A stretch of 64,000 nt of DNA, taken from NCBI GenBank assembly GCA_037447655.1, contig JBBHKE010001283.1, positions 1 to 64,000 on the forward strand, in the 5' to 3' direction. Positions 1 through 64,000 of the stretch are shown here, piece by piece. This DNA comes from Zygnema cylindricum (Eukaryota; Streptophyta; Zygnematophyceae; Zygnematales; Zygnemataceae). Within the stretch, counting starts at the first letter, position 1; each line of letters opens with the position of its first letter. The notes beneath the pieces are model-generated. The model worked only from the letters and a program-made list of their open reading frames with translations. It ran no database searches and was not told where the DNA came from. The position numbers were made by a program, and so were the translations under genes.

Positions 1-153
1 GAGAATCATTACTACTGTCCAAAATACTTTATCAAAGTACCGATTGCATGGGGATGTACCCTATCCAATACAGTACAGTACTGTACTTTAAAAAAGAACT
101 TTTGATTTTAGAGAAGATTTTTCGTACTAGTGTACTTTTCAGAGCGTTCGAAT
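1..153. other. Intergenic, no gene seen
   Basis: AT-rich flank with no supported reading frame. The last ~20 bases before the MITE at 154 (from about 131) match the left edge of the duplicated block at about 38536. Confidence 0.5.
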
Positions 154-1863
154 CATAGTTCAAAAGTAGGTGAAAGTAGCCCCATACAATATGCCTATTG
201 TACGCAAAACATACAATATGACCTTAAAATCAATATTGTATTGGTCGCAAAATATAAAAAAAATAGTAACGTGGTCGAGTTCCACATCGATCGATAGAGA
301 ATTAAACGTCATGTCTAAATTTGAAAAATATTCAGACAAAAAATTATTTTTCTGTGAGTTTTGAGGTATTTTTTATTTAAACCATCAGATTTAGACGATC
401 AGGCGGCCGCTGATCAAAGTAGCGATTTAAGAAGATCACATGAAAAGCCCATAACACCACTTACGATAAAGGCGCAGACAAAAGGCCTACGATAAAAACG
501 CCTACTTTTGAACTATGGTTCCAATGTTCGAAAAAAAACATCGGAACTTTAAAATGTGACGTTTGTAGACGTCGGTACACCTTCTGACAATTGAAGACGA
601 ATACGAAACTTACAACAACCGTTGACGTCTACAAAAACAACAACAATTGTAGACATTTAGATTTTTATGACATTAGTAAATCAACGCCTGTTTAACGGGC
701 ATGGACCGTCAACTGTTTTTGATGCCCCTTTATCATGTCCGTTACACACCCATGAACCATGTCCTGTTTATCAAACCGTATTAATACTGTTGTAATATTC
801 AAGTCGTTCGTACATATTTTTTTAGACGCGACCCAAGTCAACACGACGATTGACAAAAATAATTTACGACATGAAATCGTACTTGTTGAAAAGGACGGCT
901 AGCTTCTGAACCGCTAGCATCTTATAATCGGACGGTCACGAACGAATGATCGACGGCTGGAGACTCTTTAGTGCACGTGGCGGCTTTATCTTAATTCATT
1001 AACATGGTTGAGTAGTCAAGATCTGACGGTCAAGAGCGATTGTCGAGGAAGTACTTTGAAAGTTACCTGTTTGTTGACCCTAGCATAGAGACAATGCTAC
1101 CCGTTTGCCTAGGCCGAGGGACAACCCTAACCATTTGCTGACGTGGGGCGAGGGAAAAAGTTACCCGTCTGGTGACGTCGGTCGGGGAAACGCAGTTTAC
1201 GGGTGCAGACGAACAGAAAGTGGGCCTATTAAAAGGTTTTCAACAAACAACCAAAGGTCTATAATTTTTATAAAGATTGTAGATGTTTAGGGTTTTTTGA
1301 CATTGTGACATCATGCTCACTTTGTGACAACATCGCCGTCATTGATCAAGGAACTTTTTGCCATGGCTTCTCGATTTCGTTATTTCGCCTTTTCTCACTC
1401 GACTTGCCATAAAAATACACCTAAAGGTAGTCAAAAGAATTATTTGTCAAATATCATTTATTTCTTACCCGTACTATTTTGTTGCATTTTAAAAACTGTG
1501 AGAAAAAAACAAGAGTGAGAGCGGGAGAGGGGAGAAGAGAAGACTGTGTAATCTTTTGAAAAGGACCCATAAGTGAAAGTGGAGGTCCGAGACCCCTGTA
1601 AATATTTTTCCGTACATGAGTGTGACGTGCAGAGAGAAAAAAAACGAGTATTCTCCCATGTCCTAAAATTATCCGCTCGTGCGGCGCATGTGTGGAATGT
1701 TTGAGAATTGTTGTTTGGGTGATACTTCAACAAAAATCACCTCGCGCGGTGATTTTCGATAATTGTTTTTGACGAGCTGTATTCGCTTGCCCGGAGGTCG
1801 AAATGAGAAAAACGCCAAAATGAGTGCAAAAGATAACAAACATGGAGTACATTCAAAGTATCA
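131..1863 (+). repeat. Segmental duplication, block A, copy 1
   Basis: This stretch matches about 38536-40721 in the same orientation, with substitutions and indels. Shared landmarks are the run before TCAACGCC (676-690), the GACGTGGGGCGAGGG stretch near 1141 and the CTTGCCCGGAGGTCGAAATGAG stretch near 1787. Homology stops at about 1863, just after a short shared ATG frame (from 1820) that diverges and ends quickly, so I do not call it a gene. The MITE at 154-517 is present only in this copy. Confidence 0.75.
154..517. mobile_element. hAT-like MITE, 364 bp, with 8-bp target duplication
   Basis: The ends are inverted repeats: CATAGTTCAAAAGTAGG on the left and its exact complement on the right (17 bp). 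Direct repeats GTTCGAAT (146-153) and GTTCCAAT (518-525) flank it. The duplicated locus near 38550 carries the uninterrupted site with one copy of GTTCCAAT, which confirms both boundaries. An 8-bp duplication is typical of hAT transposons. The element encodes nothing, so it would be non-autonomous. Confidence 0.8.
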
Positions 1864-4267
1864 AGTTGACGCTTATTGTACTATGGTTAAATTATTTTTT
1901 TCGTACGGCAAAAACATTTTCTCGTTACATACTTAATTTAGGACGAAAACAATGGGAAAAACTTGATGCTTTAATACATGGGCACACCCCCTTAGTACTA
2001 CAACAACTTTTCTAGTGACATATCGCAATGCCACGTCAATTTACGCATATCTCAACCGAAAAAGCATTATCGGCCAAAAAGGAAACACTGCACGGAATCT
2101 TACAATTTTTCGTGACGTTTCGTTCACGACGAGCAGGTCGACGTCACCCTCGCCTCCCGTCATCTCCGTGCGACTGTGTGTTTTTTTATTTCTTTATGTT
2201 TTTTCATATTGAGAAAACAAATAACATACGACCCTAAACTTATAAACCCTTGTTCAAAAACCCGATTACAGGTCTGCGGGACTGGTGACGAGGAGGTGCC
2301 GAAGGGCCCTCACCGCAAGCGAAACATGTAGCGAACCCATACGGTGCATCGAAAGTAGTGTTTATGTTGTTTTGTCACTTAAAATATCATTTTTCTGTGC
2401 ACACTAATCCTATTTTTGATTGGGGACCAACTATCAAAAAACGAGAATCTTCACTTTCAATCGCACATGAACAATTCGACAAATGTTCATTGAGACAAAG
2501 TTTATGTGTCGAAAAAAACATGGACCCTCACACAATATGTCTAGTGTAAAAAAGTTGTGCAAGTAAGTTATTAGTGTGTAAGGAAACAAACAATGGTATT
2601 TATGGTTCATTGGGTTCAATGACCTAAATCGAACAAAATAGTAACGCTAAGTAAAACCAATTACAATGGTTTATCTCCACATTCCTACAGTGTAATAGTT
2701 TTCGTTTCTATTGACATTATCGACGTTTAAACATGTGAGAGCAAGTTCGCAAGATTTTTGGTGAACTGTCTCTTGTCTACTAGACAGCTATATGACGCTT
2801 TTTCAATACTATAATACAAAATTATGGCAGTATATGTACAGAATGACATATTACATAAATACCCTTTCAATAATAGGTGCCCGCTAAGAGATTATACCTT
2901 GATATTATAATGTACGGTGTACTTTTCTACACTTTCATGCTTAACGCTGATGGCGATCCGCATTGAAATGGGTAGAGCCACGATTCCCACCGTTGTAGCT
3001 TACAGTAAGGTAGAAAAGGAGGGGAGAAGAGAGGGGAGGTGGGGGGGAGGTGGGTTGTTAGGCTTCATGCATTAGTACAAATCTGTACGCGCCTTTGTTT
3101 TGTGCGCGACCTATTTTGGTCTTGGTATTATACGAAGTTTTAGTATCTTGGGAATTTTTTTTCCGGGGATGTGGGTAGATTCGTTAAAAGCAAAAATAAA
3201 AAAAGTAACACTAACTTCAAATACTTGAGGTCGAATACTTATTATGAAAATTGTTGAATAAGCTCATAGTTTAACTTATCTTGGCTATTGCGGCGTATAA
3301 AGCATTGTACCCTAATAAAAAATTATTACAAAGTGATAAAAAAATAACACCAAAGCTGAATACTTCAAACACATACAAGATTTAATCCAAGTCTGATGAT
3401 AACTCCAAATTGGAATACGCTCAAAGTTTTAAGAAGACGCAAACTGTAATTCGGTTCTCAAACATTTTTTGTAAGGCGAAAGATTTTATCATTCAATCCC
3501 ACTTTCTATCATTTTTTGTCAAAACGACGGAAAACTACCTTACCTTAACACATGGGTACACCGCCTAAAATGTAACGCAATTTGAATATTAATAAAGTAC
3601 GCACGTAACTTTTTAAATTTAACAGGTTTTTACCATAGTTGTTCACACCGTTTAGGGTGAACAATTAAATTGCGACGAATTATACGTAACGAACGCATTG
3701 AACGATTTAAAAAAATAGTAAAAATTGTTAATTAATTTTATTTCGTATTATTCCGCACATATAAACAAAAATTAATTATACATATACCGCAGTTTGTAAG
3801 TTCTCCGTACAATTTCTGACTTTTTTAGTAATAGTCTTTACATTTCAATACAATTCCGTACATTGAACGTAAAATTTATGCATAGTTTACCGGACAAAAA
3901 GTACTACTAAGTGCAATGTATCTTTTGGTCAAAGCTCGTACATTTCCCGTGCAAAACCACACAGTTTCCGTGCATTGTCCATTCAGTTTATTCGACAAAA
4001 AGTACATCGCTTGTTTTTGATATTTTTTCAACAGTCACGAATTGTATACGTAACAATTGGAAAAATAGAAAAAATCGCACGATTTGAACAACAGCGGTTT
4101 CTACTGATCTTAAATTTTGTCCGCCGTATTGATACTACATTAGATTTTTTGCTTTTAAAATCTTTGGCTATTCTACGAGCTTAAACAGGATCCTACGTGA
4201 TACTAGTCGCAATAAAGCACGTAGGCAATAGTTGACTTAATGACGTGACCTTACTGAGAAATGATTA
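1864..4267. other. Intergenic, no gene recognised
   Basis: AT-rich DNA with only short open frames that show no familiar motif. A G/A-rich tract lies at about 3010-3055. I see no splice-linked exons, RNA gene or terminal inverted repeats. Confidence 0.5.
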
Positions 4268-5778
4268 AGGGTGACGTTCCATTAGGCGGTCCCAGTAAAT
4301 GTACGGACAAGTCTACTAGCAGCGTTTACTGGAAGTCCGCTCCATTGTGTCGGCCTAGTAACAAATTCTACTCAATTATGATTGGCGCCACGTAGGTTAG
4401 AGTCAAGATTCCAAAAATCTTTAAAAAAATCTACAAACAGAATATCTGTACGTAATTTTTGTACCACAAGAGGTTATTAATGATTCGTACATAAAGTTTT
4501 TGGCTAGATTTTGATTTTCAAAATGGAAAGTCAAAATTTCGAAACGGAATGGCAAAAGACGCGACAAACCTTGAAGGCCGCGGCAAATATTGAATGTCGG
4601 TGGATGTCAGACGGAGCGTGCGAGGATATTTTCACCTGACCTGCATTCAACGTGGCAAGATGCACATGGCAAGTACGTGGCATGTACGACGTGCAGGCTT
4701 GTGATCGCTTGTGCAACATAGATATTTTTTTGCTTTTCACGTGTACCAATGGCAATCATCTAGTGGGCCCCAACTCTCCTCGGCGAGGAGAGTTGGTGCT
4801 CACTAGATGATGTGCTCGATTGCTTCGCGGATCTCAAAATGTGAAACATCCAACGGTCAGGAATTACGCCTGCATCATTGGAGCTTCCCGACAGCTTTCC
4901 AGTAACGATGTTTCGTCTGACAAAAAAAAATGTTTGGTACGGCTATGTACGGCACTGTACGAAAACGTACGACGTCCAGTAACGAACCCCACTTTTCGTC
5001 TAATGGAACGTCACCCTAAGGGTAACATTCCATTAGGCGAAAAGTGGGGTTCATTACTGGACTCTGTACGTTTTAGTACAGTGCCGTACAGATCCGTACC
5101 ATATCTTTTTTTTTGTCAGACGAAACATCGCTACTTGAAAGTTGTCGGGAGGCTCTAATGATGTAGGCGTAATTCTTGACCGTTGGATGTTTCACTTTTT
5201 GAGATCCGCGAAGCAATCGTGCACATCATCCAGTGGGCCCCAACTCTCCTTGCGAGGAGAGTTGGGGCCCACTGGATGATGTGCACGATTGCTTCGATGA
5301 TTACCATTGGTACAAGTGAAAAAGCAAAAAAAAATATACTTTTAACAAGCGATCACAAGCGTGCACCTCGTACATACCCATGTGCCTCCTGCCACGCTGG
5401 AAGCAGGTGAGCCGAAAACATCCTCGCACGCTCCGTCTGACATCCACCGACATTCAAAGTTTGCCGCGACCGTCAAATTTTGCCGCTTCTTTTTGCTATT
5501 CCGTTTCGAGACTTTGATTTCCATTTTTTAAATCAAAATCTGGCCGCAAACTTGACGTACGAATCATTACCCTCCTCCGATCGTACAGATATTTAGTCTT
5601 GACTTTCCGTTTATAGATTTTTTTAAGATTTTCAGAATATGGACTCTAGCCTATGTGGCGCCAATCATAATTGAGTTCGGTTTGTTAGTGGCCCGACAAA
5701 ATGGAGCGGACTTCCAGTAAACGCTGTTAGTAGACTTGTCCGTACTTTTACTGGGACCGCCTAATGGAACGTTACCCT
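4268..5778. mobile_element. Foldback element: ~1.5-kb near-perfect palindrome
   Basis: The left arm (4268-5017) and right arm (5019-5778) are inverted copies of one ~750-bp sequence meeting at ACCCTAAGGGT (5013-5023). Each arm carries its own GC-rich hairpin, at about 4756-4812 and 5226-5282, built on CAACTCTCC...GGAGAGTTG. Outer ends read AGGGTGACGTTCCATTAGGCGG and, inverted, AGGGTAACGTTCCATTAGGCGG. A single-arm relative occurs at 29694-31010, so the palindrome looks like two inverted copies of a MITE-like unit. No transposase is encoded and I could not identify a target duplication. Confidence 0.8.
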
Positions 5779-6415
5779 AAGAGCGTTGTTCCATTAGGCG
5801 GTCTCAGTAAACGTCAAAAATAAGTTTACGAAGCATCGTTCCATTGTGTTGGGTCAATAACTTACATTTTATTTGCGTGGCACACTCTGATTGGTTCACT
5901 TAATAGATGAATGCTATTTTGGTAATCTTCAAAGAAAATCTGACAGCAAATTGTGACCACATATTTGTACCAGCGAGGGTAGAAAGTGTCTGGGCGGACG
6001 AAACTTAAGATTTGTAAAAGCTTACGAAAATGTCCTCCGTCAAAGATTTTCTTGCGGCTTCCGGTGGCCTCGCATCCTCCCTGGCGGAAGGCACATGTCA
6101 TATGCGACTTGTACCCACCTGGTCGCGCGGTCGTTGTGGATATTTGTTTACTTTTCCACGAGGCACGATGCTATACGTTCAAGCGCTTAAAATTGACCTA
6201 TTCCGGGTCACTTGTTGCGAACTGGAAGGTTCAACCGATGGCGTATCCAAGTACGCATCTGACGGTCCACGTTTACGCTCATAAACGTGGAGAATCGAAT
6301 CAATCATTCAGTAGGCTTGCTTTTTTGACATTTTTTTTTGGTATGGCACTGTACGAAACAGTACGGCTTCCAGTAAACAACGGCATTTTTCCCCTTATGG
6401 AACCTCACCCTAACA
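5779..6415. mobile_element. Second AGGGT-type element abutting the palindrome
   Basis: It begins with GTTGTTCCATTAGGCGGTCTCAGTAAACG (first 20 bases GTTGTTCCATTAGGCGGTCT) and ends with CTTATGGAACCTCACCCTAA, the same terminal motif as the adjoining foldback element. The interior differs from the palindrome arms, so it is a diverged or chimeric relative. The open frames inside show no known domain. Confidence 0.5.
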
Positions 6416-6873
6416 TATTACTGCCACTATACGTGACCGTACGATAAGTATTAGTGGCAACGCCTGATTGATGAGTAGCCTAATGCCACGTGGGAAAATA
6501 TAATTCGTTGGGATTTTCCACCCACTTTATATTCAAGTCGCGACAGTCCTGCCTTGTAAAGTGGTCCTGCGCCAAGTCAACGAATGCTTGTCGTTTATCC
6601 GACGAAAAAATACCAGCGGAGATTATGTATCTCATTCGTCCGCGGTCGTCTTGCTGACCTCGAGTCAACCATTGCCGAATTTTGGTTTTGGTCAAAGGTC
6701 AAGATATACCTGTACGGTAAAGAGGTACACTGTACGTTTTCGTCGCTGCTAATAAACGTATTGTAAGTTTCGGCTGCCGACAAATGTACCGTATGTCGCA
6801 TCCCTGCCAATGAACGCATAGTACACCGTGTACAGCTATTAGTGTTCATATTTTTTTTGCGACTTAAAACAAC
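6416..6873. other. Intergenic, no gene recognised
   Basis: Unique-looking DNA with only short overlapping frames on both strands and no recognisable domain. Confidence 0.4.
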
Positions 6874-7392
6874 TTTTCTTCGTACACGTTTGTCCGATTA
6901 TCAATTTGAGACCGCCAATCGGAAGCTGATAGTCCTACCTTTCAACCGCAGCCGTCCGATCCACAATTCGGCATGTGTGTACGGATAAATGGTGTTTTAA
7001 GAGACCAAGAAAAAAGTAACACTAATAGCGATTCACAGTATACTGTACTGTACTTTCCGGTCCTGCCGACAGTAACATTGTACGTTCCAAACTTAGTTTC
7101 AAAATCTCATACGTGCTTCGGCAGAAAAAAACATAATAAAAAGTACACAAAAAGATCGCCGTCAAAGTCGGCAATTCAAAAAGTCGCCCTTCGGTCAAAG
7201 ACGCCGCGTGTCCTAGAAGCGCCAAGTGTCAGTGACACGTCGACCTTACTGGTTATTACACGTCGACCTTATTACTTGTCACTGTAAATAGGTCACAAGG
7301 CGGCGCAAATGTTCCATCGCTCCTTCGACGACTCTGACGACGCCTCGAATCGATTCGCAGCTTTGCGCAACACTGCGAAGAGAAGGAAACAG
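6874..7392 (+). repeat. Segmental duplication, block B, copy 1 (5' flank of the LRR/peptidase gene)
   Basis: It matches 41494-42189 in the same orientation. The shared region runs from CGTTTGTCCGATTATCAATT to the GCGAAGAGAA stretch about 120 bp upstream of the start codon at 7511, so it spans the core promoter and most of the predicted 5' leader. Copy 1 has an extra tandem copy of a ~23-bp CACGTCGACCTTACTGG-type unit (7238-7280). Copy 2 has a MITE at 41672-41870. Confidence 0.75.
7283..7290 (+). promoter_or_regulatory. TATA-like element of the LRR/peptidase gene
   Basis: TGTAAATA lies about 220 bp upstream of the start codon. The duplicated locus has the consensus TATAAATA at the equivalent place (42079-42086), which supports this as the TATA position and suggests it has changed in this copy. 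Confidence 0.45.
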
Positions 7393-7510
7393 CTGCCGCC
7401 GAGTCGAGTCCTTTAGGTCTATTCGGAGAACATAACTTCTTGACCTAAAACTGCCACGTGGCCTTTGCTTAGAAAGTTTTGAATTCGTTTGACTTGGCGA
7501 GTGTGTAACC

Positions 7511-7845
7511 ATGGCTGCCACCAGATTGTTAGCGACAGTGTTGATCTTGGCGTGCCACGTGGCATTCGTAATGGGAGAATACGAAGGACCCATTCTGGAG
7601 CCTGACAGTACGTTTTCCCCTCCTTTCCCCTTCCTTTCCCCACTTCTTGCTGCACGGTCTGCGTCTTCACACGTGCGAAGCATGCATCTGATTGGGTCCT
7701 CTGCCTCGTCTGTCCGTACTTGTGCTGCAGAGTCGGCTCTGGAGGCGGTGAAGGCGGCGATGACGTCCGAGGTCTTCTTCCCAGAAATCAAATGTTCCGA
7801 TTTGTGGTTTTTCCGGTGCGACGATTCCGGTCGCGTGTATTTAGC
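7511..7845 (+). CDS. Exons 1-2: signal peptide and LRR N-terminal cap
   Basis: Exon 1 (7511-7607) begins ATGGCTGCCACC and encodes a hydrophobic leader, with likely cleavage after VMG near residue 22. Its donor GTACGT leaves phase 1. The intron ends TGTGCTGCAG. Exon 2 (7731-7845) reads SALEAVKAAMTS, then a Cys-containing stretch ending CDDSGRVYL, the usual shape of a plant LRR N-cap (two Cys, then Gly-Arg-Val before the first repeat). It ends in phase 2 at GTGAGT and continues in frame at 10607. The minus-strand frame overlapping this block is a shadow. Confidence 0.8.
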
Positions 7846-10800
7846 GTGAGTTACTATCCCTGCGTGCACACCTTGCCGTATCCACTGAATTCCGCACTGA
7901 ATTCCGCACTAAATTCCGCACTGAATTCCGCACTGAATTCCTCAATGAATATCGCACTGAATTCCGCACTAAATTTCACACTGAAATGAATATCGCACTG
8001 AATTCCGCACTGAATATCGTACTGAATTCCGCACTAAGTTCTGCAATGGATCCCTCACCGAATTCCGCATCGAATTCCGCACTGAAACTCGCACTGAATT
8101 CCTTAAAAGGGGAAGAAGGCGAGGGGGGGGGAGAGCAGAAGGATGGGGGAAAATAGGGGGGAGGAAGCCGGAGGATGGGGAGGAGAGGAGGGGGAGCAGA
8201 AGGTTGGGGAGCGGAAGAAGAGGGAGGGGAGCAGAATGGGAGGGAGGGGAAGGGGTGGAAAGGGAAGAGGGGGGGGGAGGGAGAGGAGCGGAGGTGGGAG
8301 TAGGAAACACCGAATGTTGAATCTCGTTAAAGAAAATTGGTAGGGGAAAAGAGAGAAGGAGGTAGAAGGGGAGAAGTGGCAAAAATATGAGGGGAGGGTG
8401 AAATGAGCACTACATTTAGCTCTACATTTAGCTCTACATTCACCACTACTTTTAGCTCTACATTTAGCTCTGCATTTACCACTACTTATAGCTCTACATT
8501 TTGCTCTAGATTCAACACTGCATTTAGGTCTACATTTTGCACTACATTTAGCTCTACATTTACCACTTCTTATAGCTCTACATTTTGCTCTAGATTCAAC
8601 ACTACATTTAGGTCTACATTTTGCACTACATTTAGCTCTACATTTAGCTCTACATTTTGTTCTACATTCAACACTACATTTAGGTCTACATTTAGCTCTA
8701 CATTTAGCTCTAAATTTGCCACTACTCATTGGTCTACATTTTGCTCTAGATTCAACACTACATTTAGGTCTACATTTAGCTCTACATTTAGTTTTACATT
8801 TAGCTCTACAGTTAGCACTACTTTTAGCTCTACGTTTAGCTCGACATTTTGCTCTACATTCAACATTACATTTAGGTCTACATTTTGCACCAAAGTTAGC
8901 ACTACATTTAGCTCTACATTTTGTTCTACATTCAACACTACATTTAGGTCTATATTTTGCACCAAAGTTAGCACTACATTTAGCTCTACATTTTGTTCTA
9001 CATTCAACACTACATTTAGCTCTACATTTAGCTCTACATTTGCCACTAATTATAGCTCTACATTTTGCTCTAGATTCAACACTACATTTAGGTCTACATT
9101 TAGCTCTACATTTAGCACTACATTTAGCTCTACATTTAGTTTTACATTTAGCTCTACATTTAGCACTACTTTTAGCTCTACGTTTAGCTCGACATTTTGC
9201 TCTACATTCAACATTACATTTAGGTCTACATTTTGCACCAAAGTTAGCACTACATTTAGCTCTACATTTTGTTCTACATTCAACACTACATTTAGGTCTA
9301 CATTTAGCACTACATTTAGCTCTACATTTGCCACTAATTATAGCTCTACATTTTGCTCTAGATTCAACACTACATTTAGGTCTACATTTAGCTCTACATT
9401 TAGCACTCCATTTAGCTCTACATTTAGTTTTACATTTAGCTCTACATTTAGCACTACTATTAGCTCTACGTTTAGCTCGACATTTTGCTCTACATTCAAC
9501 ATTACATTTAGGTCTACATTTTGCACCAAAGTTAGCACTACATTTAGCTCTACATTTTGTTCTACATTCAACACTACATTTAGGTCTACATTTAGCACTA
9601 CATTTAGCTCTACATTTACCACTACTTATAGCTCTACATTTTGCTCTAGATTCAACACTACATTTAGGTCTACATTTAGCTCTACATTTAGCACTACATT
9701 TAGCTCTACATTTAGTTTTACATTTAGCTCTACATTTAGCACTGCTTTTAGCTCTACGTTTAGCTCGACATTTTGCTCTACATTCAACACTACATTTAGG
9801 TCTACATTTTGCACCAAAGTTAGAACTACATTTAGCTCTACATTTACCACTACTTATAGCTCTACATTTTGCTCTAGATTCAACACTACATTTAGCTCTA
9901 CATTTACCACTACTTATAGCTCTACATTTTGCTCTAGATTCAACACTACATTTAGGTCTATATTTAGCACTACATTTAGCACTACATTTTGCTGTATACT
10001 TAGCACTACAATTAGCTCTACACTGAGCACTTTATTTAGCTCTTTAATTAGCTCTAGATTTAGCACTACATGTAGCTCTACATTTAGCACTACATTTAGC
10101 ACTACATTTTGCAGTACATTTAGCAGTACATTTAGGTCTACATTTGCTCTACATTTAGCTCTACATTTTTATCGACATTTAGCTCTACGTTTTTATCTAC
10201 ATTTAGCTCTACACTTAGCAATACCTTTAGCACTAATTTCCGCACAAAAACCTGCATTGGATCCGCACTGATAATCACTTTGAACCTACAAATGAATTTC
10301 GCACTAAAATTTGTACAGCATCCGCAGTGAAGTCAGAATTGAATCTAGCACAAAATCTCGCAATGAATATCGCACTAAAATCTGCATATGATCCACATTG
10401 AATTAGATCTAAATCTGCTATATTTGGATTCGATTCTGCTCTTATGCGCTTTGAGACCACTGTGGGGTTAGAGGAATCCATGGGAAAAAGTTAAAAGGAA
10501 AGAGAAGAAAAAAGGAAAGAAACAGAAAAGAAATAAAAGATTGAGAAGGAAAGCGTGAAGATGGCATATATAGTTTTGTGTATTGACAATTAGGGGAGGT
10601 CTGTAGGGAGCTACCCTATATGGAGGGGAGCATTGCTCCGGAGATTGGCAACCTCACACGATTGAAAGCCTTGTGAGTGTAAATTGAGAGAGGAAATGCA
10701 TCTCATATGAAAAGTTTTCATGACACGAAAAATGTTTCTTGTGTTGGTGACTCTTTTCCAAAAGAGATGAAAAATATCAACAATAACTGTTTTCCTTTGC

Positions 10801-13800
10801 AAGTTGTAATGATTGGGGTGGTATATGAAACGGTGGAGATTGTAGGGGTGAAATGACAATGTTTATTGTGATCGAAATTAAATGAGAGTTGACGATTACT
10901 TGAGGAACTTCAAACATTGGAATTTGAATAAGAAATAATGAATTTTTAGATTGGAAATACATGTGGTTTTCCAAAAAAATCGTTTTGATGAGGAAAAACT
11001 TCGTTCTAGAGCGGGGATTCTTTCATTGAAGAGGTGCATTGGTGGGTTCGAAGCGATCACCAGTTTATTACTTAACCACCTTAAAATATTATATTTTGAC
11101 GGAATAGCAGTATGTTGAAAAGGTTGATTTGTTATTTTGTATACTTATTGTTGTTTGATTATGGAAGGTTGTGGGATAAAATGAGGGTGATTTTGGATAA
11201 ATGAAAAAAAATCATTTTCAATACTTTACTTTTTGATTCACGCAAGTAGAGCATAGGCTAATTACATGTATATTGTGTATACCAAGATTGTTATTATTAT
11301 TAAAATCCATTCTTTTTTATGTTAAAGGCATTTGGGATGTTTGGGATGGCTATATGAGGTGTCACAGATATATACATTATAACCAAATGAGTGGAGGCAT
11401 TCCATCATCCATCGGTCAACTAACATCCCTCGAAACATTGTAAGACAAGCTATCGACACATTATCTACCAAGTGAAATTAGTGAATAAGATTGGTACCTT
11501 AGATAATTTTGCCTATAGTTAATGGTCAGAGAGGGTGGGAGCGTGTGAAGCAAGACAAAAAATAATATTATAAAGACCACTAAATAATGACTGTTACTTA
11601 TATTGTTAACCAAGATTGATATCCTATATAGTATTATCTATTTTTAGGGGTCGAGGAAGGGAGAGGAGTTCTAAGCAGGTGAAAGCATAAAATTATAAAG
11701 AATAATAAATAATAATAACAATTAATACTATAAACAAAAAGTATACAATAATAATAATCGATAATCATCAATAGTAATTAAAATGAATAAAAACGGAAGG
11801 AAACGATAAAAATCATCAATTATTATAATTATAAAAATTATCTTCAATAATCAGCAAAAATCAACAATGATTGTAAATAAATAATCTAAATACTTCAAAA
11901 TATTGATTGTAAAATAATTTTTCATCATGTTCATCTTGGTTATAACAATTAATTGTAGAAAATTATGATATTAACTAAAGGCTAATGGTAGTAAAACAAA
12001 AAATCTTTACTACTGATAAATAATACTAGTTACTAAACAATATGAGTTGATGAATAACATTGCTTAGTAACAAGAATGAAACATTAATAAAGATAGCTCT
12101 GAATGAATAATATATAACAAATTGTTTGACTAAAATTTGAGAGGTTTGGGGGTGGGGATGCGAGGTGTCACAGAGATTTATCTTACAACCAATTTAGTGG
12201 AAGCATTCCATCGTCCATGGGTCAACTTAAATCCCTCCAATATTTGTAAGAAATATACAAAAGAAATACAAATTCAGCAAATTGAAACATCCCTCGAAAC
12301 ATAGACAATTTTTTAATAGATAATAATAGAAAAAACAAGAACGATTTTTTAAAAAATATCGTCTATTCTACAGGAAAGGGCGTGAGAGGGCATGCTAATA
12401 AACAAGTGAAATGTAGTGATGATCATAGCAAACTGTTATTTAAAAAAAAAGAAAAAACTAAAGTTTCAACTAATAATAATAAAAAATAACGAGGAAAATA
12501 TTTTATAAAATTAGTAATTAACAAAATTGTAGAACTACAACTAGAATGAATAAAAATAATCAGTCACAAAAATTGATAATAATAATAGCTATATTTAAAA
12601 AGCTAATTGACATAAATATAAATAAATGAAATAAACCGATAACAATAAATCAAATAATATCGATGATAAACATTTAATACTAAAAATTGTTCACAATTTT
12701 AAAAAAAGTAAGGGGTAATCCTAATTAATAATTAATGATACGTAATCAATAATTGATAAAAAAAATCATAAATAATAACTTGAAATTTTGTTGGTTTGTG
12801 GGTGGGATACGAGGTGTCACAGATCTCTCAATAACAACAAGCTGAGTGGAATCATTCCATTCTCCATCGGTCAATGGAAATTTATGAAAGAATTGTAAGA
12901 AAATATATGAGAAATACACATTTTCTAAATTTGAAACGTTTTACAAAACATTGTAAGATACATTTTGTAAAAATAGTGATAGAAAAAAACACAAAACCGT
13001 TCCTTTCAACAATATTATTTTTTATGAATTGTGGATGGGCATAAGCGGGGGGGGGTAAGTAGCCAAGTAAAAACCAGTTATGATCATAACATTTCAATAT
13101 TAAAAAATAAAAAACAACATACTGCAATTAATTTAAATCGATATTGACAAATGATTTAAAATAATTTGTAATGTTAACATCTAATTATAAATAATAACAA
13201 GGAATAAATGAAAATGGTAATTTTTAAAATCAATAAAATCAATAAAATCAAACAGTGGTAATAACTAATCATACTAATTAGTAATTTATAAACAAAAACA
13301 AATAAAATATACCAATAATAAATTAGTAATATTTATTAGTAAAACTGATTTTAACAATAAAAACAATCGTGACTAGTAATGCTAATTAATAATTAAATAA
13401 AAGGTATTAACTAATCGTAAAACATAGACGATATTTAAAATTCATTAGTAACAATAATAAAGAAGTTTGGGATAAGGAGTTTGAGAGGATTGGGGATGGG
13501 GATGCGATTTGCCACAGAGATTTATCTAACAACCAATTTAGTGGAAGCATTCCATCGTCCATCGTTCAACTAAAGTCCCTCGAAATATTGTAAGAAACAT
13601 ACAGGAGAAAAACAAATTTTACAACTTTGAAACATCCCTCAAAACATTGTAAGACACATTTTGTAGTAGACAATAATAAAAAGCAAAAACGAACCTTAAA
13701 AAAAATTGTCTATTCTACGGAGCAGGGCGTGAGAGCAGTAGAAATAAGCAAGTGAAAAGTAGTTATGATCATGAAAATTATCTCTTAAAAAAAAAAAAAC

Positions 13801-16800
13801 TAATGCTACAACTAATTATAATCAATATAATTCAAAGAAAGAAATATTCTAAAAATACTGGTTATTATTTAAACTGTAAAATGAATAAATAGTAACCATA
13901 TTAAGTAAAATAAAAAAAAAGAATAAAAAATAATAATGGATAATAATAATAACTATTTACTAGAATCTTATTTAGATAAATATGAATAAATAAAAGAAAC
14001 CGTCAGCAGGAAAGTAATCAATATTGATGATGAATAGTTAATAGTAAAAATTAACTACAACAATCATAAATCACAGTAACTGGTAATCCTTATTAGAAAT
14101 TTTTAATACGTGATTAATAGTTATTTGAAACATCATAGATAGTAAATATACGATAAATAAAAAAAGAAACTTCATAGTCAGCCATGAGTATTTAATGATT
14201 AGCATTAGTAAATCTTACAAATGGGTGATAATAAAAAAGCCATTAATGGCTTGGGAGGTTTGTGGGTGGGGATATGAGGCGTCACAGATTTATAGAAAAA
14301 AACCAGTTGAGTGGAAGCATTCCATCGTCCATCGGTCAGCTGACATCCCTCCAAGCCATGTAAGAATCATAAGAGAAATACACATTTTCCAAATTTGAAA
14401 TGTCCGACAAACCATTGTAAGGCACATTTTGTAAAAATAGTAACACAAAAGAACAAACCTTTTCTTTGAACAAGATAATCTATTATGAATTGTGGATGGG
14501 CATGGGCGGGTGGGTAATAAGTAAAAACCAGTTATGATCATAACAATTTAAAATTAAAAGATGAATAAAAAAAGGAACAACATGCTACAACTAATTTAAA
14601 ATGATGTTGACAAAGATTTAAAAAAAATTGCTGTGTTAAGATTTTATTATTAATAGAATCATGAAAATCAATCAGGGTAATAACTGATTGTACTAGTTAG
14701 TAATTTATAAATACAAATAAGTAATATAAACCGATAATAAATTACTAGTAAATATCGATGATAAATATTAATCAGTAAAAACGGATTATAACGATTAAAA
14801 ATAATAGTAACAAGTAATGCTATTTAATAACTTAACAATAGGTATTAACTAATCATAAAACATAGATGATAGTAAAAATTCATTTATAACTATAACAAGC
14901 AATTTTTAGAAAAGGAGTTTGAGAGGATTGTGGATGGGGATGCGAGTTTTCACAGATGGCTACATAATAACCAGCTGAGTGGAAGCATTCCATCATCCAT
15001 CGGTCAACTGACGTCCCTCCAAACATTGTAAGAAATATACAGGAGAATTTTTTTTTTTACAGCTTTGAAACATCCCTCAAAACATTGTAAGACAGATTTG
15101 TAGTAGATAATAAGAAAATATAATAAAAGTGACCCGTTAAGAGTTATTGCCTATCTCCCTAGGTAGGGTTGTGGATGAGGGGTGGACGACGGTCAAGTGA
15201 AAACTGGATATTTTCTGAACAATTTTATGCATGATAAATACAAAACAAATCGTATTATAATCAATTTTAATTAATGTTGACAAATGATTCAATTTAATAA
15301 TATCACTAATTAGTTGCAAAAAATAACAATAAATAAATGGTAATAGCAATAAGTAAAATTAATAGGAATAGTCATTATTAAGAATTTGATAACTGTTAGA
15401 ATTCCGCAGATCCGGAATTCGGCGTGTCTTGAACGGCAACCTTTTTCCAATTCAATAAAAAAAGTAACAACTAATAAAAAGGAAAATCAACCGATATTAA
15501 ATTATTATTTATAATACTGATGATAAATATAGAACACTAGAAATAAATCACAGCATTAAAAAAAAAATAACTAACAATGCTAAGCAATAATCAATCAGTA
15601 GTGTTGGGTATCGGGTAAATTCATATCGCGATAGTTTCGATATTCGATATATCGAATATCGATCGAGCAGAATCCTCGATATATCGTAGCTGGACCAACA
15701 TCAACTATCACGATATATATCGCGATATATAGTATTTTTTTAAATTTAATATTTAATATTTTTATATAATATGCTATTTTAGTGAAAAAGGCAAATTGTC
15801 TGATACGCCACATACGACGTGATTTTTGTTCGTACGACGTGATTTTCGTTCCGTGACTTAAAGGCAGACGCCGCAAAATTTAACCGACAAAAAAATACTT
15901 ATTCTGTAATTCATATAATTACTCATTTGGGGTATGGTTACATCAGGAGGTCTCTGTAATAGTACGGACAGCAAAATTTCTGTATTACAGAAGCCTCGGT
16001 TACATCGCGTATCGTCTGTAAACAAGTTTTTACATACGTGTTTTGATTTGAGTGGTTCATTGTAAGTTGACGATCAAATCTCTAAAATCGTCAAAGATTT
16101 AAAAACCGACCATTTTCGTATAGAAATCCGTACTTGCGTATTAAGTACGTGTACTTCACAATGTACCTCAGAGATCTCCTTCACTCTGCTGACTTTCAGG
16201 AAAAAACCGTGTTGACTTTCAAGAAAAAACCGTATTTCTTTTGGGCAAAGATTTTACGGTCACCTTGTCCAAAGGCACGTGATTTTGGAGACCTGTAACA
16301 ATTTTCATTTTTTTTTTTTTAAATGCCTCGATATATCGGCGAAACGATATATCGGCGATATATTGCGATGTTTTGATTTTCGATATATCGAAGCATATAG
16401 GGTACCTGAAATTCGATATATATGTCGAATATCGGCAAAAGGTCCTCGATACCCAACACTATCAATCAGTAATATTTATTTAACAGGAAAAATGAAAAAA
16501 AAAAAATAAAAAAAATCATTATTAACAATAATAAGCTTGTTTGAATAACAAAAGTTTGGGAGGTTTGGGGGAGCGGATGCGAGGTGTCACAGATGGCTAC
16601 AAAATAACAAGTTGAGTGGAAGCATTCCATCGTCCATCGGTCAAATGACATTCCTCCAATACTTGTAAGAAATATAAGAGAAATGCACATTTCTACTTAC
16701 TGGAGACATCCCTTGAAATCTCTTACGATACATCACTTATATACTAGATAGATAAACAATTTAATCAATAATAATAAAATATAAGCTAAAAAATGAAATA

Positions 16801-19800
16801 AATAAGATTGATAATTTAGCAATTATGATTCTCATATGCGGGTGGAACAAAATATAGGGAAGAATGGGGGGGGGGTTTTAATTAACTGAAAATTGGGTTT
16901 CAACTCTTTCTTGGTTTTTTATTATAGTGCATTATGATGTTTGCTGTTTGCTTTATTACTAGTATTTTTATATGTTTTCCCATAATACGAAAATGTTATT
17001 TTAAAATAAAAAAAGCTTATATTAGAACTGATCATATTTAATGTTGAAAATTAAACAAAATACTTCATTCTATCAGTATGCCAATTAAACCTTTCTCATT
17101 CCCGTAATTGTAGTTTGTTTGTGGAATATCTATCTGGTCAAAAAGCTAAATTGATTTATTTACTTTTACAAAAAAAACGATAAATTTAATTCTTGTAAGA
17201 CTGATAGGGAATTGAAGCAGTTTTTCTCTTAGTAAATACTTCAAATTAATGGCGGAAACACGTTTTCGTAGACCAATAAGCGCAGTATTGGATAAAAAAA
17301 AATAGTACGTGTTGCATACGTCATATCTTACATTTGTTTGTTGTGAACTTGCAACTGGCGTTGAGTATAAAACTGGGTATTGGTGAGGATGTCACAGAGA
17401 CGTATCTGGCAACCAGTTGAGTGGAAAAATTCCATCGTCCATCGGTCAATTGAGACTTCTCAAGAGATTGTAAGAAGCATTTCGTTTGAATATATGTTTT
17501 TTCTCGATGTTTAGATACTAAATATTAAATGAATAATGTTTCATTTAAAGTGAGAGGGCCAAAAAAGGTGAGGCTGGTGTGAGAACCGATAGGTTTTTAT
17601 GCAATCAAAACATTAATTATGAACATTTAAGTGATTTTAATTTAGATTAATTTAGTTTTTAAGCAAAATTTCAAAAATATAAACTTGTGGGCTTGTATGT
17701 CATTGTAATCTGAGCAAACCAGTATATGCTCTCCCTGTTCGCTTCTTCTCTTTGAGCTCTTTCCCCACGCCTATCCCAGGTTTTTCTCCTACCCGCACAA
17801 TCCTCTTGCACTCACTTGTTCCTCCCTCGCCCTCTCCCTTTCAAAATTCAAAAAAATGAATAACCCACTTAGTAGTTGAAAGAAAGGTTGTAAACAACAC
17901 ACATTACGTAAAGTTATAATCTACTGGTGGCACCACACGCTTGGGGAAAACAATTAGATTTTTTTTTTCACTTAATTTAAATTTGAAAACGAGCAAATGT
18001 CAGTTATAGGAATAATAATAATGAACCTCATAAACAAAAAAAGCCATTGGAAGCGTGTGGAAGCCATATAAACAACTGTATTATTTCGTACATCTCAAAG
18101 TTGATGCTACAAGAAGGTTCAGAGTAGACTAGGAGTCTATGTTATTTTTTTTTTTATAACATCCTCTATGTCGGTTCCAAAGTTTTACACCATGAAGGTT
18201 TAGTTTTTGTAACGATACGTTTCCATATCAGTTCCAAAATTTCACAACAGGGATTCTTTTTCAAATCCCTAAAACAGGAATTGAATTGTGCTCTTGAATT
18301 TGATATTTTCTCATATGCCTTTGTGCAGGTCATTGAAAGATAACCTTTTGAGTGGGCTAATATCGTTCCCGCTAGATTACTGGGCATGGGTGCCTCAATT
18401 TGACTTTAGAAATAACTTTCTTTCCGGTTCTGCAATAGTGTATCAACATACACCAAATGTTTGCAACGTAACTATTGGGAACTGCTTCAATGACGACGAC
18501 CCTTTGCTGAAAAACTGTTCTTCAAACGGACAAAGAAACAAATCCCTGTGTTTGCAGTTTTGTAATGCTTCTCAACCAATGGGTGCATGTGGCGGCCACG
18601 GCATCTGTCCTGGTTTGAATAAATCTTGCATATGCGATGCTGACTATTTCACAGATATAAGTTTCAACAACACATGTAATTTCAGTAAGTCTCGACACTA
18701 TCCACGCTAATTGATATGGTCTTTGCTTTTCGCTTATGTGCCCCTTCCCACACCCAAATTAAAAAAATTGCGCCACCAATGTTACACCATATTCTGGGCA
18801 TTGTGAATTTTTGTCAACATGATGGATGCTAATCAATATGCAGTTTCTTTTTCATAACAACATACCGTCTATATTTATGGCAATGTATGTGTAGACGAAC
18901 CAGAAAAATGTAGTTTATGGGCTATAATAGCTTTTTTGCCACAACAAGCCTCTTAAAGTATTCACAACGAGTGATTTGAAACTCAGATAGGGTGAGGCCA
19001 AGTTAATGTAGGCCAAGTTAATGTATGGCTGTATAATGCCCGTTATTCATTATAGCTTGAGTTGGTGATTCATTATAGCTTGAGTTGGTGACAGAATTTT
19101 TGAAACTCTTGGCCCTCAGAGTAGGCAGATCCAAAGAAGCTAATCTAGATAGTGCTGACTCCTAACTTGATATAAACCCAAATGACTGACCCCTTGACAG
19201 TCAGAACCCTAATATAGATTCACCTCGTGGAATAACACTTTCTGTGTGCTCAGTTCCACCACAGAATGCAAAGTTAGAATATGAGATTCGGACACATTTA
19301 CCCACTTTGACTTTCCCTTAAAAATGCAGCCACTCCGGCAGACAAAAACTCTGACCGACTACACCCCTGTGTAGCCTAGACTCCCCTGAGTCCGCAGCAA
19401 AAAGAATCACTGAAAATGGTCAAGTAAATTGATAGTTATGGCTGGCCAAAGTTTACCATTTATACAAGGTGCTCTCTGGGAGAGGCAGCAATCTACCCAA
19501 AATTTTCTAAGTCCTATTCCCCCTCTAAAACTCTATCTACTGAAGTTCGGCACCAATCAAATTACTGTGTCGTACAGAAAAGTACAGGTGCCGGTTTACG
19601 ACATGGCCAAAATGTCGACATGTGTCAAATCAGGATTAGTTCTTGTAATCTCAAGAATTCCCGTAATCCAATGTTATCACGCCACGTGTCATCTGACGTG
19701 GCAAAGACCGTAAAACGCCAAAAGTACTATTTCCGTGATCGCGGCGCCTATCGCGGCCGTTCGATCAAAACCGGCTATAATCCTAGCCGCTGAAATTCGA

Positions 19801-22800
19801 CGCGCGGTATTTGTTTCGCCATCGAAACAAATGCGCGGTATCCGTTCTGTCCCCATACCGTATTTCGTACTAAATCAAACTGTATCTATGCACTAAGTAT
19901 CTATTCGCCGTTAAACGAATTAATCTACATGTAACGATTTAAATATTTATCAAACCCTATATATCGTAATATGTTTCCTAGACTTAACGGTTAGAGCTAA
20001 CGGCTAATGCAACTTGACGGACGGCAGGTACCAGGATCAATTCCTGGGTCAGTCAAGTAACTTTTAGTAAACCTATCTAATCCACCCCCTGTCTTCTCTA
20101 GTGAGCTTTAGGCAGCCATGGCTCTAGCTCCCTATCAAGCCTTCAGTGACTACAACAAGTGTGGGGGCTTCTCATCTAATCCACCCCCTGTCTTCTCTAG
20201 TGAGCTTTAGGCAACCATGGCTCTAGCTCCCTATCAAGCCTTCAGTGACTACAAGTGTGGGGGCTTGGAGAAGGGAGTCAGGGATAGACTGCCTTTGCTC
20301 TTTTTTTATAAAGACCTAGAAAATACTCAAATATCAACAATTTTATTGGGTTGCCATTGCCTCAAACATAAATTAGTGTTTTAAGATCGTGCATCAAAAT
20401 GCTGAAATCGTGTGATATGTCCAAAGTATAGTTCATTTTAGCAAATCTCATGATGTTTTCAAATTGTAGAGCCATCAACTTTAGCTGCGTACGAGATCTC
20501 TACATTGTTAAGTGATCACGTTGTCAGGCACTAAGCTTCCTTTTAACTTAGTGGCTCATCGTAACCACAAATAACTTTGGAGGTTTTAACTTAGTGGCTC
20601 ATCGTAACCACAAATAACTTTGGAGGTATTATAGGGACAGCGATGTGCAAATACATGCTTTTTGATGCCTGACTTAACCTTCGATTCTTATTCTTCTGAT
20701 GAATTTTGCAGAATCTCGTGGAATGGGATTATTAACACCGCCGCGAAAATTGTCCAAAAAAACAAATCAGTTTTTTCGTTACGCAAGTTCTGGATTTTTG
20801 TATTCTAAGGATAAGAAACCAACATGGATGGTGGCGACCTCATGGAATTGGACTGCTCAACTACCTAGCAGCAAAGCCAAAGATCAATCTAGCTGCAGTA
20901 AATGCCCAAAACTCATTGAATTTATTTTACTTTGAAGAAATAATGTGGAAATTAACTCTTTGGTTTTCTCTCGGCAAATGAAATTCCGTTCATGATTTTT
21001 ATGTTCATTTGCACACTAACGTAGCAAAACCACACTATGCTAATAGATTACAATTCAAGATGGTTAATTTCTTTTGTAATTTTTTTTGCGATGTGTAGAT
21101 ACATGCTGGATAATTTCTGCTTTCACTGCCATTGAACATGCTTATTACATTGCAAACGCGGGAACGCAACCACTCCCTGACTTTCCAGCCAGGCAAATGC
21201 TTAATTGCACCAAAATTAACTGTGCTAGAGGAGGTTGGCCAAACGAAGCGTTTGATTACGCAGCAAACACAGGTCTTTTACCATCAAAAAGATTCACGAA
21301 TGAAAGTACCTGCAAATTGGTCAATGTAAGTCAATGTTTATATTTTCCAAATATCCTCACTCGTGTTCTTTCTCCTATCTCTTTCAATTTTTAGGGTTTC
21401 CTTGTATGTATTTTACTCTCGCTTTCCTTTTTCTTTCTTCAATGCTTAAATGAGATATCTTGTGACCAGACAATTGATGACGATGCTTCCAAATATCTTT
21501 CACGTACTCCGTGTCTCCTCTTTTTTTTCTTTTTGACTTTAGTTTTCTTTTTTATCTTTCGCATACCTGGTTCTCCCTATCGCTCACTTTTCTTCAGCGT
21601 ATATATCCTGTAATTACTTTATTTAAATTCTTCACGTACTTCTAAAGCATTATATTCATGGTCTAATTTTTCAACTCTTAATCTAAGTACCCTGTGATTA
21701 CATTTTGAAAATTCGTCACATCCTTTTACAATATAACATTCGTGGTCTGATGATTTTGCAGAAATTAAACGGAATACAAATTTTATCATATGATAGAATT
21801 CGAATGAATGGCTGGAGTGGCCTCTTATTGGCACTTCAACAGCAGCCAGCTGTGGTGGCTATCGAGGCCAGCTCTTATGCTTTCAACAATTATAATCCTA
21901 AATTAGTGAGCACCTGTACCAAGTTTTAAATTTTTATAATCTACAGATGCCGTTTGGAAATATTTCAACGATGTCAAACCAACTTGAAATCGCTGCTGCA
22001 AGCTGTTTCAAATGCTGTTAAAATCACTGGGCTATCCTCAGGTTCAATGTGTCAAATTTCAAAGGTTCGTTTTGTGCATATTTAAGATCTAATTTTACAT
22101 GGTACACAATTATTTTGCTGTAACACGCATGTGTTTGGGATTGGTGCAGGGTGTCTTTGATGACGAGACTTGCTTCTCAAACGGGGTGGACCATGCGGTG
22201 TTAGTCGTTGGTTACGATTTGACAGCTGAGACGCCATATTGGCTCATTCAAAATTCATGGGGAGTCAATTGGGGGGATAAAGGATACATGCGTCTTAAAA
22301 TATCAAGTGGTTATGGGATTTGCGGAATCAATACTCAACCAGCTATTATACCAATAATGAAGCCCAAACGTAAGTTCGGTAAAAAACATGTATTCTGCTC
22401 AAATTTTGTGTGACTCAAAAATTATATGTAAGAGCAGCTGGCTATTATCATAGATGCTAGTTTGTGAATTAAATGAGTGATCATAAAATGCGATTGATTT
22501 TTTTGCAAATACCGTGGTAGGAGGTCACCGTGTTGATCTGTACGATTTTTTTTCTTTTTTTTTCTCCTCTTGGACATTTCAGTTGGTGATCTGTGCAACG
22601 TCAAAAATTTTGCACAAATACAACAGAATGCAACTATTGGTCCTGGAAGCATGAACCCATGTGGCAACGGTTTATGTACTTCAAACAACAAAACATATAC
22701 CTGTAAATGTATGGATCAATTTGTAGCCGTTACCAACACGGACGGAACACAAACTTGCGCTCCAGGTGAGAAACATTTTCTATTTTTAAACTTTGTTTTC

Positions 22801-25731
22801 AAGCATGTGGAAATTCTTTCATTTGTAACTAAAAAAATGTTTTTGAGATTCTAAGATTTTTTTCAATGGGCAAGATTGATTAAACACCAGAGTACGGGAT
22901 GTGTATGCACAATGATGAATATGTCCAGTTTTAAAAGCATCGGCTAAAATGTTTGAAATTCTGCATATATTTTGGTGGATTTGGAAACGCATTTGTTCTT
23001 CTTTTTTGGTTTTTTTGGTTATACAGTACCGCACAATGCACGTTGTTTATTGGAAATGATTGCACTGTTGATAGTGGAACACAATCTAAAGGTCACGCTA
23101 ACTCATGAACAATCCTCCATATTCCATATAGCTCTTTTTCCAGATCGATCACCCTTTAGTTTTTTGGTGGCGTGGACTTGCTTTGTTTAAAACGTAACTT
23201 GTCAATTGTATTCAAGTGGTTCAAGATTTTAAATGGCCTCGACTCTTTTTTTGTTTTGTCTAGCCTCTCCATGTACCTTCACATCGCGCAATCCTTGTGG
23301 AATGGGAACTTGCGTGGACTCTAAGGACAAACCGGGAACATACGCCTGCGTTTGTTTGATTGGATATGCCGCGGACGATTCAGACGGTTCTCTCTCATGT
23401 GTTCCAGGTGGGTTCTGTTTACTTTCGTCTTATTGCACGAAGTTGATTAGAAAATTCAGTCTTTCAAGTGATAAAATCAAATACGAATGTGATCATTTAC
23501 GTATTTCTAAAACTCTAAGTAGAGAATCATATTCGATCAAATTTTGTACAAATCCAACCTCAAAAGGCACAAAGTTCCAGTGCGGACACTTCAACTGTCT
23601 TGGAGAGATTCATGTTCCCGAAACTTTACATTTATTCAAGGTTAATCAAGGGTTCAAAACTAATGAGCATTTCACGGTCTCTGTTCCTTCAATAAATCAC
23701 AAGTTTTATTGTGCTATGGAAAATCATAAGGAAATTCACATTAGCATACATCCATGTCCATGCACGTTGTTAAAAATGATATTGCAGATTTCATATGTTG
23801 AATCAATGCCACATGTAAATGCATGACGTAAATTTGTGGCAATGCTAACGTGAAACACTTTCTTGATTATTAAAACGATATTGTAAGTTTTTTTTGATGC
23901 CCACCAATGTTTTCACTTCAACCTTGTTTTTCTCTTCATGGTTTATTTTGTTTCAGCCGCCGCTACATTAGGAGCAAAGGAATATATTGTGCCAGTTGGT
24001 GGATCTATTTCTTGCTCGACTATCTTCAACACATATGGCATCTCACAACAAATCTTTTTAGAACAAAACAAGGTTTTATTTCTACCACTTTTATTGCCAT
24101 GTAGCTCAGCGTATATACCGTCAAACACCTGGTTTTCCTCTTCGATGACTGCAGCAATTATCAATATCAATTATTTTTTTGGAAAGGGAAGGGTGCAATG
24201 GCAACGGTCCTTTTTTGCCTAGATGTATGGTATAATGTTGGCCTAACACCATTACGGAAGTGCATTTGGGTTGAGCTCCAGAACTTGAATTGTAGCCAGC
24301 TTCTCCCAAAAGGTGCCAAAGTTAATGTCACCAACTCCATAGAATGTTCCCTAATTTACGCAGCGGAAGAGGTAATTTTACGTTCTTGTGAACCATACAC
24401 TTCTTTTTTTTATCCAATTTCATTTACAAGTGCTTACATCTTTTGAGCGTTGATGCAACCCTTTTTTTCTTCCTAGAGTGGGTTTAGCTACTGGGCCCAT
24501 TATTTTGGTCTTCTAAAAAAGCAATTCCATTTGAGTATTTAATTACTTTAAATAGCTAATCAAAGCAAAAGGGGACTTTCCAGGGCGATACGTGTGATTC
24601 TATAAAGTTTACGTTACAACTCGAGCAGAACTTCGAACTCGAAGGCCCAGATTCTCCAAATCCGAGCTTGAACTGCTCAAATTTGAAACCATATCAACAG
24701 GTAGTTTTGGAATACCTTAACCCTACATTTGAAAATCTGGATGCACGAATGGACATAAACAGAAAGTGCATTGGAATTTCCCTTAATCTCTGACAAGTTG
24801 TATACTGCTGTGTTAACATCAAAATGTCACTTGGACATCCAAAATTACTAATTTTTTTGTTGTATGCGTTTGGAAAATAAATCTATCTTTGCTAGATATG
24901 CATTACCAAGGGAGATTTACCATTTCATGGACCCTGTACCCGTCCATATAGCATTAAGCGGGGGGATACGTGCCCAACCATTATTCGTGAATATATGGAT
25001 GGAGACGTGACAAAATTCTATTCCCTAAACCCTGGTGTGTATTGTGGTCGTATCCGGTTATATTCCGACGTTGACAACACCTTTCAGCAAGAGGTGAGAA
25101 GAATTCCAAAACATTAACATTCACCTAAGCATTAACATTCATCTGACTTTTTAATGTCCAATCCATAACAAATAACTGTTCTTTTAAAACGTACAAATTT
25201 CATGAATTGTCTTTTTAAGATGATTGACAAAAGGTTTTCCGCATTCATACTTGCGATTTGCACGTTTATTAGATAACATACTTCGTGATTAGGCGTGACA
25301 GATTACTATCATGGATGTGAGAGTACTATGGTTTTTGCGACCTCCTTTTGTAAATATTTTGGCCCTTTGTGGTTGCCTTTTGTCTTTAAACTAGGGTTCG
25401 TAATTTCTCTTGCACAAAGTCTATCTATTGTGGCTCATAATGTTCACAATGGGGGTTGTGTCTCTTGTGCCTCCAGGTTTGCTTAGACACTGTGGACCTT
25501 GGAGGTGCAACAGCAGGATGCAGCGGGACAGCTGTCACATTGGCAACCTCGCACAACTGCAACATGTTGACAACCACTTACTTCAAAGATGATCCTAAGT
25601 CAAAAATCATACCTGCATCCTTTCGCACTTTAAATAAGTTCGCATGTACCGACACTGCACTTGACACTATACGTGCGAAGGCCAAAAGCGCCAAAACAAC
25701 TCCTAAAATTTGTACTCCAAAACTGAAATGA
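7511..25731 (+). CDS. Secreted LRR - EGF - papain-like peptidase - EGF - LysM protein (23 exons, 1029 residues)
   Basis: My exon model is 7511-7607, 7731-7845, 10607-10672, eight 72-bp exons (11368, 12174, 12823, 13518, 14288, 14956, 16593 and 17398, each +71), 18329-18684, 20712-20897, 21099-21325, 21762-21905, 22150-22369, 22583-22765, 23264-23407, 23957-24072, 24282-24371, 24584-24700, 24896-25093 and 25477-25731. The lengths sum to 3090 bases with every junction in phase, every intron GT...AG and no internal stop. Domains: signal peptide 1-22, LRR N-cap to ~70, LRRs ~71-320, EGF-like region to ~403, C1A peptidase ~443-655, EGF-like ~663-771, LysM-like ~772-1029. There is no membrane segment or kinase, so it is probably apoplastic. 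Least certain are the acceptor at 24282 (24276 also works in phase) and whether all exons share one transcript. The combined function is inferred only. Confidence 0.8.
7883..8103. repeat. Degenerate 12-bp tandem repeat (CTGAATTCCGCA)
   Basis: About 18 imperfect copies of CTGAATTCCGCA lie in intron 2 of the LRR/peptidase gene. Related degenerate units recur at about 10265-10400, on the other side of the large minisatellite. A purine-rich block follows (8104-8400). Confidence 0.8.
8104..8400. repeat. G/A-rich low-complexity tract
   Basis: Strongly purine-biased DNA on the + strand (runs of GGGGAGG and GGAAGAAG) inside intron 2. Frames across it are compositional artefacts. Confidence 0.8.
8403..10260. 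repeat. 12-bp minisatellite with 288-bp higher-order periodicity
   Basis: The 1.86-kb array is built from variants of TTTAGCTCTACA. Successive blocks repeat at 288 bp (24 monomers): the same variant series starts at about 9050, 9338 and 9626. Since 12 is a multiple of 3, several frames on both strands stay open for hundreds of codons, including a 622-codon Ser/Thr/Phe frame, and I do not regard these as genes. It sits in intron 2, between the LRR N-cap exon and the first LRR exon. Confidence 0.9.
10607..17469 (+). CDS. Exons 3-11: array of single-LRR exons
   Basis: Exon 3 (66 bp, 10607-10672) encodes the first repeat, containing GSIAPEIGNLTRLKA. Eight exons of exactly 72 bp follow, each a 24-residue plant-type LRR of the form LxLxNNQLSGSIPSSIGQLTSL. 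Each begins after (G)TCACAG and ends before GTAAG in phase 2, so every junction splits a codon (mostly Leu) as two bases plus one. Spacing between exon starts is about 650-810 bp, apart from one gap enlarged by the hAT element at 15599. Repeats at 12823 and 17398 are the most diverged (for example SGKIPSSIGQLRLL). Such LRRs usually form a ligand-binding solenoid. The ligand is unknown. Confidence 0.85.
15599..16461. mobile_element. hAT-like element, 863 bp, with 8-bp target duplication TCAATCAG
   Basis: Terminal inverted repeats TAGTGTTGGGTATCG and CGATACCCAACACTA are flanked by direct repeats TCAATCAG (15591-15598 and 16462-16469). Its subterminal regions are packed with palindromic CGATATATCG-type motifs. 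It lies in the intron between the LRR exons at 14956 and 16593 and has no coding capacity. A truncated relative ends at about 38535. Confidence 0.9.
18329..18684 (+). CDS. Exon 12: LRR C-terminal end and EGF-like cysteine-rich region
   Basis: The exon completes the split Leu codon from exon 11 and starts with a partial LRR containing DNLLSG, then FDFRNNFLSG. A Cys-rich segment with several possible N-glycosylation sites follows (CNVTIGNC, NCSSNG, FCNAS). It closes with CGGHGICPGLNKSCICD, which has the spacing of an EGF-like module. It ends in phase 1 before GTAAGT and joins the peptidase exon at 20712. Confidence 0.8.
19101..20339 (-). mobile_element. Solo LTR of the copia family (1239 bp) in the EGF/peptidase intron
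   Basis: On the minus strand it starts TGTTGATATTTGAG and ends GAGTTTCA. Flanking 5-bp direct repeats ATTTT (19096-19100 and 20340-20344) mark the target duplication. A ~110-bp internal direct repeat is present (about 20080-20260). It matches the LTRs at 46305-47473, 58987-60178 and 62067-63305. No internal retrotransposon sequence remains, so it probably arose by LTR-LTR recombination. Confidence 0.9.
20712..22369 (+). CDS. Exons 13-16: papain-like (C1A) cysteine peptidase domain
   Basis: Four exons encode about 210 residues of C1A fold. The oxyanion Gln is Q462 in KDQSSCNTCW and the nucleophile is C468 in CNTCW (family norm CGSCW). The catalytic His is H604 in VDHAVLVVGY and the Asn is N624 in IQNSWGVNWGDKGYMRL. 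The second disulfide region is present (MLNCTKINC, then GGWPNEAFDY). Departures from the family are CNTCWII in place of CGSCWAF and the absence of a recognisable I29 inhibitory propeptide: only about 60 residues separate the EGF-like module from Gln462. The four active-site residues are present, so activity is plausible but unproven. In a secretory protein it would act in the wall or vacuolar route. Confidence 0.85.
22583..23407 (+). CDS. Exons 17-18: two EGF-like modules
   Basis: Exon 17 (22583-22765) encodes a Cys-rich unit with NPCGNGLCTSNNKTYTCKC and ends TCAP. Exon 18 (23264-23407) encodes SPCTFTSRNPCGMGTCVDSK, then YACVCLIGYAADDSDGSLSC. Both have the CxNGxC...CxC pattern of EGF-like domains, and both are bounded by phase-1 introns, typical of shuffled EGF exons. 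They separate the peptidase from the LysM region. An apparently longer reading frame from exon 18 to 23826 is intron read-through. Confidence 0.8.
23957..25731 (+). CDS. Exons 19-23: LysM-like modules and C-terminus
   Basis: Exons 19-20 read EYIVPVGGSISCSTIFNTYG, then ISQQIFLEQN and LNCSQLLPKGAKV, matching the LysM layout (YxVxxGDxxxxIxxxxgis...N.....L.pGq). Exons 20-21 give a second unit with EGDTCDSIKF, NPSLNCSNLKPYQQ and ICI. Exon 22 gives a third, with YSIKRGDTCPTIIREY and LNPGVYCG. The last exon (25477-25731) ends in a Lys-rich tail and TGA and does not look like another LysM. LysM domains bind chitin- or peptidoglycan-type GlcNAc polymers. The first unit has GGS in place of GDT, so ligand binding may vary among units. 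Confidence 0.75.
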
Positions 25732-26758
25732 GAGAGTGTAGGGCAAGCTTAGGTCAATTTTGACAGAAAAAGAAATTGGATTCTTCCTAATTCTGTCGGA
25801 GGATGTTATTTATAGGTACTTTTTAGTTTTTGGCCACTTATTTTTTTGCTAACTTGGGTAACTTATTTACCTCACGCACGAAATTTTGCTGAAAAGTTTT
25901 AGGACTGTTTTTATCATTTTTTCATATTTTTTTACTGGATGATTCTTTTGCAAATTCCAGTACCTGACTAACTTAAGTGCAAATTTGTAGGATAGTGCTA
26001 GGAATTTTAAAATTGATTTACCAACCTCTTTGTGGTTCTGGTCACTTTTATTCTTTGGATATCGGTACCACAACTCTTTGAAGTAAGAATGTTTAGACTG
26101 GTATTGATAATTTTAGGACTTATTATTGCTTATGCACACTTTTTAAGTGATCACCTCTTTGCGAGTTGGATTTTTTGTTTTACTTTTAAGCGGGAAAGTA
26201 TAAATAATTGCTAAGACTTCAAGACTGAATTTATATATATACATACATGTATATATATACATATACATATGTATATATGTATATGTATATACACATATAT
26301 ATATATATATATAATGTTTTAGTGTTTTTTCAGAATTTTACCATATTTAATCTCCCTAGCTTCATTCCTTCACCAACACACATTTTAGGGTCCCCTTTTT
26401 ATAAAAACCCCTTGTCAATTTTTTCCCCCTTTTTTTTTAGGGTAAATGCACCCATGTCATCCTTTTTCTACCTTGCCTTAAATTATCGTGTCAATTTTTT
26501 TTTTTTTTTATCGAATTGAACATCTAACAACACACAATGACCGATTTCCAATTTCAAGTTTGTCTCTCCTCTCTCCCTCGCCCCCTCCCCCTCCCTCCCC
26601 TCACCCCCCCTCTCTCTCTCTCGCTCTCTCTCTCTTTCCCTTCCACCCACTTTTTCGACAAACAAATCAACACTTTATAACACTTCCCTTCTCCTATCCT
26701 CCATATTTTGTTTGAAATATCCCGAAACAGAGAGGGAGAGGGGGGAAGTGAGAACGAG

Positions 26759-26819
<61 letters not shown>

Positions 26820-27123
26820 AGAATTGGCTACACTAAAGAATGTTTGCCACGTGGCTCATTGTGGGCCACTTAACTGAATAGTGTTACTACACTCTATTTT
26901 ATGATTTTGAGTCAAATGGAAGAAAAGAGAGAGAGAGGTAAGTGAAGGAAGAGGAAGGAATCACGCGAAATTTTGTTATAAACTCTAATTTATGATTTTA
27001 GGCCCAAAAATACTCACTCAATTTAGAGTTTATCGACTCTAATAACGATGGGAAGTATAAACAATTACAATCCATCCCACGAAAAAACACGATTACAAAT
27101 TTTACCCTCGTTTTAGTGTCTTT
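25732..27123. other. 3' flank and low-complexity DNA, no gene
   Basis: Beyond the TGA at 25729-25731 this region holds an alternating TA/CA microsatellite (about 26230-26315), pyrimidine-rich DNA (26560-26650) and a pure GA dinucleotide run (about 26761-26815). I see no exon-like coding sequence. Confidence 0.6.
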
Positions 27124-27745
27124 CTGTTAGTTTTTTTGATTTGTCTTTTATATTCGTCTTTTTTATTTGTCTTTTTAACTTGTCTTTTTAGTGTCTTTTT
27201 AGTGTCTTTCTAGTGTCTTTTAAGTGTCTTTTTAATGTAGTTTTAGTGTCCTTTTCGTGCCTTTTTGCGTCATTTTAGTGTCTATCCGATGTCTTTACAG
27301 TGCTTCGTGTCTTTTTGATGTCCATATGATGTCTTTTTAGTGTCATTTGTCTTTTGAGTGTCTTTTTTGTGTCTTTTAAATAAATTCCTGATGTCTACTT
27401 AGCAATTTTATGGTGTCTATTTAGTGTCTTTTTTATGTTTTTGCACACCCTTTTTATGTCCTTTTAGTGTCATTTTGGTGTCTATTGACTTTTTAAGGGT
27501 TTTTGGCTATTTCATGTCTGTTTTAAGGCCTTCGTGTCTTTTTGATGTCTTTTTTTTTCAATGTCTTTTCAGTGAATTTTTGGTTTCAATTTAGTGTATT
27601 TTAGTAAATTTTTGATGTCTCTTTAGTGTCTTTTCAGTGAATGCTTAAAGTCTATTTTTGTGTCTTTTCAGTGAATTTTTGGTGTCAATTTAGTGTCTTT
27701 TTAATGAATTTTTGATGTCTATTTAGTGTCTTTTCAGCTTACAGC
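27124..27745. repeat. Irregular tandem repeat of TGTCTTTTTAG-type units
   Basis: Dozens of imperfect 11-20 bp units built on GTGTCTTTTTAG and CAGTGAATTTTTGG fill the interval. No coding frame is plausible. Confidence 0.8.
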
Positions 27746-28109
27746 TGTAGGAAAACAAAATTAATATTAATACTTGAAAAAACTACTCAAAAGAAAAAAA
27801 GGGGGGGAGGAGGGGGAATGGGATGCAAACTGTCCTTTGCTTACCTCTTCTCCAACATAACCTTCTCTCTCATTCTACCCCATTTTATTTATCGCTTCTG
27901 TCGGCACCTTCATTTTTTTCGCTTCCCTCTTCTCCTTCATATTCTTCCGCTTCCCTCTCTCTCTTACATATTTTTTCGCTTCCCTCTCCCCCCTCATATT
28001 AGAAACCGCCCTGCCACCTGTCATTTCAGTTCGTCCCAAATTGAGAGGAAAATCTCCGTACTCAAAATTAAATAAAAATAGATTAACAAAATTATTTGTA
28101 CTAACGCTA

Positions 28110-28880
28110 AATTGAAATTGCTTTTCTTGCTTTTTTCGGTTTTATGTTTTTTTTTTTTTTTTTTTTGCTTTTTTGCTTTTTTAGGTTTTTTTGGGTTTTT
28201 TTGCTTATCTTACTTTACTTTGTTTTTTTGCTTTTTTTGCTTATTTTGCCTTTTATTATTATTTTTTGTCTTTTCTTTGTCTTCTTTTTTCTGGAAAAAA
28301 AATTGGCAACTGGATTAATACTTGACAGCATTTTAACTTTAAGCATTAAAGCAATAATTAATTTAAGAATAAATTAATTATAAGCAAAGCATTAACTGAT
28401 TTAAGGATTAATTTAAGCATTTAAGCATTAACTAATTTAGGAATTAATAAGAATAAATTTACACATTAACTATTTTACACATTGATTAATCGAAACAACA
28501 TTTAATGCAGGCATTAGTTACTGTAATTTAATGAGTTTAAACATTAATTGATTTAGGCATTAATGAATTTAAGCATCAATTGAATTCAGCATTAATTAAA
28601 TTCAAGAATTTATTAATAAGCATTAATTACAATAAGCATTAATTAATTCATTCATTAATTATTGTAAGCATTATTCAATTTATAAATTAATTAATTTAAG
28701 CATTAATTAATGTCGCATTAATTAAATTAATTACTAATTAATTTAAGCATTAATTTATAATCCATTTAGACGTCAATTTATTGTAAATCTAAGCATTAAT
28801 CTTTGGTTAATTTAAGCATTGATTTATAGTCAATTTAAAAATTCACTTTCGGTTAAATTAAGCATAGCTTTAATTCATTC
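28110..28880. repeat. T-rich tract followed by AAGCATTAATTAATTT repeats
   Basis: From 28110 to 28300 the DNA is nearly all T with interspersed GC. From about 28370 to 28880 imperfect 12-20 bp units containing AAGCATTAATTAATTT alternate. The Phe-rich frames here are artefacts. Confidence 0.75.
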
Positions 28881-29189
28881 AACTTTATTCTTTATTTAAG
28901 CATTCATTATCCGATTAATCGCTATAAGAATTACTCTAACGCATCCATTGTATATAAATATATATGCATAATATATATTTATATTATATATGCATTTCAA
29001 TGGATGTAAGAAGCATTTCAATTTTGGAGCTCATTTTCCTTTGCGTTTCCCTTCACAACCCTGCTTAACCTGTCACTAAATTAAAAAAAAAAATAAAAAT
29101 TACATCTGATAAAAAACAGAAAATTGCTGACGTCATGCTGCTCAACTGTTACTTGGTCAGACACTGGAAACTGCAGATTTTAAACCCTA

Positions 29190-29440
29190 ATTCCTATCAA
29201 ATGTCGGAACCCTAATTATCTCAGAACCCTAATTATCTCAGAACTCTAATTGTATGAGAACCCTAATTATCTTAGAACCCTAATTATCTCAGAACCCTAA
29301 TTGTATAAGAACCCTAATTATCTCAGAGCCCTAATTATCTCAGAACCCTAATTATTTCAGAACCCTAATTATCTCAGAGCCCTAATTATCTAATAACCCT
29401 AATTTCTGGCAAAAACCCTAACATATGTACAAACCCTAAT
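29190..29440. repeat. 17-bp tandem repeat containing CCCTAA
   Basis: About 13 copies of GAACCCTAATTATCTCA and close variants. Each unit holds the AACCCTAA telomere-type core separated by a constant spacer, so this is an interspersed array and not a simple telomere tract. Confidence 0.85.
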
Positions 29441-29693
29441 CAACCTCTCCAGAAAGGAGAAAATTCCTGAGGAGCACTACAGCGGTAGAAATCGCGACAA
29501 AATTCGGCGAATTATACTCCCTGATACGGTAAAACGGAAAGGTTCCATGGACAAAATTCGTTATTACTTTTGGAAGTAATTCGATGAAGAAATTTCAAAT
29601 TTGCCTTAATGGCGGTGGATGGTGAATCGTCCAGTTTTAGAAAAAACCGTACGTAAAATACACGAGAAACTGTACGAATTGTACGATCGACTA

Positions 29694-31010
29694 AGGGTAT
29701 AATTCCATTAGGCGGTCCCAGTAAATGTACGGACAAGTCCACTGGCAGCGTTTACTGGAAGACTGTTCCATTTTGTCGGGCCAGTAACAAACCTTCCTCA
29801 ATTATGATTGGCGCCACATAGGCTAAAGTCCAGATTTTGAAAATCTTAAAGAAATCTACAAACGGAAAGTCAGAACAAAACATTTGTAAGACCGGAGGTA
29901 CAGTACACCGTCAATCGCTATTAGAGTATATAACGCCAATTCGGTGCCCTTTTTCAAAAAAAAATACCCGAAATACAATCCATAATTCTATTTTTTCCAT
30001 TATTCTAATTAGGTTTTTTTTTCAATTAGCGTTAATAATGAAAGTACACTGCGATGGAAATAGTGTGGCGTGAATATTGGATATTTCCGTACGAAATGAT
30101 ACTTTTTGAATTACAAAGGCATAAAAATAAAATTAACATTATTGCGCACACATGTGAATGTGCACTGGAAGAAAGAGATGCAAACTTGTCGACAAAAATC
30201 ACGTTCTCATATGTTCCTCCGTCGACCATGTGAACATCGCGACGGTGTATGAATTGTCAGATTTTGTACGAATACACATATTACTGTAGACATCGAAAGG
30301 GCGGGTATTTATTATTCAGGACAACCCAAAATACAGTTAGGGATTAATTAGTATATATATTTTTTTTCAAAAAAAAATAATTCCCGATTAGTGTTAATAA
30401 CACTAATTTTTTTTTTACGCTATTTATTCCTCTACTCTAATAGTGATTGACGGTGTAGTTAATGATTCGTACATAAAATTTGCGGCCAGATTTTGATTTT
30501 GAAAATGGAAATCAAAATTTCGAAACGTAATGGCAAAAAACGCGGCAAACTTTGAAGGTCGCGGCAAACTCTGAATGTCGGTGGATGTCACACGGAGTGT
30601 GCGAGGATATTTTCGGCTCACCTGCATCCAGCGTGGCAGGCGGCACATGGCCTGTACGACGTACGCACATGGCATGCTCGACGTGTAGACCTGCGATCGC
30701 TTGTGCAAAGCGGATATTTTCTTTGCATTTTCACGTGTACCAATGGTACACGACCAGTATCGAACAACTCTCCTCGCGAGGAGAGTATCTTTACACTGAA
30801 TGATGGGCGCTATTGCTTCGCAGATCTGAAAAAGTGAAATATCCAACGGCCAGGAATTACGCCTACATCATTGGAGCCTCCCAACAGCTGTTCAGTAACG
30901 ATGGCTCGTCTGACAAAAAATAAAATAGGGTACGGACTTGTACGTCACAGTACGAAAACGTACGGAATTTAGTAACAAATCCCACTTTTCGTCTAATGGA
31001 ATTCTACCCT
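29694..31010. mobile_element. Single-arm AGGGT-type element, interrupted by a MITE
   Basis: The left end is AGGGTATAATTCCATTAGGC and the right end is CGTCTAATGGAATTCTACCC. Without the inserted MITE it is about 765 bp and matches one arm of the foldback palindrome at 4268-5778, including the internal CAACTCTCCTCGCGAGGAGAG hairpin (about 30766-30786). It therefore represents the presumed monomeric unit. Confidence 0.7.
29906..30455. mobile_element. TA-target MITE, 550 bp
   Basis: Terminal inverted repeats CACCGTCAATCGCTATTAGA and, inverted, CACCGTCAATCACTATTAGA are flanked by TA (29904-29905 and 30456-30457). It is inserted in the element at 29694-31010. TA target duplication fits Tc1/mariner-type mobilisation. 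No transposase is encoded. Confidence 0.8.
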
Positions 31011-31605
31011 TTTTCGGGCAACAACTTAAAGGGAACGTAAAACCCTAGGGTAAATACATCCGTACACTGCGACTAATCAGTAATCACAACAGAAGCTTGT
31101 AAAATAAAGATGTTGTACGGATATAACGAGCCGGTCGGTACAAGTATCTTGCAATGATAGGTATTACGGCGCCTCTCCATGGAACTCAAACACGGGCAAC
31201 GCATGTTTGGAAACCCAATCTACCGTATTCGTACACTTCCGGTTAATGTAGGTAATATGTACGGACAAAGTCGGATTCAGGTAATAAATCGGTTAGTTCG
31301 GCCGTCTGTCAAGGTCACGAATTCGTTTCTATGTATGTTTTATTTGTATGACCTCATCGCTTCACGGATCTTCTACATCTCCTCCCTCTCTCTAACATTC
31401 TCGTAGCCTAATCATCAAACCCTAACTACGTTGACTTAATTCAAACCTAATTCTTTCGTAATTCAAAGCTATTTTTAACCTAGTTCAATCCTTACTCAAA
31501 TCTAGTTCAAACCTAATTTAGACCTAATGCAAACCTTATGCAAACCTAGTATACACCTAATTTCTTACTGTTACCGAATGTTGTAGCTTTTGTTTTCCGG
31601 TAACC
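31011..31605 (+). other. 5' flank of the GRAS gene
   Basis: Non-coding. The proximal part (about 31420-31560) is a loose array of CAAACCTAATT-like units that may lie in the promoter or leader. I see no clear TATA box close to the start codon. Confidence 0.45.
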
Positions 31606-34600
31606 ATGACGGCAACTCACGCAAACCGGCAGTCAAAAATGCACGGTTTGGCTCCTATGGTGCCGGCAAAAATTGTGACGGATAGAACCACGTTTCCGAG
31701 AGATCTCGAGTCACGTCTTCAGCAAGCCTGGTTACAAGCTTTACAGCCATCCAATGCAACAAAAACTGAAACTAAAACTGAAACTAACGGAAAAAACGGG
31801 AGCTCAGGACCACAGAAACTACCAAAGGAAACGGTTTCAAGAGATACTGCTCCAGCGGCCAGTAGCCACAGTAATAATAACCGGTCTTCAGGTCAGTTTT
31901 TGTCGTCTTTTTTTGTTTTTATTGTCTTTTTTGTTCATCGAATCATTTACTGTGGGAAACGTGACTGGTTGTGTTAAAAAGGCTTTTTGCTTCAAACAGG
32001 GAGATGATGTCTCTAATTGTCAAATTTTTATTAGGAAACTGTTTGTACATTGACAATCTGATTGCTATATTCACACAATGGAGGACTATCTACCATCAAT
32101 AACTTCTGAAATGTGAGAATATATTTTACCTGTGAAACCCTTACCAATTTTAAAGCTGACCCTAAACCTAGCCCTAACACCCTAATTCTAACCTAACCCT
32201 AACCCTAGCCCTAACCCTAATCTTAACCCTAATCCTAAACTTAGTCCTAGCCCGAACACTCTATTCCTAACCCAAGCCCTAGCCCTAACCCTAACCCTAG
32301 TTCTAGCCCTAACCGTAACTCTAACCCTAGCTGGTTTTAAAATGGAGACCTATTGGAGCTTAAATGAAGACATGTTGGTTTGTCGTTTTCTAAAAATTGT
32401 AAAATGGATTTTTTTTTTTTTTTTTGCTGTTTTTATTTTATTTGTTTATTTATTTTAGGTTCCAAAACCCGAGCATATTCTTTATTGTGTTTCTTTTCCC
32501 TTCTGTTTTCATATTTTTTCTGTTTTCGTCTTTAGATAGGCAGAGGAGAGGCGGGGAGAAAGGGAGAAGGAGAGAGGGAGGGGGAAGTGGGAGAGGTGGA
32601 GAGGTGGAGAGGGGGAGAGGGGCGTGGGGTTTATATCAATGTTATTAACTCTTAACTGATTTCAAACCTTTTAAAGAGTTAGCGTTAAGAAATAAACCTT
32701 TTTGTCGTTGATACTACTCTAGGTTCTAGAAGTAAAATTCAGGGGCACCAATATAGTGTCATTGTCACTAATAACGATACCCTTTATCTCATTTCATTTT
32801 GAGCCCATTGACATTCACCTCAATTTACCACTCTAGTTTCAGGATGGCAATATAGCAATTTTTATGTGATCTATTTCCTACCCCAGTTTACAAACGTTTC
32901 CTCGTTCAATCTCTTTCTCATTTCCTCATAAATGCCTCTTCCGTTTTTTTTTTCAAGTTAGAAACAAGTTGAAAACCTCAGTTCTTCTTAGTTTATCTGA
33001 CATCGGAAAAACTCATTGCTATCGCCAACGGATCGTATTTGCTTCTTAAACATTGTTTATCCTTTTCATTCTCTGAGATGAAGTTATCAAATTTTGTGTT
33101 TTGAGGAAAGGTTGATTCAATTTCTCTTTTTACGTAAATGCTGTTATGTTATTGTGTCAGTACAGAAGAAGAAATGCATAACATAAGTCTTAATACATCA
33201 TGTGAAAACTGTTCACCCGTATTTGACGCAAAGTTAAGTGAATTCCATAACTCCGCTTGTAACTCCTCATGTTTTTTGGTTCACAGATACCCGATCCCAT
33301 GGGCTAAAGAGGGTTCGATCTGTAAACGCTGGAGACCGTGGAGGAAGTTCACAGGATCTCACAAATACTTTACAAAGTCTTTGGATGAGGACACAGGTAG
33401 ATTCTGCAGAAAGGAGCGCTTATTCTCATCTCCCTGATCTTTCAAACGCAACCGGCGGATCGACCAATCCCCTTGTAACGGAGGAAGAACAGAGACAAGT
33501 AAGAAGGGTAACGGCAGATAGAGCTGTCATGGGTGACAGTGCTAACTCGCCAATACCAGATAAACCTCATCAAGAAGTTGCATACGAAAACAGTTTTTTT
33601 CGAGAGACGGAAGTCGAGGAAACGAGTTCGTTTGTTGAAGAGGATTTTTTTAGAGGTTTAGAGGGTTTGCAGGATGCGTTTTCGGAGATGGAGCAACTTT
33701 TGAATGGAGGGAATGATCTTTCAGAAGTTGCTGTGGATAAGGAGCAATACGTTTCCACAGATGAATCTGATGGGATAGGTAAAATATCTCAGGGTCTCAC
33801 TACTGGCCATGAATTATTGGATTCAGAAGGAGAAGAAGACCTCTTTAACGAATACCTGAGGGAAAATGGGATTGAACAGCCTTACACAGCCCTTGAATTG
33901 CTCAATGCTAATAATAATAATGAGGAGGCACCCACAGAAAGATCTGGAGACTCATATTTGACTTTGGAAGAGTTACATGCCAAAGAATCTTTGGCAAAGA
34001 TCACCAAGGAATGTGACAGGAAGAAAGCAATAGGCAGTAAGGTCGCGATTGAAAAGTCTCAGAATGGAAGTACTGATGGTAGTCAAAGAAAGGAAGAGAT
34101 TTATCAGCAAGCTAGTGGTTCCGCCATCGAACTACTCATTGAAATCGCTAAAGCAATTGTTTCAGAAGACCAATCGAAAGTCAACGAGTTGTTGAAGAAA
34201 CTTAACGAAGTTGCCTCGGTTTACGGCGATGCTCAGCAGCGTCTTTCGGCATATTTTCTCGAAGGGTTTATTGCAAGAATGTCGGGACACAAATCGGATG
34301 GGAAATCCCAGGTATCTCTGGAAGGCTGTTCTTCTGGTTGTTCTCAGGAAGGATATTCTTTTGCGGATGAAAGCAGTACAGTGGGAGTTAAAGGAAACGA
34401 TAGCTCTTCTTCTTGTAAACAAGATGTGAAACACTTGTTGGAGGCTTTTGAGGTCAGTATATTGCCATCCAGTATCTATGTGTAGTTTGAAATTTTCTTG
34501 TTTCACCTATTGTGTTTTGTAACGTTTTCATGTTCTTTTACTGGGGAGTGTGGGAGATTTGAATCTTTTTTCATGGTTTTGGCGAAAGTTTCTCAGCTTT

Positions 34601-36355
34601 TCTTCGTATGCAAACTTCTTCTTTGTAGATATCGTTTGACAAATGTGTATTCTAAATCATAAAATACTGCAACACATAAGATACTTACGTGTACGGAGCC
34701 TTTGTCGTTGAGCAGCTTAGACTGCTTCTTATATTTGTTACAACCTCTGATGTTCATTTGAATTTTCCGTTCATCTCATATCCACCATCATAGTCCTCTC
34801 GTTCTGATCCCTTCTACGTCTTTTCTTATCCTGTAGAAATATAGTCAATTGACCATTTCTTTTGTTTTGCATGGTTATTTTGGCTGGTGAAATTCGGATA
34901 TTCGTGACATGCGAAATTTTTTGAAATGTGGAAGTTTTTTGAAACTGGGAAATTTTTGAAACGTGGGCATAGGGAAACGTTTTTTTGAAAAAGGGAAACG
35001 TTTTTTGGAAAAGGGAAGCGTTCTTTGAAAAACGAAAACGTTTGTGAAAAACCGAAACGTTTGTGAAAAACCGAAACGTTTGTGAAAAACCGAAACGTTT
35101 GTGAAAAACTGAAACGTTTGTAAAAAACAAGAACGCTTATAAAAAACGGAAACGCTTGTAAAACACAAACTCCCTTTTAAAAAACAAAAACGTCTGTGAA
35201 ATGTTTTTTGCAGGTGGTAATGAACGCGAGCCCATTCCTTACCTTCGGTCAAGTGGCTGCAAATAGTGCTATTTTGGAAGCATTTGCCGGCGAGAGTCGT
35301 GTTCACATTGTCGATTTTGGAACCGGTTTTGGGTTTCAATGGCCGGCACTCCTTCAAGCTCTCGCAGCTCGACCCGGAGGTCCCCCTTTTGTCCGTCTCA
35401 CAGCCATAGAAACTTATATGAAGGGAGGCAAAAAGTCGCCGTATTGCCTTGCACATGTCGGGGAAAAGTTGAAGGTATGTTTCATTTGGTCTTTTGTTGT
35501 AAGTACTAAAGGACTGGGGAGAGGGAGAGGTGAGAGGAGGGAGAGGGGAGAAGGTAGAAGGGAGAGAGGAGAATTGAGAGGCAGCGGAGGGGAGAGGACA
35601 GCAGACGGGAGAGGCTGTGAAGAGAGGGAGAGCAGGTTTTGTAATTTTAATTTTAGCATTCATTGCGGGGTGGTCAGAACATATATGATAGGTGAGAAAA
35701 GATTTGCATGCTAGAAAGAGGGGAAGAAAGAGAAAGAGAGAAAGAAAGAGAGAACTAAGTATATCACCGAGGCTAATTTTTTTGTGCATTTACATCAAAC
35801 TTCGATGGACTTGTTTTTCCGCAGAGAACTGCCAAACTTTGGGGTGTCCCTTTTGAATACCATCCTCTAATGAGTCCTTTAGAAGACGTGAGTGCCAATA
35901 ATCTCAACATCAAGGAGGGAGAGGCCATAGCTGTTAATTGTTCTTTACGTCTTCACCAACTTTTAGATGATTGTGCCTGTCCCACTAGTCCCGGAAGTAA
36001 AGTTTTTACTGCATTTCGGTCTCTAAATCCGAAAGTTTGTACTATTGTCGAGCAACATACGAGTTACAACTCTCCTTTTTTCCTCGGTCGATTTTATGAA
36101 GCTCTATACTATTATACTTCGCTTTTCGAGTCCATCGATCAAGCTATTCCTCGACATATGGCGGCTCGAAGATTATTCGAGCAACAAGTTTTTGGACGGG
36201 CTATTGTTAATGTTGTCGCTTGTGAGGGAAAAGACGGTTTGTTGAGAGAAGAACCGAGTGACCAATGGCGGGAAACTATGAGAGCGGTCGGATTTCAACC
36301 TCGGAGAGTAAGCGAAGGAGTAATTACAACTGTTAATGCTCTATTACAAACGTGA
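31606..36355 (+). CDS. GRAS-family transcriptional regulator (4 exons, 747 residues), C-terminus apparently incomplete
   Basis: Exons are 31606-31891, 33287-34452, 35214-35474 and 35825-36355, with GT...AG introns and consistent phases. Residues 1-370 are a low-complexity, acidic, probably disordered region. The GRAS domain follows: first leucine-rich region ~375-440 ([27 protein letters not shown]), VHIID-type core VHIVDFG at ~514 with [20 protein letters not shown], second leucine region ([25 protein letters not shown]), PFYRE/SAW start with VACEG and [10 protein letters not shown]. The reading stops at QT-TGA, about 35-40 residues before the usual SAW ending, so it is either truncated or has a further exon after a GTGAGT donor at 36352. 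GRAS proteins are nuclear regulators. The subfamily is unclear, with both SHR-like and LISCL-like features. Confidence 0.8.
32157..32335. repeat. Interstitial telomere-like repeat in GRAS intron 1
   Basis: About 28 tandem, partly degenerate hexamer-type units (AACCCT, AGCCCT, AATCCT) occupy intron 1 between exons at 31891 and 33287. The unit is close to the plant telomere CCCTAAA but mostly one base shorter (CCCTAA). Confidence 0.8.
34915..35175. repeat. ~18-bp tandem repeat in GRAS intron 2
   Basis: Imperfect copies of GAAACGTTTGTGAAAAACC run up to the acceptor region of exon 3. The 304-codon minus-strand frame covering this stretch and exon 3 is a repeat artefact. Confidence 0.8.
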
Positions 36356-36994
36356 GTGGGTCGTTTCTCTTGGTCTTTTCTCTTGGTCTTTCTCTTTGTC
36401 TTCTCCCATTTCTTGTTGGTATTATGACCACTGATGTCTTTGGAGATTTCTTATAGCTCTCGAAATTGCTTCCGATAACTCTTCATTGCAATTTCGTCCT
36501 TTCACCTCTCCTCTTACCTCTTGGATACAGTAAAACTTTTGGGTGAAGGTTCTTGTGAGTGAAGAAAATAACAGGGGAATTATAGTCCCATTTTACCTTC
36601 GTTGTGTTGGTAATTGTACAGTTTTTGTAAATTATCGTATGTATGACCACTATGTCATTTTCTGTCCTTCAGTTAGAAGGTGGAAAACAGGTATATTTCC
36701 GCCGCATGATCTCTCCTTGACGTGGTTATCCACACAAATAGTGGTGACCAATGTGGTACAAATTTTAAGAGTGTCTCTGTAAAACCGATATACTAACAAG
36801 TTATAGATCTCATTGGGTATCTGCACTCTCAATGAGTTAGTCTCCTTAATAAGACTTTGTGAGTGTTGAAATTGCTGTTAATTCTTGAGATGCATTCAGT
36901 ACCTGTAAAAATTGGATGTTTGAACTTGAAGTGCTTCTAGAGAGCGTACAAAAGGTCTACTAAAAAAAACTCAAAGTTTCAATCATTCTATCGT
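36356..36994. other. 3' flank of the GRAS gene, no gene
   Basis: Mostly non-coding. A frame near 36532-36640 reads VKVLVSEENNRGII, faintly like a GRAS C-terminal stretch, but no acceptor links it in phase to the exon ending near 36352. I leave it unassigned. Confidence 0.4.
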
Positions 36995-38535
36995 TTCCGA
37001 CAAAATTGGATATCAATATCGATGATATCGAATTTCAAATCATCGCGATATATCGCCGATATATCGTATCGCCAATATATCGAAGCTTCTCAAAAAAAAA
37101 AATCTTGTTCTCGGAAGAAGAGAAGGACAGTTGTCAAAGTGGTGGAGGATGTTTTTTTTTTTTCACGGAAACTGCGAATCGGAAACTGAAAATGGATTAA
37201 TTGAGAACCTAATTAATTGAGAATTGATTAGCTGCAACTGCTAGAACTACGTGCCGCTGCAGCCAGAACTACACCGCCAATCGCTATTAGCGTAGTGTAC
37301 GCTAATCCCGTCCCGCTTTTTTTTTTTTTTTATTCTCCATTAGCGTAGTTCATTCTATTTTTTTCTTTACTCTATTTAGGGTTAATTTTTTAGTACCGTA
37401 CAAAACGGAAGTACGTCATCATTTAATTAGTGTGGTATACGGACAGCGTCAGACCGTACAAATTTGTACCTTTTTAAGTGCAAAAGTATAATTAATGAGA
37501 TTTAGTAACCGTGGACGCATGAGAATGTGTGCTCTAAAAATGGGATATAATCGGGCTGTCAAATATCACGTTCGCACATATTCGTCCAGCAACCACATTT
37601 CGAATGTGTGAACGTACGATTTGTGTACGATTTGTCAGATTTTGTACAAATACCTATATTAGTGTAAGCATGTTTGCGACCGACATTTATTTTTTCAAAG
37701 ACCCAAATTATAATTATTAAAAAATTAGAATGTATGTTTTTTTCGAAATTTTCAAATTCTTAATTAGCGTACACCACTGTAATTTTTCATACACGCTAAA
37801 GAAACTTCTACGCTAATAGCGATTGGCGGTGTAGTGCTACTGCAGATGCTAGTACTAGCTACTGCTGCTGCCAGTAGTACTAGCTACTGCTACTCCAATT
37901 AATAAAAATAAGAATAAGATTTTACAATTTCTACACTTCAAAAAATAATAAATAATAATAAGAATAAATGTTCACATTTTATAAACTTTAAAAAATAATA
38001 AATAAAAATAATAATTAAAACTCACATTTTGTACACTTCATAAAATGATTAATAAAAATAATAAGAAGAATTCTCATTTTGTACACTTCAAAAATTAATA
38101 AATAAAACTAATAATAAAAATTCATGCCTGAAACGAACAGTCTGCAATTTCTTTTTCATATCATACTTTGACTAAATTAGTGTGGGTTTCAAGTTTTCAT
38201 ATGTGAAGTTCTGTACCGTAGTACGTACTAAATAAGTAACTATATGAATTAGTATTACAGTATTAGTACTTTTTCGTCGGTTACATTTTGCGGCGTTACC
38301 TTTTTAAGTCACGGAACGAAAATCGCGTCGTACGTCGCGTTTCAGAAAAATTGTCGTTATCGCTAAAACAACATATTAAATAAATTTTTTATTTAATAAA
38401 ATACAATATATCGCGATATATATATCGCGATGGTTTATGTTGGTTGCGGTACGATATATCGAGAATTTTCCTCGGTCGATATTCAATATATTGAATATCG
38501 AAATCATCGCGATATGAAACTACCGATACCCAACA
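36995..38535. mobile_element. Truncated hAT-like element rich in CGATATATCG motifs
   Basis: The right end reads CCGATACCCAACAC, the same terminus as the hAT-like element at 15599-16461, and both halves contain clustered ATATATCGCGATATAT palindromes. The matching left terminus is not visible, so the element looks truncated. A TA-type MITE is inserted at 37272-37831. Confidence 0.6.
37272..37831. mobile_element. TA-target MITE, 560 bp, 24-bp perfect terminal repeats
   Basis: The first 20 bases are CACCGCCAATCGCTATTAGC, and the last 24 bases are the exact inverse of the first 24. TA flanks both ends (37270-37271 and 37832-37833). The perfect ends make it the best preserved member of this family here. 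Confidence 0.85.
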
Positions 38536-38708
38536 CAACTTTTCAGAGCGTTCCAATGTTCGAAAATGAAATCGGAAACTTTGAAATGTGACAATTGTAG
38601 ATGTCGGTACACCTTTGTGACGATTGAAGACGACTACGTAACTTACGACAACCATTGACGTCTACAAGAACAACGACGATTGTAGACGTTTAGTTTTTTA
38701 TGATACTA

Positions 38709-39323
38709 CACCGCGAATCCTAATTAGAGTAATGAAAAAATTAGAGTAAAAAAACAAAAAAAAACAATTTGAGTAATGAACTCTAATTTATGTGATATAA
38801 CTTTTTCACAGAGGAAGTTTACTCTAATTTATTTAAGTACTCTATATTGGGTTATATCGGCAATAATTATCCGCGCTGAAATAATAAACACTAAATTACA
38901 TAGATGTACAAAATCTGTCAGCTCGTATAGTTTTGACGTCATTATGATTTTAGTACTATTTGTTGCGCTGAATGTCAGTTAATGTTCACACTGACGACGA
39001 TGCTGTCGACGGACGAGAGTTATGCGAACGACTTTTTTTTCGATGTGATTGATTTTTTGTTTAGTGCGATTTCAGGTGCGAGCGCGATTTATTAAATCAT
39101 TATTTGTACCTTTTTACTTAAAAAAATACAGCTTTGCACGGTCGAACGTCGTCCGTACTCCACACTATTTAAAACAAAGCTATATCACAATTTTGTACGC
39201 TAATTAAACTTACCTAAACTAGAATAATGAAAAAAATAGAATCGTTTACTCTATTTGATGTCATAGAGTCGAAATTTCGAGCGACCGAACCAGAGTAATT
39301 TACTCTAATTACGATTTGCGGTG
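38709..39323. mobile_element. TA-target MITE, 615 bp, with empty site in the paralogous copy
   Basis: Ends are CACCGCGAATCCTAATTAGA and, inverted, CACCGCAAATCGTAATTAGA. TA flanks at 38707-38708 and 39324-39325. The duplicate at 674-675 has a single TA at the corresponding position, directly before GTAAATCAACGCC, so the insertion post-dates the duplication. Confidence 0.88.
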
Positions 39324-39365
39324 TAGTAAATCAACGCCCGTTATACGGGCATGGACCGTGTCCTG

Positions 39366-39605
39366 TTTTATCATGCCCTTTTATCATGCCCCTTTATCAT
39401 GCCCCTTTATCATGCCCTTTTATCATGCCCCTTTATCATGCCCCTTTATCATGCCCCTTTATCATGCCCCTTTAACATGCCCCTTTATCATGCCCCCTTA
39501 TCATGCCCCTTTATCATGCCCCCTTATCATGCCCCTTTATCATGCCCCTTTATCATGCCCCTTTATCATGCCCCTTTATCATGCCCTTTTATCATGCCTG
39601 TTAAA
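39366..39605. repeat. 13-bp minisatellite CCCCTTTATCATG
   Basis: About 18 tandem copies of CCCCTTTATCATG (some CCCTTTTATCATG). The paralogous stretch at about 721-745 holds only one or two units, so the array expanded after the duplication. The Pro/Phe/Ile/Met-rich frames are artefacts. Confidence 0.88.
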
Positions 39606-41259
39606 CGAGAATGGACCGTGTCATGTTTATCAAAACGTCTTAGTACTGTTGTAATATTCAAGTCGTCCATACGGATTTTTTTAGACACGACCCAAATCAA
39701 AATAACGATTGACGAAAATAACGACACGAAATCGTAATTGTTGAAAAGGACGGCTAACTTCTGAACTGCTAGCATCCTATAATTAGACGATTACGAACTA
39801 ATGATCTACGGCTTGAAACTCTTTAGTGCACGTGGCGGCTTTATCTTAATTCAATGACACGGTCGAGTAGCAAAGATCTGATGGTCAAGAACGATTATTG
39901 AGTGAGTACTTTCAAAGTTACCTGTTCTTTGACTTTAGCATAGAGACAAAGCTACCCATTTGTGCAGGTCGAGGGACAACCCTAACCGTTTGCTGACGTG
40001 GGGCGAGGGACAAATCTACTCGTTTGGTGACGTTGGCCAGAGGACACGCAGTTTACGGGTGCAGACGAACAGAAAGTTGGCCCATTTATAGGTTTTCAAA
40101 CGGACGACCAAAGGTCTATAATTTGTATAAAGATTGTAGATGTTTAGGGTTTTGTGACATTGTGAGGTCATGCCCACTTTGTGACAACGTCAACGTCACT
40201 AATCGAAGAACTTTCCGCCATGGCTTCTCGGTTTTGTTATTTCGACTTTTCTCACTCCACTTGCCATCAAAATACACCTAAAGGTAGTCAAAATAATTAT
40301 TTGTCCAAGATCTTTCATTTCTTACCCGTCTGTTTTGTCGCATTCTAAAACCTCTGAGTAAAAAGCGATAGTGAGAGAGGGAGAGGGGAGAAGAGAGGAC
40401 TGCGTAAACTTCTGCAAAGGACCCATAAATGAAAGTGGAGGTCCAAGACCCGTGTAATTTTTTTTCCGTACATCAGTGTGACGGACAGAGAGAAAAATAA
40501 CGAGTATTCTCCCTTGTCCTAAAAAATTTCCGTTTTTGCGGCGCATGCGTGGAATGTTTGCCATTTGTTGTTTGGGTGGTACTTCAACTAAAATCACCTC
40601 GCGTGGTGATTATCGATAAAGTATTTTGACGAGTTGTATTCGCTTGCCCGGAGGTCGAAATGAGGAAAACGCCAAAATGAGTGTAAAAGATGACAAACAT
40701 GGAGTACATTCAAAGTATAACGCTAAGGCCACTTCTCCATCAACCGCCGACAGTAATGTTACGGATAGGTTTAATGTCACTAGAATTTCGTTCACTTCTC
40801 TATCAGGTCGTGTCAGCAATGGAATCTGTCGCATAAGTGTCTTTTTTCGATTGGATGCACGTAGATTGCTGTCTTGACGGCGAGCGTCGTCAAAGATTCT
40901 AAAAGCAAAAAGTATAAACTCTAAAGTCGTATACGTACAACCAGCCGCAAAATAAAATTTCGCGAATGTACATTTTTTACGTTCGTGTTTTGATGTTGTA
41001 CCAGCGGTGTACAATTTATAGGTTCCTGTTTTGTCGTAACCAAAATCGAAAATTTGAAAAAAGCAGGCGCAACAAATTCCGGTTGACGATGGATGGTGGT
41101 GGAGGCGTCACGACACATTCTTCAACAAACTTTTTTGTGTTGGTTTTTGTCACATCTGATTCCGACCTGTCTGAAGGCGCGTGGCATATGTTGGAAAGCG
41201 CGTGGCTCGTACGTGACATTTCCACGCGTAAACGTTTTGCACGTCCGGTAAATGGCTAG

Positions 41260-41475
41260 TGTCCTAGCCATTCACTGGACGAAGGGACCTTTTGCTTCAA
41301 AAACTCATAATCGGACGGTCGATGTAATCGCGCAAAAGTTTGGAGAATCTTGACGAATATCCAGTAATCATGTTTAAAAAAAAAAAAAAACTGTACGGTC
41401 TTCTACGGCAATGAGCTGGATTTGTACGAAAATGCACTTTTTCCGGTAAACAACCCCACTTTTTGCCTGATAGAG
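41260..41475. mobile_element. Remnant of an AGGGT-type element end
   Basis: The terminal stretch CAACCCCACTTTTTGCCTGA followed by CTCACCCTTAAA is the inverted terminus shared by the foldback-family elements, here without an identifiable partner end. It separates duplication blocks A and B in copy 2. Confidence 0.4.
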
Positions 41476-41671
41476 GCTCACCCTTAAAATATTTTTTCTC
41501 CATACACGTTTGTCCGATTATCAATTTGAGAATGCCAATCGGAAGCTAATAATCTTACCTTTCAACCACAACCGTCTGATCCACACGCGACATGTGTGTA
41601 TGAATAAAATATGTTTTAAGAAACTAGACAAAAAATAAAGTTAATAGCGATTCACACTGTACTACACTGTA

Positions 41672-41870
41672 CACCGTGAATTGTTATTAGACTATAGAAA
41701 TTATTAGAGTCAAGTATTAATTAGTGTCGTTCATTCTAATTTAGTTCCAGAAGACGTGGCAGATTATGGTCCACTTACTTAAATAGTGTAATTTATTATA
41801 TTTAAGGTATCAATGTCAAAATTTTGGGGTGTTGATATAGCGTACATAAGGCTAATAACGATTGAAGGTG
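41672..41870. mobile_element. TA-target MITE, 199 bp, with empty site in the paralogous copy
   Basis: Ends are CACCGTGAATTGTTATTAG and CTAATAACGATTGAAGGTG, flanked by TA at 41670-41671 and 41871-41872. The duplicate reads straight through as TGTACTTTCCGG at about 7048-7059. Confidence 0.85.
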
Positions 41871-42078
41871 TACTTTCCGGTCCTGCCGAAAGTACATTGT
41901 ACGTTCCAAACTTAGTTTCAAAATCTCATACGTGTTTTGGCAAAAAACAACAAAATAAAAAGTACACAAAATGATCACCGTCGAGTCGGCAACTCAAACA
42001 AGCCCCCCTTCGGTCAAAGACGTCGCGTGTCCGGAAGCGCCGAGTGTTATCGACACGTTGACCTTACTGGTTATTAAC

Positions 42079-42086
42079 TATAAATA
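42079..42086 (+). promoter_or_regulatory. Orphan TATA box TATAAATA
   Basis: Consensus TATA box in the duplicated promoter, aligned with TGTAAATA at 7283-7290. No gene for it to drive is recognisable downstream, so it may be non-functional or drive a non-coding transcript. Confidence 0.55.
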
Positions 42087-42206
42087 GGTGAAAGGGCGAC
42101 GCAAAGCTTCCATTGCTTCTTCGACGACTCTGACGACGCCTCACATTCTTTCGCAACTTTGCGCAACAATGCGAAGAGAAAGAAACAGTAGGCGTCTACC
42201 TACTTG

Positions 42207-42715
42207 TGACATCGTAGATGTTTAGGGTTTGTGACATTTTGACGTCACGCTCAAATTATGACAGTGTCGACGTCACAAATCCTAAAATTTCTGCCATGGT
42301 TTTCCAAATTTGTTTTTCAGTATTTTCCCACTCTACTTACTATCAAAAGACTCCCAAACATAGTAAAACAAATCGTTTTCAGAGATCTTTCATTTGATAC
42401 CATTATTGGTTTCTTTCATTGGAAGAATTGTGAGATGGACGCGGTAGTAGGAGCAGGAGAGAGAGGCGCTTTTATGGAATTCGATTTTAGGAAATGGCGG
42501 TTGTTGGTTAAGACCCCCTCCACGACCATTGTACAAAAAAAAACGCACAGAAAAAAGTCACGCACAGGCTGGAAATGTTCTTTTTTTACTATTACGGGCA
42601 CAAAAATTGTGAAAAAGCTTCTAACACTTGCGAGAGCATTTGACTATTCGCCCACCTCGTGGAACTTTATTTTAATTCACCTGGCGTGGTGATTTTGTAT
42701 AAATTTTGAAAATGA
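42207..42715 (+). repeat. Third partial copy of the block A segment
   Basis: The order GTAGATGTTTAGGGTTT, then GACGTCACGCTCAAA, a GCCATGG-containing stretch, and CACCTGGCGTGGTGATTTTG follows that seen at about 1275-1760 and 40130-40620, but with more divergence. It is joined directly downstream of block B copy 2. Confidence 0.6.
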
Positions 42716-43276
42716 GTTAGAAGGATGCGAAAGTAGGTCGAAACGTGTTATACGACAAATTGCATCGCTCTAGACGAAAAATTGCAGTACATATAAAATT
42801 TTAAAGTAACGCAACTTGTACGATGGTAATTTCAATTTTTATGTACGACAACGGATTTTCTCGTTTGTTTTGAAGTTATGGAGGAAAATGACAAAAAATA
42901 ATTGTTACTTAAGCACATGCGAAAGTACCATTAGGGTGTGTTCCCATGTATTCGTAACTAAGTCTTCATACTTTGTTACTTAGTGAAGATTCTCCTCACT
43001 AATTTTCAAAGTGTTCCTATGCTAGAGTACGGCACCAAGTACTTGTGGATCCAAATTTTAGTTGATTCTATGTATTTACTCGAAATTATTCCTTAGCTTT
43101 GTGATGATTGAATACGTTGTCAATGCCCGTGACGGTTGTCAACTTGTACAATGTGTCTTACTGCACCATGTTTTTTGAAAATATTTGAAGCGTCGTAAGA
43201 CACATCATAATTTTTGTAACGTTTTGCCATGTCGCATGTCATTGCGCGATATCGTAAACATACATCCTTTGCACCC
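42716..43276. other. Intergenic, no gene seen
   Basis: AT-rich DNA without a supported frame, ending at the LTR that starts at 43277. Confidence 0.5.
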
Positions 43277-45819
43277 TGTTGAAATGTATGTACTTTCTAG
43301 GTCTGAATAAAGGAAAATAAATAAGAGGATGTCAACAAAGGCAGCTTGTCTCTCGCACCACTTTCCAAAACCCCCACACTTGTCGCAGTTACTGAAGGTA
43401 GGAGAGGAAGCCTAAGCCATGACTACCCTGTTGTTCTTTGGTCTAAAATAGACCGCAGAAGCCACCCAAACTATCATGCAAGAAGCTAAGGAAAGCTAGG
43501 CCAATGAACAACCATTTGAAATGCATCCTCCATATGCGTACACAGACGCAACAAACAACATTTAGGGTTTCATGGAATAATCAACATAAATAAACCCTAT
43601 GACAACATTTAAGGTTTGATGAAATAATCGACATAAACAAACCCTAAGACAAATGCATAAATAATGCATATCAAACAAACATAAAATTAACACATATAAA
43701 TAATAATAAATGAATGCATCACACATAAACAAATATATAATCAAATAATCAATGTATCATTTAAATGCATGACCTAATCGGCAACCCTAAAAGTCTACAT
43801 CTTCGGTCCCTACTTTTCATGCTAAGCATTGATGAATAATTTCTAACAAAGCTCATTCCTATATATACACTTGTGAGCTGTAAATGAATCACTAACTGCC
43901 TAGATATCCAACATAACTCCCACTAAAAACATAATATCCTATTACGACAAAAATCCTAACTGGAAATTACGTAACTATCATTATCTCCTATTTAAATATG
44001 ATAACCCACTATTAAGAATAAATTAATCGTAAGCGTACACCTGAAAGTCAGGCAATCGTAAGCGTACACTTGTCTGCAAATACGATATTTTACACACACA
44101 AATTAAACTGTCGAAACCCTAATTGACCACGTAAATATAAACGTCATGATCAACACTAATTTATTAATGCAAATAAGACAAATAAATGTTGTTCCAAATA
44201 TTTACAGGTACACACAATCTTATGCTGAGTCATGGCGAATAAATCAGCAGGACTTCGTGAATCTCGTCAAAGCATCCGGGACGTCCAAAAATAAATATCG
44301 TGTGATTGACGCGATTTCGCGTCACCACTACTTGAAAATAACGACGGCCTTTTTCCGCCGTCCGTAACTCTTATTCGGAACCGTTGATGTCGCGAAGCGT
44401 GGTCACAAAAAATCCAAACAAAATTCCACTTGACGAAACGACATCATGTCATCCAAATAATACCGTACCGTAACCACGTCATTTGCAATAAATCCGGCGT
44501 GTCACAAATAAAGTACAATTATCCAAATATGACGCTCAGAACTGTCGGCGTACATATTCAGATATTTCAAACATTTCATAACGGATCGCTTCGCGATCCG
44601 CCATCCATTTTCTAGCGCATTCAGCACCACTCAATTTGTTCCTTACGGCATATTTATTTCACTCGTACACTTACTCCCCCGATCCACAAATCTCTTCAAA
44701 CCTCCACAGTACATCAGGTAAATATTTACGCACGAAACGTCGCGTGCGCACCAAATTTCACGTACGCGCGAAACTAAATCTTCAAAACAACATACCCATG
44801 CTGCCTAGAGAGAGAGACATGTTTTGTAATATTTGGAAGGTTTACCAAAAGTATCTAGACACACCCAGAACTTGATCTTGGTACTTGCCGTCCATCTAGA
44901 ATCCAAGAGCTGGTAGCTTTATCCTATAGTCTACGATTATTGCTAGAGCATATAGGGTACGAAAAATAAATAAACAAGAACATTAACACTAATTCATTTA
45001 ACGAGATAGTAAGACATTGATACAGTTTGTATTGTACATACTATGAATTATCTCCAAACAAATATCGTGCATTTGTTTCAAATGTGAAACAAATACCGCT
45101 CAATTATTTAGACGACCAATTGAAATGTCGGTCTTCATCGAACGTCCATGGTGCGAGCCGAGATTCCGGAGTGGGCGACTTTGCGTTTTCGAGCACAGCC
45201 ACTGCGGATGACACGTGGGAGGATCAGGGAGGATTGCGGGATCTTCGGAACGCGAGATGACAATTCCGAATGTGACAAATGTCACATTATGGCGATGTTG
45301 TATATGGACCGTACAGAAAGTACGCCGGTACCTGTACTTTCTTGTACGGTATTGTCTTACAATTGGTCCGTACCTAAGTACTAGGAGGCTTAGAGAGGGG
45401 TTTTAGGACTTAGAATAAATTTTGGTAGGTAGCCGCCTCTCTCCCAAAAGGCACCTGTATAAATAGGAAAAAATTTCAATTTAATTACAACTCACTCAGT
45501 GGACCATTGTCAGTGATATTTTTTGCTGCGGACTTAGGGGAGTCCTGGCTAAATAAGGGTGTAGTTGGTCAGAGTGTTTGCTTGCCACAGTAGCTGCATT
45601 TCTAAAGGAATGTCAAAGTGGGGAATGTTATCCAAAAGTCATATTCTAACTTTGCATTCTGTGGTGGAAATGAGCACACATGAAGTCATATTTAACACGT
45701 GTGAAGCTATTATGGGGTTCTGATTGTCAAGGGGTAAATCATTTTGGTTTGTATTAACTAGGAGTTAGCACTACCTAGATAAGCTTCTTGGGAGCTGCCT
45801 ACTCTGAGGACCAATGGAG
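43277..45819 (+). mobile_element. Copia-family LTR, interrupted by a solo LTR
   Basis: It begins TGTTGAAATGTATGTACTTTC and runs in the + orientation to about 45819, about 1.17 kb once the inserted element at 43429-44792 is removed. Its end abuts an oppositely oriented LTR at TGCAATTATGTGTCC (45820). No internal coding region of its own follows. Confidence 0.75.
43429..44792. mobile_element. Solo LTR of a different family (1364 bp), target duplication TACCC
   Basis: Ends are TGTTGTTCTTTGG and TTCAAAACAACA, with an inverted TGTTGTT/AACAACA terminus. It is flanked by TACCC (43424-43428 and 44793-44797). Removing it restores the copia LTR around the GCCATG(G/A)CTACC motif seen in the LTR at 48385-49442. 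It has no coding content. The GGATCGCTTCGCGATCC palindrome (44582-44598) is inside it. Confidence 0.88.
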
Positions 45820-48024
45820 TGCAATTATGTGTCCTCTATTGGACCACAAAATACAGGAAGCCTCTAGATAGTATTTAACTAACCCACTTCAAGCCACAAC
45901 CACTGCTGTCCAGGAAGGCAAAATGACAATTTGACTACACCCTTGTACAGGTTGGACTCACGTGAGTCCGTAGCAAAAAGAATCATTGTAAACGGCAAAC
46001 CAGCCGATAAGTTATGAGGCAGTAAAAATGCAAACTTGTACAAAATCTCAAAGGGAGAGGTGACTACCTACCAAAATTTTCTAAGTCCTGATTCCCTCTA
46101 ATAAATTTTATCTACTAAAGTACGGACCAATCAGATTACTATACCGTACCAAAAAGTACTACTGCCGGTGTACCTTTTGTACGGCCTATGTACGACAAGG
46201 CTATTGAGCGGACGCGTGTCTGCTTTTCACTCGTCCGTACATTCCTCGGAATTCCTATGACCGAATAACATCTCTCCACGTGGCTCCAAGACATGCCACG
46301 TCATTGAAACTCTGAGTCCTCCATTGGCCCTCAGAGTAAGCAGATCCAAAAGAAGCTAATCTAGATAGTGCCGACTCCAAGTTTATATAAACCCAAATGA
46401 TTGACCTGTTGACAATCAGAACCCCATTACAGCTTCACCCTTGTGAAATAACACTTTCTGTGTGCTCAATTCCACCACAGAATGCAAAGTTAGAATATAA
46501 GATTTGGCCACATTTACCCACTTTGACTTTCCCCTAGAAATACAGCCACTCTGGCAGACAAAAACTCTGACCGACTACACCCCTGTGTAGCCTAGACTCC
46601 GCAAAAAGAATCACTGAAAATGGTCAAGTAAATTGATAGTTATGGGTGGCCAAAGTTTGCCATTTATACAGGGTTCTCTCTGGGAGAGGCAGCTACCTAC
46701 CCAAAATTTTCTAAGTCTTATTCCCCCTCTAAAACTCTATCTACTGAAGTACGGCACCAATCAAATTACTGTGTCGTACAGAAAAGTACAGGTGCTGGTG
46801 TACTTTATGTACGACCATTGTACGACATGGCCAAAAAGTCGACACGTGTCAAATCAGGATTAGTTCTTGTAATCTCCGGAATTCCTGTAATCCAATGTTA
46901 TCACGCCACGTGTCATTTGACGTGGCAAAGACCGTAAAACGCCAAAAATACCTTTTTCCGTGATCGCGGTGCCTATCGCGGCCGTCCGATCAAAACCGGC
47001 TATAATCGTAGCCGCTGAAATTCGACGCGCGGTATTTGTTTCGCTATCGAAGCAAATGCGCGGTATCCGTTCTATCCCCATACCGTACTTCGTCCTAAAA
47101 CAAACTGTATCTATGCGCTAAGTATCTATTCGCCGTTAAACGAATTAATCTACATGTAACGATTTATATATTTATCAAACCCTATATATCGTAATATGTG
47201 TCCTAGACTTAACAGCTAGAGCTAACGGCTACTTCAAACTGACGGACGGCAGGGACCAGGATCAATTCCTGGGTCCGTTAACTAACTTTTGTTAAGTCTA
47301 CCTAATTTACCCCATGTCTTCTCTAGAGAGCTTACGCAGCCATGGCTCTAGCTCCCTATCCAGCCTTCAGTGACTACAACAAGTGTGGGGGCTTGGAGAG
47401 GGGAGTTAGAGGCAGACTGCCTCTGCCTTTTTCTATCCTATTTACAGACCTAGAAAATACACAAATATCAACACAAAACGCCAAAATGACCACTCCACGA
47501 TTTCGGCGATGATGTGCGCCGTTAGATTTGCAGCGAGACGCAATCTTAGCCGTTATAAATACTTGCGCATTATTTGTTTCGCTGTTGAAAAAAAAACGTG
47601 GTATTTGTTTCGGAATAGTGTCGTACTTCGTACTTTTATAAAACTGTATCTATGCAAGTTGTATACAGTTTTAGTTAAATGGATTGTTCCTCCTTTTATA
47701 TATATATATATCTATCACATACTATAGCATTTATCATTGGTCATAGTCTAATAAGATAAAGCTGACCGCTATCAGCCAACTTGACGAACCGAAGGTACTG
47801 GGATCAAATCCCGGGTCCGTCAGGTATATTTTTAGTAACCTACTAAAACTAACTGCCTGTTGAACTAAGGCAGCCATGGATCAACCACTCTCTCTAGCCT
47901 TCAGTGACTACAACAAGTATGGGGGCTAAAGAGAGGAGGTGGAGGCAGGTTGTCCGTCCTTTTTTTTCTTTTATACTATTATATTAAACCTAGAAAATAC
48001 TCTAGAAATCTATTAATTTCAACA
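45820..48024 (-). mobile_element. Copia-family 3' LTR (minus strand), interrupted by another LTR
   Basis: On the minus strand it begins TGTTGAAATTAATAGATTTC at 48024 and ends at TTGCA near 45820, about 1.04 kb without the nested LTR at 46305-47473. The polypurine tract TAAAATAAGGGGAG (48025-48038, minus strand) and RNase H remnant lie immediately upstream, so this is the 3' LTR of a minus-strand element. Confidence 0.75.
46305..47473 (-). mobile_element. Nested copia-family solo LTR
   Basis: Termini TGTTGATATTTGTG (minus strand) and GAGTTTCA match the solo LTR at 19101-20339. The flanking pentamers (GTCAT and CAAAA) do not match, so the insertion was followed by deletion or arose by recombination. 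Confidence 0.7.
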
Positions 48025-48038
48025 CTCCCCTTATTTTA

Positions 48039-48375
48039 TAGTCTTATTTTAATTTTTCTTTCAGACCGCATTTTTCCCGACAATATTTTAATTTAGGAGA
48101 GGGCACAGGTTTGGTCATCATGTCAGCCACTATTTCTTCATCAGGTCTATACACAAGATTTAAAATATTATTTTCAACTTTTTGTCTTACGAAGCTTAAT
48201 CTTATGTCGATATGTTTTGCTTTGAAATGGTGTTTTGGATTGGCTGCAATTGCGATTGCAGCTTGATTATCGCAAAAGATTTCATGCACTCCCTCCTTCA
48301 TATATCCCAGTTCTTGCAACAATGGCTTCACCCATATTAGTTATTTTACAGCAGAACAAGATGCCATATACTCAA
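48039..48375 (-). pseudogene. Copia RNase H remnant
   Basis: The minus-strand frame contains VEYMASCSAVK, an in-frame stop, then KPLLQELGYM, IFCDNQAAIAIAANP, KHIDIRLSFVRQKV and ADMMTKP, the characteristic 3' end of a Ty1/copia polyprotein RNase H. It includes the DNQAAI and KHIDI motifs. It is cut off at about 48380 by the + strand LTR beginning at 48385, and is followed downstream by the polypurine tract and LTR at 48024. It encodes only the last ~100 residues and is dead. Confidence 0.85.
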
Positions 48376-48384
48376 CGTCTATAG

Positions 48385-49442
48385 TGTAGAAATTATTGGT
48401 CTTTTTTAAAGTATTTTCTAGGTCTGAATAGAAATAAGAAAGAAGCCGAGGCAGTCTATCTCTAACTTCTCTCTCCAACTTCTCAAACTTGTCGCGGTCA
48501 CTGAGAAATTGGAGAAGGAGCTAGAGCCATGGCTACCTAGGCTATCCAGAGGTTTACGGGAAAATATATTTTAGTTAGGGGTTTAATTTACTAAAAGATA
48601 TGTACCGGGGACAGGATTTGATCTTGGTACCTGCCGGCCGGCAAATAGCTAGTAGCCGGTAGCCTTAGCCGTTAAGTCTAGGAGTAGTGTTATGTACTAT
48701 ATGGTTTGATAATTACTTAAACATTTATACGTAGGATAGTTCATTTAACTGTAACTGGTTACGGGAGACATATATCCAGTAAATGTAAAAGTACGGATTT
48801 CGGTACGGATAAGAAACCAATACGGCGCATTTATTTCTTTAGTGAAACGAATACCGCGCATGTATTTATTACGGCTACGATTAAATGTGAATTTAATCGG
48901 ACGGCCGGAATTAACGCCGAGATCGCGAAAGAGGATTTCGGCGGTTTGTGGTCATCGCCACATCGGATGACACGTGGCGGAATGACATTGGATCGCGGCA
49001 TCTTCGAGGATTAAGGGAGCGAATCCGGACATACCACGTGTCGACATTTAGGCCATGTCGTACAATGGCCGTACATAAAGTACACCGGCAGCTGTACTTT
49101 TGTGTACGAAACTGAAATCTAATTGGCTCTGTACATCAGTAGATAGAGTCTGTGAGAGAGATAGGACTTAGAAAAATTAGAAGATAGGACCCTCTCTCCA
49201 GAGAGCTTCTGTAGAAAAGGTCAACTTTGACCCTCCATAACTTACTGCTCAGGGGAGCAAATTAAGAGATTCTTTTTGCTATCGACTAATGCGAGTCTTG
49301 TCTTCACAGAGGTGAAGTTCGTCACAAATTTTGTCTGCCAGGGTGGCAGTTATTTTTGTTGAAACACAAAGGGGTTAGGGTTATCTTAGAGGCTTCTTGG
49401 AAGCAGTCCACTCTGAGGACTTATGGAGGTCTCAGAGTTTCA
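48385..49442 (+). mobile_element. Copia-family LTR (+ strand, 1058 bp)
   Basis: It starts TGTAGAAATTATTGG and ends GAGTTTCA. It interrupts the RNase H remnant at its left edge and is followed by a second, 5'-truncated LTR. Confidence 0.75.
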
Positions 49443-49465
49443 CTTATGTACATTACAAAAAAAAT

Positions 49466-50233
49466 ACAGCGCATTTGTTTTAACCACGAAACAAATACCG
49501 CGCACCCATTTTCAACGGTTACAATTAAATTCGATTTTGATCAAACGGCCGCGATAGGCATCGCGATCACGGAATATGTAGTTTTGGCGTTTTATGGTCA
49601 TTGCCACCTCGAGTGACACGTGGCGTGACAACGTTGAATTGTGCCAACTCCGGGGATTAGCGGAACAAATCCCGATTTGACACGTGTCAACATTTTGGCC
49701 ATGTTGTACGATGTCTGTACAGAAAGTACATCGATACCTGTACTTTTTGGTACGACTCAATAATTTGATTGGTGCCGCATGTCAATAGACAGAGTTTTAG
49801 AGAGGGAATAGGACTTAGAAAATTTAGTAGGTAGCAGCCTCTCTCCGAGAGAGCTCTTGTACAAAAGGTCATCTTTGCCCATTCATAACTATCAATTTAC
49901 TTGACCATTTTCAGTGATTCTTTTTGCTGCAGACTAAGGGGAGTCCATGCTACACAGGGGTGTAGTCGGTTAGAGTTTTTGTCTGCCAGGGTGGCTGCAT
50001 TTTTAAGGGAAGTCAAAGTGGGTGAATGTGTCGAAAACTCATATTCTAACTTTGTATAATGTGGTGGAACTGAGCACACAGAAAATCTTATTTCACATGG
50101 GTGAAGCTATAATGGGTTTCTGATTGTCAAGGGGTTTGTCATTTTGGTTTATATCAAATTGGAGTTACCACTATCTAGATTAACTTCTTTTGGATCTGCG
50201 ATTTCTATGGGCAATGGAGCACTCAAACTTTCA
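49466..50233 (+). mobile_element. 5'-truncated copia LTR next to gag-pol
   Basis: It begins at the internal GCATTTGTTT...GAAACAAATACCGCG motif shared by all LTR copies and ends CAAACTTTCA directly before GGTTATGG of the gag region. It is therefore the remaining 3' part of the 5' LTR of the degenerate element that follows. Confidence 0.75.
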
Positions 50234-53215
50234 GGTTATGGCCCCACCATCTAGGGTGCCTATGTTCGATGGAACAGACTTTACTTATTGGGAGTTTACA
50301 ATGGAGGGATTACTTTTCGAGAAGCACTTATTAGGAATTGTTTCCGAACAAGTGAGATGTCCACCACCTGGCTTTGGAGGAGCTTACTATAGAGAATCAT
50401 CTGTGGCTTCCCAGAAAACCAACCGTATTTCAGATGCAATCGAAGGTGAAGGGAAAACTATTGCTATAGAAGGGGGAAATGGGGAGAAGGATAAAAGGAC
50501 ACCTATGGTGAGGGGAGCTAGGCTCTCCGCCACAGCTCCACTTAGAGGGGTTATAAGTAAAATTGAAGAATATGATAATAAAATTTAGGAGTATAAAAAC
50601 ACTATAGCAAAACATCTCATACTTAGAAATGTGTCTAAGTCAATAGCTATCACTCTTTTGAATCTAACCAAGTCTTCAGAAATTTGGGAAACACTAAGTC
50701 AGATTTATAAGAGTGAGACTATTCAGAGGCAACAATTAGTTAAACAAGTGTCGTGATAAAGAACTCTTCACTAAGCTAAGAAAAATTCCTACTCTAGAGA
50801 TAGAGTATGGGGATGGGAGAGTTGTTACTACAAGTCTAGTGGGATCACTAGATCTGAAAGTCTTAGTGGAGGATAAAAATTCTATGTTTACATTCTCAAT
50901 TGTACTCTACATTCCTCAGCTGAGAAAAAATCTTGTCTCTACGTCTGTGCTAGTTGACAAAGAGTTTGATACCTTTACTAAAAAGGGAGTCTTTACAGCT
51001 AAGTATAGGGATGAAGTTTACTTCATGGCAGATAAGGGTAGCCAAGGAATGTTTAGGCTTAACATGAGTAATGAAAAGAAGAATGATTATTATGTTGGTG
51101 TTCCTAAGTTGATGATTTGGCATAAGCGGTTGGGGCATGTGCATTTTGATAGGTTGAGGGAAATGAAAAAGCTTAGGGTAGTAGAAGGCATTTAGTTCAA
51201 AGATAATGAAATGGTGGATGATTGTAGTGGTTGTGCTCAAGGCAAGGCTCACAGACTTCCGTTTCTCAAAGCAGCCACATATAGACGTGAGAAAGTGTTA
51301 GACTTGGTCCACACAGATATTTGGGGACCAGCAAAAGTACCTTTGGTTGGAGGAAAGAGGCTTATGATGACAATAACCGATGACTGGTCTAGATAATCTA
51401 GAGTCTACTTTCTAAAAATAAAGTCTGAAGCATCAACTTACTCCAAAGAATATAAACCCTGGAGTGAGAAGTTGCATGAAACCCCCATTAAGAGGATAAT
51501 GAGTGATAATGGGGGGGAATATACCTCTAACTAGTTTGAGGAATATCTGAGAGATGAGGGAGTGGAGCACCACAAAAATGTACTATTTAACGTAGAACAA
51601 AATAGGGTAGCTGAGAGGTTGAATCGAACACTAGGAGATAGTGCATGCAATATGTTGGCAAACAAGAAAATAGGAAAGAGATTTTGGGCAGAAGCAATGA
51701 ACTGTGCCAACTACATTAAGAATAGGGTCCTTACCTCAGGTGTAAAGGGAGTGACACTTTTTGAGAGATGGGCTGGAAGGAAACCAGATATCTCATACGT
51801 TAAAGTATTCGGTAGCCAAGTTTACAGTATTGACACGGATAGGAAAAAATAGAAACTAGATGCTAAGGGAAAACCTGGATACTTTGTGGGATATGATGAG
51901 GATGTTAAGGGATATGGAGTCTATGACTTAGCAAAGAAAGATATCATTCTGGTCAAACACTTAGTTGTCATGGATGAAGGGAAGTCATTTGACCCCTTCA
52001 AATATACAAAGAAGATAAGAATCAGATTTGAGTCCGAAAGTGAGGAAAACTCGGTAGCTCCCGAAAGGGACATCAGTGAAACCATGATTGCAGATTCACG
52101 GGAGATCCAAGATACAAGAGACTCACTGGAAACCTCACATTATCCTATGGAATTCGAGGAGATAGAAGAAGCGAGACAAGAAGCGGCTTCCATGGACATG
52201 GAGCCGATGAGACAGTGAGAAGAAATCTAAGACTTCCATCCATTCTAGCTTCAGAGTTTGAGGGAGGAAGGAGGAGCATAAAAAGGATATAGGAAAAACA
52301 AACGGCTCATAAGGTAACTAAGCTATCTCACCCAGATGAGCCTCAGTCTTACTCGGAGGCCGTGAATAGTCTAGAGAAAGAAAGATGGATTAGAGCCATA
52401 AATGATGAGATGGCTACTATAATGGAAGAAAATACTTGGGATTTAGCAGATTGTCCTCCAGATAGAAAACCTATTGGGTGTAAAAAGGTATTTAAACTAA
52501 AACTGAACCCTGATAATACCATTGAGAGATATAAGGCTCGATTGGTAGCGAAGGGATTCACCCAGAAGGAGGGGATTTACTATGAGGAGACCTTTGCTCT
52601 AGTTGTTCGGTTCCCGTTAGTAAGGATTCTCCTTAGTCTGGCAGCAGCGGAAGACATGGAAATACACCAGATGGACATTAAGACTGCTTTTCTTAATGGT
52701 GAGTTGGAGGAAGAAATTTTCATGAGGCAACCCAAGGGGTTTGTGGAAGAAGGAGAAGAGAGCGAAGTGTGCAGGCTCATAAAGTTCTTATATGGACTGA
52801 AGCAGGCTCCCCGAAAGTGGAATAAGATTCTAGATGAGTTTCTCACCAATCTGGGATATATCCGGATCAGCTCTGACCATTCTATCTATATGTTTGAAGA
52901 TGAGAATGGTGTCAGCTTTATTGCAATTTATGTGGATGATGTGCTTGTGTTGAGTAAATATTTGGAGAAGATCAATAGGCTAATGAAAGATCTTAGGGGC
53001 ATATTTGATATAAAGGATTTAGGGGAGGCAAAATATATTTCGGGGATCCAAATGGAGAGAGATAGGGGGGAGAAGATTATTACACTTACTCAAAAAGAAG
53101 CAATAGGAAATATGCTTGAGAAAATCCCGATGGAAAATGCTAACAGTTGTACCACTCCCATGGACTTGAAAAAAGTAAGTGATGGGAGTGTAGAAGGAGG
53201 AGTGATGATCTTAGA
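50190..53215 (+). pseudogene. Decayed Ty1/copia gag-pol, lacking protease region and RNase H
   Basis: The gag part (50190-50757) contains PMFDGTDFTYWEFTMEG and has a stop at 50586. The zinc knuckle and protease active site are missing. From about 50818 come the GAG-pre-integrase motif (WHKRLGH, then CSGCAQGKAH), integrase (HTDIWGP, SDNGGEY, and NRVAERLNRTL with V where HNGVAER-type Gly is usual) and reverse transcriptase (TAFLNGELEEEIFM, QAPRKWNKILDEF, and YVDD at 52929-52940). At least seven in-frame stops interrupt it. It stops at about 53215, before RNase H, where the upstream DNA of the small gene begins. It is a dead retrotransposon of copia order (RT after integrase). Confidence 0.9.
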
Positions 53216-53379
53216 CGATCACATGAGTCGAAACGAAATAGTCCAGCCAAAGCGCGGCCAAGTCTCCCTGCCGCTCTTTTTTCGCGCTCGACTCTTTTGT
53301 TTCTTTGTTGCTTACGGAAGATGCTTTCTGTCAGTTTCTTTACAATTCCGCCGGCAAGGCATCTGCCACAATTCCAACG

Positions 53380-53670
53380 CGCATGAATTAAGTCATTCAG
53401 CCACGTGTCTCGCATAGATATTCAAAAAATTCATAGTTCGTGCGGTGGCAGGTCTCGGTCTTCTCCGCGTGGCAATTCCTTTCATATTTGACGGTCTTCA
53501 AACGGCAAGCCGTTGACCGTTCCGTCAATGTACTTTTTTTTGTCTTTTCAATTCATTGAGCTTTGCCGAAGTCTGGAACTCCGGACAGCTCCCGAGTTAC
53601 CGATAATCCGATCTCTGCTCTCTCTCCCTACACATATATAGCCCAGCCTTTGCTTACAGATTCTGCATCA
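53380..53670 (+). promoter_or_regulatory. Promoter with ABRE/G-box-like motifs and TATA box
   Basis: CCACGTGTC (53401-53409) matches an ABRE/G-box core, CCGCGTGGC (53465-53473) resembles a coupling-type motif, and CACATATATA (53631-53640) fits a TATA box. Transcription would start near 53670, giving a ~230-base leader containing a repeated TGTACGGACATTA unit (about 53813-53840). ABA or stress control is inference from these motifs. Confidence 0.55.
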
Positions 53671-53901
53671 TACAAAACTAAGCATCGCACTGTCCAAGCT
53701 TCACCAGCTTATTCTACTGCACCACTTAGTAGTCTCTACAATTCTCTTCCATTAATTTTTGAAGCTTTCAAAAGCATTGATACAAGAACAGTGTCATCTA
53801 TTCATCGCTTGTACGGACATTATCGCCTGTACGGACATTACTCTTTCCTGAAACCTTCTTCAAGCTTTCAAGAGCGAAACAGGTGTCATTGCCAGTATAC
53901 T

Positions 53902-54129
53902 ATGGCATCCATTGCTGCGACAGCCTCTGTAGGAGTCACATCTTTACGAGAGAGATTTGTACGGACAGTGTACGGAGGAGGATTATTAGGTCTTGCTACT
54001 GCAGGACCACACAAGCGGATGAGTACAGCTGTTGATGCAAAGTCTGCAGAGGAGTCGGCGGCCATGGCTAAGAATAGTGAAGCTGGGGAGAGAGACTGGG
54101 CCAACATTTTCATTCTCTGTAGAGACTGA
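53902..54129 (+). CDS. Small alanine-rich protein, 75 residues, possibly organelle-targeted
   Basis: An ATG in good context (TACTATGGC) opens a 75-residue frame: an N-terminal MASIAATASVGVTSLRERF with Arg and Ser but no acids until Glu17, a Gly-rich hydrophobic patch (GGGLLGLATAG), then a charged helix (AVDAKSAEESAAMAKNSEAG). This composition resembles small mitochondrial- or plastid-targeted, LEA-like proteins, but I do not recognise a specific family. The frame is open back to 53563, but the upstream part overlaps the TATA box and has leader-like composition, so I take 53902 as the start. It is the only host gene in the right half of the window. Confidence 0.5.
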   Translation: MASIAATASVGVTSLRERFVRTVYGGGLLGLATAGPHKRMSTAVDAKSAEESAAMAKNSEAGERDWANIFILCRD

Positions 54130-54938
54130 GGGATCAGCAGCAGCAATAGGGTGTTTGGTGACCAGATAAAATTCAAATTAAATAAAATTAAGTTATGGCT
54201 GGTTATAAAAATGATTCTTGATAGCCTTAGGGCGCCGATGTAGTGTCTGCACTGTTTTGTAAATACTCTTAGGTTTTGGTTTAAGTGGATAAGTGGAATC
54301 CTAGCCTGCAATATACATTTATGTGTCATTTATAGATTTTATCTTCTACTTTGCATTGCATTCCCTTAGTTTGTGAAAAAATAATGGAAACCTTTGTCAT
54401 GAAGGGTGTGGAGCCGGCCCTAAAGATTAGTGGTTTAAAAATTACAGCTTTCACACGTGTGGATCTTCATAAGAGGCGATCAGCAATGTGAATATTGCAA
54501 AGAGTGAAGAAGTGATGGACCAATTGCATTGTCCATATTGATAGGCATGTAGGCTTTCAAAAGAAAAGGTGAGGGATGTTTCATAAGATAGAGTCCTTTG
54601 ATCTTGCAATCAGCCACCTATTTGTGGTCATGATTTTTCGTTTTTTTGTAAAATATAGACAACTCTTATGGATGGTGAATGTTTTACTGTATCAGCCACA
54701 TATTGTCCAAGATGTTTGTGAAAATGAAGGTAATGAAGGTACTAAAGTCGTTTGTTGCATATGTTTGGCAAGGAAAGAGTATGAGCCTTCTAGTGGTTGG
54801 TAGAGTTGACATTTTGTTTTGTTGTGAAAGGTGTAATACTTTAATGTGCGAATATAATCGTAGACGCCATATGTTGTTACGCCATACACTACAAGTATTT
54901 TGTGGATATTTCGGGTACAGTATGCATATATTACAGTG
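54130..54938. other. 3' flank of the small gene, no further gene seen
   Basis: Non-coding DNA between the stop codon and the next MITE. Short frames around 54580-54950 show no family resemblance. Confidence 0.5.
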
Positions 54939-54940
54939 TA

Positions 54941-56235
54941 CCCCGAATAGTAATTAGAGTAAAGAAATAATTAGAGTAAAAAAACGAAAAAAAATAGAGT
55001 TATTAACTCTATTTTGGGTAATCAACCCTTTTCAAAAAAAAGAATTACTCTAATTTATCAATAACTCTAAGGGTCAAGTTCCATCAGTCGTTTCTGTAAT
55101 TGTACGGCCAACTCTACGAGTCAGGTTAATTGAGTCAATGTTCCATCACGAAGAGTTTGTAAACCACGTGTTATACATTGAGTGGCACCACGTGGGCTTT
55201 GACCGAATATTTAAAATCTTTTAAAAATCTTCACAACGGCAAATTTCACTTCAAATCTTCACTTGCGTACCATGTACCTGTGTACCAAGTCATAATACGA
55301 CATAAGTTTTGTACTTTTTGCAAACGCCAATCTTTTACGCTAGTACATTTTTTAGGGTTCTTGTTTTCGAACATGACGAAAAACCTTTGCCGGAAATAGT
55401 GTGACGAAATGGCTTTGCCAAAAATAGCGCGACGAAAGACCGTTTCGAGATTGCTTTTTTAAATTTCAGTTGCATTTTGAAAAGTACATACCATGTGCAA
55501 ATTTCGTCAATTTTCGCTAATTATCCATCGTGACATGTAGCTTATTCGTCCAGCGTGTCACGGTTAATTTTTTTCTTTATTTGCCAACCCACCCTTGCCA
55601 GCCACCTCCTACACCTCTTACAAGTACGTTTCCTACACCTCTTACAGGTACGTTGGCAGCTACAAAGGAAAATGAAGCGAACGGCTCGCAGATGAACATC
55701 TGACGGTCAGTATTACCTCCCACACCTTCAAAGAGTATTGGCGAGATTCTCTGTAATGTTGTTTCGCTTATAAAAACAAAATAAGCGGGTACGGTTTGGT
55801 ACGGATAGTCGCAGATTTCTGTAAACTACCCCACTTTTCGACTGATGGAACTTGACCCTAATTTGGGAGTAAATTTGCGCGTTGAATATATATACAGTAA
55901 ATTAGGTATAGGTATAGAATCTGACAAAACGTACAGTTTCACGTCATTATGACGTTTGCATTACACGATATGTTAAAACGTAGTTACATGATAACGGCCT
56001 GTATTAAATCATTTTTTTTATTTTTTACTTAATAAAGTACAATTTTGCACGGTCAGACACCGACCTATGCCACACTATTTAAAACGACACTGTATTAGAG
56101 TGAATAACGCCCATTCAAAAAGTACCTTAAATAGTGTAAAGAATAATTCAAAATAATGTACTCTATTTATGGTGATATAGTCAAAATTTGGGGTGACAAA
56201 ATTAGCGTACATAACTCTAATTACGATTCGCGGTG
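54941..56235. mobile_element. TA-target MITE interrupted by an AGGGT-type element
   Basis: Ends are CCCCGAATAGTAATTAGAGT and, inverted, CACCGCGAATCGTAATTAGA, flanked by TA (54939-54940 and 56236-56237). The element at 55070-55859 is inserted inside it. Without that insert it is about 505 bp, in line with the other family members. Confidence 0.75.
55070..55859. mobile_element. AGGGT-type MITE-like element, 790 bp
   Basis: Left end AGGGTCAAGTTCCATCAGTCG and right end CGACTGATGGAACTTGACCCT are perfect 21-bp inverted repeats (first 20 bases AGGGTCAAGTTCCATCAGTC). The length matches the monomer units of the foldback element. I cannot see a clear target duplication. Confidence 0.75.
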
Positions 56236-56247
56236 TACTGTACAGTA

Positions 56248-56733
56248 CAATGCCAATCGCTATTAGAGTAAAGGAATAAATAGTGTAAAAAAAAGTAGGG
56301 TTATTAACGCTAATTAGGAAAAAAAAGTTAAAAAAACATATATACTAATTAATCACTAACTCTAATTTGGGTTTTTTTGAATAATAAATACCCGCCGTAT
56401 CGATGTCTACGTCAATATATGTACCAATACAAAATATGACAACTCGTACGCCAAAACCTGAATATTTGAGTTTGCGTCTCTTTTTCCATTGCACATTCAC
56501 ATGCGTGCGCAATTACATTACATGACTTTTCGTACATTTCTATTTCAAAAAGTACATTTTGGTACGAACAAACCTTGTCCGTAAACGAAACTATAAACAT
56601 CGCAGTGTACTTCCCTAATTAACGCTAATAAAAAAAAAACCCTAAAAGTCGTAAAGGAAAAAATATAATTATGGATTGTATTTCAGGTTTAAAAAAATTA
56701 TAAAAGGGCACCGAATTAGCGTTATTTAATCTA
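56248..56733. mobile_element. TA-target MITE, right end unresolved
   Basis: The left end CAATGCCAATCGCTATTAGA resembles the CACCGCCAATCG family terminus and follows a TA. The interior continues to 56733, where another element starts, and its right terminus is not found. Confidence 0.5.
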
Positions 56734-57710
56734 AGGGTGATGTTCCATCATACGTTTTTGTAATCGTACAGCCAACTCTACAGACCGGGTCGATTGATAG
56801 CCTTTTCCCACCGGAGCATTTATAACTTTTTGCCCATTCCGATGATTTTCCGAGAACTCATCGGAAAACGAGTCTTGTTCACACCAAAATTCCAGCATGT
56901 AACTTCGATTGAAGGTGTCTTGTGACACGTCACACGCTTTGACATCATCAAACATAGGCGCGAAAACAAACCTGTAAATTTTTGAATTTACCATGTTCGA
57001 AGGATGACAACGGTGGTTCAAAGTCCTGCATATTTTTCAAGCGAAAACAACGAAATAGCTGTTCGCATGTTGTTTTAGCTACATCAGCTTTTCAGGTTAC
57101 CTTTGGCCTGTTTCACATAAATACGCTACTTTAAACATACTTCAATACCCCCCAATATTTTGAGAAAGTTAGTATGTACGGTTTTCCAAAAATTTCCGAA
57201 AACAAAAAAGTCGGTTCTCGGAAAGGCGTACATTATTCGAACGCCCATCTGTTGCAAAAGTTAATTTCTTTCCGGTGGGAACAGGCTATGAGTCGATGTT
57301 CTATGACGAAGAGTCTGTAAACCACGTGTTCTAAATTGATTGGCGCTACGCAAGCTATGATCCGATATTGAATATCTTTCTGATTTTTAGCACCGACAAA
57401 CTTAACTTCAAATCTTCGCTTGCCTACCATGTACTTGCGTACGAAATCATCATACGACATAACTTTTATACTTTTTGCAAACGCCAGTGGTTACGCCAGC
57501 TCATTTTTTAGGGTTTTTTGTTTTCGAAACATAACGAAAGTCCTTTGAAAAAAATAGTGTGACGATCAAAAGTTACCAAAAATAGCGTGACAAAAGAATG
57601 TTACGAAATTACATTTTTATTTTCGGTTGTATTTTGAAAAGCACGTCTCATGTGTAAATCTAAAGATTTTTCGTTGGTCATGCATCGTGACAAGTAGCTA
57701 AATCGTCCAG
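56734..57710. mobile_element. AGGGT-type element, right end lost to an LTR insertion
   Basis: It starts AGGGTGATGTTCCATCATACG and shares long blocks with 55070-55560, such as the ACCACGTGTT stretch and a CATCGTGACAAGTAGC-type stretch. The sequence is cut at AATCGTCCAG by the LTR at 57711. The corresponding uninterrupted site reads TTCGTCCAGCGTGTCACGG at about 55544. Confidence 0.65.
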
Positions 57711-58711
57711 TGTTGAAATTATTAGATTTATGTGGTATTTTCTAGGTCTAAATAGTTCAGCTTAAAAAGGAAAAGAAAAAGGCAGACAACCTGCCTCCAC
57801 CTCCTCTCTCTACCCACCATACTTGTTGTAGTCACTGAGGGATAGAGAGGGTGGTTGAGCCATGGCTGTCCTAGCTCAGCAGGCGACTAAAGAGTGACTT
57901 AAGTCACTCTCAACAAAGAGTTGAGTCCGGCAGGACTCGAACCTTCGACCAGCAGAGCGCGGCGTAGCCGTTACATATAACCAGTCTGTAGTAGAAGTCC
58001 GTTAGGAGATAGGGTTTGATATGTATTTAAACTATTGTATGGTACTGAAATCAATTGACTGGAATTTGAACAAAAGAACATAGAACTTGTTAAAGTTTAG
58101 TGCGGACGTCATTTCGCACGAAACAAATGAATCAGACATTTGTTTCGACGGTCGACATTTAATGTCAGATTTAATCCGACGGCACATATAATCGCCGAGA
58201 TCGCGGAATGGTCACTTTGGCTTTTATGGACGTGGCATGACTTGGCGCCGCGTGGAAGGATGACATTCGGTCGCAGGAATTCCAAAGAATGTACGGACGA
58301 GTTGAAAAGTGACACGCGTCCACTCAGTGGCCTTGTCGTACACAGGCCGTACAAAAAGAACATCGGCCATAGTACCTTTCTGTTCTTTACAGTCATATGA
58401 TTGGTTCGTTTTTTGAAGATATGGGCTGTGAGAGGGGTTTAGGACTTAGGAAATTTGGTAGGCAGTCACCTCTCTTTAAGAGAGCTTTGCATAAAATTGG
58501 CATTTTTGCCGGCTCATAACTTATCGCCTGGTTGGGCGTTTTCAAAGATTCCTTTTCCTACCGACTCAGGGGAATCTTGGCTGCACAGGGGTGAAGTCAG
58601 TTTGTTTGCTTGTTTTCTTGGGTAGCACTGGTTACCATTGGAAGTGGGTTAGTGAATAACTATATAGAGGCTTCCTGAATTCTGTAGTCCAACGGAGGAC
58701 ACAAAATTGCA
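57711..58711 (+). mobile_element. Copia-family LTR (+ strand, ~1.0 kb)
   Basis: It begins TGTTGAAATTATTAGATTTATG and ends AAAATTGCA directly before GGTTATGGGCCC of a gag sequence, so it is the 5' LTR of the element truncated at 58986. It includes an antisense tRNA-3'-half-like stretch with GGACTCGAACC (57933-57943). Confidence 0.75.
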
Positions 58712-58986
58712 GGTTATGGGCCCACCCTCTACGGTGCCCACCTTCAATGGATCTGGGTTAATCTATTGGAAAACCACGATGATGGGAGCTTTGTGCGAAA
58801 AACGATACTGGGGTATCGTCAGTGGACAAGTGAAACGTCCACCTTTAAGAACTCCACCTGGATTTGGAGGAGTAAGGTTTCCTACAGCAATGGCTGCCTC
58901 AGCGGAGGAGGCAAATGATGGGGACAACAGTGTGTCCGAAAAGGGGAAAGGGAAGGAGACACCCCTCACTCCTATTGCCACAGTAA
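58712..58986 (+). pseudogene. Copia gag N-terminal fragment
   Basis: The frame reads VMGPPSTVPTFNGSGLIYWK and PPGFGGVRF, homologous to the gag starts at 50234 and 62086. It is cut after about 92 codons by the LTR at 58987. Confidence 0.75.
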
Positions 58987-60178
58987 TGAAACTCTGAGAC
59001 CTCCATTGGCCCTCAGAGTATGCAGATCCAAAAGAAGCTAATCTAGATAGTCCCGACTCCAAGTTGATATAAACCCAAATGACTGACCCCTTGACAGTCA
59101 AAACCCCAATATAGATTCACCCCTGTGAAATAACACTTCATGTGTGCTCAGTTCCACCACAGAATGCAAAGTTAGAATATGAGATTTGGTCACATTCACC
59201 CACTTTGACTTTCCCTTAGAAATACAGCCACCCTAGCAGACAAAAACTCTGACCGACTACACCCCTATGTAGCCTGGACTCCCTTGAGATCGCAGCAAAA
59301 AGAATCACTGTAAATGGTCAAGTAAATTGATAGTTATGGCTGCCCAAAGTTTGCCATTTATACAGGGTGCTCTCTGGGAGAGGCAGCTGCCTACCCAAAA
59401 TTTATCTAAGTCTTATTCCCTCTGTAAAACTCTATCTACTGAAGTACGGCACCAATCAAATTACTGTGTTGTACAGAAAAGTACAGGTGCCGGTGTACTG
59501 TATGTACGGCCATTGTACGACATGGCCAAAATGTCGACACGTGTCATATCCGGATTTGTTCCCGTAATCTCTGGAGTTGCCGCAATCCAATGTAGTGTTA
59601 CCACGTGTCACTCAATGTGGCGGTGATCGCAAACTGCCAAAATCGTACGCCGCAATCTCGGCATCCTTCGCGGCCGTCCGATCAATTTTGGATTTCAATC
59701 GTGGCCGTCATAAATACCTGCCCGGTATTCTTTCCGGCGTCAAACAAACTGCGCGGTATTTATTTCGTATACGTACCGTACGTCGTACTATACACAACTG
59801 TTTCTATGCAGTATGCATATAGTTCTAGTTTAATGAATTAGTGTAATTGTAACAGTTTAAATAATTATCATACCCGTCAATATGTAATACAATTTAGATT
59901 ATCTGGATAAGATATCGGCTACTGCAGTTGTGACACATGACAGGTACCAGGATCAAATCCTGGCTCTGTCAAAACTACTTTTAGAGAAAACCCCCTATAA
60001 AACAACTGTCTGTCTCCCTCTAGACAGCACAGGCAGCCATGGCTAACTCCTCCTCCAGTCTTCAGTGACTGCGACAAGTGTGGGGACTTGAGGAGGAGTT
60101 AGAGGCAGGCTGTCAATATCTACTATTTTGCTTTTTATTTTGCAATCTCTAGACCTAGAAAATACTTGAATTCCAACA
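58987..60178 (-). mobile_element. 3' LTR of the gag-only element
   Basis: 1192 bp, TGTTGGAATTCAAG to GAGTTTCA on the minus strand. The inner edge meets the polypurine tract at 60179. Confidence 0.8.
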
Positions 60179-60191
60179 CTCCCCTTATTTT

Positions 60192-62086
60192 CTAGTCTAT
60201 CTTCCTTTCAACTTCCACAAACAAGTAAACAAACATCCCCTCCCCTTTTTCCTTTTCTTTTTTCCTTTTTCCTTTTCCTTTCATAAAACTTAAGTATTTA
60301 ACACAGTGCATTAAATGAACTGAAATGATAATTGTATCACACATTTTATTTAACATCCCATTTTTCTTAAATCCGAGCAAAGATTTTATCCACCTCTTCC
60401 CTTTTCCATCCACACTAAATCCACTTTCCCTCTTGAAATTCAAACAACCAGCCCCATCCCCAACCTTCAACACATACCCGGATGATAACCCTTTTACAGG
60501 CACATCTTCACAAGAGACATCACACCAAGTAGTGATGTCAAATCCATCCACCTCCAAATATTCCCAAAAACCACTAGTCCCCACTAAGTTCCTCATAAGA
60601 TCTACATCTTCCGTAATCATATTTTTATCCATGATAATTACCCCATTTTCTGAACTTCCCTCACTGTCTCCCATGGAATTCTTTCCACTATCACTTTCTA
60701 TTTTAATTCCCAATAAATATTTCTCTTCTCCCCTATCCTTTAAAACCCCCTCTAGAATTAATTCTCCCCTTTCCTCGGAATCCGTTGAAGTCTCCCTTTC
60801 CGACCAGTTTTCTGTTTCCAAAATATCTATGAAACTATCCTCAATATTTTGAACTTCTTCAAGTATCTCCTCTCTCTTTACTTCCCTTATACCTCCAAAA
60901 GCACACTGTTGCCTTCGTCCAATTTCTGTGTACTTTTCTCTCTTCCCCATTCTACCGATGTGAAGAAGCTCCAATTTTTCTTCATCCTCTTTCTCCTCTT
61001 CCTCTTCGTCCTCCTCATCCACATTCCAACTTCTAAGTTTTTCCAAACAAGGGCATTCCTCCATATAATGACCTGTTCCCTACAAAAGAAGCAAACCCCT
61101 TTTTTCAAAGCCCCCGTGTCTTTTCTTCTCCCTCTTTTTCCACCAAAGTTCCGATAAGGTTTACCTTTGTCTTTCTTCCTCTCATCACGCTTCCGCTCGT
61201 CACCACCGTTCCTCTCATCACGCTTCCGCTCGTCACCGCCGTTCCTCTCCTCACGCTTCCGCCAATCACCACCAGCTGAAAATGCATTGACCCTGTCCTT
61301 TCCCCTACGAAGCTCCAAAGTGCTTTCCCTCACAAGAATTATCCCCATGGTAAAGCTCCAAGTCCATGAGGAGCCATCCATTGCCTGCATACGATAAATA
61401 ATGATTTCGTACTCACTTGGGAGTTTCATAAGTAGTGTATAAATCTTACTCTCCTCAGATTCTACATATCCCGCACTAGCTAGCTCAACATATAACGCAG
61501 CAATATCATTGCAAAACTCTATCATGCTACCGCCTTTATAAACGTAGGCATCTATTTCCTATTTTACTAATTGCTGCCTCTGAATAGTCTCACTCTTATA
61601 AATCTGAATTAGTACTTCCCATATCTCTGAAGACTTGGTTAGACTTAAAAGAGTGATAGCTATCGACTTAGACACATATCTAAGTATGAGATGTTTTGCT
61701 ATAGTGTTTTTGTATTCCCATATTTTTCTGTCATTTTCTTCAGTTTTAATCCCTACATGTGGTACCATAGCTGAGAGCCTAGCTCCCCTCACCATAGGTG
61801 TCCCTTTTTCCTTCTCCCCTATTTCCCCATCCACGGAAAGATTCTTCCCTTCACCTTCCGTTGCATCTGAGCTCCGAATGATATTCTGGGCAGCCTCAGA
61901 TGAATCTCCATAGTAAGCTCCTCCAAAGCCAGGTGGCGGACATCTCACTTGTCCCGAAACAATTCCCCATAAGTGTTTCTCGAAAAGCAATCCCGCCATT
62001 GTAAACTCCCAATAAGTGAAGTCTGTTCCATCGAACATAGGCACCCTAGATGGTGGGCCCATAACCTGAAACTCTGAGACCTCCAT
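60192..62086 (-). pseudogene. Copia gag with unusual C-terminal extension; one stop and one frameshift
   Basis: The minus-strand frame starts at 62086, whose ATG lies within the last ~20 bases of the LTR. It contains PMFDGTDFTYWEFTMAGLLF, then an in-frame TAG at 61559-61561. The same frame resumes as YVYKGGSMIEFCNDIAALY and SKIYTLLMKLPSEYE. A Lys/Arg/Asp-rich repeat (ERNGGDERKRD) precedes a CCHC knuckle CFFCREQ, which is broken by a one-base frameshift near 61072 and continues GHYMEEC. Then come about 280 residues beginning with an acidic EEDEEEEEKEDEEK run, containing FWEYLEVDGFDITTWCDVSC and no protease motif. The extension is not a domain I recognise. Confidence 0.7.
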
Positions 62087-63305
62087 TGGCCCTCAGAGTA
62101 TGCAGATCCAAAAGAAGCTAATCTAGATAGTGCCGACTCCAAGTTAATATAAACCCAAGTGACTGACCCCTTGACAGTCAGAACCCCAATATAGATTCAC
62201 CCCTGTGAAATAACACTTTCTGTGTGCTCAGTTCCACCACAGAATGCAAAGTTAGAATATGAGATTTGGACACATTCACCCACTTTGACTTTCCCTTAGA
62301 AATACAGCCACCCTGGCAGACAAAAACTCTGACCGACTACACCCCTCTGTAGCGTGGACTCCCCTGAGTTCACAGCAAAAAGAATCACTGAAAATGGTCA
62401 AGTAAATTGATCGTTATGGCTGCCCAAAGTTAGCCATTTATACAAGGTGCTCTCTGGGAGAGACAGCTATCTACCCAAAATTTCCTAAGTCCTATTCCCC
62501 CTCTAAAACTCTATCTTCTGAAGTACGGCACCAATCAAATTACTGTGTCGTACATAAAAGTACAGGTGCCGGTGTACTTTCTGTACGGCCATTGTACAAC
62601 ATGGCCAAATTGTCAACACGTGTCATAGCTGGATTTGTTTCCGCAATCTCCGGAGTCGCCGCAATCCAACATTGTCGCGCCACGTGTCACATTACGTGGC
62701 GATGGCTGAAAAACGCCAAAAGTACATGTTCCGTGATCGCGACACCTATCGTGGCCGTCCGATCAAAATCGGCTACAATCCTAGCCGCTGAAATTCGACG
62801 CGCGGTATTTGTTTCGCTATCGAAACAAATGCGGGGTATTTGTTTCGCTGTCGAAACAAATGCGCGGTATTTGTTTCGCTATCGAAACAAATGCGCGGTA
62901 TCCGTTCTGCCCCCATTCCGTACTTCGTACTAAATTAAACTGTATCTATGTACTAAGTATCTATTAGCCGTTAAACGGATTAATCTACATATGACGATTT
63001 ATATATCTGTCAAACCCAAATTGTAATATCTGTTGTAGACATAACGGCTAGAGCTAACGGCTACTTCGGATTGACGGACGGTAGGTACCAGGATCAATTC
63101 CTGGGTCCGTCAACTAACTTTTGGTAAGTCTACCTAATTTACCCCCTGTCTTCTCTAGAGAGCCTAGGCAGCCATGGCTCTAGCTCTCTATCCAGCCTTC
63201 AGTGACTACAACAAGTATGGGGGCTTGGAAAGGGGAGTTAGAGGCAGACCGCCTCAGCTCTTTTTCTATCCTAATACAGACCTATAAAATACTCAAATAT
63301 CAACA
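62067..63305 (-). mobile_element. 5' LTR of the gag-only element
   Basis: 1239 bp, the same length as the solo LTR at 19101-20339. It carries a three-fold tandem TTTGTTTCG(C)...CGAAACAAATGCG unit (about 62807-62900) that other copies have once. The tRNA-like hairpin lies at 63071-63113. Confidence 0.8.
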
Positions 63306-63781
63306 GTAAACTCCATCACTGACGTTCGTTGCTTCAAAACTGCGATCCTATCTCTTGCCGCCTTCGTTGTGTTGACGGGCTGCCAAGTGTCGCGGAGAAG
63401 TTGAAAGAAGAGCGCCCACACGGTCGGTAACTCATCGTCCTCTACCAATGTTCTCCACCAAGCCCCCGCTGCCCCTTTAAGAAGACCACCTGCGTAGTGA
63501 ATCTTCTCACGATCCGATATGCTAGGAAAATTCTCGAGATAGTTCGCCACGGAGAATAGCCATGAGTCAAGGTTCTTGTGTCTTGCAGGGTCAAACTCAT
63601 CGGGAAGTCTTAATTTCGGTCTCCGGAAGTCTCTTTCTACGCTTCCATGAGGTCGCTCCCCTAGACGCGACTCCAAGGCTGTGACGGTGTTACTCAGCTG
63701 CGCGTTCTGTAATCCCACACTTTCCAACTCCCTGAGAACTTGCGCCAACATTTCTGTAGTGGACACGTCGTGTTCATCCAT
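63306..63781 (-). pseudogene. Gag N-terminal part of a second LTR retrotransposon
   Basis: The frame starts at 63781 just after the primer-binding site and includes LRLPDEFDPARHKNLDSWLF, AGGLLKGAAGAWWRTL and VWALFFQLLRDTWQPVN, matching the retrotransposon gag core (W...L...F) usual in Ty3-type elements. It is cut at residue ~158 (VMEFT) by the gag-only copia element. The open frame's last three residues lie in that element's LTR. Confidence 0.8.
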
Positions 63782-63802
63782 GCTGTCGAGTCACGGGTAA
63801 TA

Positions 63803-63814
63803 GCTCTGATACCA
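63803..63814 (-). other. Initiator-Met tRNA primer-binding site
   Basis: On the minus strand it reads TGGTATCAGAGC, the standard complement to the plant initiator tRNA-Met 3' end. It lies one base inside the LTR edge at 63816. Confidence 0.9.
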
Positions 63815-63815
63815 A

Positions 63816-64000
63816 TGTAAAAGAGGCAACAATACACCACAACACGTCACAGTGCACAGCGGAAAACACCAAAGATCTCCCCGTAGCAACAGCAGGAACA
63901 CACAGAACTCACAGACAAGGTTAGGCTTTATTACTTGAAAGAGAGTACAAGGTTGCGCTAGCTGTGTAAGTCAACTTAAGGTCTCCATTCACCAGGTCTA
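63816..64000 (-). mobile_element. 5' LTR (partial) of the second LTR element
   Basis: It begins on the + strand with TGTAAAAGAGGCAACAA, i.e. the LTR end TTTTACA on the minus strand, and continues past the end of the window, so its length is unknown. Confidence 0.7.

What the first reader, a model, noticed from the sequence alone, without database searches (positions are those of the whole stretch)
7511..25731. LRR - EGF - papain peptidase - EGF - LysM fusion in one secreted protein
Twenty-three exons join in consistent phase into 1029 codons with no stop. The model links a signal peptide and LRR array to a cysteine peptidase with Gln462, Cys468, His604 and Asn624, flanked by EGF-like modules and followed by LysM-like modules. 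Each domain family is well known in plants. I know of no described protein combining them. By inference, LysM and LRR parts could deliver an extracellular protease to a glycan-bearing target such as a microbe or wall. The chance agreement of all exon phases is small, but splicing between the LRR half and the peptidase half rests on one intron that carries a solo LTR.
Basis: partly seen in the sequence, partly recalled or inferred. Interest (0 to 1): 0.93.

Follow-up and report, generated by a model that had tools for sequence, protein, structure and literature searches.

The report
Algal LRR–papain–LysM secreted protease family
An alga that appears to belong to the group closest to land plants carries a large, apparently undescribed family of secreted proteins that join a diversified recognition module, a papain-type protein-cutting enzyme and sugar-binding LysM modules, which looks like a recognition-guided protease repertoire.

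Summary
The 23-exon, 1029-codon model is reproduced exactly: 22 GT–AG introns, agreeing phases, Gln462, Cys468, His604 and Asn624 in place. Pfam finds LRR, Peptidase_C1 (6.6e-40) and LysM; EGF is below its cut-off and rests on cysteine pattern and homology.

It belongs to a large family. In this genome 49 of 73 LysM-exon matches have a C1 match upstream on the same strand within 15 kb, 0.23 expected. Related proteins occur in Closterium and Mesotaenium; the N-terminal module varies (LRR, legume lectin, both, EGF) over a recurrent C1–EGF–LysM core.

All LRRs but the first are single 72-nt phase-2 exons. Five concave-surface positions are the most variable, while scaffold and C1 are constrained. 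I read it as an extracellular, recognition-targeted cysteine protease, most likely defensive. Structure and family are shown; function is inferred.

The parts
7511..7607 (+). exon 1: start codon and signal peptide (MAATRLLATVLILACHVAFVMG)
   Evidence: counterpart exon in second gene
7731..7845 (+). exon 2: LRR N-terminal cap
   Evidence: counterpart in L028 and second gene
10607..10672 (+). exon 3: first LRR (66 nt)
   Evidence: counterpart of 72 nt in second gene
11368..11439 (+). LRR exon, 72 nt, phase 2
12174..12245 (+). LRR exon, 72 nt, phase 2
12823..12894 (+). LRR exon, 72 nt, phase 2
13518..13589 (+). LRR exon, 72 nt, phase 2
14288..14359 (+). LRR exon, 72 nt, phase 2
14956..15027 (+). 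LRR exon, 72 nt, phase 2
16593..16664 (+). LRR exon, 72 nt, phase 2
17398..17469 (+). LRR exon, 72 nt, phase 2 (last full repeat exon)
18329..18684 (+). end of LRR array plus EGF1-like module
   Evidence: EGF1 found upstream of C1 in 15 of 17 close own-genome loci
19101..20339 (.). solo LTR inside the EGF1-C1 intron (TG...CA; ATTTT at 19096-19100 and 20340-20344)
   Evidence: sequence; absent from the same intron in L015, L023, L026
20712..20897 (+). C1 exon a: short conserved pre-domain segment (GLLTP...FFRYASSGFLYS) and Gln462
21099..21325 (+). C1 exon b: catalytic Cys468
21762..21905 (+). C1 exon c
22150..22369 (+). C1 exon d: His604 and Asn624
22583..22765 (+). EGF2-like module
23264..23407 (+). 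EGF3-like module
23957..24072 (+). LysM region, exon A
24282..24371 (+). LysM region, exon B
24584..24700 (+). LysM region, exon C (second LysM-like repeat)
24896..25093 (+). LysM region, exon D (best Pfam LysM stretch)
25477..25731 (+). exon E: degenerate fourth LysM-like repeat, C-terminus and stop
   Evidence: aligns to the last LysM of P0001; no Pfam hit alone

Best explanation
The locus is one 23-exon gene for a secreted multi-module cysteine protease: signal peptide, LRR array, EGF1, a papain-type (C1A) peptidase without an I29 propeptide, two EGF-like modules, and three LysM-like repeats plus a fourth degenerate one. SHOWN by sequence: the architecture, the intact catalytic residues, purifying selection on the C1, EGF and LysM parts, membership in a large own-genome family with relatives in other Zygnematophyceae, change of the N-terminal module (LRR, legume lectin, both, EGF) over a recurrent C1-EGF-LysM core, and variability concentrated on the concave LRR surface. 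INFERRED: the protein acts outside the cell, in mucilage or wall; the LysM end docks on a GlcNAc-containing glycan; the LRR end gives each paralogue its own target; binding brings or switches on the protease, with the short conserved segment before C1 acting as a minimal propeptide. Tandem LRR exons of one length and phase plus recombination between paralogues would create new specificities. The most likely use is defence against parasites or microbes.
Against: No transcript, protein, ligand, substrate or activity of this gene is shown. The LRR variability test is pairwise counting on non-independent exons near saturation; its bootstrap interval includes 1, and concave sites vary in many LRR proteins. 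The identical 3.1-kb block could be an assembly artefact. In part of the Closterium relatives the catalytic Cys is Ser, so not every member need be a protease. Own copies are not all sound: L012 and L028 lack EGF1; exons without a stop-free GT-AG match occur in L012, L013, L014, L015 (last exon) and L020 (EGF3); L018 has Cys-Arg in place of Cys-Trp. LysM specificity and a defence role rest on knowledge of the families only.
Confidence: 0.6

Rival explanations
1. Two neighbouring genes (an LRR-EGF protein and a C1-EGF-LysM protease) wrongly joined across the LTR-bearing intron.
For: C1-EGF-LysM proteins without LRR exist (P0004, P0005, P0007, P0010), so the 3' half can stand alone. L028 has no LRR or EGF1 exon found before C1.
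Against: In 12 own loci with both exons placed, EGF1 and C1 lie in order on one strand 562-874 bp apart; three paralogues carry this intron without the LTR; a complete 22-exon second gene; P0001 and P0009 run through the junction in one frame. No promoter or terminator test was made.
Confidence: 0.03
2. A real fusion family whose role is housekeeping: turnover of the alga's own mucilage or wall proteins, nutrient digestion, or processing of wall proteins, with LysM and LRR as wall anchors.
For: An LRR-extensin-like protein and cysteine proteases are listed in a Penium secretome (PMC6027541, passages seen). LysM and LRR can bind self glycans or peptides (general knowledge).
Against: Many diverged paralogues, changing N-terminal modules and variability concentrated on the LRR concave surface are not expected of one housekeeping enzyme.
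Confidence: 0.22
3. A cell-cell or mating recognition system (conjugation, self/non-self, species recognition) in which paralogues mark identity and the protease processes a partner-surface protein.
For: Zygnematophyceae mate by conjugation, and recognition genes diversify in the same way (general knowledge). Same variability and module-change data.
Against: Nothing here ties the family to sex, and LysM is not known to me as a mating module.
Confidence: 0.13
4. Mostly decayed or pseudogenic copies, the window gene included, with no function.
For: Some copies are damaged or truncated: L012 lacks its 5' part; exons without a stop-free GT-AG match in L012, L013, L014, L015 and L020.
Against: Intact 1029-codon frame, an intact second gene, dN/dS well below 1 for C1 and EGF parts, catalytic residues kept in 13 of 13 copies whose C1 exons could all be read.
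Confidence: 0.02

Closest known systems
Plant papain-like cysteine proteases (C1A; ficin, actinidin, bromelain, RD21 type)
   Different: No I29 propeptide and no granulin in the Pfam scan; instead an LRR array in front and EGF-LysM behind
Plant LRR receptor-like proteins and receptor kinases (MIK2, FLS2, HAESA ectodomains)
   Same: LxGxIP-type LRRs with N-terminal cap; best structural matches of the P0009 LRR part
   Different: No kinase in Pfam and no transmembrane-like stretch; carries its own protease
Plant LysM proteins (CERK1/LYK and LYM type; recalled)
   Same: Several LysM repeats in a secreted protein
   Different: Joined to EGF-like modules and a protease; neither kinase nor membrane anchor
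Brown-algal ROCO genes with one LRR per 72-bp phase-2 exon (PMC11378527, passages seen)
   Same: The same 72-nt phase-2 LRR exon design, and change concentrated on the concave face
   Different: Those encode LRR-ROC-COR GTPases; here the LRRs sit on a secreted protease, in a different lineage
Animal recognition proteases such as MASPs and horseshoe-crab Factor C (recalled, no call)
   Same: Works-like idea: recognition modules, EGF-like modules and a protease in one secreted protein
   Different: Serine proteases with CUB, CCP or C-type lectin modules; no homology claimed
Lectin_legB combinations in Zygnema (Feng et al. 2024, PMC11096116, passages seen)
   Same: Reports 26 Lectin_legB domain architectures, often lineage-specific; legume lectin occurs on this C1-EGF-LysM core in related proteins
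   Different: Main text has 0 occurrences of LysM or protease, and none of the peptidase passages shown to me (12 of 21 places) concerns C1; supplements not read

Membership tests
C1A papain-like peptidase | Peptidase_C1 domain above curated cut-off | tested here: met
   138 bits against 20.7, E 6.6e-40
C1A papain-like peptidase | oxyanion Gln, catalytic Cys, His, Asn in order | tested here: met
   Q462, C468, H604, N624; the same four in 13 of 13 own copies whose C1 exons could all be read
C1A papain-like peptidase | I29 inhibitor propeptide | tested here: not met
   not among Pfam matches at E <= 1; 0 of 66 related proteins with LRR, lectin or LysM list PF08246 (tally of Pfam columns). C1A enzymes with short propeptides exist (recalled: cathepsin X)
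C1A papain-like peptidase | proteolytic activity | not testable with these tools
   none
LysM protein | LysM domain above curated cut-off | tested here: met
   23.6 bits whole protein and 39.2 bits on the C-terminal part, cut-off 20.9
LysM protein | binds GlcNAc glycans | not testable with these tools
   none
EGF-like modules | EGF Pfam model above cut-off | tested here: not met
   PF00008 19.8 bits against 21.5 on EGF2-EGF3; over the cut-off in homologues P0001 (22.0), P0053 (30.4) and P0010 (38.8). Called EGF-like from cysteine pattern and homology only
LRR receptor-like protein or kinase | plant-type LRR array | tested here: met
   LRR_1 2.5e-33, LRR_8 5.1e-26
LRR receptor-like protein or kinase | transmembrane segment or kinase | tested here: not met
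   no kinase in Pfam; no 19-residue window above 1.1 on the Kyte-Doolittle scale starting after residue 30; no dedicated transmembrane predictor was run
Exon-shuffled LRR receptors of brown algae (ROCO) | one LRR per 72-nt phase-2 exon | tested here: met
   8 such exons in the window, 46 distinct in all; design described in PMC11378527
Exon-shuffled LRR receptors of brown algae (ROCO) | ROC-COR GTPase domain | tested here: not met
   not among Pfam matches
Exon-shuffled LRR receptors of brown algae (ROCO) | alternative splicing of LRR exons | not testable with these tools
   no reads available
Granulin-type plant cysteine proteases (RD21 group) | C-terminal granulin domain | tested here: not met
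   no granulin match at E <= 1

The most novel reading that the evidence does not exclude
Zygnematophyceae, the sister group of land plants, hold an expanded, germ-line-diversified repertoire of secreted recognition proteases: interchangeable LRR and lectin sensors, one LRR per exchangeable exon, recombined between paralogues, wired to a papain effector and a LysM glycan anchor. It would be an extracellular immune system in which sensor and weapon are one soluble molecule, with no counterpart that I know of in land plants.
Probability: 0.35. Interest if true: 0.93.

Novelty: new variant of a known kind. Interest (0 to 1): 0.82.

Why it matters
Plant immunity is told as membrane receptors plus intracellular NLRs, with apoplastic proteases as separate actors (general knowledge). 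[quoted passage not shown] The repeat-per-exon LRR design would be a second algal case beside the brown-algal ROCO genes.

Tried and rejected
Two-gene reading: rejected on paralogue introns, a complete second gene and homologues from Trinity-named records. Copy counting by the C1 profile alone: 150 matches scored of 303 candidates, of which 104 span profile positions like this family's His/Asn exon. I do not use 104 as a copy number, because C1 alone is not diagnostic. A genome-wide pairing of EGF1 with C1 could not be done, as the tool stayed busy. In one search the absence of EGF or LysM rows is not read as evidence, because C1 fills the list. No legume-lectin hit was seen in L001–L028 with two lectin queries, nor in L001–L029 with four or in L030–L033 with two; no conclusion is drawn for the rest of the genome. 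Penium and Mougeotia papers list cysteine proteases and LRR proteins, but the passages seen name no fusion. A search for chytrid defence in Zygnematophyceae (listing only) gave nothing on this family.

Rows dropped before counts: own-genome loci were taken in rank order, skipping C209 (two places), C1949 and the window itself, plus four of lower rank, so the sample is not random; L001–L008 repeat places of L009–L015 and are not counted. dN/dS medians use only pairs with at least 60 codons of equal exon length and dS between 0.05 and 1.2. LRR exons were taken by a pattern (72 nt between AG and GT[AG], no stop, an N-x-[FLMVI]-x-G-x-[IVL] core), so irregular repeats, including the window's own 66-nt first repeat, are missed. 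LysM pairing used the 73 listed matches to the third LysM exon; the list was itself cut short, and 147 of 451 candidates had been scored. One search scored only the 7994 candidates sharing most words.
Full report
WHAT IS THERE. Order of parts: signal peptide, LRR cap, one 66-nt and eight 72-nt LRR exons, an exon ending the LRRs and carrying EGF1, four C1 exons, EGF2, EGF3, five exons for three LysM-like repeats plus a degenerate fourth. Pfam: Peptidase_C1 6.6e-40, LRR_1 2.5e-33, LysM 5e-05 (7e-10 on the C-terminal part alone, two stretches); EGF below its cut-off, so 'EGF-like' rests on cysteine pattern and on homologues that do pass (P0001, P0053 and P0010). There is no I29 propeptide, granulin or kinase in that scan and no transmembrane-like stretch by hydropathy; 45 cysteines after residue 22 and 15 N-glycosylation sequons fit secretion. 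The closest solved structures by sequence are ficin, FBSB and chymopapain.

IS IT ONE GENE? The doubt was the intron 18685–20711. It holds a solo LTR at 19101–20339 (TG…CA, ATTTT on both sides; my reading). Three own-genome paralogues (L015, L023, L026) align to both sides of this intron without the insert, so intron and exon order appear older than the LTR. In the 12 loci with both exons placed, EGF1 and C1 are 562–874 bp apart on one strand. A neighbouring stretch was added to L023 to read a complete second gene (C1662:26118 to 11693): 22 exons, 1006 codons, 84.5% identical overall and 89.3% from the LRR end onward, same order, one LRR fewer; the splice sites of its cap and first LRR were chosen among four stop-free options. 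Outside this genome, proteins from EukProt entries with Trinity names, P0001 (1178 aa; 39% over 960 columns in a single alignment) and P0009 (1041 aa), have LRR, C1 and LysM in one frame; that they are transcript assemblies is read from the name. P0010 and P0011 lie on contigs of 2241 and 1664 bases that leave no room for such introns, so I take them for cDNA (inference).

THE FAMILY IN THIS GENOME. I read 24 loci around C1 matches (20 in rank order with the skips told in Tried and rejected; four of lower rank). Seventeen of the first 20 are close relatives with C1, EGF2 and EGF3; one (L024) is a distant C1–EGF–LysM; two (L009, L010) showed only C1. EGF1 lies upstream in 15 of the 17, and LysM hits lie inside the fetched stretch in 13 of 17. 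All four lower-ranked loci have C1 followed by EGF; LysM was hit in one. Genome-wide, 73 listed matches to the third LysM exon were paired with the 150 scored C1 matches: 49 have a C1 upstream on the same strand within 15 kb, with 48 distinct partners; none has C1 downstream on the same strand; two have one on the other strand within 15 kb; 0.23 would be expected by chance. Both lists were capped, so 48 is a lower bound for the matches paired and not a full count. The 13 copies whose four C1 exons could all be read keep the four catalytic residues; L018 has Arg for Trp after the Cys. Not all copies are sound: exons without a stop-free GT–AG match occur in L012, L013, L014, L015 and L020.

THE FAMILY ELSEWHERE. 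Among 107 proteins returned by three searches of 5.8 billion (candidates limited by length and shared words), 66 list LRR, legume lectin or LysM beside C1, 34 with LRR, 24 with LysM, 11 with LRR and LysM together, and none with I29 (tally of the listed Pfam columns). Those of the 66 with a named source are Closterium or Mesotaenium (JGI code Mesen1, read from memory); the rest are unnamed EukProt or contig entries. N-termini by my Pfam scans: LRR (P0001, P0009, P0053, P0057), LRR plus legume lectin (P0002, P0003), a partial or two legume lectins (P0050, P0051), EGF-like (P0010), no Pfam domain (P0004, P0005, P0007). In a 40-row tree the lectin proteins P0050/P0051 group with the LRR protein P0001 (92/72) and with P0009 (98/93), so the front module changes over a stable core; several branches are long and some joins unsure. 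Part of the Closterium proteins have Ser for the catalytic Cys, for example P0002, P0015, P0065, P0077 and P0079. The Closterium proteins are gene predictions; P0004 also carries EF-hands that may belong to a neighbour.

SELECTION AND RECOMBINATION. Median NG86 dN/dS between own copies: EGF1 exon 0.29 (37 pairs), C1 0.20 (118), EGF2-3 0.19 (118), LysM 0.41 (53; range up to 1.12). In 46 distinct 72-nt LRR exons the five most variable sites are 22, 23, 1, 3 and 4, the exposed positions of the LxxLxLxxN strand (strand assignment from general LRR knowledge); their pN/pS is 1.11 (bootstrap 0.97–1.30) against 0.47 (0.42–0.53) for the other 18 sites. For the last LRR exon alone (16 loci) dN/dS is 1.34 against 0.44. 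These are pairwise counts on related exons, so they point to, but do not prove, diversifying selection. L018 and L022, on different contigs, are identical over 3,114 bp spanning two LRR exons and most of the EGF1 exon, while 150-base bins in the flanking introns are about 0.5–0.8 identical (whole introns 0.66–0.81 after it): gene conversion or crossover, unless an assembly error. Near-identical segments of 400 bp or more were seen for three pairs among the loci compared.

HOW IT PROBABLY WORKS. Shown: architecture, conservation, family, variable LRR face, changing front modules. Inferred: secretion into the mucilage or wall; LysM anchoring on GlcNAc glycans; LRR choosing a protein or peptide target; protease held back by the short pre-segment and released or concentrated on binding. 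I rate defence above housekeeping or mating because of the copy number, module changes and concave-face variability; no experiment decides it.

COMPARISON AND NOVELTY. Every part is of a known family. The 72-nt phase-2 LRR exon design with concave diversification is known from brown-algal ROCO genes (PMC11378527, passages seen; Zambounis et al. 2012 as cited there). Feng et al. 2024 (PMC11096116, passages seen) report 26 Lectin_legB architectures in Zygnema and 209 domain combinations unique to Zygnematophyceae; their main text has no occurrence of LysM or protease. The bioRxiv version (passages), a domain-evolution paper (PMC11289646, passages), a papain classification (PMC10318531, passages) and library searches (listings) showed no description of this family in what I saw; supplements were not read, and most subscription papers are not in the library. 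Animal recognition proteases (MASP, Factor C; recalled) are the nearest works-like idea. I therefore file it as a new variant of a known kind, with a more radical reading left open.

ORIGIN. The 352.8-Mb, 2689-contig assembly, the relatives above and a GRAS gene in the window fit a zygnematophycean alga. Feng et al. list Zygnema cf. cylindricum at 359.8 Mb in 3,587 pieces, which is similar in size but no identification.

Noticed in passing
window 7846-10606: Intron 2 holds about 1.9 kb of short tandem repeats (CTACATTTAGCTCTACATTT...) that are open in more than one frame (622-aa and 436-aa ORFs); the 622-aa one has no Pfam match.
   Followed up: partly
window 33238-36355: Three ORF pieces on the + strand together match a GRAS-domain regulator (PF03514, E 1.3e-09, 2.4e-29, 2.4e-45), probably one intron-containing gene.
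   Followed up: partly
window 50190-53417 and 61559-62086: Copia-type retroelement pieces (RVT_2 E 1e-70 at 52362-53414); the ORF at 61559-62086 on the other strand resembles that of 50190-50588 by eye.
   Followed up: partly
P0002, P0003, P0015, P0065, P0067, P0075-P0077, P0079, P0088, P0091 (Closterium): Catalytic Cys aligned to Ser in part of the Closterium LRR/lectin-C1 proteins, while His and Asn stay: inactive scaffolds or altered nucleophiles.
   Followed up: partly
L018 643-3757 against L022: 3,114 identical bases in two loci on different contigs, diverged on both sides.
   Followed up: yes
L028 2457-4670: Paralogue with signal-peptide and LRR-cap exons followed by C1 with no LRR or EGF1 exon found between; by exon lengths a direct splice from cap to C1 would break the frame.
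   Followed up: partly
L012 and L026: 98.5% identical over 3.7 kb from the C1c exon through the LysM exons, but L012 has no recognisable 5' half.
   Followed up: no
window 15600-16460: An LRR intron contains an element with inverted ends (AGTGTTGGGTATCG at 15600, CGATACCCAACACT ending at 16460), flanked by ATCAATCAGT on both sides, full of TATCGATATATCG-type motifs; looks like a DNA transposon relic (read by eye).
   Followed up: no
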